This document shows, in pieces, positions 1 through 64,000 of a stretch of 64,000 nucleotides of DNA; within the stretch, counting starts at the first letter, position 1, and each line of letters opens with the position of its first letter. The notes beneath the pieces were generated by a model. That model did no database searches, had not been told where the DNA came from, and saw only the letters and a program-made list of their open reading frames with translations. The stretch lies in NCBI RefSeq assembly GCF_000002425.4, contig NC_037261.1:5349553-5413552 (forward strand), in the 5' to 3' direction. The position numbers and the translations under genes are program-made. The stretch is from Physcomitrium patens (taxonomy: Eukaryota; Streptophyta; Bryopsida; Funariales; Funariaceae).

Positions 1-839
1 GCAATGATAAGACCATCACAATGATAGAGATATATGGTGATAGGTCCCATAGTCATAGTTCCATAGTTATAGGATCTATTATATGATTAAGAATATTAAA
101 AAAAATAAAAAACGTATTGTCCAGATTTTGTAACTATCAAGTTTAGAAGCGCCCTCCAAGTGCATATAGAGTCCAAATTTGATTATTTTTTACTCAATTT
201 TATGTAAAAGAGACCTAAAGAATTTATTAGCATATTCATTTTTTAAAATAGATGTCATTTAGAGCATTGAAGTAGCATTAATAAATACCAATTGCTTTTT
301 AAGTAAGTTTTTGATTTTTTCTCACTTCTATATATTTCATTTTATTGTAATTATCTTTTACTATCATATATTTTTTGATTTATAACCATCAATTGTAGGT
401 AGATACCAGCTGCTCTAGTTTACTTTTGATTTTCACTTATGTATTGTCGAGGATGAAGATCTATTATAGATTTTTAGATTTTATTTTTTGTATCTTTTCT
501 TAATTGTGGATATTATTTCTGAAAGTTTTTCATTATTATCCTATTTTGTATTTGTTTTAATTTTTATTGATAGGCATATTGTATGAATGATTTTGAATTG
601 ATGGCTGATAAAATCCTTTTGTTTGTAGATATATTGAATTTGTAGTAATCCGGAGGTGATTACTAGAGAATTACAAAGTTTGGTAGTTTTTGCAAACATA
701 GATTGTTCCTTTAGCCTTTAGATAGTTGCAAGTAAAAAAATAGTCCTTTTATGGTGCATACTAGGAGCCAATATTATTGATTTCCTTCATTAGACTACTT
801 GGATAGTGATTACATCAAGGACTTTGGACCAAGGATGTA
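1..839. other. Unassigned AT-rich sequence, left edge
   Basis: There is no open frame of note and no LTR terminus that I can pair with another copy. It may contain the upstream leader or LTR of the degenerate gypsy element that follows, but no second copy of this sequence is in the window to test that. Confidence 0.4.
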
Positions 840-889
840 TACTAATTAGGTTTTTTAGCCTATTTCAGCATTAGATACCACTTGGAGGC

Positions 890-1780
890 TTTGGATCTTG
901 GAGGTGGATACATTTTATGAAATAGAAGATAATCTTCATAACATGATGAAGGATAGATTTTCAAGAAGAGTTAAGGACATTTCTTTGCTAGATTGGAAAC
1001 TTAGGTTTTAAACATGGATGAAAGAGAAGCATCAAAGGTCTTCCACTTTCAATGAGTGGTATGTCTTTGAGCTCTTACTACAATACTTAGAATACAAGGT
1101 ACTCCAAATCTATGAAAAATGGAATAAAGAATACTTACTTGAATTGTATGAAATAAGATGTTATTGAGAAGTACACATAGAGCTTATTTCAGCTCTTAAA
1201 GAGGATGTTATTTCAAGCTTTATGCCTATAGTGAAAAAAAAGATCCAATCCAAGGAGAAGTTGGTACACCTTCAGAAGATATTAAAGAAAAATGAGTAGC
1301 TTCTTCTTTAATCAACACTTCAACTACTTTATCTTGCATGGCTCAAACAATGAAGGCAACTTTATTTCTAATGGGAGAGCCACCATCATTTGAACTTCTT
1401 TAAATGTTTATTAAGTACTTAGAGTACAATTATCGAGATTTTAGACATGATCAAATGCAATGTATTCAAGATTTTTTTCATAAAAAAGAATATGCTCTAT
1501 GTACCATGTATACTTCTTTGGCTCAGTTTGCAATAGAATCAAGAGGTGTGTTTGTTGAGAGTCAACTTATTAAGATTTTTTTATCTAAGATTGAAAAAAG
1601 ATTCTTTGATTTAGTCATATGAAGAATTATTCTCAACTATGACAACAAGATCACATTGATACAAGTATTTATTAAAGTTGAAAAATGTGATAAGACACTT
1701 GTTAATATAATATCATTGACATAATAGCTTGCATGACGGATATATCAAAATCCAAGAAGATGGAAACTACCACAAGTAGC
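890..1780 (+). pseudogene. Gag-like region of element D
   Basis: Translated in pieces, this stretch gives a hydrophilic, helix-rich protein with Trp- and Tyr-containing segments such as FNEWYVFELLLQYLEYKV, as expected for a retrotransposon capsid region. It lies directly upstream of the zinc-knuckle segment. Several frames must be joined and stops are present, including in the piece at 1404-1622. Assignment as gag rests mainly on position; the sequence alone is too decayed to name a family. Confidence 0.5.
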
Positions 1781-1806
1781 TTAACAAAATCAAACCTAAA
1801 AAAACT

Positions 1807-2025
1807 ATGCATTGTTGGAGGTGTGGTGAATCAAAATACATAAAGAATGATTCCAATTGTCCGAAAAAGAAGAAAGCCTTATATATAGAAAAATCTAAGC
1901 TAAAAGCTGAGATAATTAAAGTTGAAAATAAATTTAAAAAGAAGCAATTGAAATATTCTTATTGTGGTAAGCTTAAGCTTAACCACAATGAACTTAATTG
2001 CTTCATATTACATCCACATACATAG
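1807..2025 (+). pseudogene. Nucleocapsid zinc-knuckle segment of element D
   Basis: This open frame of 72 codons begins with CWRCGESKYIKNDSNCPKKK, a retroviral-type knuckle (C-x2-C at residues 3 and 6, last Cys at 16) followed by a lysine run. The expected His appears to be Tyr (residue 11), so metal binding is probably lost. A second Cys/His cluster, YCGKLKLNHNELNC, follows near the C-terminus. Such knuckles bind the element RNA during particle assembly. It sits between the gag-like and protease-like regions, which is the normal order. Confidence 0.65.
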
Positions 2026-2829
2026 TCCACCTTAGATAAAAAAAAAAAAAACCGTAGAAGCTAAAATTACTGAATTAGAGAAAAAAAATTCAATAATGTG
2101 GCTTCATTAGACAAAGTCATTGGATGTCATGTGGCTTTTAGAAGTGGAACAAATTCTTCTTCTCCAAAATATTATATATTTGGTGTATCAAGACAAATAG
2201 TAGTTGCAACTGCTATATGTGCCCAAATAATAGCTAAGAATATGACACCTATAATAAGTGGGGTACTATAATCCTTGTCTAGCATTCAAGCATTGTGAAG
2301 ATGCTAATATCCATATACAATTGCTTTTATCATTTAGCCTTGTGGATATTAATAGCCTAGCAAAGCCTTTTATTTTAACTTAAATATAAGATAAAGCTAC
2401 TAATATTAAAAACACAATACGTACTTTAGCTTATAAAATATTAAATATGCCTATATTTTCCAATGTTAACTTATTGACTTCAAAATTTAAATCAACAAGG
2501 ATTTTTTAATTGGCTAGTAAAATGATGGAAGGTAAAGTATCTATGTCATTATTAGAGGGGGCTCAAGCAATAACAAAGCCTTCAACATAAGAGGATTTAG
2601 CTAAGTTATAAGTAAAACTTACAACTAAAGCTATTGCCATATTTGATGAAAGTGACTTAAAGGCCAAAATATAAATCCTTCAAGTGAGATACCATTGGCT
2701 ATAGAGATGGCATTTCTATCTAATATTATAGCTAGATTTGCCTAAAAATATCAAAATTTATACCTAAAAATTATACAATTAATTAATAACAATAATGTGC
2801 TAATTGATAGCCATACTGATCACAATACT

Positions 2830-3250
2830 ATTTGTACTATATCTTTGCATGTTATGGTAGATTTTGGAACTTAGCTAGTTATAATTGATAAGCAATTTCT
2901 TTAAGAATTAGATTTTATTCCTATAGATTTAAAACTTTTTTTTTTTTACCATTATTATTTTAGTAGGAGGTATAGAGCAAGCTATTGGCTATACCAAACA
3001 ACCTTTGCAATTAATATTTTGCACTAGATCTAGTTCACTTTATTCATACTTATTGTTAAAGTCCACAGTGATTAATGCCACCAACTATGATATTTTAGTA
3101 CGTCAACATGTTCTTTAACAATTTAATTTTGGCCTAGATAATTAGATTAAAGAAGCATAGATTTAACCTAGATGATCTACTAGTGATGGAAAAAAAGAAT
3201 TTCAATCATATTTGTAGCCACTACTATGATTATGTCAGCAAAATCTTTAT
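2830..3250 (+). pseudogene. Aspartic protease-like region of element D
   Basis: The segment LHVMVDFGT (about 2848-2874) resembles the D-[ST]-G active-site loop of retroviral aspartic proteases, with Phe where Ser or Thr is expected. About 200 bases on, NATNYDILVRQHVL matches the second conserved part of gypsy proteases (Y-D-x-L-[LI]-G/R followed by a hydrophobic stretch). Stops are present. Position between the zinc knuckle and the methyltransferase fits. Confidence 0.5.
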
Positions 3251-3364
3251 TTGGTTGTAATGCATTGGCATCTGATTTGTGTTGTAAAGTTTTTCTATTA
3301 GAAGAAAATTTAATATTTATATCTTATTCTATACGACCATTTAATCTACCATTTTTAGAAGATC

Positions 3365-4450
3365 ATGCAAAATACAAGAAGGATCCATCTCCTCTATGCA
3401 AAACTTTTTTGCCAATATGAAGACATTATATCTTCATTGGATATATTGAAGATATTAAAATTATCTTTCTTATCTAGCTTTGTTCAACCTATTCATTGGC
3501 ATCCACTAAATGAGGATATTATCCTTGTGGAACTCTTTGCAAGCATTAATACAAGTTTGATAGTAGTATTAGAGGCTGGGCTTATTATTCAATAGTACAT
3601 CTACATGAATACTAGAATTACATCTAATCGAGCAGCTCGACATTATCTCTAAAGATTATTGATTATGTATTCTAAATAATTATAATTTCTTACTATTTTT
3701 GGTTATTTTAGCCAACTCTTTTATGATGTCATTCTTATTAGTCACGAGAATTTGAGGAGATTAGGCCACATAGATTTATTGATTGATAGATGGCCTTGTC
3801 AAGGTCATTCACATATTAGAATAGATCATGGATTACATGATCTTCAATCCAATTTATTTACAGATTTAATGTATCTTAATCAATGGTAATTTATGCATCA
3901 AATTATACCACTTGTGTAATATTTTTGAAATGTACTACCATTGGATGAAATTCAAATCCAAGTGTTGGAGGATTATCAATATATTAAATAATTCCTTAGT
4001 CTTCCAACCTTTTCTGATGGTGCGGCTTTGGACTTCTATACCCATTGACTTTATTTGATTTAGATTAACTTGGCATTATCTCACGTGATTACAAAAGTAC
4101 TTTTTAGAATTAAATGACCTCTTAGATGCTATATAAATGATATCTTAGATGATAATAAAATTTCTTTAGTTGTCACTAAGGCTAATGAATCTCTTCTTGT
4201 CTTGGTTTATAAGATGGAAGTATCTTGTGGCATATTTCCTATATTTGTGACATTTCTAGTATCTTTTGTATTTTGAGTACATGGATCTAATATAATTTAG
4301 AATGTCAATTTAAAAATCTATGAAGAATATAATATCAATGAAAGGGAGCATATTATAGGCTTTTTAATTGACATCACAATTGCTTATGATCTTACTGAAG
4401 AATAATGTAATTTTTTCCTAGGCCATGCTATGGACCTCAATACTTTAATA
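3365..4450 (+). pseudogene. Cytosine-C5 DNA methyltransferase domain inside gypsy element D
   Basis: Four hallmark motifs of C5-cytosine methyltransferases occur in the right order and all in one reading frame over about 920 bases. Motif I (S-adenosylmethionine binding): LVELFASINTSLIVVLEAG, from 3527 (family pattern ELFAGIGG). Motif IV: DLLIDRWPCQGHS, with the catalytic Pro-Cys-Gln at 3794-3802. Motif VI (ENV): the codons at 3926-3934 read stop-Asn-Val followed by LPLDE, so Glu has become TGA. Motifs IX/X: EREHIIGFLIDIT (from 4340) and FLGHAMDLNTL (about 4415-4447). Known biochemistry: the motif IV Cys attacks C6 of cytosine and the ENV Glu assists. Stops at about 3593 and 3649 and later ones make this copy non-functional. 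It follows the protease region and precedes the reverse transcriptase. A host methyltransferase pseudogene is less likely because the domain is embedded between gypsy domains. Confidence 0.72.
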
Positions 4451-5690
4451 TGATTTTTTAGCATATGTCTTACTATTCAAAAGTATTTTCATTACCATAT
4501 TAATATTTTGAGGTTAAAAAACAATGGTCAAGGGGCAATGGATCCTGAACTTACTAGGATTGAAGAATCCAAGTTATTTCTTTGTTTACAAAGGCATATA
4601 ATAGATGAGCTACAAGCTAAAGCTGACTTTGTATTTTGGGCTAAAGACTTAGTAAAAACTAATGCTCAAGAGACTCTCTCATAAGATTTGTTTTTAAAAG
4701 ATAATCCATATTCTATCAACAATTGTAATTCACATAAATACTGTAGTAATGAAGTTCCTTAGTTGATTAGAAATAAAAATGTAGGAGGCATAAGAGTTGT
4801 TTTTTTAATAGATTAGCAATTAAATGCATGCTAATATGTAGTAGGGTTCTATTGGTGAAGAAAGAGACCACAAAATTTCATGATTGACTATTGAAATTAA
4901 GGCCATATCTTATTGATGTTGAAGCATAAATGATATAAGCTTTTATCTACTTGTATTGCAAATATTTTGCCTTTAGTCTTCAAGATCTTAAAGGCAATAA
5001 AAGCAAACCTATTCACATTCAATTAGAAGATGATCATCCAATATTTTGACAACTTTGCAAGTTTAATGCCTCAAAAAAAGCTAGTGTTCAAGTCCATTGC
5101 TATGAATTATTGGCTATAAGCTTGATTGAGCTTTCTAATAGTGAATATGCTTGTGCTACAATCATGCCTTTGAAAAAAGATATTTTTGATAATTGGATAA
5201 AGAAACGGATGTGTAGAGACTATCATCTAATTAATCATAAGACTAAGTTTTATAAATATTCAAAGCTAATGCCAAAAGAATAATTTGATGCAATAGGATT
5301 TTCTGAAGTATTCAGGTATTTTAGATTTAAGATCTAGTTATTACCAATTACTATTACTTATTGAAGCTTGGATGAAGACAACATTTTGGAGAGTCAATGA
5401 AGATGAATAAGATCAACTTTATCATTGGAAGTTCTTTCTATTTGATCTTAAGAATGCACCAGTTGAATTTCAATGGGTGATGGATAAAGTTTTATCTAGC
5501 TTATCATTTACTAGATGCTACATTGATGATGTTATTATTTTTAATAGCACGCCATAAGTTTATGTGACACATTTATAAGTTATTTTTAAGCAATTATGGC
5601 AATAGAAATTATGCTTGTATCATGAAAAGTGTAAATTCTTTCATAAATAATTACCATAGTTAAGACATGATTATCCTAAGATGTCTCGGT
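4451..5690 (+). pseudogene. Reverse transcriptase region of gypsy element D
   Basis: After a decayed linker come typical gypsy reverse transcriptase blocks. MPLKKDIFDNWIKKRMCRDY (about 5165-5223) corresponds to the block with the lysine-rich loop and the CxDYR motif. FLFDLKNAPVEFQWVMDKVL (about 5436-5500) is the FGLKNAP-type block, and CYIDDVIIFN (about 5518-5547) is the palm Y-I-D-D catalytic motif with both Asp residues kept. HEKCKFFHK (about 5621-5647) is the post-catalytic block. Frames shift several times and stops occur. RNase H and integrase do not follow, since the element is cut by copia B1 at about 5727. Confidence 0.75.
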
Positions 5691-5726
5691 GTATAATAAT
5701 TTTGTAGTACATGTTGCTACACTACT

Positions 5727-7054
5727 TAAAAATAAGGCCTTTTGTTGTTTGCTTTATATGCATCCTTCCTATGCAAGTTGTATTGATTTTGGCTTATTTT
5801 GCTTAGATCTAAGCTACTTACTATAGACTTAAGCTTTGCCATGCTCTTCACATTTAAATAGATAAGACAACAATGCCATACATTCAACTAATCTTGATTT
5901 GATGTGAATTCAGCAAATGTAGTTGTTTCGACTCTATTGATTGTTTTACATTTGAAGTAATACAAATTTTCTACTCTAAAGTCCTTGGCAACCATGTTTC
6001 TATAAAAAAAATTCACAAAACATCCATTCATATTGAATTGAACTATAAAACCCTCCATTACAAGCTTACTCACTAAAAGTAGGTTTTGCTTCATCTTAGG
6101 CATATGGACAATATTTTTGAATATGATCCTATTGATTTATTCATTCACAACCACCTCCACTATAATAAAACCAATTTCAATGGCTTTACATGTACTACTA
6201 TTTGCCAAAATCACATTTGACATTGAAATAGCCTCATAAGTATCAAATAAATATTTATAAGATGTCATATGCTTAGAATAACTTGAGTCTATAATCTATC
6301 TTGACATGGTAGCTATGGAAGTACTATTTATTATGGTGAATACATAATCTTATCCTCCAAAATCATCTTGCACACTATTTGTATTCTTCTTTTTTATCTT
6401 TTTGCCTTTGTAGTAATTTTGAAGAAAATATCCTACTTTGCTATAAATGAAACAAGTTTTAATATTATCTCATTGATTTGAATAATTGCACTTACCTTGT
6501 CATGAATAGAGTGTTGAATCTTTACTTCAAGATTCTTTTTTTTCCTTCTTGATCACTTCATGGCTAAATCTTGTTGTCACATAGTCTATTGTGAGATCTT
6601 TTATCTTGATGGATTTGAAAACCACAATGATGTTGTTGTAGGATTTTTGCAAACTCATGAGTATAGTCATGTTAACATTTGCATCTTCTAATGACGTATT
6701 TATAGTTGTAAGTTGGTTTGTAAGTGCCTTCACTTTGTAATGTGAACCATGAGGTCTTCACCCTCTTCCATCTTACAAGTAAAAAAAACTTTCTCCTTGT
6801 ATAAATGATGTTGGATAAGTTCTTCCTCTTATAGATGTTATAAAGAAACTTCTATGTTTTTATTAGATCATTTCAAGAAATAATGTGGGAGAAGTTGGCT
6901 TCATCAACATTACATATAATCAATCCAAAAGCCTTCTTTTCATGATGTTTTTAGTCCTTCTTCTTATTTATATCAGCATGCATACTTACAGGCTCTTCAC
7001 TTGCATCTATAATAGTTCAAAGATCCAAAGAAGCTAATAAATGCTCTATTTTTG
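5727..7054 (-). pseudogene. Copia B1, part 1: gag-protease to GAG-pre-integrase remnant
   Basis: Minus-strand Tnt1-94-like copia sequence parallel to 11730-13049 of copy B2. Recognisable pieces are the start of gag (leucine-rich, near 7040, start codon decayed), the gag region at 6527-6733 (TNQLTTINTSLED), and the pre-integrase region at 5888-6103 (MPKMKQNLLLVSKLVMEGF). It ends abruptly at about 5727 against gypsy D, so integrase, reverse transcriptase and RNase H are missing. Its upstream side is interrupted at 7054 by element B3. The leader and 5' LTR resume at 19280. Many stops; dead. Confidence 0.75.
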
Positions 7055-7055
7055 T

Positions 7056-7358
7056 TGAAAAAATAGAACTTTGAAGTCACAACATATAGCATTAGTAAGA
7101 TTGTATACAAAGAGAGTATGGAGTAAGATATCTCTCACTTCCAACACCCAATACTTATAGATTGTGGTTGCTACCCTACAAGATAACTTCGACTCATTGA
7201 CTTTTATACATAAGATCTTTGGTCCTAAGATCCTTTGGTATCTAATGTATCTCAAGGGTATCCTATGGTCCTTGGATCCTTTGGCATCTTAGTAACCACA
7301 AATGTATTGTATGTCAAACACTAATTACTCTTACAAAGTTTATGGATATTCTCTAGTT
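7056..7358 (-). repeat. 3' LTR of copia B3, first segment
   Basis: Parallel to 18812-19114 of the 5' LTR of B3, ending at the insertion point of solo LTR E1. It includes the segments describing tatctctcac-ttccaacacc and the repeated ccttggatcctttggcatc tract seen in both LTRs. The remaining part of this LTR continues at 8707-8710 and 13967-14125. Confidence 0.85.
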
Positions 7359-8701
7359 TGTGAGTCATCAAATTGAGTCACTAGTTGTTTTAGGACAAAA
7401 GAATGCATTTAGAGTGCCAAAATTACAATTATTAGATAAATATATGCTTAGAAGATGTTAAAGAAAGAAGAATAGTATTAGTAGAGAAGAAATGGAGTCT
7501 TAGTAAGTCTTGGAGGCAATTATTTTAGTTGATTTAGTATTTTTACTTATTATTAAGGAATAAGGATTAGTTACTAAAATCAATATTTATATTGATCTTA
7601 TATCTATATGTATTACTTATATAAAAACTATAAATGTTAGTTAGTAGTTGAAAGAAGTATGAAAAAGAACCTCATGTCTTTTTAGTTATTTATATAGAAA
7701 GTAGAATTTATAGTAGATTTAAATTGATTCCATTACTATAAAAAAATTAATAATATAAGAAATTATATCCTTAAATTGCTATTAGTATTATAGAAATATT
7801 ATAGGAATTTTTAGAATTTATTTAGAAATTATTTAGAATTTTTAGTAGATTCAAATTGATTTTAATCACTATAAAAAATCATTAATATATGGAATTATAT
7901 CTTTAAATGGATATTAGAATTATAGAAATATTATAAGAATTTTTAGAATTTATTTAGAATTTATTTAGAATTTTCTATGAATTTTTAGGATAATTTTCAA
8001 GACCTTGGTAAAATTGAGTTTTACCACTTGGGGAGCCATTATGAAGAAATGGAGTAAGGTTTGGAGACCATTTAGTGTTTCTAGGCTAATTGGGTGTTTT
8101 TAAACACCATGGTGAAGTCAAAAATTGAAAAATATTAATTCTACTAGTAGAAAATAGGAGGACCAGCAGCTAGTATAGTCCTTGTAAGAAGAGAGATGCA
8201 CAAGTCTCATATGGGTTGTAGCACCTTGGATGTAGGTAGGAAGATAAGACTAAGGCCTCAAGGCCTCTTTAGAAAATCTATATACACTACATGTTAGCCT
8301 TGGTGAGGTTCGAAACCTTGATCTATTAACAAATTATCCTTGAGGTAAAATATTTTCACTTAACTTTCTATTTATTACTTGTTATTTTCAATCCTTCATA
8401 ACTTACTTAAAATAATTCGGATTTACATGTTTTTTACGTCATTGAAAAGATAAAAAAATTACCTTCCTAAAAATATACTTTTTACTTTTATTTTTTATTT
8501 TTTACTTGGTGAGAATCCAGTGAACGGATTGTGATTCGTTTTGTAGTGTACAATTGCTTGATTACACTTGTTTCACTTGTTTTGTGTTATTCTTCTTTAG
8601 TTTTGTTGTTTGTTACTTCTACTTCGCACCACCCATTACAAGCAACTCTTAATTGAGGCCATCTTGTAATTTGAATTGAGAGGTGGAATTTTTCACTCAC
8701 A
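7359..8701 (+). mobile_element. Solo LTR E1 (1343 bp)
   Basis: Starts TGTGAGTCATC and ends ACTCACA, with a perfect 5-bp target-site duplication tagtt at 7354-7358 and 8702-8706. It is homologous along its length to E2 (26709-27908). It has no coding capacity. The strand is arbitrary, as no internal region is present. A solo LTR arises when the two LTRs of an element recombine and remove the interior. It interrupts the 3' LTR of B3 only a few bases from where B2 also inserted. The family of the parent element is unknown. Confidence 0.9.
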
Positions 8702-8711
8702 TAGTTCTTAT

Positions 8712-9020
8712 TGAAGAAACTCAATAAGCAAGACACAAGTAAGTAGAAATCAGCAAGGTTAGATACAAGAGAAGTGTGGAATGAGATACCTCTCACTTCC
8801 AACACCCTTTACTTATAGGTAGAGGTTACATCTATTTTGGCTAGTATTCATCTTACTTTCATCCAACTAAACCCTAGATTCTTCTTAACCTTATCGCCAC
8901 TTTAAACCCTAGCCGCCACCTTGATAACTTTCTTTCATCTTTTTGCTGCCCTTTGACTATTAGCAACTTATCTAAGATAATATCTTTTACCTTCTAACTT
9001 ATCCTCTATTTACTTTAATA
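8712..9020 (-). repeat. 3' LTR of copia B2 (309 bp)
   Basis: On the minus strand it begins at 9020 as TATTAAAGTAAATAG (TG changed to TA) and ends at 8712 with TTTCTTCA. It pairs with 13613-13959. It lacks about 38 bases present in the 5' LTR, which holds an extra run of GCCGCCACTT-like repeats near 13800-13860. Confidence 0.88.
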
Positions 9021-9032
9021 CTCCCTCTTTGC
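9021..9032 (-). promoter_or_regulatory. Polypurine tract of copia B2
   Basis: On the minus strand the bases just before the 3' LTR read AGCAAAGAGGGAG, a purine run in the expected place to prime plus-strand DNA synthesis. The equivalent tract of B3 (gcaaagtgggag) is at 14126-14137. Confidence 0.75.
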
Positions 9033-9805
9033 TATTGGTCAAAGGCTAATAAACCTAATCTCTTTGTCAATTTGTAATGTCTATCCTTCACTACTGCTTT
9101 TGTGAATAAATCAGCAAGCATGTCTTCCATTGCACAATATTTCATATCAATTACTCCCATCTCAATCTTCTCCCATATGAAGTGATGTTGAATGTCAATG
9201 TGCTTTGTCCTTGAATGATGCTTTGGATTCTTAGCAAAAGCAAGGCATCTTTGATTGTCACACTTTATTGGAGTTGCTTCCAATTGCACAAGTCCAATGT
9301 CTTCTATAACTTGTCTTAGCCATATTGCCTCCATTGCACCATGACTTGCTGCTATGTATTCTGCATCCATTGTAGACCTTGTAATTATTGGTTGTCTCTT
9401 ACAATTCCATGAAATTGCTCCCACTCCAATAAAGAATACATATCCCATCGTTGATCTTCTATCATTTGTATTTCCAGTCCAATCCGCATCACAATATCCA
9501 TGCAATGTAATACTATCACCTCTAAGATACAATTTGAAGTTCAAAGTGCCTTTTAAGTACCTCAAGGTCCTCTTAATGGTTGTCCAATGAATTGGTCCAA
9601 CTTTTGACATGTGTTGACTCACAACATTCATAGCATATGGAAGATCCATCCTTGTACCAACCATTGCATACATAAGTGAACCTACTACTGCCTTGTATGG
9701 AACATCTTTCATTTCTTCTTCAACTTCAATAAATTTCTCATCCGTGAGCTTCATCAACTTCAAATTTGCCTCCAAATGTGTTCTAATGGACTTGCACTCC
9801 TCCAT
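9032..9805 (-). CDS. Copia B2 RNase H and end of reverse transcriptase (257 codons)
   Basis: This open frame covers the C-terminal end of the reverse transcriptase (VPYKAVVGSLMYAMVGTR, residues 35-52) and the RNase H domain. RNase H active-site residues are visible: CDADW (Asp106), MDAEY (Glu149) and KCDNQ (Asp183). The C-terminal KNPKHHSRTKHIDIQHHFI block (residues 194-212) is the standard copia ending and lies just before the polypurine tract. RNase H removes the RNA strand after reverse transcription. It is the best preserved piece of B2 and was once part of one long polyprotein, so its first Met is not a real start. Confidence 0.9.
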   Translation of the reverse strand: MEECKSIRTHLEANLKLMKLTDEKFIEVEEEMKDVPYKAVVGSLMYAMVGTRMDLPYAMNVVSQHMSKVGPIHWTTIKRTLRYLKGTLNFKLYLRGDSITLHGYCDADWTGNTNDRRSTMGYVFFIGVGAISWNCKRQPIITRSTMDAEYIAASHGAMEAIWLRQVIEDIGLVQLEATPIKCDNQRCLAFAKNPKHHSRTKHIDIQHHFIWEKIEMGVIDMKYCAMEDMLADLFTKAVVKDRHYKLTKRLGLLAFDQ

Positions 9806-10657
9806 GTTGAATCATTTCAACACTTCTTCAATGTACTTCTTTTGGCTCAATGTAATAATCTTCTTAGCTCGATTTCTTACAAATTCCACTCCTAAGCAAT
9901 AGTGGAGCTCTCTCAAATCATTCATTTCAAATTCTTTTGCTAACTTTGCCTTAAATCAATCCATCTTTTTCAAAGTATTGGTCAAAATGATCAAATCATC
10001 AACATAAAGAATGAAAATTAGTAAGAAGGCTTTTAATTGCATCACATACATGGAATGATCAGTCTCACTCCTCACAAATCCTTCATTCACAAAGAAAGTG
10101 TTGATACGTTGGTACCATGCCCTTGATGATTGCTTAAGCCTATATAAGGATTTCTTTAACTTACACACAAGGTGTTGTTTGCCTTCTTCAATAAATCCTT
10201 GAGGTTAATCTATGTAGATGTCTTCTTCCAATGCTCCATTCAAGAAAGCCGTCTTCACATCCATTTAGTACATCTCCAAGTCCATTGCTGTCCCAATTGC
10301 CACAATGGTTCTAATGGTAGTGAATTTGGCCACGGGAGCAAATGTCTCATTAAAATCAACACTAGCAACTTGTGAGTAGCCTTTAGCAACCAATCTTGCC
10401 TTATATCTCACAATATTGCCCATTGCAACCCTTTTGGTTCTAAATACCCACTTACAACCAATTGAATCTCGATTTGGTAGAAGTTGAATCAATTTCCATG
10501 TTCCATTGTCCATGAGTGATTTGTACTCTTTTTCTATAGCATTCTCTCACTTCATAGCATCCGTGGACTTCATTGCATCACATAAACTCAACGGATCAGT
10601 AAGAAGTGCAACATTGATATATTCTTTACTTACTTGAGGAAAAATATGGTCCTTCTA
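9806..10657 (-). pseudogene. Copia B2 reverse transcriptase, broken
   Basis: Two readable pieces. 10265-10513 carries GCKWVFRTKR, VRYKARLVAKGYSQV and the DFNETFAPVAKFTTIRT block of the fingers and palm. 9956-10168 carries KLKKSLYRLKQSSRAWY and the catalytic LYVDDLIIL (YVDD at residues 55-58). Between and after them are single stops, for instance where an MDVKTAFLNG block follows a TAA. Part of the same polyprotein as the flanking RNase H and integrase. Confidence 0.88.
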
Positions 10658-11440
10658 CTATTCACCACGTTGTTTTCTATCTGTCAAAGGATATCTCCTT
10701 TCATTTGAAGAAGACTCAACTTTTTGTACTCCATGATCACCTCCAACCTTCTTTTCTTTTGAAGATAGTCTTTTTTCACTCAAAGGTTCATAATCCTCAT
10801 TACCATCATCATCAACATCTTCATGCTCTTCATTGCTGGTCTTAACAATTGTAGAGGCCTTCTTGACTACCTTTTTTGCCTCTTCATCTTCATTTCCACC
10901 TTTACAACCATCATTGTCTTTGTCTTCTTCCTTCTTTGCTGAATTTGAAGATGTGTCCACAAACACACCATTACTCCTACTTCGACACATCTCTAAGTGC
11001 TCACAAGCACTCTTGTGCTCTAAAAACTTAACATCACGACTTTTGATTATCTTTTTAGTGTCCAAATACATGAGCCTATAAGCCTTTGTACCTTCACAAT
11101 ATCCAAAAAATATACATTTTTTACCTTCTGCATCAAATTTTGATCTCATACAATCTGGTATCTTTGCATATGCTATGCATCCAAAGGTCCTCATATAAGA
11201 AACACAAGGTTTTCTCCCAGTCCAAGCTTCTTCCAACATCATTGATGTAAGTGCACTTGTAGGACAACTATTTCTTGTGTATACTACATTCACTATTGCT
11301 TCCACCCAAAACTCATTTTCAAGGTGTTGTACATGAAGCATACTCCTTGCCATCTCCACAATGGTCCGATTTGCTCTTTCAGCAACTCCATTTTGTTGTG
11401 GAGTATAAAGAGTAGAAGTTTGTCTTGCAATACCATGCAA
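10658..11440 (-). pseudogene. Copia B2 integrase C-terminal part and acidic linker
   Basis: Contains the third catalytic residue of the integrase in YTPQQNGVAERANRT (Glu at residue 21), then EEAWTGRKP and FGCIAYAKIPD and GYCEGTKAYRLMYLDTKK, all typical of copia integrase. From about residue 160 to 250 the chain becomes a low-complexity Lys/Glu/Asp/Asn linker ahead of the reverse transcriptase. Upstream, the second catalytic Asp region (about 11470-11500) reads RTNNGGEY, so Asp has changed to Asn, which would destroy strand transfer. A frameshift near 11520 separates it from the upstream frame. Confidence 0.88.
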
Positions 11441-11513
11441 CTTTAAGAAATCATTGAATTGCTTTGATATATACTCACCTCCATTGTTTGTACGTAATAC
11501 CTTGATTTTGCAT

Positions 11514-13049
11514 TCACATTGCTTCTCCTATAAAAGCCTTAAATTCCTTAAACCTTGTAAAATACTCATTCTTTACTTTGAGGATGAAAATCCATACTTT
11601 CCTTAAAAAGTCATCAATTAATGTGACAAAATACCTTGCACCTCCTATTGATGGCATCTTCATAGGTCCACAAACATCAGAATGGATAATCTCCAATAAC
11701 TTGATTGCACGTGTTGTAACTCCACTTGGAAATGAGGCCCTTTGTTGTTTGCCTTGAATACAACCTTTACAAGTAAGTGTCATAGTATTATGTCTTATAT
11801 GAACAAGATCTAAGCCACTTACCATGGATTGGAGCTCTTTCATGCTCTTGGCATTCAAATGACTAAGACGTTGATGCCAAATGCCAAACTTGTCTTGATC
11901 TTGAGGAAATTCACCAAATGTCACTACTTCAACTCCATTCACCTTCTTATACTTGATAAAGTAGAGATTGATATCTCTAAAGCCCTTTGCAATATGATCT
12001 CCTTTCAATATCTTCATAAAACACCCATTCTTATCAAATTGTACTTTACAACTATATAAAACAAGTTTACTCACCGAGAGGAGATTTTTCTTCATCTTTG
12101 GCACATGTAAGACGTCCTTCAATCTGATCCTCTTAGTTTGGCCTTTTACAACAATCTTTATAACAATGGAGCCCATTCCAAAATCTTGTACTATGCCATA
12201 GTCTCCCATGAGGATATTTGTTGTTGAAATCTCTTCATAAATGTCAAATGAACATTTGTATAGAGTCATGTGCTTGGTGGCACCAGAATCAATGATCCAC
12301 TTGGACATGGCAGCCATGGAAGTACCTTCACTTGCCATGAATGCATAATCATCACCTCTATATTCATTATGAGCATTGTTTGCACTTTTTCTATCTCCTT
12401 CGTTAGCCTTGTAGCAATTTCGAGCAAAGTGACCTGGTTTTTCACAAATGAAGTAAGTTCTCATATTGCCACATTGATTGAGATGATTCCCCTTGCCTTG
12501 CCTTAAAAAGAAAGCCGAATCTTCACTTTGGAACTCTTTTTCTTTTCTCTTGGTCACTTCATGGGTAAGTCTTGTCATCACATAATCCATTGTGAATTCT
12601 TTTACTTTGATGGATTCCAATGCCACAATGAGGTAGTTATAGGACTCAAGAAGGCTCATAAACAAGGTCATGATAATATCACTTTCTTCTAAAGGCTTGT
12701 CAAAAATAGCAAGTTGATTAGCAAGGGCCTTTATCTTGTTGACATAAGCCATGAGGTCTTTACCTTCTTCCATCTTACAAGTGAAGAATTTCCTCCTTGT
12801 GAAGATGATATTGGATAAGTTCTTGCTCTTATATATGTTGCAAAGAGTCTTCCATGCTTTTGCTGGTCCTTTGCAAGAGATGATGTGAGAAAAGTTGGCT
12901 TCATCCAAATTAGTGGCAATCATGCCAAAAGCCTTCTTTTCACATCTTGTGAAGTCTTTCTTCTCTTTAGCATCAGCATGCATGCTTGGAAGCTCTTCAC
13001 TTTCATCTACAATGTCCCAAAGGTCCAAAGACACCAATAAAAGCTCCAT
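11514..13049 (-). CDS. Copia B2 gag-protease-integrase N-terminus (511 codons)
   Basis: The start MELLLVSLDLWDIVDESEE is the usual gag N-terminus of this family. Residues 60-165 are the gag (UBN2-type) region. The zinc knuckle at 199-212 reads YFICEKPGHFARNC, with the first Cys changed to Tyr. The protease active site is WIIDSGATKHM (DSGA at 254-257). The GAG-pre-integrase zinc site has His392, His398, Cys427 and Cys430. The first integrase catalytic Asp is in IHSDVCGPM (Asp458). The frame ends at 11514 by frameshift inside the integrase core. It is an intact stretch of a once longer polyprotein that makes particles and cleaves itself. Confidence 0.92.
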   Translation of the reverse strand: MELLLVSLDLWDIVDESEELPSMHADAKEKKDFTRCEKKAFGMIATNLDEANFSHIISCKGPAKAWKTLCNIYKSKNLSNIIFTRRKFFTCKMEEGKDLMAYVNKIKALANQLAIFDKPLEESDIIMTLFMSLLESYNYLIVALESIKVKEFTMDYVMTRLTHEVTKRKEKEFQSEDSAFFLRQGKGNHLNQCGNMRTYFICEKPGHFARNCYKANEGDRKSANNAHNEYRGDDYAFMASEGTSMAAMSKWIIDSGATKHMTLYKCSFDIYEEISTTNILMGDYGIVQDFGMGSIVIKIVVKGQTKRIRLKDVLHVPKMKKNLLSVSKLVLYSCKVQFDKNGCFMKILKGDHIAKGFRDINLYFIKYKKVNGVEVVTFGEFPQDQDKFGIWHQRLSHLNAKSMKELQSMVSGLDLVHIRHNTMTLTCKGCIQGKQQRASFPSGVTTRAIKLLEIIHSDVCGPMKMPSIGGARYFVTLIDDFLRKVWIFILKVKNEYFTRFKEFKAFIGEAM

Positions 13050-13612
13050 TTTGATCTTCTAATGGTAGAAATTGACACCTCTAAACTTTTCAATCACTTT
13101 CAAACCTTCACCCTCACTTGAAGCCATGTCTTAGAAGAGGTCTATCAAAAAATATCAAAAAAAAGAATCTCTATGTACTAAAAATCACTAAAATAATTTT
13201 GTACTAGCAAAATCTCAAAATGCCTTCTTGTAAACAAATGAATATTTCTTCACTCCAAACACTTCCAAATCAACTTTTGAAGCTTCTAACAAGTATGTGA
13301 ACTCTAATCAACCTCACCACCTAGCTCTTCCTTTCATAAAATTCACTTTCTCACCACAAAATCAAAGACACTATCAAGGTCTTTGTAAAAGATCTTAATT
13401 ATTAAATCCTAGGAGTTAAGAACCTTCAAACTGATTTAAGAGATCTATAAGGCCCAAATCAAAACCTCCACAAGTCAAAACACCAGATTAGATCATACAA
13501 TCTCTAACATCAGTAAATACCATAAGATCTATTCCACACAAAAACAACAACCAGGAAATGACTTCAACTTACTTGAATAGCACAACAAAGTATGTGTGGG
13601 CCCATAACCTAT
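13050..13612 (-). other. 5' leader of copia B2
   Basis: Untranslated stretch between gag and the 5' LTR. Right next to the LTR, the minus strand reads ATAGGTTATGGGCCCACAC, which is conserved beside the LTRs of B3 (about 18793-18811) and B1 (about 19910-19921). It is where a primer-binding site should lie, but it does not match the usual initiator-Met tRNA complement. There is no coding sequence. Confidence 0.6.
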
Positions 13613-13959
13613 TGAAGAAACACAATAAGCAAGACACAAATAAGTAGAAATCAACAAGGTTAGACACAAGAGAAGTGTAGAATGAGATACCTCTCACTTC
13701 CAATACCCTTTACTTATAGGTAGAGGTTACATCCATTTTGGCTAATATTCATCTTACTTTCATCCAACTAAACCCTAGATTCCTCTTAACCTTGCTGCCA
13801 CTTACAACCCTAGCCGCCACTTAAAATCCTTGCCACCACCTATAACCTTAGCCACCACCTTGGTAACTTTCTTTCATTCTTTTGCTGCCCTTTGATCATT
13901 AGCAACTTATCTAAGATAATATCTTTTACCTTCTAACTTATCCTCTATTTATTTTAACA
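13613..13959 (-). repeat. 5' LTR of copia B2 (347 bp)
   Basis: On the minus strand begins at 13959 with TGTTAAAATAAATAG and ends at 13613 with TTTCTTCA. It pairs with 8712-9020. It would contain the promoter of the element. It has about 38 extra bases of GCC-rich repeat relative to the 3' LTR. Confidence 0.88.
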
Positions 13960-13966
13960 TTTCTTA

Positions 13967-14125
13967 CTTTATTCTCTTGACTTTGACTTTTTGTCCTTGA
14001 CCTTATCCTATATCCATAGGATGCCCTTTCTATATACCAAGAGTCAACTCTTTGACCATTAGCAACTTACCTAAGATAATATTTTTTACAAGATAATTTA
14101 TTCTTTTTTTATTTTTACTTCAACA
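13967..14125 (-). repeat. 3' LTR of copia B3, last segment
   Basis: Parallel to 19119-19278 of the 5' LTR. It starts beside the B2 target-site duplication and ends at TTCAACA on the plus strand, followed by the polypurine tract (minus strand gcaaagtgggag). Confidence 0.85.
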
Positions 14126-16540
14126 CTCCCACTTTGCTATTGGTCAAAAAACTTTCAATCTTAATACCTTTGTCAACATGTGGTGTCTATCTTTTACTAA
14201 TGGCTTTTTCAACAAATCAGTAAGCATGTCTTCCGTTGCATAATACTTCATATCAATTATTCCTATTTCAATCTTCTCTCTTATAAAGTGATATTGAATG
14301 TCAATGTGCTTGATCCTTGAATGATGCTTTGAATTCTTTACAAATGTAAGATATCTTTGGTTGTCACACTTCATTGGAGTTGCTTCGATTTGCACATCTC
14401 CAATGTCCTCTAAAAGTTGTCATAGCCATATTGTCTCTATTGCACCATGGCTTACTGCCATGTACTCCGCCTCTATTGTTGACCTTGCAATTGTTGGTTG
14501 TCTTTTGCAATTCCATGAAATTGATCCCACTCCAACAAAGAATACATATCCCATTGTTGACCTTCTATCATTTGCATCTCCAGGCTAATCTCCATTACAA
14601 TAACCATGCATACTAATGTTATCACCTCCAAGACATAATTTGAAGTTCAAAGTACTTTTTAAGTACCTCATGATCCTTTTGATGGTTTTTCAATGGATTG
14701 GTCCAGCCTTTGATATGTGTTGACTTACAACACTCACCGCATATGTAAGATCCATTCTTGTGCCAACCATTGCATAAGTGAGCCTACTATTCTCTTGTAT
14801 GAAACACCTCGTATTTATTCTTCAACTTCAATAAAGTCTTCTTCTTTGAACTTCATCAACTTCAAATTGGCTTCCAAAGGTGTTCCAATAGGCTTACACT
14901 CCTCCATGTTGAATCATTTCAGCACCTCTTTAATGTACTTAGTTTGGCTCATTATAATGGTCTTCTTAGTAAAATCTCTCACAAATTCCACTTCTAAACA
15001 ATAATGAAGCTCTTTCAAATCACTCATCTTGTATTATTTTTTTAACTTTACTTTCAACTAATCCATCATCTTCATAGCATTGGTTGAGATGATCAAATCA
15101 TCAACATAGATGATGAGAATAAATATGAACTCATTTGATTGCATCACATACAATGAATGATCAGCTTCACTCCTTACAAACGCTTCATTCATAAAGAATA
15201 TATCAATATATTAGTACCATGTCCTTAAAGATTGCTTGAGCCCATACAAGGATTTCTTCAACTTACAAACAAGGTCTTGTTTGCCATCTTCAACAAATCC
15301 TTGAGGTTGATCCATCTAAATGTCTTCTTCAAAGTTTTTATTCAAGAAAATTGTCTTCACATCCATTTGATGCATGTCCAAGTCCATTGCTGCTCCAATT
15401 GCCATGATGGTTCTAATGGTGGTGAATTTGGCCACGGGAGCAAATCTCTCATTGAAATCAACTTCAAAAACTTGTGAATATCTTTTAGCAATCAATTTAG
15501 CCTTATATCTCATAATATTATCCATTGCATCCCTTTTGATTCTAAACACCTACTTGCAACCAATTGAAGATCAATTTGATCGAAGTTGAGTCAATTCTCA
15601 TGTTCCATTGCCCATGAGTGATTTATACTCTTCTTCTATAGCATTCTCCCACTTCATAGAATCCGTGGACTTTATTACATCACACAAATTCAATGGATCA
15701 ACAAAGACTACAACATTTGCATGTTCTTCATTTATTTGAGGAAAGATGTGGTTCTTCTACCATGCACCAATTTTTTTTTTATCTCTCAAAGGATATCTCC
15801 TTTCACTTGATGAAGATTCACCTTCATGCACTCCAATAGCTCTTGCAATCTTTTTTTTTCTTAAAACTTGTCTCTTCACACTTAAAGATTGCTACTCCTC
15901 ATCACCATCATCATCTTCAACATCTTAATTGTCTTCATTACTGATTTTTGCAATTATAGGCATTTCATGATCTACTTTCTTTGATTCTTCAACTTAATTT
16001 GAAATTCTACCATCTTTACTAGCATCATCATCATCTTCTTCTTCTTTCATTGTTGGATTTAAAGATGTATCCATAAACACACCATTACTTCCACTTAAAC
16101 ACATCTCTAAGTGCTCACAAGTACTCTTTTACTCCAAAAACTCTACATCATGACTTTTAATGATTTTCTTGGTTTCTAAATACATGAGCTTATATGCTTT
16201 GGTACCTTCACAATATCCAACAAATATACATTTTGTTCCCTTTGCATAGAGTTTGGACCTCATGAAATCTAGTTTCTTTGCATAAGCAATACATCCAAAG
16301 ATCCTCATGTATGAAACACAAGGTTTCTTCCCACTCTAAGCTTCTTGTGGAATCATTGATGTGAGTGCACTTGTTGGACATCTATTCCTTGTATACACTG
16401 CATTGACCACAACTTCTGCCCAATATCATGCCCAAAGTTTTGTACATGAAGCATATTCCTTGTCATCTCGACAATGGTATAATTTACTCTTTCAGCAACT
16501 CCATTTTGTTGTGGAGTGTAAAGAATAGAGGTTTATCTTG
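14126..16540 (-). pseudogene. Copia B3 integrase end, reverse transcriptase and RNase H, decayed
   Basis: Pieces parallel to B2: 14144-14395 is the RNase H C-terminus (KCDNQRYLTFVKNSKHHSR); 15316-15549 is reverse transcriptase (MFRIKRDAMDNIMRYKAKLI, and DFNERFAPVAKFTTIRT). The palm motif region near 15090-15120 still reads as YVDDLIIS on the minus strand, with nearby stops. 15600-16540 is the acidic linker and integrase C-terminus with an NGVAE-type block near 16500. The region has more stops than B2, so B3 is the older copy, as the nesting also says. Confidence 0.8.
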
Positions 16541-16547
16541 CAATGCC

Positions 16548-17897
16548 TTAATTTTTCAAAAATTCATCAAAATGCTTTGACATATATTCACCTCTATTGT
16601 CCGTGTGCAACTTTTTCATCTTACACTCACATTGCTTCTCCAGAAGTACCTTGAATTCTTTAAACCTTGAAAAATACTCACTCTTGGCTTTTATGATGTA
16701 TATCCACACCTTTCTTAAAAAATCATCAATAAATGTTACAAAATACCTTGCTCCTCTAATTGATGGTGTCTTCATTGGTCCACAAACATCAGAATGAACC
16801 ATCTCCAACAATTTGCTTGCACGTATTGCAATTCCACTTAGAAATGAAGCCTTTTGTTGTTTACCTTGAATACAACCTTTACAAGCAAGTGTCATAGCAT
16901 TGTGGCTGAATTGACCAAGATCTAAGCTACTTACCATAGATTGGAGCTCTTTCATGCTATTGGAATTCAAATGACCAAGTTGTTGATGCCAAATACCAAA
17001 CTTATCTTGATTTTGTAGAAAATCAGTATATACCACCACTTCAATTCTATTCACTTTCTTACTATTCATGAAATACTGATTGCCATTTCTAAGGCCTTTG
17101 ACAATATGTTTTCTATTCAATGTCTTTACAAAACATCTATCCATATCAAATTGAACTTTATAACCATGTGATACAAGTTTGCTCACCGAAAGAAGGTTCT
17201 TCTTCATCTTTGGCACATGTAAGACTTCTTTCAATCTGATCCTCTTCATTTGGTCCTTCACTACAATCTCTACCACAATGGAGCCAATTCCAATAGCTTG
17301 TACTATGTCATTATCTCCCAACCATATTTTTGTTGCTGAAATTGCTTCATAAGTGTCAAATGAACACTTGTATGGTGTCATATACTTAGTGGCATCTGAA
17401 TCTATAATCCACTTAGACATGGCAGCCATGGAGGCTCCTTCACTTACTATGAAAGTATAATCATCTCCACCAAAACTAACAGTAGCATTATTTGCATTTT
17501 CTCTATGTCCTCTCTTGGCCTTGTAGCAATTTCTAGTAAAATGACTTACTTGTCTATAAATATAGCAATTTCTTATGTTGCTTTTTGAATTATCATGTTG
17601 GTGTAGAAAGCTACCTTTGCCTTGTCTTGAGAATAGAGCCGAATCATTACTTTGAAGCTTCTTTTCTTTCTTCTTGATTACTTCATATACAAGTCTTGAT
17701 GTGACATAAATCATGGTAAGTTCTTTCATGTTGATAGACTCCAATGCAACAATGACGTAGTTGTAGGACTCGAAAAGGCTCATAAGCAATGTCAACACAA
17801 TTTTCCTATCATCAATAGGCATGTGAACAACTGCTAGTTGGTTTGCAAGTGCTTTTACCTTGTTGACATAAGCCATGAAGTCATCTCCTTCTTCCAT
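16548..17897 (-). CDS. Copia B3 gag-protease-integrase core fragment (449 codons)
   Basis: Long uninterrupted frame that begins inside gag (MEEGDDFMAYVNKVKALANQ) and runs into the integrase core. The zinc knuckle (residues 111-124, CYIYRQVSHFTRNC) has its second Cys changed to Tyr. The protease loop reads WIIDSDATKYM, so the catalytic DSG is now DSD (residues 166-168). The pre-integrase HHCC site and the first Asp (VHSDVCGPM) are kept, and the second Asp is kept in HTDNRGEYM, although the following Gly is Arg. It probably gave no active protease, despite the long frame. Confidence 0.88.
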   Translation of the reverse strand: MEEGDDFMAYVNKVKALANQLAVVHMPIDDRKIVLTLLMSLFESYNYVIVALESINMKELTMIYVTSRLVYEVIKKKEKKLQSNDSALFSRQGKGSFLHQHDNSKSNIRNCYIYRQVSHFTRNCYKAKRGHRENANNATVSFGGDDYTFIVSEGASMAAMSKWIIDSDATKYMTPYKCSFDTYEAISATKIWLGDNDIVQAIGIGSIVVEIVVKDQMKRIRLKEVLHVPKMKKNLLSVSKLVSHGYKVQFDMDRCFVKTLNRKHIVKGLRNGNQYFMNSKKVNRIEVVVYTDFLQNQDKFGIWHQQLGHLNSNSMKELQSMVSSLDLGQFSHNAMTLACKGCIQGKQQKASFLSGIAIRASKLLEMVHSDVCGPMKTPSIRGARYFVTFIDDFLRKVWIYIIKAKSEYFSRFKEFKVLLEKQCECKMKKLHTDNRGEYMSKHFDEFLKN

Positions 17898-17975
17898 ATT
17901 TATCGTTAAGAACTTCCTCCTTGTCTATAGAATATTAACAAGGTTTCTACTCTCATAGATGTTGCAAAGAGTCTT

Positions 17976-18173
17976 TCATGCTTCTACTGGTCTATTGCAA
18001 GTAATTACATGTGAAAAGCTGGCATCATCAAGATTTATTGCAATCATGTCAAAAGCCTTCCTTTTATGTCGTTTGTACTCTTTCTTCATCTTGACATCAA
18101 CATCATAACTAGGAGGCTCTTCACTTTCATCAACAATATTCCAAAGATCCAATGAAGTGAGTAAAAGCTCCAT
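17976..18173 (-). pseudogene. Copia B3 gag N-terminus
   Basis: MELLLTSLDLWNIVDESEEP matches the start of B2 gag and begins at the native start codon (18173). The frame ends at a TGA (Trp codon in B2, at KAWKTLCN) and continues with further stops into the 17897 frame. It is the real N-terminus of the polyprotein. Confidence 0.85.
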
Positions 18174-18811
18174 TTTCTTCTTCCAATGGTAGAAGTTGTC
18201 ACCTCTAAACTTCTAAATCACTCTCAAGCCCTCACCTTCACTTGAAGCCATGTCTAAAGAATAAGTGGATCAAAGAAAATCAAAAAAAGAGAAGATAAAA
18301 CTCTCAAAACAAACAAGAGGGCATTACTGCCTTAGAAACCTAGAATACCCTGTTTGTGAGTAAACTAGTGATTTCACTCTTTGATCACTCTCAACTTCAT
18401 TTATAAGACTTCTCACAAATCTTATATACTATCAAAATCTCTTTTACAAGTTTTGCCACTCTTTTATCACCTCTAATGTCTCACAATATTTCTTTTGACT
18501 ATAAGAAGTTCTATTAGGAACTTATGCACATGAAAGTTCAATGTTAGTATATGAATGACGTAGGTCAGCAAAGAAACATACCACTAGTGTTCAAAAAAAC
18601 ATTCTAAAGTGTATAATAATCTCCAAGACCATGAATGCACTTAATAGCAAGTAAGAGCATAACTATATCAACAAGTAGATGCAAAAAAGACATTTAGAAG
18701 ATAACAAACTCTAACATCAGTAACAACCATAAGATCTATTCCTTGTAACAAAAAAATAATTTCAAAGAACTTCAAAATTCATAACTAAAAGTGAGTAGGC
18801 CCATAACCTAT
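18174..18811 (-). other. 5' leader of copia B3
   Basis: Non-coding stretch between the gag start and the 5' LTR, parallel to 13050-13612 in B2. It ends with the conserved block ATAGGTTATGGGCC (minus strand) beside the LTR. Confidence 0.6.
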
Positions 18812-19278
18812 TGAAGAAATAGAACTTTGAAGTCACAACACATAGCATCAACAAGATTATATACAAAGAGAGTATGGAATAAGATATCTCTCACTTCGAA
18901 TACCCAATATTTATAGGTTGTGGTTGCTGTCCTACAAGACAACTTCCATTCATTGACTTTTATACATAAGATCATTGGTTCTAGGATACTTTGGTATCTA
19001 ATGTACCTCAAGGATATCCTATAGTCCTTGGATCCTTTGGCATCTTAATAACCACAAAGGTATCCTATGCCAAACATTAATTATTCTTACATAGTTTATG
19101 AATATTTCTTAGTTCATACTTTATCCTCTTGACTTTGACTCTTAGTCCTTGACCTTATCCTATATCCATAGGATGCCTTTTTTATATACCAAGAGTCAAC
19201 TCTTTAATCATTAGTAACTTACCTAAGATAATATCTTCTACAAGATAACTTATTCTTTTTTTTACTTTTATTTCAATA
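18812..19278 (-). repeat. 5' LTR of copia B3 (467 bp)
   Basis: Begins on the plus strand as TGAAGAAATAG and ends with TTCAATA (CA changed to TA). Aligns in full to the reassembled 3' LTR (7056-7358, 8707-8710, 13967-14125). Confidence 0.88.
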
Positions 19279-19279
19279 A

Positions 19280-20214
19280 TTTTTACCTTTCAATGGTAGA
19301 AATGTTCATCTCTAAACTTTTCAATTATTCTCAAGCCTTCACGCTTACTTGAAATTATGTCTAAAGGAGAGATGTATCAAAAAATATCAAGAAAAATAGT
19401 CCTAAAGCTCAAAATTAGCAAGAAGGTATTGTTGCCTTATAATCTCAAAATGCCCTCTTTGTGAATAAACTAGTGTTTTCATTCTCAAAACACTCTCAAC
19501 TTAAGTTCAAAGACTTTTCACAAATCCAATAATCTATATAAACGTCTCAAATCAGATTTGCCACTTTTATATCACTTTTATGCTCACAAATCACTTCTAA
19601 GTACCATAAGAGATCTTTTAAATATCTTAAGCTTGTTTAATATATGAAACTACAAAGTTAGTCCATTAAAGATCTAATTCAGCAACAAAACATAATGTAA
19701 GTATTCTATAATATCACCTTAAGGTGTAAAATATATCCTAAATCCAAAATGCACTTAACAACAAATAAGAACAAACCAAGATTTAGATTTAGATCTAAAT
19801 CTGAAAGTTAGGAGATTCTAAATCCCAATACCAACAAAAACAACATGATCTATTCTACACAATAACAAAGACTTCATATAACTTCAAAACTCACAAGCAA
19901 TTGTAAGTAGATCTATAACCTATTGAAGAAAGAAAAGTTAGAAGCTATAATACTTAGCATTAGTAAGGTTGCATACAAAAAGAAGTATGGAATAAGATAA
20001 CTATCACTTCTAACACTCTTTACTTATTACTAAAGTTTACATCTATTATAGATGAACTTCATCTAAAATTACTTTCATCATTCTTTGCTACATCTAATTA
20101 AATCTTAGATTCTTCTTAATCTAGTCCTTACCTAAAATCTTAGCCACTACCATAGTAATTTATTTTAATCTTTTATTATTTTTTAACTATTAGTAATTCA
20201 TTATAGTTTAACTC
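19280..20214 (-). mobile_element. Copia B1, part 2: leader and truncated 5' LTR
   Basis: 19280-19921 continues the leader of B1 from the gag start at 7054 (for example the caatggtagaaatg block matching the B2 leader near 13060). The LTR begins at about 19923 (TGAAGAAAG) and resembles the short B2 type. It is cut at about 20214, some 70 bases before its expected end, by gypsy A6. No coding sequence. Confidence 0.8.
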
Positions 20215-20470
20215 TGTGATAGCCACTATGCAAGATTTTATTGATCTTCAACAATAATCAATACTAATAATTACTTAAATAAAAAAATTTAAATAGAAAT
20301 AAATAAAAGTAAATAAATAATATAATTCCTTAACAAAAAGCTTTTTAAAAGCTTTATAAATATGGATTTAAATTTATACATATCTATAAGTGATTGATAG
20401 ATTGAAAAATTTGCTAATAAATTAGCCACATATTGCACATGTTAATTACTTGTGGTACAAGTTGACTATG
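20215..20470 (+). repeat. 5' LTR of gypsy A6, first half
   Basis: Starts TGTGATAGCCAC, which aligns with the family LTR start TGTCACGGCC. It ends at 20470, where A0 is inserted. The second half is at 29417-29718. Sum after removing the duplicated target is about 553 bp, the normal LTR length of this family. It is strongly decayed. Confidence 0.75.
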
Positions 20471-21018
20471 TTTCATGGACATATATTTATTATAATTATT
20501 AATTAAATAATATGAATAGGTAGAAATAAATAAAAATAGATTAATTTCATAATATCTTCTAAAAAAGCTTCTTAGAAGCTTTATAGATGCTACTTTGATC
20601 TTATATGTATTTATAATTGATTGATAGGTTAGAAACTTGGTCAACAAATTAACCACGTTGCATACATCTTGATAGCTTGTAAAACTAGGTAACTATTTGG
20701 CATCCACATGAAAAACTTGCCTTGCAAGTTAAGGTGTGTGTTGTGCAAAGTCAACACTTTTTAAAGATCCTATATAATATTATTACATAGCTTTTAGGTA
20801 GATAATATATATAAAGACAAGAATAAAGCCTTCTTCACTCTAACTAATTTTTTTCTTGTTTTTAGTTTAATTTTAAGAATCTATAGTTTTTTTGTCTTTT
20901 AGCAATAGATATTTTAGTTTTATTTTAATATATATACTTCTTTATTTCTATTTTATCATACTTCTTTCAGAAAGTCTCACTTATTTTTTTTGCTTTCATT
21001 GAATTTTTATCTTTGATA
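20471..21018 (+). repeat. 5' LTR of gypsy A0
   Basis: Homologous to the A1 LTR over its length, beginning TTTCATGGACATATA (start TG changed) and ending ATCTTTGATA. Carries a TATA-rich core (about 20798-20815) at the same place as the A1 LTR. Confidence 0.82.
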
Positions 21019-21226
21019 GATTGAAAAAAATATACTTATAATATGAAAGCTTTATCTTTTCATTTATTAAGAGTATATTATTTCTTTTCTTGATAAAAAA
21101 TAAGCATATTAAAAGTTATGAATTACCCTCATTTAAATTGATATTATTTTTAATATTTTTTCTAATATCAAGTTCTTTCTTTTACTTGTCTTGAGTAATA
21201 TTAAACATTTTTTTTAAAGTGGTATT

Positions 21227-22015
21227 ATGAAAGAACTTATTGAAATAAAAAGTACAATGGCATAAATACAAGAAAAATTGAAGGAATTAATGCTTGCAAT
21301 GCATCGATTCAATTTACTACTACAAAGAAGAACAAGAATAAAAAAATGGAGATATAGAGATGATTGGAGCCATTTCAACACGTGCATCAAATCATGTCTC
21401 TTTTCCTATAGTGGAACACCATTCAAGTACTAGAGAATCAAGAATTGCCTTACTTAAGAAGTTTCATGGTACAAAACATAAATTTTAAGGATTCATCAAT
21501 AAAGTACTATTGGCAATTAAACTTTAATTTCAAAGCTATCCAACTCTAAGATCACAAGTTAGGTTTATTAAAACACTACTTTTTAATTCTATATTATCAT
21601 GGTTTTCATCTTTTTTGAACAACATAATCTATTATTTGATAATTTTAAAGTTTTTTTAATAAAGTTTTAATCTATGTATAAAAAACATGATGTAATTTTT
21701 TTTGCAACAAATAAAATAGATATTTTGCAACAAAAAAATCAATTTGTGATATTATATGCTTCACAATTTTGACAACTTACAATTGATATCAAGTGAAATG
21801 ATGTTGCACTCATTAGCCAATTTCTTTATAGATTACAATATGAAGTAAAGAAATTAATGCTTAGTTTATCTAATCTTTAAATGTTGAGTCAAGCAATTGA
21901 TTTTTCTATAAAGTGTGATAATCAACTTTTTAAATTTTGATCCAAGAATTGTATAAATAGACCTCAATGTTATTGTATTAAGTGAAGTCTTACTCAAAAA
22001 TATACTAGATACTTG
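21227..22015 (+). pseudogene. Gag of gypsy A0
   Basis: Begins MKELIEIKSTMA, parallel to A1 gag (MVELAEMKSTMAQIQEQLRE). It goes on through LMLAMHRFNLL and FRQLTIDIK-like blocks to SQAIDFSIKCDNQLFKF and RPQCYCIK. In-frame stops throughout. The zinc-knuckle segment that should follow is replaced by the insert at about 22050-23483. Confidence 0.75.
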
Positions 22016-22049
22016 GTTATAGAAGATAGAATAGAAATTGCCACAATAA

Positions 22050-23483
22050 AGTTTTAATTCTAATAAAATATTAAATAAATTCTAATTAAATCTTATCAAT
22101 GCTAAATAAGTTTTAATCAAATTTAAAATAAACCTTAAAGAAATTATAAGAAAAACAATAAGAAATCTTAAAGGAGTTGAAAGAAAATCCACAATAAATC
22201 TTGAAAGAATCCTTAAGAAAATTTTAAAAATATTAGAATAATTATAAATATATCTTAATTAAATTTCAATAAATTTTTAATTTAATCCTTGTTAAAATCG
22301 TAAAAAACTTCAATCAAATCCTAGACAAATCTTGAATCCTAAACTCTTAATCAAATCCTAGATAAATCCTACATTCTAGGCCAAATCCTATATAAATCTT
22401 AAATTCTAAATCAAATCCTAAAAAAATCTTGAATCTTGAATCAAATTCTAAAAAAAATTTATATCCTAAATCAAATCCTAATTAATTCAATCTAATCCTA
22501 GTATTGTTTAAAACCTCAATATCTATCAATCAAATTATTGAACTTTCTTAAAAATTAATATTTTTTTCAAAAACTTAGATAGAAATAAGCACATGAAATT
22601 TGAAGATATTTGCTTTTATAAAATAGAAGAAAAATCCTAAAATTTGCTCAGGTATTGGCAAGCCTCTTATTCCAATTTGAATGTTAAATTTCCAATACCA
22701 ATATCACTTTTTTGAACTACTTAATTATTTCTAAATTTCACATACATATAGAAAATCAAGTCCATTATCTTTATATATAAATTTTACCCCTCATTCACTA
22801 GCAGATCGCTATAGATCTTAAAATCCTAATTACCTCTCAAAGTCTAATTTCCAAGACTTCAACCTCTTTGAAATTCAATATCTTTCAATTCAATTATTCA
22901 ATCAAGCTCAAACTTATAGCATACACTTTAAACAACTATTTTCATAAGTCTCCAAAATTTAAACCATAGACCTGCTACCAAACTCACAAAGTTCTCTAAA
23001 ATGTAATATCTTTTTTATTTCACAAATTCTAAAGTCACCAAAAACAACTCTGACTTTGCAAAGCTCTTGTAAAGTCATTATATACTCAAAATCATTCAAA
23101 ATCAATGCTTAAAGAAATCTTTCGAGGTCTACTTTCTAATCTTATTCTTTAATCTACAAAAGAACCTTTGAATTACTATAAGTACTTAGTTTTGTACCTC
23201 AAGGATTGATTTCAATCCTAAGTTGATAACAAATCCTCTTAGATTATCAATTTTTTCTCTTTTAAATTGAATTTTTTTTAAATTCAACTTCTAACTTCCT
23301 TCTATATATACTTATATTCTTTATTTTTTTAATCTACCTTATTTTGCCTTATTTATGGCCTCTTAAAATAAGTAGAAGCCTACTTTATAAAAAGGTAGCA
23401 TTTATACCTTTAGTTTTACTTTCTTTAGGACTATTGTCTATTTACTAAGATAATTTGCTAGAATATTTGAAGTAAGATCTTTT
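22050..23483. repeat. Unassigned AT-rich insert with degenerate direct repeats in A0
   Basis: This stretch has no counterpart in A1. At about 22270-22500 it holds a series of related units such as AATCAAATCCTAGATAAATC, spaced by roughly 30-35 bases and irregular in length. The 3' part has no repeat. Homology to A1 resumes at about 23484 (gtgacaatatgtc). It could be another solo LTR or a local expansion; I could not find clean TG...CA ends or a duplicated target. Confidence 0.5.
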
Positions 23484-23533
23484 ATAAGTGACAATATGTC
23501 AAAAAATAAGTTTATCAAGCTAAAACAGAGACT

Positions 23534-23890
23534 ATGCAACTGAAACCTTGTACAACACCTAATGAAGGTCCTATTCACTCCTCAAAACCCTCTTTTTATT
23601 TTACAATAGATATTAATTTAGAATCTAAATATCATAAAGTCTTTATCTTACTATATTTAAAAGCCTCACCTTATTTTTTAGATGAAGAGTTTGTTAAAAG
23701 ACATAACATATCTTTATTAAAGAAATTAAAAATTATTCATGTAGAAGTCATAGATCATCGTCCATTATCCTTTGGAGATGTTATTCATAAAAATTTTCTT
23801 CTAGAACTAGTAATTGATAATCATAGTATTTTTGTGATATTTAATATCATAAGATTTCTTTCTAATCTAATTATTTTAGATTTATTGTAA
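23534..23890 (+). pseudogene. Protease region of gypsy A0
   Basis: 118 open codons parallel to the A1 protease (32514-33176). Where A1 has ALLDSGASACFLDE, A0 has ILLYLKASPYFLDE, so the catalytic Asp-Ser-Gly is gone. The remaining fold (HVEVIDHRPLSFGDVIHKNF) is well kept. The frame ends at 23888 where A1 continues. Confidence 0.8.
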
Positions 23891-24229
23891 TTAAAAAAGT
23901 ACAATCTTTGAGGAGATTGGATTTTTTATAATCTTGAATTTTCTAAAAGTATAACTAAGAGTATAATTAATCAAATAGAAAATCATAAGTCTAATACAAC
24001 TATTAAATTAGAATTTATCTATTATACTGAACTTATATTTGTAGATATAAGAATTTTTTTGCATATTACAAAAAAAAGATCACCTTGTATCATTTATGCC
24101 ACACATGTTTTTAATAGTAGAAAGACTTCAAATGGCATTCCTAATCAATATCAAGATATTTAAGATTTATTTAAAAAAAAGAATGCAAATAGTCTTTCAA
24201 AAATTGTTCTTGTGATTGTTCAATTGACT

Positions 24230-25600
24230 TTCAAAAAGGATCTCAATTACCATATGGACCAATCTACAGTTTATCATAAAATGAGTTGGCTAAATTCAAA
24301 GAGTATATTAAAAAAAATCTGGCCAAGAATTTCATATGTCATTCCAAATCTCTAATAGGAATTTTAATATTATTTGTGAAGAAAAAAAATAGATCATTGT
24401 AGATATGTATCAATTATTGAATACTCAATAAGATTACCATCAAGAACAAATATCCGCTATTTTTGATATTTGAACTTCTTGATCAATTGAGTTAAGCTAA
24501 GATTTATATAAAAATAGAACTATGAAGGACATATAATCTAGTATATATTAAAAAAAGAGATGAATAGAAGACAATATTTTGAATTAGGTATAGATATTTT
24601 GAATATAATGTCATGCCTTTTAGACTTACAAATATACCGACAACTTTTTAATATCCAATAAATAATATTTTTGAAGAGTTTATGAATGATTTTTTTGTCT
24701 GTTATTTAGATGATATTTTAATTTATTTTAAGAACATTTGAGAACATGAACTTTATGTTTGTCATGTATTACAAAAATTATGAAATGTGGGATTCTATGC
24801 CAAGATAGAAAAGTATATATTTTATAGTACTTTATTTGACTTCTTAGGATACTTCATTTCAAATGACGCTTTTATGATGGATCTTAAAAAAGTTCTAACT
24901 ATTATAGATTAGAAGTTATCAAAAATAGCAAAAAGATGTCAATTTTTTTTTTGGAATTTGTGAATTACTATTAGATCTTTACCAAGGACTTTTTTTTAGT
25001 TGCAATTCAACTTATATATTTGACTTGTAAAGACAAACTTCAATAGAATCAAGAAGCAAAAGCAAGATTTGAAGCTTTGAAGATAGTCTTTATTTTTATA
25101 CCAATCCTGTATTGCATTGATTTTTTTAAGACATTTTTTATAAAAAAAAAATACATCAGACTTTGCTTTGAGTGTTATATTATTAAAAATGGAAATAAAT
25201 GATAAACTTCATCTAATAGCTTTTCATTCCAAAAACTTTTTAATAGCCAAGATCAACTACAAGATCCACAATAAGAACTTTTTGTAATCATGGATTCATT
25301 TAAAAAATGGCACTATTATTTAAAAGGTACTTATATTCTAGTTATTATATATATGGATTATAAGAACCTTAAGTATTTTATGTCAATACATATTTTAAAT
25401 TTTTACTAAATCTATTGGAATATATCTTTATTAAGATTCAAATTCAAGATCACTTATCAACTAAACAAATAAGAAATTTTATCATACATACTTTTTAATT
25501 AATCTTACTTTGCTCTAAAAGAAAGAAATATTACTTTTGATTAATAATAAATAATTTTCTTTAAGCCAAAGCATCTTCATCATCAAATAATAAAATCAAT
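24230..25600 (+). pseudogene. Reverse transcriptase and RNase H of gypsy A0
   Basis: Readable pieces: [17 protein letters not shown]-type block (about 24400-24460); MPFRLTN-type block (about 24611-24640); the catalytic region near 24700 reads CYLDDILIYF; then the thumb (YCKNPEEHE-equivalent) and an RNase H region with YKNLKYFMS (about 25360). Many stops. This copy still has the segment of about 0.57 kb that A1 has lost. Confidence 0.8.
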
Positions 25601-26708
25601 ACTAATTGTTGATTCAATTTTTATTAAGCAAGTTTAATCAAGTATGTCTTTTGATCTTTTTATTTGAAATATTCATAAAAATTCTTTAAAGTTTCATAAT
25701 ATTCCAAGTATGAATTCAAAAATAATCTGCTATATTATGAGAGTTGCTTATATGTTCTAAAAGATGAAGCTCAATTACATACTTTTTAAGCTTATCATGA
25801 CTTTTTAATAGCAGGACATTTAAGATATAATAAGATTTTAAAACTAATATCCAAAGTTTTTTAGTGGCATCAAATGTAAAAGGGAATAAAAGATTTTGTA
25901 TAATTTTATGATGTTTGCTTAAGATCAAAAACTCCTCATTATGAATTTTACGATTTTTTTGGCCATTATCCATTCTAAAAAAACTATGGTCTTTTGTTTT
26001 TATATATTTTATCATGAATCTTTCAATCTTAGATTCTTATGATTTTATATTTCTATAGTAAATTATTTCATCAAAATAGAATATTTTGTACTATGTACAA
26101 AATCTATCATAGATGAAGAATTAGCCAAGCTTTTTCTTAATAACATCTATTGCTATTATGGATTGTCCAAATAATATTTTATTATTTAATATTATATTAA
26201 ATAAGAAAACTCAATTTTTATTAAGATTTTATAAAATACTTTTTAAGATTCTAAAGATAGATATAAAACTATCTTTGGCTTTTCATACTCAAATTGATAG
26301 ACAAACAAAATATGTGAATCAAGTTTTAGAGTAATATTTGAGGTGTACCATTAACTACCAACAAGATGATCAAAAAACTCTTTGGCATAGGCAAAATTTT
26401 CTTATAATAATATGGTAAATTCTTCTATATTATAAATATCTTTTTTTAATAATTATGATTATCATCGACAACTTGATGAGTTGACTTTTCAAAAGTTAAT
26501 AATTTTATAGCAGAAGATTTGATAAATCATTTATTTGAGCTACATACAACAATAAAGATGTGACTAAAAGAAGCTCAAGAAAAAAATAAAAGTAATATGG
26601 ATGCTTATTGCAAGGAATAACCTCATTTCCAAATTGGTGATAAGATATGATTACTTTGTTGTAATATTAAAATTATTTGCCTTTAAAAACTAATTAGATT
26701 GTTATAGA
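25601..26708 (+). pseudogene. Integrase of gypsy A0, up to the E2 insertion
   Basis: Parallel to A1 33960-35080. It includes HFQIGDKI-like and DKLDY-like blocks near 26630-26700 just before the break at 26708. The HHCC and DDE blocks are recognisable only by alignment with A1 and are full of stops. Confidence 0.75.
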
Positions 26709-27683
26709 TGTGAGTTTGCAAATCAATTCACTATTATTTTTGAACAAAAAGATATATTTAGTATACTTAAAATTAAAATATATAGTAATTAGTATAGAAA
26801 TTCTTAGAAAAATAAAAAAATTAGAATGTTATTATAAAAATATAGTCTTAATAAGTCTTGGAGGTAATTCTCTTAGTTAATTTAGTATTTTTATTTATTA
26901 TTGAATATTAAAGATTATGTATTAATATCAATATTTAAATTTTTCTTCTATCTATATGTATTATTTATAAAAAAAAACTATAAATTTTAATTAGTACTTA
27001 GAAGAAGCATAAGAAAGAATCTCATGTCTTTTCAATTAATTACATAGAAAGTAGGATTTATAGTTGATTTAAATTAATTTTATTATTTTAAACAATCAAA
27101 AATATAGGAAAATACAGATTTAAATTGATATCAATATTATAGAAATATAATAAGAATGTTTAAAATTTATTTAGAATTTTTTAGGAATTTTTAGAGCAAT
27201 TTTTAAGATTTAGGTAAAAATAAGTTTTACCACTTTGGAAGCCATTATGAAGAAATTTAGGAAGATTTGAAGGCCGCTCAAGATTCTTAGACTAACTAGA
27301 TATTTTTAAATACCACAATAAAGTAAAAAATGCAAAAATATTGGTTTTACTAGTAGAAAATAGGAGGACTAGTAGTTAGTGTAGTCCTTGTAAGAAGAGA
27401 GGTGCACAAGTCTCTTATGGTTTGTAGCATCTTAAAGGTAGTTAGAAAGATAAGACTAAGGCCTTTTGGCCTCTCTTAGAGATCCATATACACTACTTGT
27501 AAGCCTTAGTAGGGCTCAAATTCTTGATCTCTTAAGCAAGTTTTTTTGAAATAAAAATTATTCACTTAATTTTTTTATTAATTACCTTCTATCTTTAACT
27601 TATCTTAACTTACTCATAATAATTTATATTAATATTTTTTTTTCATTAGAAAGATATAAAAAAAAATTATCCATGTAAAGATA

Positions 27684-27714
<31 letters not shown>

Positions 27715-27908
27715 CGGTAAAAAACTAGTAAATAAACCATGACTAGTTTTGTAGTGTACAATTGTTTGATTGCACTTGTTTCACATATTTTATGTTGTAA
27801 TTTATTTGCTCTTATTCTTACAACTTTTACTTCATACCACCAATTATAAACAATTCTTACTTAAGGCCATCTTATAATTTGGATTGAAAGGTGAAATTTA
27901 CCTTCACA
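26709..27908 (+). mobile_element. Solo LTR E2 (1200 bp)
   Basis: Starts TGTGAGTTTGC and ends CCTTCACA, with a perfect target-site duplication ataga at 26704-26708 and 27909-27913. Homologous to E1 (7359-8701) along its length; E2 is more AT-rich and 143 bp shorter. It separates the A0 integrase from its chromodomain. No coding capacity. Confidence 0.92.
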
Positions 27909-28265
27909 ATAGACTTTGGCCATTTTTCTTATGTGAATAAGTTAATCCAATAGCTTATCAATTACATCTATTAAGATCTATGAAAATCCATCCCATATTT
28001 CATGTATTTTTTTTGAAGCCATATAAGACTAAAAATATTTCAAAAAGAAGACAAATGCCACCACCTCTTATAGAAGTAGATAATAATCAAGAATTTAAGG
28101 TAGAAGAAGTCTTAGGCTTAAGGTGGTGCCAATTTAGGTTGAAATATCTTATTCATTGGTATGGATATGATATTAGTGAACACATATAGGGACTAACAAA
28201 AAATCTTAAAAATGTAGTAGAGAAGATCAAAGCTTTTTATCAAAGACATCTATCAAAATTAAGAT
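27909..28265 (+). pseudogene. Integrase tail and chromodomain of gypsy A0
   Basis: The frame at 27980-28189 reads MKIHPIFHVFFLKPYKTKNI then an acidic segment and FKVEEVLGLRW...LKYLIHWYGYDISEH, a chromodomain with the central HWYGY kept. TGA/TAG stops follow at the next Trp (Trp codon now TAG, at about 28188). In chromoviruses this module steers integration toward marked chromatin. Confidence 0.82.
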
Positions 28266-28870
28266 AAAGGATAGTAAATCTTTACTATAAAAAAAAATAA
28301 ATTATGAAAGGTTACATTTTATTTTTTATCCTTATTTTCTTCTTGAGTTGAATTTGCTAGCTATTAGTTTTTTATCCTTATTTTATATAATTGTGGCATT
28401 AAGTAAATAAAAAACTAATAGCTAGCAAATTCAACTCAAGAGCCATCATTTATTGACTTATCAAATGAAACATTACAATTATTACAACCTTCAAGATGAC
28501 ATAATAGGAATGAACACCTTTAAGAGCAACATATTCTTCTTTAAATAAATGGCAAGTTATAATGCATTTGATATCATAACTTAAAAAAAGAGTCTTGATA
28601 TTTGATCATTTTATTGGAAGTAGGAATGATTCCTAATAGTGCTATAAATATTTTATTTGAAAGAAGTTACAAAAGTCTCAACAATGATTAAATAATAAGG
28701 TGATCTTTCTACCTTGAAATGAGATATTACTGATGGCTAAGAGGACCTATCAACTATCTTCAAATAAAACAAAGATCAGAGTACATAGCAAATATAATTT
28801 GTTACATCTTAGACTTCTTCAACATGTGATCACCACTCCTTGTAGAACTTGTCCTTAGAAAGAGGAATAA
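28266..28870 (+). other. Post-chromodomain region of gypsy A0
   Basis: Parallel to 35428-35991 of A1. It keeps NILFERSYKSLNND-like coding and ends in the purine tract agaaagaggaataa beside the 3' LTR. It holds a perfect inverted repeat not present in A1 (listed separately). Confidence 0.7.
28343..28439. repeat. Perfect 33-bp inverted repeat with 31-nt loop
   Basis: Left arm 28343-28375 starts TTGAGTTGAATTTGCTAGC; right arm 28407-28439 is its exact reverse complement. The right arm is native sequence of the element (A1 has AGATTCAACTCAAGAGCC at the same place). A 17-base direct repeat (TTTTTTATCCTTATTTT) is at 28322-28338 and 28368-28384. The pattern is that of a template-switch event rather than a designed terminator. 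Confidence 0.85.
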
Positions 28871-29416
28871 TGTTATAAACATATATTTATTGTAATTTTT
28901 ATTTAAATAATATAAATAAATAGAAGTAAATAAAAATAGATTAATTTCATAATATCTTCTAAAAAAACTTCTTAAAAGCTTCATAGATGCTATTTTAACT
29001 TTACATGTATTTGTAGTTGATTGATAGGTTAAAAACTTGATCAACAAATTGACCACATGCCACACATATTGATAGCTTGCTAAACAAGTTATATGACATC
29101 TACATAGAAAATTTGCCTTGCAAGTTAAGATGTGTGTTGTACAAAGTTAAAATATTTTGGAGGTTCTATAGAATGTTGTCATATAGCTTTTAGATAGATA
29201 GTATATATAGAGGTAAGAGTGAAGCCTTCTTCAAACTTGTCAATCACTTTCTTATTTTTAGTCTAATATCAAGTGTTTATAATTTTCGTGTCTTTTGGCA
29301 ATAGCCATTCCAAATTCTTTTTAATATACACACTTCTTTATTTCTATTTTTTCATACTTTTTTGAAAAAGTCTCACTTATTTTTTTTTTGCTTTCATCAA
29401 GTTCTTATCCTTGATA
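28871..29416 (+). repeat. 3' LTR of gypsy A0 (546 bp)
   Basis: Starts TGTTATAAACATATA and ends ATCCTTGATA; pairs with 20471-21018. An AGTATATATAG TATA element is at about 29200-29210. Confidence 0.85.
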
Positions 29417-29718
29417 CCATATAGCACACATACATGAAATTTATTTTGTAACTTAGACATGTATTGGAAGTCCTATAAAACATTAATATATAGCTCTTTA
29501 TTAGATAGTATACATAGAAGTAAGAGTGAGTTTTTCTTTATTCTTACTAAGTCATTTTTTCTTCTAATATAATTCCAAGAATCTCTAGTTTTATAATCTT
29601 TAGTAATAATTATTCCAATTTTCTTTTGAATATATGTACTTTCAATTTTTTTTTATTGTGTCTTTTTGATATACATTTTACTTATTTATTTACATGCTTT
29701 GAATTTTTGTCCTTGAAA
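29417..29718 (+). repeat. 5' LTR of gypsy A6, second half
   Basis: Begins mid-LTR (tagcacacatacatgaaa matches the family tggcccacacatagaaaa) right after A0 and ends CCTTGAAA. Completes 20215-20470. Confidence 0.75.
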
Positions 29719-30502
29719 AATTGACAATAGTGCACTTATAAAATGAGAGCTTTGTTTTTTTTTAATTAATAATATATTATTAATTTTTTTAATTAAACAT
29801 AATTATATTAAAAGTTTTGAAATACCTACTTTTAAATTGATACTGGTCTTGAAATTTCCTTTGTTCTTGAGTCTTCTTTTCTATTTTTATTAATTAATAT
29901 TAGATATTTTTTATATTTTTTGTATTATTATAACAAAGCTCATTGAAATAAAGAATGCAATGGTATAAGTATAAGAGCAAATGAAGGAGTTAATGCTTGC
30001 AATGCATCATTTCAATTCATAATTATAAAGTATAACAAAATTAGTTAGAAATGAAGATATAAAGATAATAAAAGATATTGTAATATCTATATATATATAT
30101 ATATATTTATGGAATATTATTCATGCATCAAAGTACCAAAAATTATCTTATGTAGAAAGTTTCATGATAAAAGATCAAAATTTTGATGATTCATGAATCA
30201 AATATGATTGATAATTAAACTTCAACCTCAAAGTTATTCAATTTCAAGGTTATAAGTTATGTTTATTACATCACTTCTTTCAAGTTTTATTTTATTATAG
30301 TTTTGATCTTTTTTTAAATAATGGGATCAAATATTGGAGAATTTGAAGGCTTTTTCAGTAAAATTTTGATTCATATATAGAAAACATGATATAATTTATA
30401 TTAAAATTAACAAGATTTATATTTTGTATCAAAGTATTTAATCAACAATATTAATACAATGCATTTCAAATCTCTTAGTAAGTAAAAATAGATTTGACAA
30501 CA
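29719..30502 (+). pseudogene. Leader and gag remnant of gypsy A6
   Basis: Leader with the conserved attgacaatagtgcactta block, then a decayed gag starting about 29934 (KLIEIKNAMV, LMLAMHHFNS). It contains a (TA)n run at about 30090-30110 and an internal loss of roughly 0.3 kb before AIRFKSLS-like coding at about 30455. It is cut at 30502 by the LTR of A4. Confidence 0.7.
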
Positions 30503-30729
30503 TATCAAGGACATGAATTATAAAACAATCAAAGAATCAATATACTTTTATATCACTTTAAAAAAAATATATTCAAAAATGATATAATATTAAAACTTAA
30601 ATAATTATTTTTAAAGATAAAAAGACTAGAAACTCTTAAAATAAGATTAAGTATAATAAAAGCATTCACAAGAATAAAAATAATATCACTCTTGCTTGTA
30701 TATATACTATTTAACTAGAAGCTACTTGA
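30503..30729 (-). repeat. 3' LTR of gypsy A4, distal half (minus strand)
   Basis: Reverse complement of the A-family LTR from its 3' end (tatcaaggacatgaatt at 30503 matches tgtcaaggacaagaact at 50460). It ends at 30729, where A1 is inserted; continued at 36555-36891. Confidence 0.75.
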
Positions 30730-31287
30730 GGTCATGGACATATACATGTAAGTCAATAATTACATATGTAAATAGGTAGAAGTAAGTAAAAGTAAGTAAA
30801 AATAAGTTAATTCTATAATATTTGATATGGAAGCTTCCTAGAAGCTTCATAGATATTACTTTGACTTTATAGGTGTCTTTAATTCACTTTTTGGGATTAG
30901 AAACGTGGTCAAAAAGTTGGCCATGTGCCACATATGTTATTAGCTTGAAAACCAAGCTAATTATGTGGCCCACACATGGAAAAACTTGCCTTATAAGTCA
31001 AGGCATGTGTCCTACAAAGTCAACATATATTGGAGGTCCTATAGAATGTTGCTACATAGTCCCTAATTAGATAGTATATATAGAGACAAGAGTGTAGCCT
31101 TCTTCACTCTTGTCAACTCCTTTCTTGCTTCCAGTCTAGTTTCAAGGGTCTCTAATTTTCTTGGCTTTTGGCAATAGCCATTCTAGTTTCTTTCTTAATA
31201 TATATATCAAGTTATTTCTATTTTATTATCTTTCTTTGAAAGAAGTCTCACTTATTATTTGTCTTTATGATGTTCTTATCCTTAACA
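30730..31287 (+). repeat. 5' LTR of gypsy A1 (558 bp)
   Basis: Begins GGTCATGGACATATA (first T of TG lost to G) and ends ATCCTTAACA. Paired with 35992-36549. Confidence 0.9.
31075..31083 (+). promoter_or_regulatory. Probable TATA box in the A1 5' LTR
   Basis: TATATATAG lies about 345 bases into the LTR, followed by agacaagagtg. The same motif stands at the same place in the 3' LTR (about 36337-36345) and in A0, A2 and A4. Retrotransposon transcription would start roughly 30 bases downstream. Confidence 0.65.
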
Positions 31288-31499
31288 TATTAACAAGAGT
31301 ACACTTACAATATCAAAGCTTTGTCTAATCTTGATTAAGAGTGGATTACCCCTTTTTTTTGATAAGACATAAGCATATTAAAAGTTGTGAATTACCCTCT
31401 CCTAAACTGATATTATCCTTAGTATTTTCTTTGTTCTCAAGTCCTCTCTTCTATTTGTCTTGAGCAATATTAGACATCTTCTCTTTTCCAAGTGTTATC

Positions 31500-32433
31500 A
31501 TGGTAGAACTTGCTGAAATGAAGAGTACAATGGCACAAATACAAGAGCAATTGAGGGAATTAATGCTTGCGATGCATCAATTCAATTTACTACCACAAGG
31601 AACAATAAAATTGGCAGGAAGTGAAGATATAGAAATGATTGGAGCTCCTTCAACATGTGCACCAAATCATGTCCCTTTTCCTATGGTGGAACGCCCTTTC
31701 AGTGTTAGAAAACCAAGAATTGCCCTATCCAAGAAGTTTGATGGCACTATATCCAAGTTTCGAGGATTTATCACTCAAGAGCAACTTGTGATTGAACTTC
31801 AACATCAAAGCTATCTAACTCCAACATCACAAGTTAGATTCATTGGTATGCTCCTTTCAAGTTCAACATTATCATGGTTTTCATCTTTTTTTGAACGATG
31901 AGATTCAATATTAGATAATCTAGAGGTTTTTTTGGTTGAGTTATGATCCATATATGGAGAACATGATGCAATTTGTGTTGCAACCAATAAGATCCATATT
32001 TTACAATAAGGCAATTGATCAGTAATGTTGTATGCTTCGTAATTTCGACAACTTACAATTGATATCAAGTGGGATGATGCTAGAATTATTAGCCAATTTT
32101 TCTACGGATTACAATATGAGGTAAAAAAATTAATGCTCAACTTACCTGATCCTCAAACATTGAGTCAAGCAATTGACTTTGCTGTGAAGTGTGACAATCG
32201 TCTTTTTGAATTTCTATTTGAGAACAGTACAAGTAGACCTCAATGTAACTATAATTCAATAGCAACACCAATATCTCTTCAACACATACATTCAAAAGTA
32301 GAGGATATGTAAATTGATGCAATACGTTTCAAACCTCTTACTGAGCAAAAAAAAGACTCATCATCGTGAAGAAGGATTGTGCTTATATTGTGGAAAACCT
32401 AAGCACAATGCTCAACATTGTCCAAAGAAATAA
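31500..32433 (+). pseudogene. Gag of gypsy A1, with zinc knuckle
   Basis: Starts MVELAEMKSTMAQIQEQLRE at 31500. The first 133 codons are open and include the capsid-like FDGTISKFRGFITQEQLV block; TGA at 31899-31901 closes the frame, and further stops follow. FRQLTIDIKWDDARIISQFF and LSQAIDFAVKCDNRLFEF continue the protein. The nucleocapsid knuckle is intact at 32380-32421 (CLYCGKPKHNAQHC, C-x2-C-x4-H-x4-C) in another frame. The start is supported by the same codon context in A0. Confidence 0.88.
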
Positions 32434-32513
32434 CGCAATCATAAAATGAGGAATATGGCGATTAAAGGACATAGCATGTTGAAAAACGAATTTGTCCAGC
32501 CACAGTAGGGACC

Positions 32514-33176
32514 ATGTGGCTAGAACCTTATACAATACCTAGTAAAGGTCTTACATTCTCCTCAGAACCCTCTCCATATTTTACGATAAATATTATTCTA
32601 GGACCTAAACATCTCAAAGCCTTTGCCTTACTAGATTCAGGAGCCTCAGCATGTTTCTTAGATGAAAAATTTGCTAAAAGATATAGCATATTTTTAGTAA
32701 AGAAAACTAAATCTGTTCATGTAGAAGTCATAGATGGTCGTCTGTTGTCTTCAAGAGATGTTACTTATGAAACCTTTCCTATAGAAATAGCAACTAATGG
32801 TCATAGTAGCTTTGTAATATTTAATATCATTAGATCTCTTTCTAATCCAGTCATTTTAAGTTTATCATGGCTAAAAAAATATAATCCTAAAATAGATTGG
32901 ACTTCTCGTAGTCTTAACTTTTTTAAAAGTATAACTAAGAGCATAGTTAATCAAGTAAAAAGTCATAAGTCTAGTATAATTAAACCTATATTTATAGGTG
33001 CAAGAACTTTCTTGCATGCTACAAAAGAAGGATCACATTGTGTCATTTATGCCACACTTGTTTCTACTAGTAAAAAGACTTCAAATGGTATTTCAAGCCA
33101 ATATCAAGATTTTCAAGATGTATTTGAGAAGAACAATATGAATATTCTTCCAGAACATCGTTCCTATGACTGCTGA
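32514..33176 (+). CDS. Aspartic protease region of gypsy A1 (220 codons)
   Basis: Open frame with the active-site loop FALLDSGASACFLDE (Asp41-Ser-Gly), followed by HVEVIDGRLLSSRDV and the second conserved strand region IRSLSNPVILSLSWLKKYNPKIDW. It ends at TGA/TAG just before the reverse transcriptase (DC-stop-IDL). The enzyme cuts the Gag-Pol polyprotein. It lies within what was a continuous pol frame, so the first Met is not a native start. Confidence 0.88.
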   Translation: MWLEPYTIPSKGLTFSSEPSPYFTINIILGPKHLKAFALLDSGASACFLDEKFAKRYSIFLVKKTKSVHVEVIDGRLLSSRDVTYETFPIEIATNGHSSFVIFNIIRSLSNPVILSLSWLKKYNPKIDWTSRSLNFFKSITKSIVNQVKSHKSSIIKPIFIGARTFLHATKEGSHCVIYATLVSTSKKTSNGISSQYQDFQDVFEKNNMNILPEHRSYDC

Positions 33177-33560
33177 ATTGACCTGCAAGAATGAACACAA
33201 TTACCATTTGGACCAATCTATAATTTATCTCAAAATGATTTAGCTGAAGTCAAGGAATATATTGAAGAGAATTTGGCCAAGAACTTCATATGCCATTCCA
33301 AATCTCTAGCAAGAGCTCCAATTTTATTTCTAAAGAAAAAAGATGGATCATTGCGGATGTGTGTTGATTATCGAGGACTCAACAAAATCACTATCAAAAA
33401 CAAATACCCGCTACTTTTAATATCTGGACTTCTTCATTAGTTGAATCAAGCTAAGATCTATATAAAAATAGATCTATGGGGAGCATACAATTTGGTATGC
33501 ATCAAAAAAAGAGATGCATTGAAGACTATTTTTCTAACAAGGTATGGACATTTTGAATAC
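33177..33560 (+). pseudogene. Reverse transcriptase N-terminal half of gypsy A1
   Basis: Reads [20 protein letters not shown], then [20 protein letters not shown] and [16 protein letters not shown], the fingers blocks of gypsy reverse transcriptase. It stops at GHFEYNV, where the sequence jumps into RNase H (TNGNR). The palm with the YVDD motif is deleted. Confidence 0.88.
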
Positions 33561-34026
33561 AACGTCACAAATGGGAACAGATGATAAACTTCACTCAATA
33601 GCTTTTTATTCCAAAAAATTTTCAGTAGCCAAGATGAACTACAAGATCCATGACAAAGAACTTCTTGCAATCATGGATTTGTTTTAAGTATGGCGCCATT
33701 ATCTAGAAAATGCTTCTAATTGAGTCACAGTGTATATGGATAACAAGAACCTTGAATATTTTATGTTAACACGTGTTTTGAATCATAGCTAAGCCCGTTG
33801 GAGTATGTCTTTGTTAAGATTCAAATTCAAGATTACTTATCGACCAAGAAAATAATAAGGTTTGTCAGATGCACTCTCTAGACGATCTTATCTTTCAGCA
33901 AAGGAGGAAGATGCTACTTTTGATCAACAATGAATAATTCTCTTGAAGCTAGAGCATCTTCATCTTCAAGCAATGAAATCAATACTAACTGTTGATTCAA
34001 CTTTTATTAAGCAAGTTTAGTCAAGT
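33561..34026 (+). pseudogene. RNase H and connection remnant of gypsy A1
   Basis: Matches A2 53440-53010. Frames read [20 protein letters not shown]-like, NKNLEYFML, and RFKFKITYRPRK-like pieces with stops. Only the distal part of RNase H remains because of the deletion. Confidence 0.8.
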
Positions 34027-35080
34027 ATGTCTTCTGATCCTCTTATTCATGATATGAAGAGAAATCCTTCAAAGTCGTATGATACTTCCAAGTTTGAATT
34101 CAAGAAGAATCTACTATATTTTGAGGGACGCCTATATGTCCCAGAAGATGAAGCTCGATTATGTATTCTTCAAGCTCGTCATGACTTTCCAACAGTAGGA
34201 CATTTTGGATACAATAAAACTTTGGAACTAATATCCAAGGACTTTTGGTGGCTACAAATGTGGAAATCAGTCAAAGATTTTGTACAATCTTGTAATGTTT
34301 GCTCAAGATCAAAAAATCCTCGTCATCAATCTTAAGGACTTTTTCAGCCATTATCTATTTCAGAACAACCATAGTCTTCTATTTCTATGGATTTCATCAC
34401 GAATCTTCCAATCTCAAGTTCTTATGACTCTATATTCATAATAGTAGATCATTTTACCAAGATGGCACATTTTGTACCATGTACAAAATCTATCACAGGT
34501 GAAGAAACAGCTAAGCTCTTTCTTAACAATATCTATCGCTATCACAGATTATCCAAGGATATTATATCAGATAGGGGAACTCAATTTGTATCAAGATTTT
34601 GGTGGACTCTTTTCAAGATTCTAAAAGTGGATATAAAACTATCTTCGGCATTCCATCTTCAAACTGATGGACAAACGGAGCGTATTAATCAAGTTTTGGA
34701 GCAGTACTTAAGATGTATCATTAACTATCAATAAGATGATTGGACAATTCTTTTGTCATTGGCAGAGTTTGCTTACAATAACATAGTACATTCTTCTACA
34801 AAACAAATACCTTTCTTTGCTAATTATGGTTATCATCCATGACTTGATACTTTTGACTTTTCAAAAGTTGATAATCCTGCTGTGAAAGATTTGGCAATTC
34901 ATTTGTCAAAGCTACATGCAACAATGAAGGTGCCATCAAAAGAAGCTCAAGAACAACAAAAGATCAATGCGGATGTCTATCGAAAGGAACAACCACCATT
35001 CCACATGGGTGATAAGATATGGTTACTTCGTCACAATATCAAGACCACTCGTCCTTGTGACAAGTTGGACTATTGAAGGC
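34027..35080 (+). pseudogene. Integrase of gypsy A1
   Basis: The zinc-binding region has His52, His59, Cys89 and Cys92 in the frame at 34027-34335. The core frame at 34387-34734 shows MDFITNLP (Asp2), SDRGTQF (Asp62) and QTDGQTERINQ (Glu98), the exact D-D-35-E spacing. A TAA closes the zinc-binding frame (34333) and TAG stops lie before and after the core. 34882-35076 covers RKEQPPFHMGDKIWLLRHNI and DKLDY, the GPF/Y-type C-terminal module. Catalytic residues are all present, but the frame is broken. Confidence 0.9.
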
Positions 35081-35145
35081 TGGGATCATTTTCTATTTTT
35101 ATACAAATCAATCCAGTTGCATATCATTTACATCAATCGGAGTCA

Positions 35146-35427
35146 ATGAAAATCCATCCAATATTCCACATATCTCTTCTTGAACCATACAAGACAGTGG
35201 ACATACCAAGAAGAAGACAAGTTCCACCTCCTACTATAGAAGTGGATAATAATGAAGAGTTTGAAGTGGAAGAAGTCTTAGATTCAAGACAACACCAAAA
35301 TAAATTGAAATATCTTGTCCATTGGCATGGATATGATATTAGTGAACACACATGGGAGCCAGTAAAGAATCTTACAAATGCAACAAAGGCGGTGGAGGTT
35401 TTTCATCGACAACATCCATCAAAATGA
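35146..35427 (+). CDS. Integrase C-terminus and chromodomain of gypsy A1
   Basis: 93 codons: MKIHPIFHISLLEPYKTVDI, then the chromodomain FEVEEVLDSRQHQNKLKYLV-HWHGYDISEHTWEPVKNL. The aromatic residues expected for a methyl-lysine cage (first F, W of HWHGY, W of TWEP) are kept. The stop at 35425-35427 is probably the natural end of pol, as in A2. Chromodomains of this class are thought to direct integration to heterochromatin. Confidence 0.9.
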   Translation: MKIHPIFHISLLEPYKTVDIPRRRQVPPPTIEVDNNEEFEVEEVLDSRQHQNKLKYLVHWHGYDISEHTWEPVKNLTNATKAVEVFHRQHPSK

Positions 35428-35483
35428 AGATGAAAACCTTCTTTATAAAAGAAACAACATCTAGGCAAGATAACATTCTATTT

Positions 35484-35768
35484 TCAATCCTTGTTTGTAG
35501 CTTCTTTATAGTTGTGACGCTCAAGAAATAGAGAACCAACAACTAACAGATTCAACTCAAGAGCCTTTGTTTGCTCATCTGCCGGATAAGATATTATGAT
35601 TGTCACAACTTTCAAGATGATGCAATCAAGATGAAGATCTTCAAAAATGACATGTTCTTCCTCGAATAGATGGCGAGATACAACGTGTTTGGTATCACGA
35701 TCTTGGAACGAACTCCCGATGTTTAGTGATTTTACTAGAGGTAGGAACAAATCTTGATGGTGTTCCAA
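35484..35768 (-). other. Antisense open frame conserved in A1 and A2 (94 codons)
   Basis: Begins MEHHQDLFLPLVKSLNIGSS and contains RDTKHVVSRHLFEEEHVIFE. The A2 copy (51243-51527) has an open frame of the same length at the same place. It lies between chromodomain and 3' LTR and runs against pol. Antisense frames in this position are known from some plant gypsy families (Tat/Grande type). It may also be a chance frame kept because the copies are recent. No domain recognised. Confidence 0.4.
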
Positions 35769-35950
35769 ATATTTTATTCGAAGAAAGTTATGAAGGCCTC
35801 AACAATGATCAAATAATTGGGTGGTCTTTCTGCCCTGGTATAGGATACTACCAATGGTTGAGAGGCCTTATCAATCATCTTCGAAGAGAACAAAGATCAG
35901 AGTATGTAGCAAATATAATTTGTTACATCATAGATTTTTTCAACATATGA
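35726..35950 (+). other. Sense open frame before the A1 3' LTR (74 codons)
   Basis: Reads MILLEVGTNLDGVPNILFEE and ends REQRSEYVANIICYIIDFFN-I. The A2 copy (51061-51288) has 75 codons and the same stop. No domain is recognised; it may be remnant coding downstream of the chromodomain. Confidence 0.4.
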
Positions 35951-35977
35951 TTATCGCTCCTCGTGGAACTTGTTCCT

Positions 35978-35991
35978 AGAAGGGGAGGTAA
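35978..35991 (+). promoter_or_regulatory. Polypurine tract of gypsy A1
   Basis: AGAAGGGGAGGTAA directly before the 3' LTR. The A2 tract at 51021-51034 reads AGAAGGGGGGTAA on its strand. It primes plus-strand synthesis. Confidence 0.8.
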
Positions 35992-36549
35992 TATCATGAA
36001 CATATGCATGTAAGTCAATAATTACATGTATAAATAGATAGAAGTAAGTAAAAGTAGATAAAAGTAAAATAATTCTATAGTATTTGATATGAAAGCTTTT
36101 TAGAAGCTTTATAGATGCTGCTTTGACTTTATAGGTGTCTTTAATTCACTTTTTGGGATTAGAAACGTGGTCAACAAGTTGGCCATGTACCACACATGTT
36201 GTTAGGTTGAAGACCAAGCTAACTATGTAGCCTATACATAGAAAAACTTGCCTTGTAAGTCAAGGCATGTATCCTACAAAGTTAATACATATAAGAGGTC
36301 CTATAGAACGTCGCCACATAGCCCCTAATTAGATAGTATATATAGAGACAAGAGTGAAGCCTTCTTCACTCTTGTCAACTCCTTTCTTACTTCTAGTCTA
36401 GTTTCAAGGATCTCTAGTTTTCTTGACTTTTGGCAATAGCCATTCCAGTTTCTTTCTTAATATATATATCAAGTTATTTCTATTTTGTTATCTTTCTTTG
36501 AGAGAAGTCTCACTTGTTATTTATCTTTATCATGTTTTTTTCCTTAATA
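35992..36549 (+). repeat. 3' LTR of gypsy A1 (558 bp)
   Basis: Begins TATCATGAACATATG (TG changed to TA) and ends TTCCTTAATA (CA changed to TA). TATATATAG at about 36337-36345. Confidence 0.9.
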
Positions 36550-36554
36550 CTTGA

Positions 36555-36891
36555 TAATATTCTATATGATCTTTTATATGAACCCAACTTGTGGAATATA
36601 TATATATATATAACATATAAAAGAAGTTTTCTTTATGTGTGCTATATCGCCAATTTATAAAATTAGTAGCTAACTTATACAACTAAAAGCCAATATATGC
36701 TACATATGGTCAACTCATTAACTAAGTTTTCAACCTATCAATTACCTATAGACATGTATAAAATAAAATTTGCATGTATAAAGCTTCTAAAAAGCTTTTC
36801 CAAAAGATATTATCAAAATTACTTACTTTTATTTATTTCTATTTAATTCCTCTTATTTAATTAATTAATTACGTTGATTATGTTTGTGATA
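36555..36891 (-). repeat. 3' LTR of gypsy A4, proximal half (minus strand)
   Basis: Continues 30503-30729 across the A1 insertion; joined length is about 564 bp. Ends on the plus strand at GTGATA, beside ttatttccc, the decayed polypurine tract of A4 (A2 has ttacccccc there). Confidence 0.8.
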
Positions 36892-37911
36892 TTATTTCCC
36901 TTTTTAAAAACAAATTCTATGAAGAATAATCATTACATATTGAGAAAGTTTAAGATGCAAAAAAATTATATTTACTATATACTAAGATCTTTGTTATTTT
37001 CAACTATAGTTGATAGGTCTTCTTAGCCATTCATAGTATCTAATATCAAGGCAAGAAGACTACTCTATTATTTAAACTTTATTGATACTTTTGTAATTTC
37101 TTTCAAATAAAAAATTTAAAATACTATTATAAGTAGTTTCTACTTTTAATAATATTATCAAACATTGAAAGTCTCTTATAAGGTCATGATACCAAACATA
37201 TTATATCTTATCATCTACTCAAAGAAGAACCTGTTATTTTTAAAGATCTTCATCTCTATTCTATCATCTTAATAGTTATGACAATTTAAATATCTTGTTT
37301 AATAACTTAGAAAATAATAGTCTTTGAGTTGAATTTGATGGTTGTTGATTTTTCATCTTTTTAGTACAAAAAATATACATAAATCATTAATAAGAATATA
37401 AGATAAAATATAATTTTTATTGAACTTTGTTTGCTTTATTGCAAAGAATTTCTTTATTCTTCATCTTAAATTTGATGGATGTTATTAATAAATAAGCATT
37501 AACTTTTTTTCTTGCATTTATAAGATTTTTAGATGGCTTTCATGTATGTCTATTAATATAATATTTATATCAATATATAAGATATTTCAACTTATTTTAG
37601 TACCATCTTGAATATAAAACTTCTTTAATCTCAAATTCTTGATTATTGTCTATTTTTATATAAAAAATTAGCATTTTTTTTCTTCTTTATATATCCACTA
37701 TCTTATATGACTCAAGAAAAGACATATAGAACATAGAATAGATTTTTATAGACTTAGATAGGTCCAATTGATATACACTTAGATTGATTTATTTACAAAT
37801 AGAAAATGATTCAAATCTATAAAAATCTCATCTAATATAAGTAAAAATAGTATTTATATTATGACAAAGTAAGCATACATTATTGCCAACATATAATTAA
37901 AGTTGTTTATT

Positions 37912-37952
<41 letters not shown>

Positions 37953-39404
37953 ATTTTTTATTGTTCTTCAAATTATTTTTAATCATTCTTTTATTAATGC
38001 ATGTAGCTTTGATAAATAATATGTCAAATCTTTTATCTCAAGATTTTTAATATTTTAAAAGTTAAAAGTATCAAAGCATGGATGATAACTATAATTAGTA
38101 TAAAACTATGATTATTAAATAAAAATATATATCATATTATTATAGGTAATCTTTATTGATAGCAAAAAAATTGTTTAATTATCTTGATGATAGTTAATGG
38201 TGCATCTCAAATTCTACTCTAATATTTGATTTATCTATTTTATTCATCCATCAATTTGAAGATACAAAGCCAAAGATAGTTTTATGTCCATCTTTGATAT
38301 CTTAAAAAAGATTCTTCAAAATCTTGGTCAACTTGTTACAAATTTTGTATATAATATAAAATATATCATTTTTATAAAACAATCTACTACCACAAATATA
38401 AAATCATAAAAACTTGAGTTTGAAAAATCAATAATAAAATCCATAGAAACAAAAGATCATAATTATTTTAGTATAAGTAATGGCTAAAGAAGTCTATAAG
38501 ATCATTGACAAGGAGTTTTTGATCTTAAACAAATATTTTCCAAATAATAGCTCCATTTTTAAAAAAAATTGATAATTACAAGAAATCTTTTAGGATAAAT
38601 CTTGTAATTAATTTTGGATATAAAGAAATTAAATATAAAGCTACAATGAAAAGTTTTTTTATTTGCTCCTAGTTATGATAATATTGTATTTATACCAAAA
38701 TTTGATACATTGGTTTTTATAAAAAAAACATTTAAAAAAATCAATGCAATATAAGATTAGAGTTGTTGTAAAAGTTGCCTATAAAGCTTCAAATTTTTCT
38801 TTAGCTTCTTTATTTCTTTCAAGTTTTTTTTTACAAATCTAACATATAATTGGAATTGCAACTTGAAAAAAGTTCTTGATAAAAACCTAATAATAATTAG
38901 CTAATTCTAAAAAAATATTAAATTCCTTTTATTATTCTTGAAATCTTCTAATCTATAATAGTTTGGACTTTTTTTAAATCTACCATAAGACTATTATTTA
39001 AAATGATATATCCTAAGAAATCATCTTGAGTTGTATAAAATATATACTTTTTTATCTTGGCCCATAGTCCTTCATCTCTAAGTTTTTGTAACACACAATA
39101 TATATGAAGTTTATATTCTTTCATATTCTTAGAGTAGATTAAAATATTAGATATTAAAAAGCAACAAGCACATTTGTAAGTCCAAATGGTATGACATTGT
39201 AATCAAAATATTCATAACTAGTTCAAAATAAAATATACCATTCATTTATTTCTTTAATACATATCAAGTTGTATACTAATTATAGATCTATTTTTGTATA
39301 TATTTTTGCTTCATTCAATCAATTAAAGAGTCTAAATATCAAAAGTAGAGAATATTTATTCTTGATGGTAATCTTGTTGAGCCCTTGATAATCTACATAC
39401 ATCC
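36892..39404 (-). pseudogene. Gypsy A4 internal region, heavily decayed
   Basis: Minus strand. Alignment with A2 and A1 places the post-chromodomain region at about 36892-37430, the chromodomain at about 37440-37700, the integrase at about 37950-38650 and the RNase H and reverse transcriptase at about 38850-39404 (the [11 protein letters not shown]-type block is at about 39340-39380). A dinucleotide (AT)n run lies at 37914-37950. Similarity stops at about 39404, inside the reverse transcriptase fingers, so the 5' end with gag is missing. No open frame of use remains. Confidence 0.78.
37914..37950. repeat. (AT)n microsatellite
   Basis: About 18 AT units inside A4. Confidence 0.95.
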
Positions 39405-39729
39405 ACTCACACAAGAACCTAATTTTAAATGTTTTAATACTTACTTACATTTGTAACTTATAATTCAACTACATTGCCATTATTATTTCTTTCCATTTAA
39501 TTCAATTAAGGTAGAAATTATCAAAATTCATCCATACAAAGCATTAATTATTTAAAAGTTTTCATCTATAAATTATATTTCACCCTTGAATAAAATTTTA
39601 TTTTTTAATAATATTTCATCATTGATTGTAAATTCATCTAAAATTCTAATTTCTTCCAATTTTAACCTAGCTTCAGCAAAATCTAAGTTCATCCAACTCT
39701 AAGTTTGTTTACTTTAAAATTTTCATCAA
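39405..39729. other. Unassigned AT-rich stretch between A4 and copia C
   Basis: On the minus strand it gives short readable pieces (for example LDEFTINDEILLKNKILFKG near 39590-39650) that look like decayed coding sequence, but I cannot assign a family. Confidence 0.35.
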
Positions 39730-40540
39730 ATTGTAAGTCGATGAACAGCAGCAGATGAAGATGGAAGCGGCGATAACAACCGTAGTCATCAACTCCATAG
39801 GAACTGATAACCAATGTTGACAACAGCAACAACAAGGCAACAACAACAAGACAGAGAGGAACAGTTGACGGAAAGCAGAATCCCAAATCAGCAACTCGAA
39901 GTAGATCAGTGGCGCCTACTCATACCAAGTCCTTTCAACTCGGAACAGTCACTTGCACGAACAAAGGAACCACCAGCAACCAACAATCACCTTGTGCCTT
40001 CTCTGTTGCCAATATAGGCCAACCATTAACCAAGGAAAAGTGCACTAGAATGACTCGTGAGCACCGGTATATCTTCTACGTATTTCACTGATCCGCTACA
40101 ACTACGCCCTAGTTCTCTTACAATTTTTGCAACTCAAGGACTTGTGCCATTAGACAACGTCCAAGATAATGTACAGCAGTCCACCAAGAGGATGACCCGA
40201 TTGATCACATTAAAAATCCATGGTATTCACCTGACAATCTACCCTAAGACAATATGATGTGCAAGATTTACCACGATTCTCAACTCTATCGGTCCAGAAA
40301 GATCTACAAAATGTAGGTGTACACTACCAGTCAAACACGTTCACTCTCTGCAGCCCAAATTGTTCACCAGAGTCGATACAAGATCAGCTTCTAAAATTGA
40401 ATTCTCCTTTTGATGTGGAACAATATATGTGCTAATTTCTGTCACTTCAAAACCACCGTCAGAAAACAAACTCGATTCGCTATATCTTGCCTCCGCCCCG
40501 ACCGCGGTAGCGAGTTTACTTCCACTGTTTTTTAATCAAT
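39730..40540 (+). pseudogene. Scrambled upstream part of copia C
   Basis: GC-rich sequence with CAA/CAG runs (acagcaacaacaaggcaac near 39822) and small open frames that do not match copia domains. It may be the remains of the gag-protease spacer. Low information. Confidence 0.35.
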
Positions 40541-41272
40541 TTCGTCAACTGCAAGGCATTACGCGCCACCTTACACAAGCCGGCACCCCCCAGCCCAATG
40601 GGGCGGCCGAGCGACGTAATCGGTCCCTCCTCGAAATGAGTCGATCCGTTTCCTTATCTGGCGCACAACCGAATTTCTTATGGGGGAAGCTGCTTCTCAC
40701 CGCAAGCTATCTGCAAAATCGCATTTCTGGAAAGTCCACCCCCCTCTCATCCCCTCATGAACTATTGACGGGCCGCAAACCAAATTTGGCTCACCTCTAC
40801 ACCATCGGCTGCACAGCACACGTACATGTCCCCGCCTCCAAGCGCACCAAGCTATTCTCGCACATAATCCGCCCTCATCGGCTACGACATCGAAACAAAA
40901 GCCAATCGCTGCTACAATCTCGCGCTCCAGAAGATCCGAATCTCCCGCGACATCATCTTCGACGACAACCAGTACCTCCTGCCGTGAAAAAATCGTACTG
41001 TTCCACAAGATCCACCTCGTCCACAAGTGATTATCATTTAAGATTCGGCATCACCAGCTGCCCCACCCTGTGACAACGCGACGATTGCTCAGCCGTCTAC
41101 TTCCCTTCCTCCTCCACAATCTGCCCCCGCCATCGACAATTCTGCAACACACCTCGTACCAACGACTCCAGCACCTCCGCTGGATCCAGTCGAAGTTCCT
41201 GCCTCTGCGCTACCGCCCCTGCGACGCACTGCTCGGACTGTCTGTACCAACAGCCGCTGTGCCGACTATGTC
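40541..41272 (+). pseudogene. Copia C integrase C-terminal half and linker
   Basis: GTPQPNGAAERRNRSLLEMS holds the third catalytic Glu; then SPHELLTGRKPNLAHLYTIG and CTAHVHVPASKRTKL follow. A frameshift near 40860 moves the GYDIETKA-type block to another frame; there the ISRDIIFDDNQYLLP block is legible (about 40940-40985). A Pro/Ser-rich linker runs on to the reverse transcriptase. Confidence 0.85.
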
Positions 41273-41833
41273 ATGGCTGTGACCCCCAATTGCATCCTCA
41301 CAGTCGACTCCAACTCGGGCGACGATATCACCTTTGGGCAGGCCCTTCAACACGAACAGTGCACGACCGCCATGCGAGATAAATTAATCAACATTGAGAA
41401 AAATTGTACATGGACTTTAGTTCCCCGACCTCCAAATCGACAAACAGTTTCGGCCAGGTGGGTGTTCAAACTGAAGCCTACTTATGACCCACATCAACCT
41501 CGGTACAAGGCCCGTCTTGTTGCGAGGGGCTTCAAACAAAAGGCCAGCATCGAGTACAAAGACACCTTTGCGCTTGTGGTCAAATGGAACACGGTTCGCA
41601 CAGTAAGCTGCTTAGCTGCAGCTCACAACTGGCGTATCCAATACCTTGATGTCAAAACAGCCTTTCTCCATGGTGTTTTACTTGACGAAGTATATATGGA
41701 GCAATCACCAAGTTTTCAGCTCCAGAGAGGGAGAATCATGAATGCAAGCTTCATAAAGCTCTATACAGACTGTGTCAAGCACCAAGAGCTTGGTATGAGG
41801 CAATCGACACTCAAGTACGAGAACAAGGAATGA
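41273..41833 (+). CDS. Copia C reverse transcriptase N-terminal part (186 codons)
   Basis: Contains KNCTWTLVPRPPNRQTVSAR, WVFKLKPTYDPHQPRYKARL, VARGFKQKASIEYKDTFALV and YLDVKTAFLHGVLLDEVYME, all standard copia blocks of the fingers and palm. After SFQLQRG the reading shifts frame; the KLHKALYRL-type block follows in another frame at about 41745. Confidence 0.9.
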   Translation: MAVTPNCILTVDSNSGDDITFGQALQHEQCTTAMRDKLINIEKNCTWTLVPRPPNRQTVSARWVFKLKPTYDPHQPRYKARLVARGFKQKASIEYKDTFALVVKWNTVRTVSCLAAAHNWRIQYLDVKTAFLHGVLLDEVYMEQSPSFQLQRGRIMNASFIKLYTDCVKHQELGMRQSTLKYENKE

Positions 41834-42423
41834 GCAAAAGCAAACCAGATGCAAACCTACACATTCGCAACCAAAGAGGCAAATGGACTATTCTCATTTT
41901 CTATGCAGATGATCTTCTCATTACAGGAAATGACACTCAACAAATTCAATGGCTCATCACTCAACTCCAACAGAAATTTGAAATGACAAATCTAGGCTAT
42001 ATACAAAGGTATTTAGGAATTGAATTGTTCTATACATCAAAAGGAGTCTATCTACACCAAAACACTTATGCCAACCAGATCTTACAAGAATTTGATATGG
42101 AAACTTTTAATCCATCTCATACTCTCCTTAATGAAGAACTCAAATTCAAAAAGGATATGGGAACAGAAAATACGAATGCAACCCAATATAGAAGCATGGT
42201 TGGCAAACTAGTATTTTTGACAAACACTAGACCTGACGTTGCCTTTGCAGTACATTGTGCAGCAAAATTTATGCAAACATCCCAACATACTCATCTACAA
42301 GCAGTGAAAGGCATACTAAGATACATTCAAAAAATAGCAAATTATGGACTATTTTATCCTAGAACCAATTCACAAGAACTTCATAGATATTCAGATGCAG
42401 ATTGGAGGAGGCTACATTTTTAA
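41830..42423 (+). CDS. Copia C reverse transcriptase C-terminal part (197 codons)
   Basis: ILIFYADDLLITGNDTQQIQ carries the catalytic YADD (residues 25-28), followed by FEMTNLGYIQRYLGIEL, YRSMVGKLVFLTNTRPDVAF and QAVKGILRYIQ, the usual thumb and connection. It enters RNase H at SDADW and then breaks off because of a deletion. Confidence 0.9.
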   Translation: MSKSKPDANLHIRNQRGKWTILIFYADDLLITGNDTQQIQWLITQLQQKFEMTNLGYIQRYLGIELFYTSKGVYLHQNTYANQILQEFDMETFNPSHTLLNEELKFKKDMGTENTNATQYRSMVGKLVFLTNTRPDVAFAVHCAAKFMQTSQHTHLQAVKGILRYIQKIANYGLFYPRTNSQELHRYSDADWRRLHF

Positions 42424-42830
42424 ACTATAAGATGGACCAATCACATGGAAATGTAAAGGACAAAATTCAGTATCTACTTCTTCAACAGAATCTGTGTATA
42501 GATCCTAAATGGAATGCACAAAAAGAGGCAATTTGGCTACGACAATTACTCGCAAAATTAGGGGTGATTCGAAATCTTCCTACTTCACTTCATGTAGACA
42601 ATCAAAGTAATATTAAACTAGTTCAGAATCCAATATTCTATGATCGAACGAAGCATTTCAAAATGCACTATCATTTCTCTAGAGGGAAATGAGAAATAAG
42701 AAAAATTGAAGTAATGCACATACCCTCAACAGAGTAGTCTGCTAATATTCTAACAAAAGCTATCGAACAAACCAACTTTGAAGCATGCAGACTTCGACTA
42801 GGTGTTCAACCACATCTTCATTCTACTACC
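42402..42830 (+). pseudogene. Copia C RNase H, internally deleted
   Basis: After SDADW the segment with the RRSTSGY-type block is missing and the reading resumes with a decayed ITWKCKGQ-type block. 42402-42692 then reads KEAIWLRQLLAKLGVIRNLP, HVDNQSNIKLVQNPIFYDRT and KHFKMHYHF, the copia C-terminal blocks. ILTKAIEQTNFE (about 42750) is near the natural end. Confidence 0.85.
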
Positions 42831-42977
42831 TCTGCCGACTAAGCACTCACATCAAAGAATTGAGCAAAGACAGCCTCTCAAAAGAAAACTATCACAGAAA
42901 CAAACAACACACCCATGCTTTGAAGCACACACCACGTACTTGTCGAAGTACACTCCGCACGCAAGTTTAATGGAGAG

Positions 42978-43370
42978 TGTTGGAATTAACTTGCCCCCGA
43001 TGATCAGGTGTAATCCGACTAGGGCCGACGTGCCATTAGGATAGGATAAAAATAGCGTAAGAACTAGTATAACATGACACTCTCCGAAGAATCCATTATC
43101 TGTGTATGGATTCCTACTCAATGTCACCGAGAATTCCCGATGCTAGTTAATTTCAAATACTATTCTTTAAAAAAATAGTCGGGCAGTGCAAGACGTTTGA
43201 CCCCCTCGGACTCCAATGCAGCAGGGAACCAAGTAAAATTCTGGATTACTCTCCTAATTCTTCCGCTCTGGCTCCCTTGAATGCTACCGCCACTATTGCC
43301 TTGCTAGCAACTCAAATACCAGAACCAGAACCAGGGCTTGTTATTTCTATCAATTAAAAATACACTTGGT
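42978..43370 (+). repeat. Start of the 3' LTR of copia C
   Basis: TGTTGGAATTAACTTGCCCC follows the purine tract aatggagag, the classic copia LTR start. The end is uncertain. Confidence 0.65.
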
Positions 43371-45689
43371 GTGCCATGCTCCACCCTTTGTCTTGAGGTT
43401 GCTAGTTACAATCACACCACAAGAGAATTTTGATTTTAAACTTTATTTTAAGCCTAAAATTCTACAGGTTTATGATATTTTTTTTTTCTAAAAATTGGTC
43501 AACTCCACCAAAATCAGCAACCCCTGCACTAATCCAAAATAAAAATTATAATTATCCTCAAATTGTACATGAGTTTTTTTACAATGTGTCATATCTCTAC
43601 TACTAATACTCTTCTTTCCATTTGTCTAAGATTTCCTATATTAACTAATTCTAAATTACACTTTTTGGCATTGTAAGTGCATATTTTTGTCCTAAATCAA
43701 TAAATGAGTCAATTCACGGACTTTTAAGGAGTGGCAATGGCTTGGTCCTTAAGTTACCTTTCAAAAAGATAAAATAAGAGCAAATTTTATCCTTGCACTT
43801 AGCAAGGAAGTTGATTAGGATATATGGGATCTCAGACAAGTATTTTGACTTCTTTTGCAGCAAGCAAAGTAGATTTGAAGCCATTTAGGAAAAGTGTAGC
43901 TACTTAGCTATTGTATTAGAAGAGGTAATCTCTCTAATAAGTAGTCTAGGAGATTTATCCCAACTTTTCTTGCTTGTTATAAAAGTCCTTGTTGAAGCCA
44001 TAAGGGTAAGTACATTGAAGGATAAAATAACAAGCTTGATCAAAGAATTGTGCCACATAAGGAAGTTGGCTAACACATGGATTATTTATATAAATAAGCT
44101 CAACATATTGTAGAATGTCAATTTGAGACTTTTAATTAGAACTCAATTATATAACTAAATCATGCAAATCCAAAAGAGACTAGTCATCTCTCCAATAGTA
44201 GAAGCCTACATTTGATGTTTTACCAAAATCATGGTAAGACAAGATATGATGCATACTATCTACAAAGATATTATGAAGGATGTTCTAACACTAAGGTTGA
44301 AAGAAGTATTATTGGACCACAAAATATAATTTTCTCTTAATACATTGTTTTATTCAACAAACAAATTGATAATTCAGAGGTTAAATCTTTGAAGAAAGAG
44401 AAGAAGTTTGTTAGTAGTGGTAAGATAGATGTTATTCTATTAATTAATGAAGAAGAGAAAATATACTTAAGAGACTCTAAAATCCAAAAAAAATAGTTTA
44501 GTGGTAGAAAAGAATCTCTAATATTCAAAAGTAGCCACTCAATCATCAAAATAGGAATATGAAAAGCCAAATAGCTTGACAATAATTGATAGATAGAATA
44601 AAGAAGTATAAGAAATAAAAAAATTATAAAAATGCTAAAGACAAAAATAAGAGAGGATAAAAGAATAGACTTAATTCAAGCCATAATTGCTTCTTAAGTT
44701 GACTCTAGAAGTAGAATTGATATAAGTTCTAAGATACAATCAATTAAGGAACTTATTTTAAAAGACATCCAATAACAAAATAAGATCTTTAGAAATGATG
44801 AATAGATTAGTCTAAACCATATGTATGATTCAATTCAATCAAAAGTAAATAAGGTCTTGAATGGGATTCCAAGCCATTAAAGGCACAATAAGAGGCAAAA
44901 TGATTGATTCATTTTTATGCCTGCTCTATAGTAATGGTATATTGCAAAGTCTTGTCAACCAAAGTTAGAAATAAAAATCAATTAATAAAAGGGTATAGAC
45001 ATATACTTTAAAAAAATACATAAATACATGACTTAATGAGATAAATAGAATTAGTACAATAGCAAAATAAGATGGTAATGTAGCAACATGAAAGGTATCA
45101 TAAAGTAGGTGATTCTGTAATTAGTAAGACTAAGAAAGCTTAGCCCTAGAAATCCTCTCAACAAAGCTACAAAGGTACAACTTCACTAAGATCTAATTTC
45201 TTTAGGATGTGTTGGAATTTTTAAGATAAGACAATAATAAAAAATTTAAAAAAAAATTCAAAAAAAGTGCTATCAAAAATGATAAGTTCTATTTAAATCA
45301 ATTTAAAAAAATTACACTTTTTGTTGGTAATGGAGGGAATTGAGTTGCCATTGAAGAGCAAGAAGATAATGCTCAAGATGAATGTTTTCTTCTCATTTGG
45401 TTCTTACAATCTAAAAGAGGGCTTTCAAATCAACAAAGTATAGGATGTATATTATAAGTAGATATTTGTATTTTTCGTCTCCATCTTCTATTTGAATAAC
45501 CTAAAAAGGATAAATAAGACATGGTCCATAATTTTTGCTGACTTGTATAAAATTTAAGTCTTAAATTAGATCTTGCTCAATTCAATTATAAAAGCAACAA
45601 CTAATACAAGTAAGATATTGGGATACAAAATAATGACTATACAAGATAAAAAATTATTTGGAGAGTTTAAAATATAATGACCCTCACGA
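43371..45689. other. Unassigned AT-rich stretch
   Basis: Only short frames interrupted by stops (for example 44337-44582). The plus strand has codon-like periodic stretches at about 43860-44320 and 45100-45450 that may be an old gag, but no motif can be named. Confidence 0.4.
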
Positions 45690-46690
45690 TTTTATAAATT
45701 AGCTACTATTAGAATGATGGTAGTGATATCTTTTTTCTTCAAAAATAAGATAAGAGCTCTTATTAGAGATTTTGAATAGCATATGAAGTTTTTGGCTAAG
45801 TTTTCATTAATGTACTCTTTTAATTTAGCCAAGCCATTTTGTAATGAACATATAGACTTTTCCAATTGACAATTGAATTCTCTGTAAAATATCAATTAAT
45901 CAATCATAAAGACAATGTTTTAAAAAAATATTTACATTTTTCTTCTCAAAAATATCTTGATATTCTTAATAATAGCTTATAATGATATTTGAAGTCTTTT
46001 CACTATTAGTAATAAGTGTGGCATAAATATATATAAAAAAATAACTATTTTTTTGCAGCATGCAAAACAAATCTTACATCTAGAAATAAGGATTTGGTTT
46101 TAGTATACTTATGATATTTTACTTGATAAAAAAACTCTTATTTATGTTCTAAAAAAAATCAAGGCTATAAAAAATCCAATTTATTTGAAGATAATATTTT
46201 TTTAACTACAATAAATCTAAAATAATTAGATTGGAAGGAGATTTAATAATATTAAATATCACTAAGTTCTTATGACCATTTGTTGTTCATCTATAGAAAA
46301 GATTTTATAGATAACATCTCTAAAAGATAACATACAATTATCTACAATTTTTACATATATAAATTTAATTTTTTTTATTAACAATATTCTAAATAAAATT
46401 GAGGCTCTTGAATCTAGTAAAGCAAAAGCTTTGTGGTTTTAAGATTACAAACAAACATCTATTGTAAAATAATGAGAGGGTTTAGAAAAGGAAATATGAC
46501 CTTTACTAGATATTGTACAAGATTCCAACTGATTAGTATCTATTGTAGTTGAACAAACTCATTTTCCAACATATTGTCTTTTTTAACAACCATATTCTTT
46601 ATTTTATGGTTACATTGCTTCTTTGAACAATATTGAGCAATATATTTAAGTTCTCTACAATATAAGCACAATCCTTCTTGATAACATTAA
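45690..46690 (-). pseudogene. Gypsy A5 remnant: zinc knuckle, protease, reverse transcriptase start
   Basis: Minus strand. 45692-45895 reads [20 protein letters not shown] and [14 protein letters not shown], clearly the A-family reverse transcriptase start. The protease at about 46400-46430 reads FALLDSRAS, so the DSG Gly is Arg. The knuckle at about 46620-46680 reads CLYCRELKYIAQYC, with the His changed to Tyr. Both ends are ragged; no LTR was recognised. Confidence 0.8.
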
Positions 46691-47414
46691 ATCTTTTTTT
46701 TTCTAATATTTGGCATCATTTTTTTGATATATTATTTTTTAACTTTAATTATTAATACAAGAAGAATATGTGATATGATTATTATATTTATACTTTTATA
46801 TGCAGCATAATTATTCTTTCTTTTTTACTATTAATTTTTTTATTTGATTAAATTAGTTGGATTGGTTGGATTAAAAAAAAACTCATCATCTTCTTTACTT
46901 TCATTTATTTTATCTTAAAAGAACTTCACATGCATATCAAACATATTTTTTCTTTTCTTTTCTATAGAAATATATTCTTTTACTTCAACTTATTAACTTT
47001 GCATTTTTTTGATGTGATTATAGCAATAAATATAGTTTTTTTGTTTTTATGGATATATAATTAAGTTTCTTTTAATAATACTTAATAATATAAGAAAATA
47101 GGAGCATTAGCAAGATAAATAAAATAATTAATCATAACCAATGTATGATAGAGTATTAAGAGTTAATTAAACTAATATAACCATATTTTTATACATCACC
47201 AAAAGAAAATGCATGGTTAGAAATACTATATTTTTAGATGCAAAAATTGTCTTAAAATTAATTAAAATAACTAAACTTTTTATATGTAGTTGTACAATAA
47301 GATTATTTAAAATCATTATGAATATACTTTTAAACAATAAAGCTTACTAAAAACAATTAAAGTCGAATTATTTTTTAAAATCTATTACAATTATAAGTTA
47401 ATATATTATTTTTT

Positions 47415-47415
<1 letters not shown>

Positions 47416-47447
<32 letters not shown>
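47416..47447. repeat. (TA)n microsatellite
   Basis: About 16 units of AT. Confidence 0.95.
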
Positions 47448-47450
<3 letters not shown>

Positions 47451-48729
47451 TTTATAAAACAAATTTTATATGTTATGGGTTATTCTACTATCTTTAACTA
47501 TTTTTTATTGAATAAAATAATTTATTTAAATATAGAATAATAAAAAAATATTATATAAGATCTTTTTATTTAAAATTAGAATTTTTTTATCACAAGACTG
47601 AAAAGAACTTCATGAATTACAACTATTGTATCATAAGAAATAGACCAATGTGTGTATCACATCTTAGCTACATATGATAATACACTTCATTATTGCATCC
47701 AAGTTAACTCAATATAGGAACTATGTGCCTAAATTAAAAATTTATATATACTCTAAGAAAGAGCTTCTATAAGGATAAGTTCTAATTAATACACTAAAAT
47801 TGGTAGTTATTTGTATAACAAGAACTAAGGCTAAACTACAAAATAAATTAATTGAAGTAGCAATTTAGGCTAAAATCATATATTTTTTAATTTATAAATA
47901 TTATAAAGTACTTTTCATATCTAAAAATTACTAAAAAATTGATTTATATTGGCTATTATATAGATTAGATTTTATAATTTAATTTTTTTAAATCTTCTAA
48001 AAAATATATCTATTATAAAATTATGATGTGATTTTATCTTATATAAGAATTATATAATCTTATTGCAATAAGAAAATTATATGATTGAATTAAAAATAAT
48101 AATTATAAGATTTAAACTAATTATATCTAAATTATTTATTACAAATATTCATATGTTATTAAAACTTTATTCTATTTTTAAAATAAAATTTTATTCAATA
48201 ATAAATAAATAAATATTTTTAATACAAAACTAAATTATTTCTATATAAACTATTAAAAAATATTTTTTTTATTCCAATTAGATTTTTTTAAAGCTTGATA
48301 TATGTTGTTCAAGTCTTATATCGACTTTTAAAAAAATCTAAGTTGTTAGAGATAATTTTTAGATTTTTATAAATTAAAATTATTTATTTTAATAAATTAA
48401 AATTTAATTAAATATTTATTATAAGAAATTTTAAAATATTAAAAATATTCAAAATGAATTTAATAATAAAAACATGATTTTAAAATTTATCATTAAAATT
48501 TTGATTGTGACATTTTTTATTGCTTCAAATATTTTAGAAGATATAAATTTTACATTTTATGGCAATTTAGTGCTATTCAAGACAAGAAGCCAAATTACCA
48601 TTAAAAACTTAAGTGCTTAATGGTATTAAAAAGACATAATATAAAAGAACTTTTGTTCATATAGTGATATCCTAATCTATAAGATATCACAAAGTATTTT
48701 AATATTATCTTCTAATAGCTATTGAATTA

Positions 48730-48780
48730 TTTATATATATATATATATATATATAGATATGTGTGTGTGAATGTGTGTGT
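48730..48780. repeat. Compound (TA)n-(GT)n microsatellite
   Basis: TA run to about 48755, then gatat and GT units. Confidence 0.95.
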
Positions 48781-50459
48781 ATTTGATTATCATAAAATAT
48801 AATGTGCTAAAATTTCAAAGATATGTATTTCTTCTTGGATATTAAAACTTAATTCTTGTGAAATTTAGAAGGTTTTGTATTTTTCTAAGTTTATATTCTA
48901 ATCAATATTTTTAAATAATTGATTAGATTTTTAAGGTTGCAATAAAATTTATTATGATTTTTTAGATATATTTTTAGTAGTAGTAAATGTGGTAGCAACT
49001 CAAACATTTAAATTCTTTAATTTCATGCAGCTTGGATTTAATGCTAAAAAGATTGTAATCTTAAAATAGCTTACAAAAAAGAACATATGATTCCTTCATA
49101 TCAAAGATCTTGCAAATTATATGATCTCTATGAAACTCTAATTGTATTGTTTGTCTTTAAATTCAATATAATCTCTATTAGCATAAAATCTCTATGATCT
49201 CTATTAATTCAATAAAATTTATAATTATATGATTGAGCCATCAAAAAATAGAATAGAGTGCATCTTTATCACTTAAATGTATTTATAATAGAAATTGATA
49301 TAATAGCAAATTAACAATAGAAGATTTTGACTTTATAAAATTTAAGACTTTTGCTACAATAATATAATTTTCTTATGACATAGAGACTAGTATTAATAAC
49401 CTTTATATATCTCAATTACTTTCAAAAACGAATAAAACAAAAGTGAACAAAAAAGTGCAAAACCAAATTTTACTAGGAAAAAGGAACCAAAGCCATATAT
49501 AACCGAATATCCAAATGGCCTTGATCAATCCTATTTATACTTTGTTCAACCATCTTGGAACTTTTTAGAATGTTCCTAATAGTGGGCTCTATCTAAATAA
49601 TCACACTTATCTCTATTTAAAATGTTCTATGGTTGGTCCCACATAGACCACCAATCTAATCTCAATTCGAGAAACTTTTCAAGCATAGATCTAGCTACCT
49701 ATTTCTATGCATCAATAATATAAATATCTTATTTATTCCTTATTATAGGATGGATTCCATTGTGAGGATGTATCTCTTTTATAAGGCCTTTTTTTATGCA
49801 TGCAATCATTGACTCTTTCAAAATTTAAGTACTTGAGATATAGTTTGAAGTTCTTTTATTGTTGATATATGTTGATGGTCAAGCAGAGCTGCAAAATTAA
49901 TGCCTATTGATCTAACAAAAACAATAGGTCATTATCAGACCATGCTGCCACCTGTGGTTTTAGTGGATGTAGATTTGTCAAGTGCCAATATGGATGACCA
50001 TCACTCATACGTATGCTTTGCTTGTTCTCAATTAGTGAATATAATTTGTGCAAATAGAGAAGACTCCAAATGGTGGTAAATACCTTCAAACAGATCTTAT
50101 TATTCTTAACAAGTAATTTTTGGCAATCATGAGCTCCTCATTAACTTTATACATAGCAAAATATGAGATTTTTAGATTGACCTCTTAAAAATAATGCCTT
50201 TTGGCATTGGCTATGTAAAGTTGCAAATTATCATTTTTTCTCTTTAGAACTGCACATCATGTTCAATGAGACTGTTTTCAATGCCCAGATATAGCTTTTT
50301 ATAGGAAAAAAGTAGATTATTTATACATATTGGCAAATAGTACTTGAGCATGTGGTAATCATTTTCACCACAAGAGATCATGATGTATCCAAAATGTTGG
50401 ATTTGGTTGGTCCATAAGTAGATAAAAATCTTCTTCTATGGCATCCATATATCCTCAAG

Positions 50460-51020
50460 TGTCAAGGACAAGAACTCGATGAAAAAAAAATTCAGACAAG
50501 TGAGCCTTCACTCAAAGAGAGGTAACAAAATATATATAAACAAGTATATATATTGAAATAGAAATTGGAATGGCTATTGCCAAAAGACAAGAAAACTAGA
50601 GACCCTTGAAATTAGACTAGAAACAAGAAAGGAGTTGACAAGAATGAAGAAGCCTTCACTCTTATCTCTATATATACTATCTAACTAGGGGCTATGTGGC
50701 GACATTCTATAGGACCTCCAATATGTGTTGACTTTGTAGGACACATGCCTTGACTTATAAGGCAAGTTTTTCTACGTGTGGGCCACATAGTTAGCTTGAT
50801 CTTCAAGCTAACAACATGTGTGGCACATGGCCAACTTGTTGACCACGTTTCTAATCCAAAAAGTCAATTAAAGACACCTATGAAGTCAAAGCAGCATCTA
50901 CAAAGCTTCTAAGAAGCTTCCATATTAAATATTATAGAATTAACTTACTTTTACCTACTTTTACTTACTTCTACCTATTTTTATATGTAATTATTAGCTT
51001 ATATGATTATGGCCGTGACA
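50460..51020 (-). repeat. 3' LTR of gypsy A2 (561 bp)
   Basis: On the minus strand begins TGTCACGGCCATAATC at 51020 and ends GTCCTTGACA at 50460, with perfect TG...CA ends. Confidence 0.92.
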
Positions 51021-51034
51021 TTACCCCCCTTCTA
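51021..51034 (-). promoter_or_regulatory. Polypurine tract of gypsy A2
   Basis: Minus strand AGAAGGGGGGTAA directly before the LTR start. Confidence 0.85.
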
Positions 51035-51060
51035 GAGACGAGTTCCATGAAGAGCGGTCA

Positions 51061-51288
51061 TCATATGTTGAGAAAATCTATGATGCAACGAATTGTATTC
51101 GCCACATACTCTGATCTTTGTTCTCTTCGAAGATGATTGATAGGACCTCTCAACCATCCGTAGTGTCCCATTCCAGGGCGGGAAGACCACCCAATTATTT
51201 GATCTTTGTTGAGGCCTTCGTAACTTCCTTCGAATAGAATATTTGCAACACCATCAGGAGTTGTTCTTACCTCTAGCAAAATCACCAA
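51061..51288 (-). other. Sense open frame before the A2 3' LTR (75 codons)
   Basis: ANILFEGSYEGLNKDQIIGW and REQRSEYVANTIRCIIDFLN. Counterpart of 35726-35950 in A1 with the same stop position. Unknown function. Confidence 0.4.
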
Positions 51289-51527
51289 ACATCAGGAGTT
51301 CCTTCCCAAATCGTGATACCAAACGCATTGTATCTCGCCATCTATTCGAAGAAGAACATGTCGTTCTTGAAGATCTTCATCTCGATTACGTCATCTTGAA
51401 GGTTGTGACAATCATAATGTCTCATCCAACAGGTCAGCAAATAAAGGCTCTTGAGTTGAATCCGCTGGTTGTTGGTTCTCCATCTCCTGAGCGTCACTAC
51501 TACAACAAAGCTACGAACAAGAATTGA
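51243..51527 (+). other. Antisense open frame of A2 (94 codons)
   Basis: Begins MQHHQELFLPLAKSPNIRSS and contains RDTKRIVSRHLFEEEHVVLE. Counterpart of 35484-35768 in A1. It runs against pol of A2. No signal peptide or clear membrane segment; a hydrophobic patch YVILKVVTIIM lies mid-chain. Confidence 0.4.
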
Positions 51528-51577
51528 AAGTAGATTGTTATCTTGCTTAGATGTTGTTTCTTTTATAAAGAAGATTT

Positions 51578-52006
51578 TCATCTTGATTTTGATGGATGTC
51601 GTCGATGAAAAGCCTCCACCGCCTTTGCTGCATTTACAAGATTCTTTATTAGCTCCCATGTGCGTTCACTAATACCATATCCGCGCCAATGGATAAGATA
51701 TTCTAATTTATTTCGACGTTGCCTTGAATCTAGGACTTCTTCTACTTCAAACTCTTCATTATTGTCTACTTCTATAGGAGGAGGTGGAGCTTGTCGTCTT
51801 CTTGGTATGTCCACTGTCTTATATGGTTCAAGAAGAGACACGTGGAATATTGGATGGATTTTCATTAACTCCGGTAGATGTAAACGATGTGCAACTGGAT
51901 TGATTTGTGCAGAAATAGAAAATGGTCCCAGCCTTCGATAGTCCAACTTGTCACAAGGACGAGTGGTCTTGATATTGCGACGAAGTAGCCATACCTTATC
52001 ACCCAA
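51578..52006 (-). CDS. Integrase C-terminus and chromodomain of gypsy A2 (142 codons)
   Basis: GDKVWLLRRNIKTTRPCDKL then DYRRLGPFSI, the GPF module; SLLEPYKTVDIPRRRQAPPP, an acidic spacer, and the chromodomain at residues 86-137 (FEVEEVLDSRQRRNKLEYLI then HWRGYGISERTW). The stop at 51578 is the natural pol end. An intact copy of the chromatin-targeting module. Confidence 0.92.
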   Translation of the reverse strand: MGDKVWLLRRNIKTTRPCDKLDYRRLGPFSISAQINPVAHRLHLPELMKIHPIFHVSLLEPYKTVDIPRRRQAPPPPIEVDNNEEFEVEEVLDSRQRRNKLEYLIHWRGYGISERTWELIKNLVNAAKAVEAFHRRHPSKSR

Positions 52007-52102
52007 GATGAATGATGGTTGTTCCTTTCGATAGACATCTGCATTAACCTTTTGTTGTTCCTGAGCCTCTTTTAACTACGCCTTCATCGTTGCATGTAGC
52101 TC

Positions 52103-53137
52103 TCATAAATGAATTGCCAAATCTTTCGCAGCAGGATTATCAACTTTTGAAAAGTCAAAAGTATCAAGTCGTGGATGATAACCATAATTAGCAAAGAAAG
52201 ATGTTTGTTTTGTAGAAGAATGTACCGTGTTATTGTAAGCAAACTCTACCAATGGCAAAAGAGTTGTCCAATCATCTTGTTGGTAATTAATGGTACATCT
52301 TAAATATTGTTCCAAAACTTGATTAACACGCTCCATTTTTCCATCAGTTTAAGGATGGAATGCCAAAGATAGTTTTATATCTACTTTAAGAATCTTGAAA
52401 AGAGTCCGCCAAAATCTTAATACAAATTGAGTTCCCCTATGTGATATAATATCCTTGGGTAATCCATGATAGCGATAGATATTGTCAAGAAAGAGCTGAG
52501 CTGTTTCTTCACCTGTGATAGATTTTGTACATGGTATAAAATGTGCCATCTTGGTAAAATGATCTACTATCACGAATATAGAGTCATAAGAACCTGAGAT
52601 TGGAAGATCCGTGATGAAGTCTATAGAAACAGAAGACCATGGTTGTTCTGGAATGGATAATGGCTGAAAAAGTCCAAAAGGTCGATGACGAGGAGTTTTC
52701 AATCTTGAGCAAACATCACATGATTGTACAAAATCTTTAACTGCTTTCCACATTTGAGGCCACCAAAAATCCTTAGATATCAGCTCTTAAGTCTTATTAT
52801 ATCCAAAAAGTCCTGCTTCTGGGAAGTCGTGACGAGCTTGAAGAACACGTAAACGTGCTTCTCTTTCTGGAACATATAGGCGTCCTTCGAAATAGAGTAG
52901 GTTGTTCTTGAATTCAAATTTAGATAGATCATGAGATTTAGAAGAATTATTCTTGATATCATGAACAAGAGGATCTGAAGACATACTTAACTGGACTTGC
53001 TTAAGAAACTTTAAATCAACAGTCAATGTTGATTTTATTGCTCGAAGATGAAATTCCTCCGGCTTCAAGAAAACTGTTCTTTGTTGCTCAAAAGCTGCAT
53101 CTCCTTCTTTTGGTGCAAGATAAGAACGTCTAGACAA
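52103..53137 (-). pseudogene. Integrase of gypsy A2
   Basis: 52787-53137 covers the segment up to GYNKT, and 52349-52753 covers VQSCDVCSRLKTPRHRPFGL through the core. Asp is kept in SIDFITDLP, but the second catalytic Asp is His (IISHRGTQF). A single TAA interrupts at 52349 (HP[14 protein letters not shown]); the Glu is kept in the frame 52103-52336. TAA also splits the zinc-binding region near 52786. Thus catalysis is lost by substitution as well as by stops. Confidence 0.9.
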
Positions 53138-53155
53138 GGCATCGGATAAACCTTG

Positions 53156-53908
53156 TTATTTTTCTGGCCGATAAGTGATGATGAACTCGAATCTTGATAA
53201 AGACATGCTCCAACGAGCTTGAGGACGATTTAATATGCGTGTTGACATAAAATATTTGAGGTTCTTTTGATCCGTATACATGGTGACTGGACTAAAAGCG
53301 CCTTTTAGATAATGACGCCATTCTTGAAAAGAATCCACAATTGCAAGAAGTTCTTTATCGTAGATCTCATAATTGATTTCTGCTACTGAGAATTTTCTTG
53401 AATGAAAGGCTATTGGATGAAGTTTGTCATTTGTTCCCATTTGTGATAAAACCGCACCCAGAGCAAAGTCCAATGCATCTGTTTCTATAAAGAATGCTTT
53501 GGAAAATTCAACACGATATAAGATTGGTGCAGACACAAACGCTGTCTTTAAAGATTCAAAAGTAACTTCCGCTTCCTGATTCCATTGGAGTTTTTCTTTA
53601 CAAGTCAAACGTGTAAGTAGAGCTGCAATTCGAGAGAAGTCTTTAATGAAGATGCGATAGTAGTTGGCAAATCCCAAAAAACATTGGACATCTCTTACCG
53701 TTTTTGGGATCTTCCAATCTATAATAGTTTGAACTTTCTTAGGATCCATCATAAGTCCATCATTTGAAATGATATAATCTAAGAAATCGACTTGAGTAGT
53801 GTAGAATACACACTTTTCTATCTTGACATAGAGTCCTGCATCTCTTAATTTTTGTAACACACGACGAACATGAAGTTCATGTTCTTCTGGATTCTTAGAA
53901 TAGATCAA
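53156..53908 (-). CDS. Reverse transcriptase thumb and RNase H of gypsy A2 (250 codons)
   Basis: MIYSKNPEEHELHVRRVLQK follows directly after where the YVDD motif would stand. Then VQCFLGFANYYRIFIKDFSR (thumb/connection) and RNase H with FFIETDALDFALGAVLSQ (catalytic Asp), INYEIYDKELLAIVDSFQEW (Glu) and TDQKNLKYFMS (Asp). Open to 53156, then a TAA at the LTYRPEK-type end. The 5' part is cut at 53912 by A7. Confidence 0.92.
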   Translation of the reverse strand: MIYSKNPEEHELHVRRVLQKLRDAGLYVKIEKCVFYTTQVDFLDYIISNDGLMMDPKKVQTIIDWKIPKTVRDVQCFLGFANYYRIFIKDFSRIAALLTRLTCKEKLQWNQEAEVTFESLKTAFVSAPILYRVEFSKAFFIETDALDFALGAVLSQMGTNDKLHPIAFHSRKFSVAEINYEIYDKELLAIVDSFQEWRHYLKGAFSPVTMYTDQKNLKYFMSTRILNRPQARWSMSLSRFEFIITYRPEK

Positions 53909-53912
53909 GATG

Positions 53913-54239
53913 TGTCACGGCTATAATCATGTAAGCTAATAATTACATATACAAATAGGTAGAAGTAAATAAAAGTAAGTAAAATTAAGTTAATTCTATA
54001 ATATTTAATATGAAAGCTTCTTAGAAGCTTACTAGATGCTGCTTTGACTTCATAGGTGTCTTTAATTGACTTTTTGGATTAGAAACATGGTCAACAAGTT
54101 GGCCATGTGCCACACATGTTGTTAGCTTGAAGATCAAGCCAACTATGTGGCCCACACATAGAAAAACTTGCCTTATAAGTCAAGGCATGTGTCCTACAAA
54201 GTCAACACATATTGGAGGTCCTATAGAACGTCGCCATAT
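53913..54239 (+). repeat. LTR of gypsy A7, first part (plus strand)
   Basis: Starts TGTCACGGCTATAATC, plus orientation, head-to-head with A2. Five bases before it are agatg. After 327 bp, at GAACGTCGCCATAT, it is broken by the LTR of F. The rest must lie beyond the window. Confidence 0.88.
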
Positions 54240-54866
54240 TATCGTATTACGTGCATTCCTGCTCAAGAACGCGTCGGGCGTCTGGCTGTAGAAGGTAGTA
54301 TGGAGATTCACCAATAATCAAGCAGTCTATTAGTTCTTGACTACTGGAATATAAACGACTGCAAGAATATACCGTAAATCTATACGGATGCCCTTCGACT
54401 GCTTGTTGAAGTCCTTTTTGCCCCTGCCGGTAGGACTTTAGACGTTACAGAGAACCCCGAACAACCCAATCTGCTAATCTCTGATACCACTTTGTACTTA
54501 TGATCTTGTATCCATTGACTGTCTTGTTAGATGAACCCAATAAATTTCATTCATTCTACATACTCAATCCTATAGACACCCTTTTAATCCTTCAATCACA
54601 GACGTAACTCGATTTCACAAAACAGTCAAGAGTAATCAAACCCACTTCATTAAAAAATCTCGATTCACCATTACAACATTGACTTCAGCAACGATTGCCT
54701 CAATCTTTTCAAAACTCTATGAAGAAGAAAAATCCAATTCTCCGTCTTTTCTTCCCCGACCCGAAGCATGAAGCTCCTCTCCAATCCCCTTGATCTTCAA
54801 AAACCTCCAATGAAACCGAACTAGTAACCTTGCAAAGAGCTTGAAGCTAGCTCTTCGATCCAAAAA

Positions 54867-54879
54867 CCCCCCCCCCCCC
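54867..54879. repeat. Poly-C run in the F LTR
   Basis: Thirteen C residues; the second LTR has two C runs at 61069-61077 and 61097-61104. Confidence 0.9.
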
Positions 54880-55160
54880 TGATCTGAAAAAAAACCTCTC
54901 AAAAACTTATTCTCCCCCTAACCTTATCCTCTGAATTTCTTCAATCTTCCATCTTAGATCCGAAATTGGCTCCCACCATCAAGCTTGGATCCGAAATTGG
55001 CTCTCGTAGTCAAGGCTTAGATCCAAAATTGGCTCTTGCTGTCAGAGCTTTCTCCTCCGTTTTTACCTTCAAAAAATCCATTTATCGAAAACAACGTTCC
55101 CTGAAACGGCACAGAGAACAAGACAGCCTGAAACACAATCGAAACCCCGTACTCGGGTCC

Positions 55161-55434
55161 ACATTGAGTCGCCCGACCAATTTCAGGTCTCATATTGGAT
55201 AAGAATCTAGTAGTAAGATCCCGATTTTTTCCTAATCAGACTACATTGGATTGTCCGACCAATTCACCTCTCATATTGGATAAGAGTCCAATAGTAAGAT
55301 CCGGATTTTTCCGTAATTGGATCAAATTGGTCCTTCGCATCAGATTGGCTGAGGCCCGTAGTAAGACCTGGATTTTCCCGTAATTAGACTACATTGGGTT
55401 GCCCGACCAATTCATGTCTCATATTGGGTAAGAG
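55161..55434. repeat. Minisatellite in the F LTR, three units
   Basis: Units share acattgagtcgcccgaccaa and tctcatattggataagag, starting at 55161, 55243 and 55391 (spacing 82 and 148). The second LTR has two units (61330 and 61474, spacing 144), which explains most of the length difference between the LTRs. Confidence 0.85.
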
Positions 55435-55710
55435 GACCCGAATTGGATTCTTGAAATTGGATCCAATTGGCTCTTCGAACCAGGCTCACCCGTCGTGTGA
55501 ATTGGTCCTTTTCCTTCCTGCTGACTCCCGTTATTGGAATCGAATGGAGCATTTCAGTATGCCTCGGCTGACCACAACGAAGTGACTGAACCTGGCCACT
55601 CAGTATTTGCATTGGAGTTGGTCGTTGCTCCCAATATTCGAGGTAACTGAATATTAATAAAAATCCCTTTTCTTTATATTTTCACGGTATACTCGTGTTA
55701 CAACACGACA

Positions 55711-55723
55711 TCCACCCCCACTG
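55711..55723 (-). promoter_or_regulatory. Polypurine tract of gypsy F, first internal region
   Basis: Minus strand CAGTGGGGGTGGA immediately before the LTR. The second copy at 61784-61796 reads CAGAGGGAGTAGA. Confidence 0.8.
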
Positions 55724-56808
55724 AACCTGTGCATCCTCCGGTATGCACCAATTTATCCAATTGCTGTTTGATTTAGAATATATTCTCTACATCTTTGTCT
55801 AGTTCGTCTTCATCACCTTCATTATCCAAATCACTTTCAATCTCTTGCAGCGGAATCTCTGTACCTTCATTAAGGTCTTCCATATTCATCTCCGCATGTC
55901 TTCGTTTAAATATTTTTATTCGCTTCCTTGCAAATTGGTATTTTCAATTTTGTACCATCTAACTCCCGTAATGAGTAAGTCGCATTATCATGAACAGTTG
56001 TTACTACATATGGTCCAAACCAACGTTTTGAAAATTCCCGCAAAGTACTATGTTGATTATCCAGACTATTATCATAAACAAGTACCCAGTCACCTTCCTC
56101 GATTGCTTTAGGTCTCAATCGATGTTGCTTATCAAATCGCACCTTATTTTGTAACCTTCCTCTTTTTAACCTTCTCAATGCTATCTGGACATCTTCCGTT
56201 CTTTGCTCCAATTGTCCAATCCTAATAGCCAAAAGTCCTTCTCTTGTCAATCCATCTTTCCATGGTAGCATACTCCAAGTAAGTACCTTTTCTTCAATCG
56301 GCATAATTGGTTTTCGACCTGTCATAAGTTCTACTGGCATATATCCTATCACCGAACTATGTGTTGTTCGATCAGCCCATAATGCAAATGACAAAAGCCG
56401 TGGCCATTCTTTAACTTTTTCATTACAAGCTTTAACTAATGCTTTCACAATCGGTGGGTGACCGCATTCGCTTTTTGCATTCCCTTCCGGATTATAAGCA
56501 GTAGTCAGTGATAGTTTAACTCCACATCTTTCAAAGAACTTACAAGCTTCTTGTGCATTTAATTCTCCATGATCTGCAGTGATTTTTCCTACGCATCTGT
56601 AGCGGCAAATGACATCTTCAAGCAAAAACCTACAAATCCCCTCTGTAGATTTTGTCCTCAATGCTCTTCCTTCTACTTGATTAGATAAATCTTCACGAGC
56701 TAAAACCAAATATCTCATCTGCCATAATCCAACCGGCATAATAACCAAATCAACAACCTATTTAAAATGAATAGCCAGAGGATACGTAGGATGAAGACCA
56801 TCTCGATG
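55724..56808 (-). pseudogene. Integrase of gypsy F, first copy
   Basis: Same reading frame as the upstream pol. After TGA (56809-56811) comes DGLHPTYPLAIHFK, then TAG (56758-56760, where Trp is expected), then VVDLVIMP with the first Asp. The open frame 55906-56748 has the second Asp in ITADHGELNAQEACK and the Glu in NAKSECGHPPIVKAL. FALWADRTTHSSVIGYMPVE and EEGDWVLVYDNSLDNQHSTL and RWFGPYVV form the C-terminal module. A frameshift after KEANKNI moves the acidic tail (GTEIPLQEIESDLDNEGDED) to another frame. Chromodomain absent. Confidence 0.88.
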
Positions 56809-58365
56809 TCAGATATTAGAATACGATTGATTGATTTTACATGACTCTACAAATGAGAGCACATCTCGATACATATTTTTCCACCAATATCGTTCCTTGA
56901 GTTTAACAAAAGTAGCCGAGATTCCTCTCTGCCCTGCCCATAAACTATCATGAAACTCCTTTAATAATTTTAGTCTTTCTTCCTTTTCACCTATCACTCG
57001 TTGTGGCATCCCAATTCCTTTCTCTGGTCTCTTCCATAAGAATCCATCTTGAAATAAAAATCCATATGTTTTTTTTCTTATTTGTTTGAATTTTTCTGTA
57101 AACCAATTCCCTTGTTTAGTCAAGGTATTCAAGTAATGACCAATATCCAATAATTCTCCTTCATAAGATACTTCAAGAAATAGCTTGTCTTCCTTGTTGA
57201 GGTTTGATATTGAATAGAATTTCAATCCGACGTCATCAATGTCTTCAACCATTTCGTCCTCCCTCTCGTATCTTGCTCGAGATAGCATGTCTACTACTAA
57301 ATTGTCCTTCCCAATAACATGCTTAAATTCTGGATTTAGTGACTTAATATAAGCAATCCATATCAACATTGCAATATCTGACGTTGAACAGTTAATAATC
57401 ATTCCAAGCAATGGTAAGCAATCTGTTTCAATTACTACTACTATCCCAATCAAATAATCATTTTCAGCTTTCATAGCCGAAACGACTCCCCAAAGTTCTC
57501 TTTTGACTTGCGAATATGCACGCTGACGAATACTTAAAACTTTAGCCCCAAACCAAACTGCAAATCTATTTCCACTGGAATCATCTTGACCCACAGTCCA
57601 TCCAATGGTAATTGGACTAGCGTCCACAGTAAGAATCACAGGTCTATTACACTTATAATCAACCTTCTTCAATATAGGAGGTGACATCAATAATTTCTTT
57701 AATCTTTGCATTGCCTGAATATGCCTTTCTTCCCATTTAAATCGGTAACCCTTGCGTAACAGTTCATATAATGGATCCGCTATGTGAGCAAAATGAAGGA
57801 TCCAGATTCGATAAAATACACATGCATCCAAAAACCTGCGAACCTCTGTTAAAGAATCACAATCCTCTTTCATCCTTCCAATTGCATCAACTTTAATCGA
57901 ATCTGGTTTCCTTCCGTAAGACCCACATAAATGTCCAACAATCACAACCTCTCGTACTCCAAATACGGACTTCATATCCGATAATGTAAGATGAACTTCT
58001 CCAAGCCGAGTTAAAATCTTTTTACAATCTTGTATATGATCAACAACATATTTGCGACACCCCCTCGTATCTAAAGTTTCATCCTTGTCTCCTTTTCTGC
58101 ACCCTTTTATATGAACATCATCCAGAAAAGGCATAGTCTTTTCCGGAATAAAATCTCTCAATACCTTATTCATCCCATTTATCATATGCGCAACTGAGTT
58201 GGTCACGCTTTGAGGAAGAGTGTACATTCTTACCAATCCAAGTGGTGTCCTCATTGTTGTCATATCTCTACTTCCTTCGGTAAGTTGAAATTGATCATAA
58301 CCTGAATACAAGTCACCCATTGAATAGATCGCCCTTCTAGCAAACGCCTCAGCAAATTCATCCAT
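56809..58365 (-). CDS. Reverse transcriptase, RNase H and integrase N-terminus of gypsy F (518 codons)
   Basis: Long open frame. The palm region begins with YSMGDLYSGYDQFQLTEGSR; the catalytic motif is PFLDDVHIKG (FLDD, residues 80-83), a Phe variant of the usual YxDD. RNase H follows with ILTVDASPITIGW (Asp248), KRELWGVVSAMK (Glu) and VVIETDCLPLLGM (Asp). The integrase zinc region reads FHDSLWAGQRG and ESCKINQSY; the second copy has GHRG and ESCEICQSY, so this copy lost a His and a Cys. It runs in the same frame as 58387-59172 with one TGA between. Confidence 0.92.
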   Translation of the reverse strand: MDEFAEAFARRAIYSMGDLYSGYDQFQLTEGSRDMTTMRTPLGLVRMYTLPQSVTNSVAHMINGMNKVLRDFIPEKTMPFLDDVHIKGCRKGDKDETLDTRGCRKYVVDHIQDCKKILTRLGEVHLTLSDMKSVFGVREVVIVGHLCGSYGRKPDSIKVDAIGRMKEDCDSLTEVRRFLDACVFYRIWILHFAHIADPLYELLRKGYRFKWEERHIQAMQRLKKLLMSPPILKKVDYKCNRPVILTVDASPITIGWTVGQDDSSGNRFAVWFGAKVLSIRQRAYSQVKRELWGVVSAMKAENDYLIGIVVVIETDCLPLLGMIINCSTSDIAMLIWIAYIKSLNPEFKHVIGKDNLVVDMLSRARYEREDEMVEDIDDVGLKFYSISNLNKEDKLFLEVSYEGELLDIGHYLNTLTKQGNWFTEKFKQIRKKTYGFLFQDGFLWKRPEKGIGMPQRVIGEKEERLKLLKEFHDSLWAGQRGISATFVKLKERYWWKNMYRDVLSFVESCKINQSYSNI

Positions 58366-58386
58366 AATAGGCCCAATTCCTGCATT

Positions 58387-59172
58387 TCAGACAGTTACTG
58401 CATTCACCGGTTGCATATCTTGAATAAACTGTAGTGACCCATTCTTCTTAGGTACCGTAAACCATCGACTAGAATACGGCGCAAATGAAGGTTTCAATAT
58501 TTTCATCTTTATCTTTTCTTTTAATAGCTCAATCAATTTAGATAAATGTACCCTCGGTACTGGAATCGGTCTTAGATTCCAAGGTACATGCGGTACAGTG
58601 AAGATAACCATAGGTGTTACAATAATTAGATCCACACACCCAATTTCATAAAATTCGAAGGCAAACGATCTACCTTGTTTAGCCAACATCTTTTTGAACC
58701 AAGTAATTTTCTTTGGCAATAAAGTACCATCAGAACCAATCTTCAATTCTTCAAAAGTCTCTTTAGTAAACTGATGTCCAATACTCATTGGATCTCTTAA
58801 ACTTGCTTCTTTTGATGCTTCTCCCATTTGTTCTTTCGAATCTTCTGGTAATGGTCCGGCAACAGACTTTACCTTCTTATCTGCCGTTTTATATCTCGTC
58901 TCTACTGTGACTTCTGGTGCTTGAAAAGATTCAAGCATGGTATAAACCTCTCTTGAATGAATCTCAACAATCTTATCATTATCCCCTAATCCAATAGATG
59001 TAATCAATTCTAATGAATCTTCCAATCCATTTTCTTCATAAACACCTAAAATCCTCTCATCATCTTGCAATGTACCTAACTTGCATAATTGTCCTTCAAT
59101 ATCATATAATCTTTTTCTTTCTTTTCTTTTAAAATCATCAACTTTCTTATACATAATATTTCCATTCTCCAA
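58387..59172 (-). CDS. Pol N-terminal spacer and reverse transcriptase fingers of gypsy F (261 codons)
   Basis: The first 150 codons are an acidic spacer of unknown fold. Then PIPVPRVHLSKLIELLKEKI, SFAPYSSRWFTVPKKNGSLQ and FIQDMQPVNAVTV, the fingers blocks of gypsy reverse transcriptase. Frame ends at TGA (58387-58389), where the family would be expected to have Arg (CGA to TGA), and continues as NAGIGPIMDEFAEAF in the next frame entry. So one substitution separates the two parts. Confidence 0.88.
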   Translation of the reverse strand: MENGNIMYKKVDDFKRKERKRLYDIEGQLCKLGTLQDDERILGVYEENGLEDSLELITSIGLGDNDKIVEIHSREVYTMLESFQAPEVTVETRYKTADKKVKSVAGPLPEDSKEQMGEASKEASLRDPMSIGHQFTKETFEELKIGSDGTLLPKKITWFKKMLAKQGRSFAFEFYEIGCVDLIIVTPMVIFTVPHVPWNLRPIPVPRVHLSKLIELLKEKIKMKILKPSFAPYSSRWFTVPKKNGSLQFIQDMQPVNAVTV

Positions 59173-59249
59173 TATACCAATAAAACTCGCATCAAAGGCA
59201 CCTTCATTTCGTGAGAGTATCTCCTCTTTTATACCTCCATAATCTCGCT

Positions 59250-60158
59250 TTACAGTGGTACTTCCCCAAAATCCTTAAATCCTTCAACAATCTTTGGCAA
59301 TGGTTTCTCCTTCAACCTATCTCGATTCCGTTCATGGTTAGGAGGTACTGTTAGAAATTGTACAGCTTTCCTTTCATCTTCGCTCCGTACCCTTGCATTA
59401 GCAGAACCATCGTCAAGTACTTTTGTTTCCATCCGTGTTGTCGTAATATAAGGTTGTCCTAAAATCAATGGATAAGACGTTGTATCTTGAACAAAGAAAT
59501 GTTGCTCTATCGCAACATCCCCAATCCGAATTTTGATATCTGGACAAGCTCCATATAATTTGCCTTGTGTGTTATTAGCCGCTCGAATTGCCCATCCATG
59601 TTCCATATCAATTGGCCATTTTTACTTCTTATAAAGATCTTTAGACATGAGATTTATTTCAGAACCATGGTCGACTAAAGCAACTATTGGTTCTTCTATA
59701 TCTCCTACTTTCACCAATACCTCAGTAGTTGCCCTTGCCCAAGGTTTCCGAGTATAATGGCTCAAAGTTTCCATTTCCTTATCACTAGAATCTTTGAAAC
59801 GTACTCGTTGATTATACCCATTCTTTTCATTTGTTGGTTGCTTGTAACCAATATCAACCTCTTCTTCATCTCTATATATTCTTCCATCAATAGCATGACT
59901 CATTCCAGTTTCGCCCATTAATTGCTTCTTTCGCTTAATGCTGCCAATGATAACATCATGAAACTCCTTCTTTGCAATTTTCAAGACTTCTTTCAATGTG
60001 AATTCCACCTTAGCGTTTAATATACGTTCTTCCAACACCCCTTTCAAATTTGTTGCCGCTTCAATGTCAAAAAGTAACTTATAAGCAATTGATTTGTCCT
60101 TATCTTTTATTTTCCTTGTTTTTTCTTCCAATAATGCTGAAGTATCCTTTACAGGCAA
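59250..60158 (-). pseudogene. Gag end and aspartic protease of gypsy F
   Basis: Two frames in phase, 59622-60158 and 59250-59606, separated by one TAA. The active-site loop is IVALVDHGSEINLM: Asp-His-Gly in place of Asp-Ser/Thr-Gly, possibly a trait of the family. KIRIGDVAIEQHFFVQDTTS and YPLILGQPYITTTRMETKVL are the second half of the protease fold. Upstream is a charged region (VEFTLKEVLKIAKKEFHDVI). No zinc knuckle is seen. pol follows in another frame from 59172. Confidence 0.85.
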
Positions 60159-60435
60159 TTCTTGTGAAGCTGCCTCTCGAGCCTTCTCTCCTCGAGTTTG
60201 CCTCTTAAAAGAATTTCCTTCTCTAGTATCATCAAAATTTTCTCATCTCTTTTCTTCCATCAAAGCTTCATGTTGGCACTTAGCAATATATGGATGAATT
60301 GAAAGAGACTCAACAGGATCCTCCCAACCTATTCTACCTCGTATTGTAGTTGCAGTCCTCAATAAACGCTTCTCGAGGTAATTTCCCTTCTTGCATTGTA
60401 GAAACGACAGAAGCCCAAAACTCACTAGTTTTCAT
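60159..60435 (-). pseudogene. Gag N-terminal remnant of gypsy F
   Basis: ATG at 60433-60435 directly touches the LTR end. It reads MKTSEFWASVVSTMQEGKLP then REAFIED, and shifts frame to RTATTIRGRIGWEDPVESLS and IHPYIAKCQHEALMEEKR, ending in a stop at about 60243. The gag is short (under 300 codons in all), without a capsid domain that I recognise. An internal deletion next to the LTR is possible. Confidence 0.65.
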
Positions 60436-61783
60436 TGTCGTATTACGTGCTTTCTTGCTCGAGAACGCGCCGAGCGTCTGGCTGTAGAAGGTAGTATGGA
60501 GATTTGCCGATAGTCAAGCAGTCTATCAGTTTTTGACTGCTGGAATATAAACGACTACAACAATGTACCGTAAATCTATACCGATGCTCTTCGACTGCTT
60601 GTCGAAGTCTTTTTTTTTTTTTTTTTTTTTGCCCCAGCCGATAGGTCTCTAGACGTTACAGAGAACCCTGAATAATCCAAACTGTTAATCTTCAATACCC
60701 CTTTGTACTTACGATCTTGTATCCACTGACTGTCGTGTTAGATTAACCCAATAAATTTCATTCACTCCGCATATTCAATCCTATAGACACCCCTTTAATC
60801 TTTCAATCACAGACGTAACTCGATTTTACAAAACAGTCAAGAGTATTCAAATCCACTTCATTTAAAAATCTCGATTCACCATTACAACACTGACTTCAGC
60901 AGTGATTGCCTCAGTCTTCCCAAAACTCTACGAAGAAGAAAAATCCAAATTCTATGTCTTTCCTTCCCCGACCCAAAGCATGAAGCTCCTCTCTCTAATT
61001 CCCTTGATCTTCAAAATACCTCCAATGAAAACCGAACTGGTAACCTTGCAAAAGCTTGAAAACTCGCTCCCCCCCCGATTCCCCTGAAAAAAAAACCCCC
61101 CCCCTCAAAACTATATCCCCCCTAACCTTATCCTCTGAATTTCTTCAATCTTCCATCTTAGATCCGGAATTGGCTCCCACCTCAAGCTTGGATCCGAAAT
61201 TGGCTCTTGTCGTCAAGCTTTCTCCTCCGTTTTTACCTTTAAGAAATCCATTTACCGAAAACAACGTTCCCTGAAACGGCACAGAGAACAGGACAGCCTG
61301 AAACAGAATCGAACCGCGTAATCGGAACCACATTGAGTCGCCCGACCAATTCAGGTCCTATATTGGAAAAGATGCCCGTAGTAACCTGGATGTTCCCGTA
61401 ATTGGGTCAAATTGGTCCTCGCGTCAGATTGGCTAAGACCCGTAGTAAGACCTGGATTTCCCGTAATTAGAGCACATTGAGTCGCCCGACCAATTCAGGT
61501 CTCATATTGGATAAGAGGACCCGGATTGGATTACCGAAATTGGATCCAATTGGCTCCTCGAACCCGTCGTGTGAATTGGTCCTTCTCTTCCTACTGACTC
61601 CCGTTATTGAAATCGAACGGAGCATTTTAGTATGCCCCGGCTGACTCTAACGGAGTGACTGAACCTAACCACTAAGTATTTGTACAGGAGTTGGTCGATG
61701 CTCCCAATATTCGAGGTAACTGAATATTAATAAAATTCCCCTTTCTTTTTATTTTCACTGTATACTCGTGTTACAACACGACA
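60436..61783 (-). repeat. LTR of gypsy F, second copy (1348 bp)
   Basis: Minus strand begins TGTCGTGTTGTAACACG at 61783 and ends GCACGTAATACGACA at 60436. It serves as 5' LTR of the first internal region and as 3' LTR of the second. It carries a poly-T run (plus strand 60610-60630) and two minisatellite units. Confidence 0.85.
60610..60630. repeat. Poly-T run in the second F LTR
   Basis: About 21 T residues; absent from the first LTR copy (only five T at the same place), so it arose after the copies separated. Confidence 0.9.
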
Positions 61784-61796
61784 TCTACTCCCTCTG

Positions 61797-62880
61797 AACC
61801 TGTGCATCCTCCGGTATGCACCAATTTACCCAATTGCTGTTTGATTCAGAATATATCCCCTACGTATTTCTCCATATCGTCTTCGTCACCTTCATTATCC
61901 ATATCACTTTCATCTTCTTGCTGCCGAATCTCTGTACCTTCATTAAGGTCTTTCATATTCATCTCCGCATGTCTTCGTTTAAATATTTTTACTCGCTTCC
62001 CTGTAATTCGTATTTTCAATTTTGTACCATCTAACTCCCGTAATGAGTAAGTCGCATTATCATGAACAGTTGTTACAACATATGGTCCAAACCAACGTTT
62101 TCAAAATTTCCGCAAAGTACTATGTTGATTATTCAGACTATTGTCATAAACAAGTACCCAGTCATCTTCCTCGATTGCTTTTGGTCTCAATCGATGTTGC
62201 TTATCGAATCGCGCCTTGTTTTGTAACCTTGCTCTTTTTAACCTTTCCAATGCTATCTGGACATCTTCCGTTCTTTGCTCCAATTGTCGAATCCTAATAG
62301 CCAGAAGTTCTTCTCTTGTCAATCCATCTTCCCATGGTAGCATACTCCAAGTAAGTACATTTTCTTCAATCGGCATAATTGGTTTTTGACCTCTCATAAG
62401 TTCTATTGGCATATATCCTGTCACCGAACTATGTGTTGTTCGATCAGCCCATAATGCAAATGACAAAAGCCGTGGCCACTCTTTAACCTTCCCATTACAA
62501 GCTTTAATCAATGCTTTCACAATTGGCGAGTGACCACGTTCGCTTTTTGCATTCCCTTCCGGATTATAAGCAGTAGTCAGTGATAGTTTAACTCCACATC
62601 TTTCAAAGAACTAACAAGCTTCTTGTGCATTTAATTCTCCACGATCTGCAGTGATTTTTCCTACGCATTTGTAGTGGCAAATGACATCTTCAAGCAAAAA
62701 CCTACAAATCCCCTCTGTAAATTTTGTCCTCAATGCTCTTTCTTCTACTTGATTAGATAAATCTTCACGAGCTAAAACCAAATATCTCATCTGCCATAAT
62801 CCAACCGGCATAATAACCAAATCAACAACCTATTTAAAATGAATAGCCAGAGGATACGGAGGATGAAGACCATCTCGATG
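61797..62880 (-). pseudogene. Integrase of gypsy F, second copy
   Basis: Open pieces 62101-62520 and 62611-62820 in one frame. It shares the TGA (62881-62883) and TAG (62830-62832) of the first copy. Its own extra stops are an AAG to TAG at 62611-62613 (EAC-stop-FFERC) and a Ser to TGA at 62101-62103. The Asp of ITADRGELNAQEAC and the Glu of NAKSERGHSPIV are kept. Confidence 0.88.
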
Positions 62881-63774
62881 TCAGATATTAAAATACGATT
62901 GACAGATTTCACATGACTCTACAAATGAGAGCACATCTCGATACATATTTTTCCACCAATATCGTTCCTTGAGTTTAGCAAAAGTAGCCCAGATTCCTCT
63001 ATGCCCTGCCCATAAACTATCATGAAACTCCTTTAATAATTTTAGTTTTTCTTCCCTTTTGCCTATCACTCGTTGTGGCATCCCAATTCCTTTCTTCAGT
63101 CTCTTCCATAAGAATCCTTCTCGAAGTAAAAATCCATATGTTTTTTTTCTTATTTGTTTGAATTTTTCTGTAGACCAATTCCCCTGCTTAGACAAGGTAT
63201 TCAAATAATGACCAATATCCAATAATTCTCCTTCATAAGATTCTTCCAGAAATAGCTTGTCTTCTCTGTTGAGATTTGATATTGAATAGAATTTCAATCC
63301 GACGTCATCAATGTCTTCAACCATTTCGTCCTCCCTCTTGTATCTTGCCCGAGGTAGCATGTCTGCTACTAAATTGTCCTTTCCAGTGATATGCTTAAAT
63401 TCTGGATTTAGTGACTTAATATAAGCAATCCATCTCAACATTGCAATATCTGACGTTGAACAGTTAATAATCATTCCAAGCAATGGCAAGCAATCTGTTT
63501 CAATTACTACTACTGCCCCAATCAAATAGTCTTTTTCAGCTTTCATAGCCGAAACGACTCCCCAAAGTTCTCTTTTGACTTGCGAATATGCACGCTGATG
63601 AATACTTAAAACTTTAGCCCCAAATCGAACTGCAAATCTACTCCCATTCGAATCATCTTGATCCACAGCCCATCCAACGACAATTGGACTAGCGTCTACA
63701 GTAAGAATCACTGGTCTATTGCACTTATAATCAACCTTCCCCAATATTGGAGGTGACATCAATAATTTCTTCAA
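62881..63774 (-). CDS. RNase H and integrase N-terminus of gypsy F, second copy (297 codons)
   Basis: ILTVDASPIVVGWAVDQDDS, QVKRELWGVVSAMKAEKDY and VVIETDCLPLLGM give the RNase H residues. The integrase zinc site is complete here: FHDSLWAGHRGIW (two His) and VESCEICQSY (two Cys). A stop lies just upstream at 63775 (QAM-stop-RLKK region), absent in the first copy. Confidence 0.9.
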   Translation of the reverse strand: MKKLLMSPPILGKVDYKCNRPVILTVDASPIVVGWAVDQDDSNGSRFAVRFGAKVLSIHQRAYSQVKRELWGVVSAMKAEKDYLIGAVVVIETDCLPLLGMIINCSTSDIAMLRWIAYIKSLNPEFKHITGKDNLVADMLPRARYKREDEMVEDIDDVGLKFYSISNLNREDKLFLEESYEGELLDIGHYLNTLSKQGNWSTEKFKQIRKKTYGFLLREGFLWKRLKKGIGMPQRVIGKREEKLKLLKEFHDSLWAGHRGIWATFAKLKERYWWKNMYRDVLSFVESCEICQSYFNI

Positions 63775-64000
63775 TCTTTACATTGCCTGAATATGCCTTT
63801 CTTTCCATTCAAATCGGTAACCTTTGCGTAACAGTTCATATAATGGATCCGCTATGTGAACAAAATGAGGGATCCAGATTCGATAAAATACACATGCACC
63901 CAAAAACCTGCGAACCTCTGTTAAAGAACCACAATCCTCTTTCATCCTTCCAATTGCATCAACTTTAGTCGAATCTGGTTTCTCCGTAAGATCCGATATC
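63775..64000 (-). pseudogene. Reverse transcriptase thumb of gypsy F, second copy, partial
   Basis: Minus strand reads the TEVRRFLGACVFYRIWI-type block, HFVHIADPLYELLRKGYRF and the connection into RNase H. Continues past the window end, where the last bases differ from the first copy by a small deletion. Confidence 0.85.

What the first reader, a model, noticed from the sequence alone, without database searches (positions are those of the whole stretch)
3365..4450. A cytosine-C5 DNA methyltransferase domain inside a gypsy retrotransposon, between protease and reverse transcriptase
Seen: motif I (LVELFASINTSLIVVLEAG), the catalytic PCQ of motif IV (3794-3802), a motif VI remnant (stop-NV, 3926-3934) and the motif IX/X pair (EREHIIGF; FLGHAMDLNTL) occur in the right order and in the same frame over about 920 bases. 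A gypsy protease-like region precedes and a YIDD reverse transcriptase follows on the same strand. Known: C5 methyltransferases use exactly these motifs; capture of such enzymes by LTR retrotransposons has been described in charophyte algae and dinoflagellates, as I recall. Inference: an element that carried its own methyltransferase could have altered its own silencing or marked its insertion sites. This copy is dead, but younger copies may exist elsewhere in the genome.
Basis: partly seen in the sequence, partly recalled or inferred. Interest (0 to 1): 0.93.

Follow-up and report, generated by a model that had tools for sequence, protein, structure and literature searches.

The report
Moss retrotransposon carrying DNA methyltransferase
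A long-dead family of jumping genes in a plant genome, probably a moss, once carried its own DNA-methylating enzyme joined to its shell protein; relatives with unbroken genes exist in liverworts and in environmental DNA, so whether such parasites mark their own DNA can now be tested.

Summary
Window 3500-4504 is the ruin of a DNMT3-class cytosine-C5 methyltransferase (MTase) between the protease (PR) and reverse transcriptase (RT) of a Ty3/gypsy-like element. Alone it scores weakly (PF00145 E = 0.013, below cut-off). Yet it is a family-wide part: 121 related matches in the same genome, PR-MTase-RT order in 21 of 32 held copies, and open-frame relatives with PF00145 E near 1e-12. The fold predicted for one, P0001, matches DNMT3A/3B best. 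A chance insertion of a host pseudogene is refuted.

New here: the MTase ends the first ORF (Gag-PR-MTase) and is followed by a UAG in the tobamovirus-type readthrough context UAG-CAR-YYA in the window, some other copies and L045, a relative with open frames. L045's second ORF (RT-RNase H-integrase) ends in a PHD finger. My best reading, inferred only, is an MTase made in Gag amounts and packaged to methylate the element's cDNA. In this genome 120 of 121 scored matches carry stops.

A gypsy element carrying Dnmt3 is already known from the charophyte Klebsormidium (PMC5890265), so this is a new variant of a known kind.

The parts
748..2001 (+). gag remains, beginning MVHTRSQYY-stop at about 754; two zinc-knuckle-like stretches at about 1813-2001
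   Evidence: tblastn of L045 Gag/ORF1: 748-1215 (49%), 1329-1700 (47%), 1780-2250 (34%); knuckles read by eye from the translation, no Pfam match sought for them
2788..3202 (+). gypsy-type aspartic protease remains (DFGT at 2860-2871)
   Evidence: Same region in sibling copies; L045 ORF1 residues 557-636 at 2963-3202, 51%; relatives P0009 and P0010 score Asp_protease_2 over cut-off
3500..4504 (+). DNMT3-class cytosine-C5 methyltransferase domain, decayed, 15 in-frame stops (PCQ 3794-3802; stop-NV 3926-3934)
   Evidence: Window; through relatives:
4505..4813 (+). C-terminal linker that ends the first ORF (...VGGIRVVFLID before the stop)
   Evidence: L045 ORF1 aligned to 4750; similar ends of P0001-P0003
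4814..4822 (+). TAG CAA TTA: stop codon of ORF1 in the UAG-CAR-YYA readthrough context
   Evidence: motif definition PMC3542737 (section 14)
4855..5668 (+). reverse transcriptase remains (YIDD 5519-5530), start of the second ORF; cut off downstream
   Evidence: RVT_1 E = 2.9e-7 for a piece; L045 ORF2 residues 14-284 at 57-60%; rest of this ORF2 not found elsewhere in the window at comparable identity, only 23-28% matches

Best explanation
The window holds one dead copy of an old, high-copy Ty3/gypsy-like retrotransposon family. Its first ORF was Gag - zinc knuckles - aspartic protease - DNMT3-class C5-methyltransferase; its second ORF was RT - RNase H - integrase - PHD finger. The ORFs are in one frame in the open-frame relative L045, split by a UAG in a type I (UAG-CAR-YYA) readthrough context. 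Shown: the order, the family-wide presence, relatives with open frames, the DNMT3 fold prediction, the stop context, and codon-position signs of past constraint. Inferred: the MTase is translated with Gag, packaged in Gag amounts into particles, released by the protease, and methylates the element's cDNA at or before integration. The PHD finger on the integrase would choose chromatin by histone H3 state. The pre-set CG mark would shield the new copy, or hold it quiet in a methylated niche.
For: Family-wide: 121 matches (three pairs lie within 1 kb of each other and may be single copies, so about 118 places) from 120 of 449 candidates scored. PR-MTase-RT in 21 of 32 held copies; of the other 11, 5 lack only RT, 4 lack only PR and 2 lack both within the held flanks of about 1.5 kb. 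Selecting by protease instead, 34 of 69 PR-RT pairs have the MTase-sized spacing and 6 of 69 rows are under 1700 nt. Of 25 pairs of an MTase row and an integrase/PHD row within 8 kb (24 and 23 distinct rows), 25 have the integrase downstream on the same strand, 0 are on opposite strands. One fetched sibling (L046) is collinear from gag into the PHD region. Relatives with open frames: P0001-P0004, L045, P0052-P0065. Fold: confident model, the 50 PDB matches listed all DNMT3 entries. Past constraint: codon-position-3 differences enriched between L045 and copies in MTase 1.51, PR 1.75, RT 1.92, but not between copies at 0.78-0.86. Junction: strict TAGCARYYA in 5 of 20 copies, 14 of 20 allowing C-to-T/G-to-A decay; also in L045 and fragment L051. 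ORF2 of L045 has no ATG in its first 116 codons, and residues 14-166 are 58% identical to the window's remains, so ordinary initiation would drop over 100 conserved residues. PHD: PF00628 E 4.3e-10 in L045.
Against: Readthrough, packaging and cDNA methylation are untested. The first ATG of ORF2 (residue 117) lies before the Pfam RT match (from 128), so initiation there could still give most of an RT. The 9-nt junction is better conserved than its flanks on average (0.74 against 0.48) but is not the best 9-mer in the stretch: windows 47-63 nt downstream reach 0.82; 6 of 20 copies do not fit the motif even allowing decay. The copies share ancestry, so 20 copies are not 20 independent tests. Relatives with MTase and RT in one frame exist (P0032, P0070, P0074), and others have the MTase between RNase H and integrase (P0075, P0078, P0081), so Gag stoichiometry is not general. 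The position-3 excess may be inflated by the GC difference between L045 and the AT-rich copies. LTRs were not found by self-comparison of L046 or of window 1-10000.
Confidence: 0.58

Rival explanations
1. A host methyltransferase pseudogene happened to insert into one retrotransposon copy, or the likeness is chance.
For: The window copy alone is below the PF00145 cut-off. The genome also has real host MTases: DRM-like L001 and DNMT3-like L003 (classes judged by eye from recalled motifs).
Against: 121 related matches, collinear flanks in 21 of 32, constant PR-RT spacing, PR-MTase fusions (P0009, P0010) and MTase-RT fusions (P0032, P0070) in open frames.
Confidence: 0.01
2. The MTase is real and element-borne, but the UAG is not a recoding site. 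ORF2 is expressed otherwise, by splicing or internal initiation, or the stop is simply the end of ORF1, so there is no special Gag stoichiometry.
For: No readthrough has been measured. The stop codon is no longer TAG in 3 of 20 copies. Some relatives have no stop there. The first ATG of L045 ORF2, residue 117, precedes the Pfam RT match at 128.
Against: In L045 both ORFs are in the same frame, separated only by TAG CAA TCA. The 14 long ORF1 proteins P0052-P0065 end within about 50 residues of the L045 ORF1 end, 13 of them with one of three shared tails, and P0001-P0008 end likewise. Initiation at residue 117 would drop a conserved stretch.
Confidence: 0.27
3. The MTase acts on the host, not the element: it methylates host DNA or rival elements (silencing competitors or marking insertion sites), or limits the element's own activity to spare the host.
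For: PMC5890265 discusses effects on the chromatin of the insertion site and slowed transposition that spares the host (Discussion read). The excess of C-to-T and G-to-A differences from L045 fits decay of methylated DNA (direction not polarised).
Against: No tested link. Such decay is expected from host methylation alone.
Confidence: 0.2
4. The MTase methylates RNA (element genome or tRNA primer) rather than DNA.
For: PMC5890265 offers RNA methylation for a LINE-borne DNMT that failed on DNA in yeast.
Against: Fold and sequence nearest DNMT3A/3B, DNA enzymes.
Confidence: 0.07

Closest known systems
KnitGypsy-Dnmt3 of Klebsormidium nitens (de Mendoza et al. 2018, PMC5890265; abstract, sections 9 and 11 and passages seen)
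   Same: LTR gypsy-type element of the streptophyte line with a non-rearranged Dnmt3-class MTase joined to its proteins; conserved key residues and purifying selection reported there
   Different: Reported as inside the Pol polyprotein ORF, with DIRS-like repeat structure and fewer copies than Symbiodinium. Here the MTase ends the Gag-PR ORF before a UAG-CAR-YYA, a PHD finger ends the integrase ORF, and the window genome holds 121 scored matches, 120 with stops. No PHD finger or readthrough stop is mentioned in the two sections read. K. nitens sequences were not reached, so common origin is untested.
SymbioDIRS-Dnmt3 and SymbioLINE-Dnmt of Symbiodinium (PMC5890265; abstract, section 11 and passages seen)
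   Same: Retroelement carrying a DNMT; the DIRS-borne enzyme was shown there to methylate CG de novo
   Different: DIRS (tyrosine recombinase) and LINE elements, not Ty3/gypsy
Tobamovirus-type (type I) stop readthrough, UAG-CAR-YYA (PMC3542737 section 14)
   Same: TAG CAA TTA in the window is the tobamovirus sequence; TAG CAA TCA in L045 fits UAG-CAA-UYA of pomoviruses in the same table
   Different: Readthrough here is inferred from sequence only
Chromoviruses (gypsy elements with a chromodomain after the integrase; recalled)
   Same: Chromatin-reading domain at the integrase C-terminus
   Different: PHD finger instead of a chromodomain

Membership tests
DNMT3-class C5 cytosine methyltransferase | PF00145 over cut-off with catalytic PC and ENV motifs | tested here: met
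   Met by relatives P0001-P0004. P120 and C121 invariant, E164-N165-V166 in at least 90% of 34 rows. The window copy itself keeps PCQ but has stop-NV and is below cut-off
DNMT3-class C5 cytosine methyltransferase | Nearer to DNMT3 than to other MTases in sequence and fold; motifs I to X unrearranged (not DRM-like) | tested here: met
   P0001, PDB sequence: DNMT3A/3B about 1e-7, HhaI about 1e-4. Fold: the 50 matches listed (of 172 at E 0.001) all DNMT3, TM to target up to 0.83. No tree with host DNMT1, CMT or DRM was made
DNMT3-class C5 cytosine methyltransferase | De novo methylation of DNA | not testable with these tools
   Needs biochemistry
Ty3/gypsy LTR retrotransposon | Gag, PR, RT, RNase H, integrase in that order | tested here: met
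   L045 and sibling L046; Gag and the L045 protease are weak or unmatched in Pfam. Window copy only up to RT
Ty3/gypsy LTR retrotransposon | Flanking long terminal repeats, primer binding site, polypurine tract | tested here: inconclusive
   L045 has only a 127-nt terminal overlap, as a circular assembly would. No LTR pair found in L046 or window 1-10000. PBS and PPT not tested
KnitGypsy-Dnmt3-like elements | Gypsy element with an intronless Dnmt3 MTase in its proteins | tested here: met
   MTase continuous in one ORF in L045 DNA and in the predicted proteins P0052-P0065
KnitGypsy-Dnmt3-like elements | Common descent with the K. nitens elements | not tested
A 649-aa Closterium protein (P0082) is a weak hit
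Type I stop-codon readthrough | UAG-CAR-YYA with the two ORFs in one frame | tested here: met
   L045: TAG CAA TCA, ORFs in frame. Window 4814-4822 TAG CAA TTA. Copies 5 of 20 strict, 14 of 20 allowing decay, 6 of 20 not fitting
Type I stop-codon readthrough | Measured readthrough | not testable with these tools
   Needs reporter assay

The most novel reading that the evidence does not exclude
A bryophyte-wide clade of gypsy elements makes a DNMT3 as part of its Gag polyprotein, so every particle carries many methyltransferases, while RT-integrase-PHD is made as a minority readthrough product. The element thus brings both a DNA-methyl writer and a histone reader to its own integration. The MTase was captured once, early in streptophyte evolution, and has since moved between three positions (end of the Gag-PR ORF, fused before RT, between RNase H and integrase), rather than being captured independently in each lineage.
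Probability: 0.4. Interest if true: 0.87.

Novelty: new variant of a known kind. Interest (0 to 1): 0.7.

Why it matters
Retroelements that carry a DNMT were reported in 2018 from dinoflagellates and one charophyte, with the benefit to the element unclear (PMC5890265). This family extends them to liverworts and to the window genome, which is probably a moss. It supplies dozens of relatives with open frames, many of them partial, and ties the MTase to Gag rather than to Pol, which suggests a dose and a place of action (inside the particle, on cDNA). It also pairs the enzyme with a PHD finger on the integrase. Marchantia, a genetically tractable plant, encodes open-frame relatives (P0025, P0067), so why a parasite would carry the host's own silencing enzyme becomes testable. 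It also warns annotators: such an ORF stands in a public bacterial record as 'DNA cytosine methyltransferase' (P0002).

Tried and rejected
Host pseudogene capture: rejected. DNMT2-, DNMT1- or DRM-like class: not favoured, though no full DNMT tree was made. Profile of decayed copies against the PDB: nothing credible. Viral contigs: only six distant phage MTases, left out of the tree. Alignment A1 mixed strands and was redone as A2. The first PR/RT count missed minus-strand loci and was replaced. On checking this report I found that the first ATG of L045 ORF2 (residue 117) precedes the Pfam RT match (128), which I had first taken as lying inside it; I lowered the best explanation from 0.60 to 0.58 and raised the no-recoding rival from 0.25 to 0.27. 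Literature, ten searches in all: for moss or liverwort elements with a DNMT, with passages of PMC9033089, PMC12344493 (section 5 also read), PMC12477816, PMC7466625 and PMC11105155, showed none beyond PMC5890265 and its citation in PMC12344493; for a PHD finger in gypsy elements, with passages of PMC3286476 and PMC5408684 showed none; for readthrough in plant gypsy elements, (listings only) showed none. The library lacks most subscription papers and I opened few of the listed ones, so absence there is weak. PMC12344493 calls the streptophyte elements Copia where the 2018 paper says Gypsy. PMC12477816 reports an N4/N6-type DNA methyltransferase in an algal DNA transposon, a different enzyme.

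Full report
Observation. The stretch has 15 in-frame stops. Read with X at stops it scores PF00145 at E = 0.013, 15.3 bits, under the 22-bit cut-off, while a piece of the RT passes RVT_1 at 2.9e-7. On this copy alone the MTase claim would be unproven.

The family. The window lies in a 470-Mb genome of 101 contigs, with long contigs numbered to C27 among the hits. One light-harvesting protein of it matches PDB chains 7xqp_a and 8htu_U best among single-domain chains, which I recall as Physcomitrium patens, and it has host genes that look DRM-like and DNMT3-like by eye. A moss, perhaps P. patens, is an inference. Searching this genome with the window MTase gave 121 matches (about 118 places; three pairs are close neighbours) from 120 of 449 candidates scored; 120 of 121 carry stops, the exception being a 137-residue fragment. 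With P0001 as query, 99 of 99 matches carry stops (92 of 556 candidates scored). Of 32 held copies (L007-L038, window copy included as L009), 21 show PR, MTase and RT in order, 5 PR and MTase, 4 MTase and RT, 2 MTase only within the flanks held. These copies were picked by their MTase, so I also picked by protease: of 150 protease rows, 69 have an RT row within 8 kb downstream on the same strand among the 144 RT rows used; 34 of 69 are spaced 2048-2193 nt (2079 in L045), and 6 of 69 rows are under 1700 nt. By subtraction an MTase-free form would lie near 950-1050 nt; only one copy (two rows, 840 and 851 nt) comes near.

Relatives with open frames. A profile of 16 decayed MTases found P0001-P0004, and P0004 found 51 proteins, itself included. 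L045, a 9285-nt contig filed under a cyanobacterial MAG, has a 127-nt terminal repeat that suggests a circular assembly; the bacterial label is probably contamination. Its ORF1 scores PF00145 at 6.8e-12 and holds zinc-knuckle motifs by eye; its protease is below cut-off (Asp_protease_2 E 7.8e-4), but passes in P0009 and P0010. Its ORF2 scores RVT_1, RNase H, Integrase_H2C2, rve and PHD (4.3e-10).

Three architectures: A, Gag-PR-MTase ending soon after the MTase (the 14 long ORF1 proteins P0052-P0065 all end within about 50 residues of the L045 ORF1 end; 13 share one of three tails, P0058 differs); B, MTase fused before RT (P0032, P0047, P0070, P0074; P0069 as annotated); C, MTase between RNase H and integrase (P0075, P0078, P0081 spanning both sides; P0040, P0043, P0048, P0079, P0080 in part), six of these eight with a PHD finger in the precomputed domains. 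P0049 seems to lack the MTase and may be a deletion or a chimera. In a 64-row MTase tree, C is one side of a branch (93/94), the six named liverwort rows are one against the other groups (100/99), and the window genome's three copies join P0001 inside A (98/90). Composition of the decayed copies is aberrant and long branches are flagged. For six elements with both domains, pairwise MTase and RT identities correlate (r = 0.81; 5 of 720 permutations as high), which suits one capture followed by shifts in position, on few data.

Class. The AlphaFold2 model of P0001 has ten-residue block means of 74-97, 28 of 34 blocks at 90 or more, over residues 11-350. The 50 PDB matches listed, of 172 at E 0.001, are all DNMT3 entries, TM to target up to 0.83. 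By sequence DNMT3A/3B also lead, at E about 1e-7 against 1e-4 for HhaI.

Junction. In L045 the two ORFs are in the same frame, parted by AAG TAG CAA TCA. The window reads GAT TAG CAA TTA at 4811-4822. Of 20 aligned copies, 5 match TAGCARYYA strictly and 14 when C-to-T and G-to-A decay is allowed; 6 do not fit. Mean identity to L045 is 0.74 over the 9 nt against 0.48 over 161 flanking columns, but windows 47-63 nt downstream reach 0.82. L051, a younger fragment (78-81% to L045 over its first 200 residues), starts almost exactly at this point with TAG CAA TCA. UAG-CAR-YYA is the type I readthrough signal (PMC3542737 section 14). ORF2 of L045 has its first ATG at residue 117; the stretch before it is conserved with the window (residues 14-166, 58%), but the Pfam RT match begins only at 128, so internal initiation is not excluded.

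PHD finger. With the L045 integrase-PHD stretch as query, 46 of 99 rows in the window genome cover the PHD part; of 25 MTase-integrase pairs within 8 kb, all 25 have the integrase downstream on the same strand. Nearest solved PHDs include CHD4, PHF12, UHRF1 and KDM5. Which H3 state it would read is not settled.

Life and death. Between copies, differences do not favour codon position 3 (ratio to mean of 1 and 2: MTase 0.78, PR 0.83, RT 0.86). Between L045 and copies they do (1.51, 1.75, 1.92). Stops in the three domains fall on Arg, Gln or Trp codons of L045 in 592 of 808 cases. MTase copies are on average 73.5% identical in DNA over 461 pairs. So the MTase was under constraint while the element was active, and the copies have since decayed, mostly by what look like C-to-T and G-to-A changes, though direction was not polarised. 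The GC difference between L045 and the copies may inflate the position-3 signal.

Reading. Shown: what the parts are, their order, their spread, signs of past constraint. Inferred: Gag-level dosage, packaging, cDNA methylation, PHD-guided integration. PMC5890265 showed CG methylation by a DIRS-borne Dnmt3 and proposed self-methylation of cDNA (abstract and Discussion read). The present element adds an arrangement that would place such an enzyme in the particle.

Noticed in passing
L045 (CADCWO010000201.1); P0002: Retrotransposon sequences filed under bacterial MAGs (a Synechococcales MAG; an Obscuribacterales 'DNA cytosine methyltransferase'), very probably eukaryotic contamination.
   Followed up: partly
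L051:4118-5306 (G000:C19:280617-281805): A younger fragment of the second ORF (78-81% to L045 over its first 200 residues) that begins almost exactly at the TAG CAA TCA junction; no MTase found in the 9.9 kb fetched.
   Followed up: partly
G000:C26:1981385, 1990416, 1999680 and C93:12590, 25731, 38881 (L049): A well-kept piece of the element's protease (59% identity, one stop) repeated at intervals of about 9 and 13 kb, with no other part of the element found in the one 8-kb stretch fetched.
   Followed up: partly
window 5690-8000: The RT of the window copy breaks off near 5690; by eye the opposite strand then looks like a decayed Copia-type gag with a CCHC knuckle, a possible nested insertion.
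   Followed up: no
P0048, P0075, P0078, P0081: Relatives with the MTase between RNase H and integrase (P0048 in part), with a PHD finger in the precomputed domains.
   Followed up: partly
window 32475-35046, 51578-53914, 55906-60242, 62101-63777: Other retrotransposon remains, some with long open frames, only distantly related to this element where matched (23-28% to L045 ORF2).
   Followed up: no
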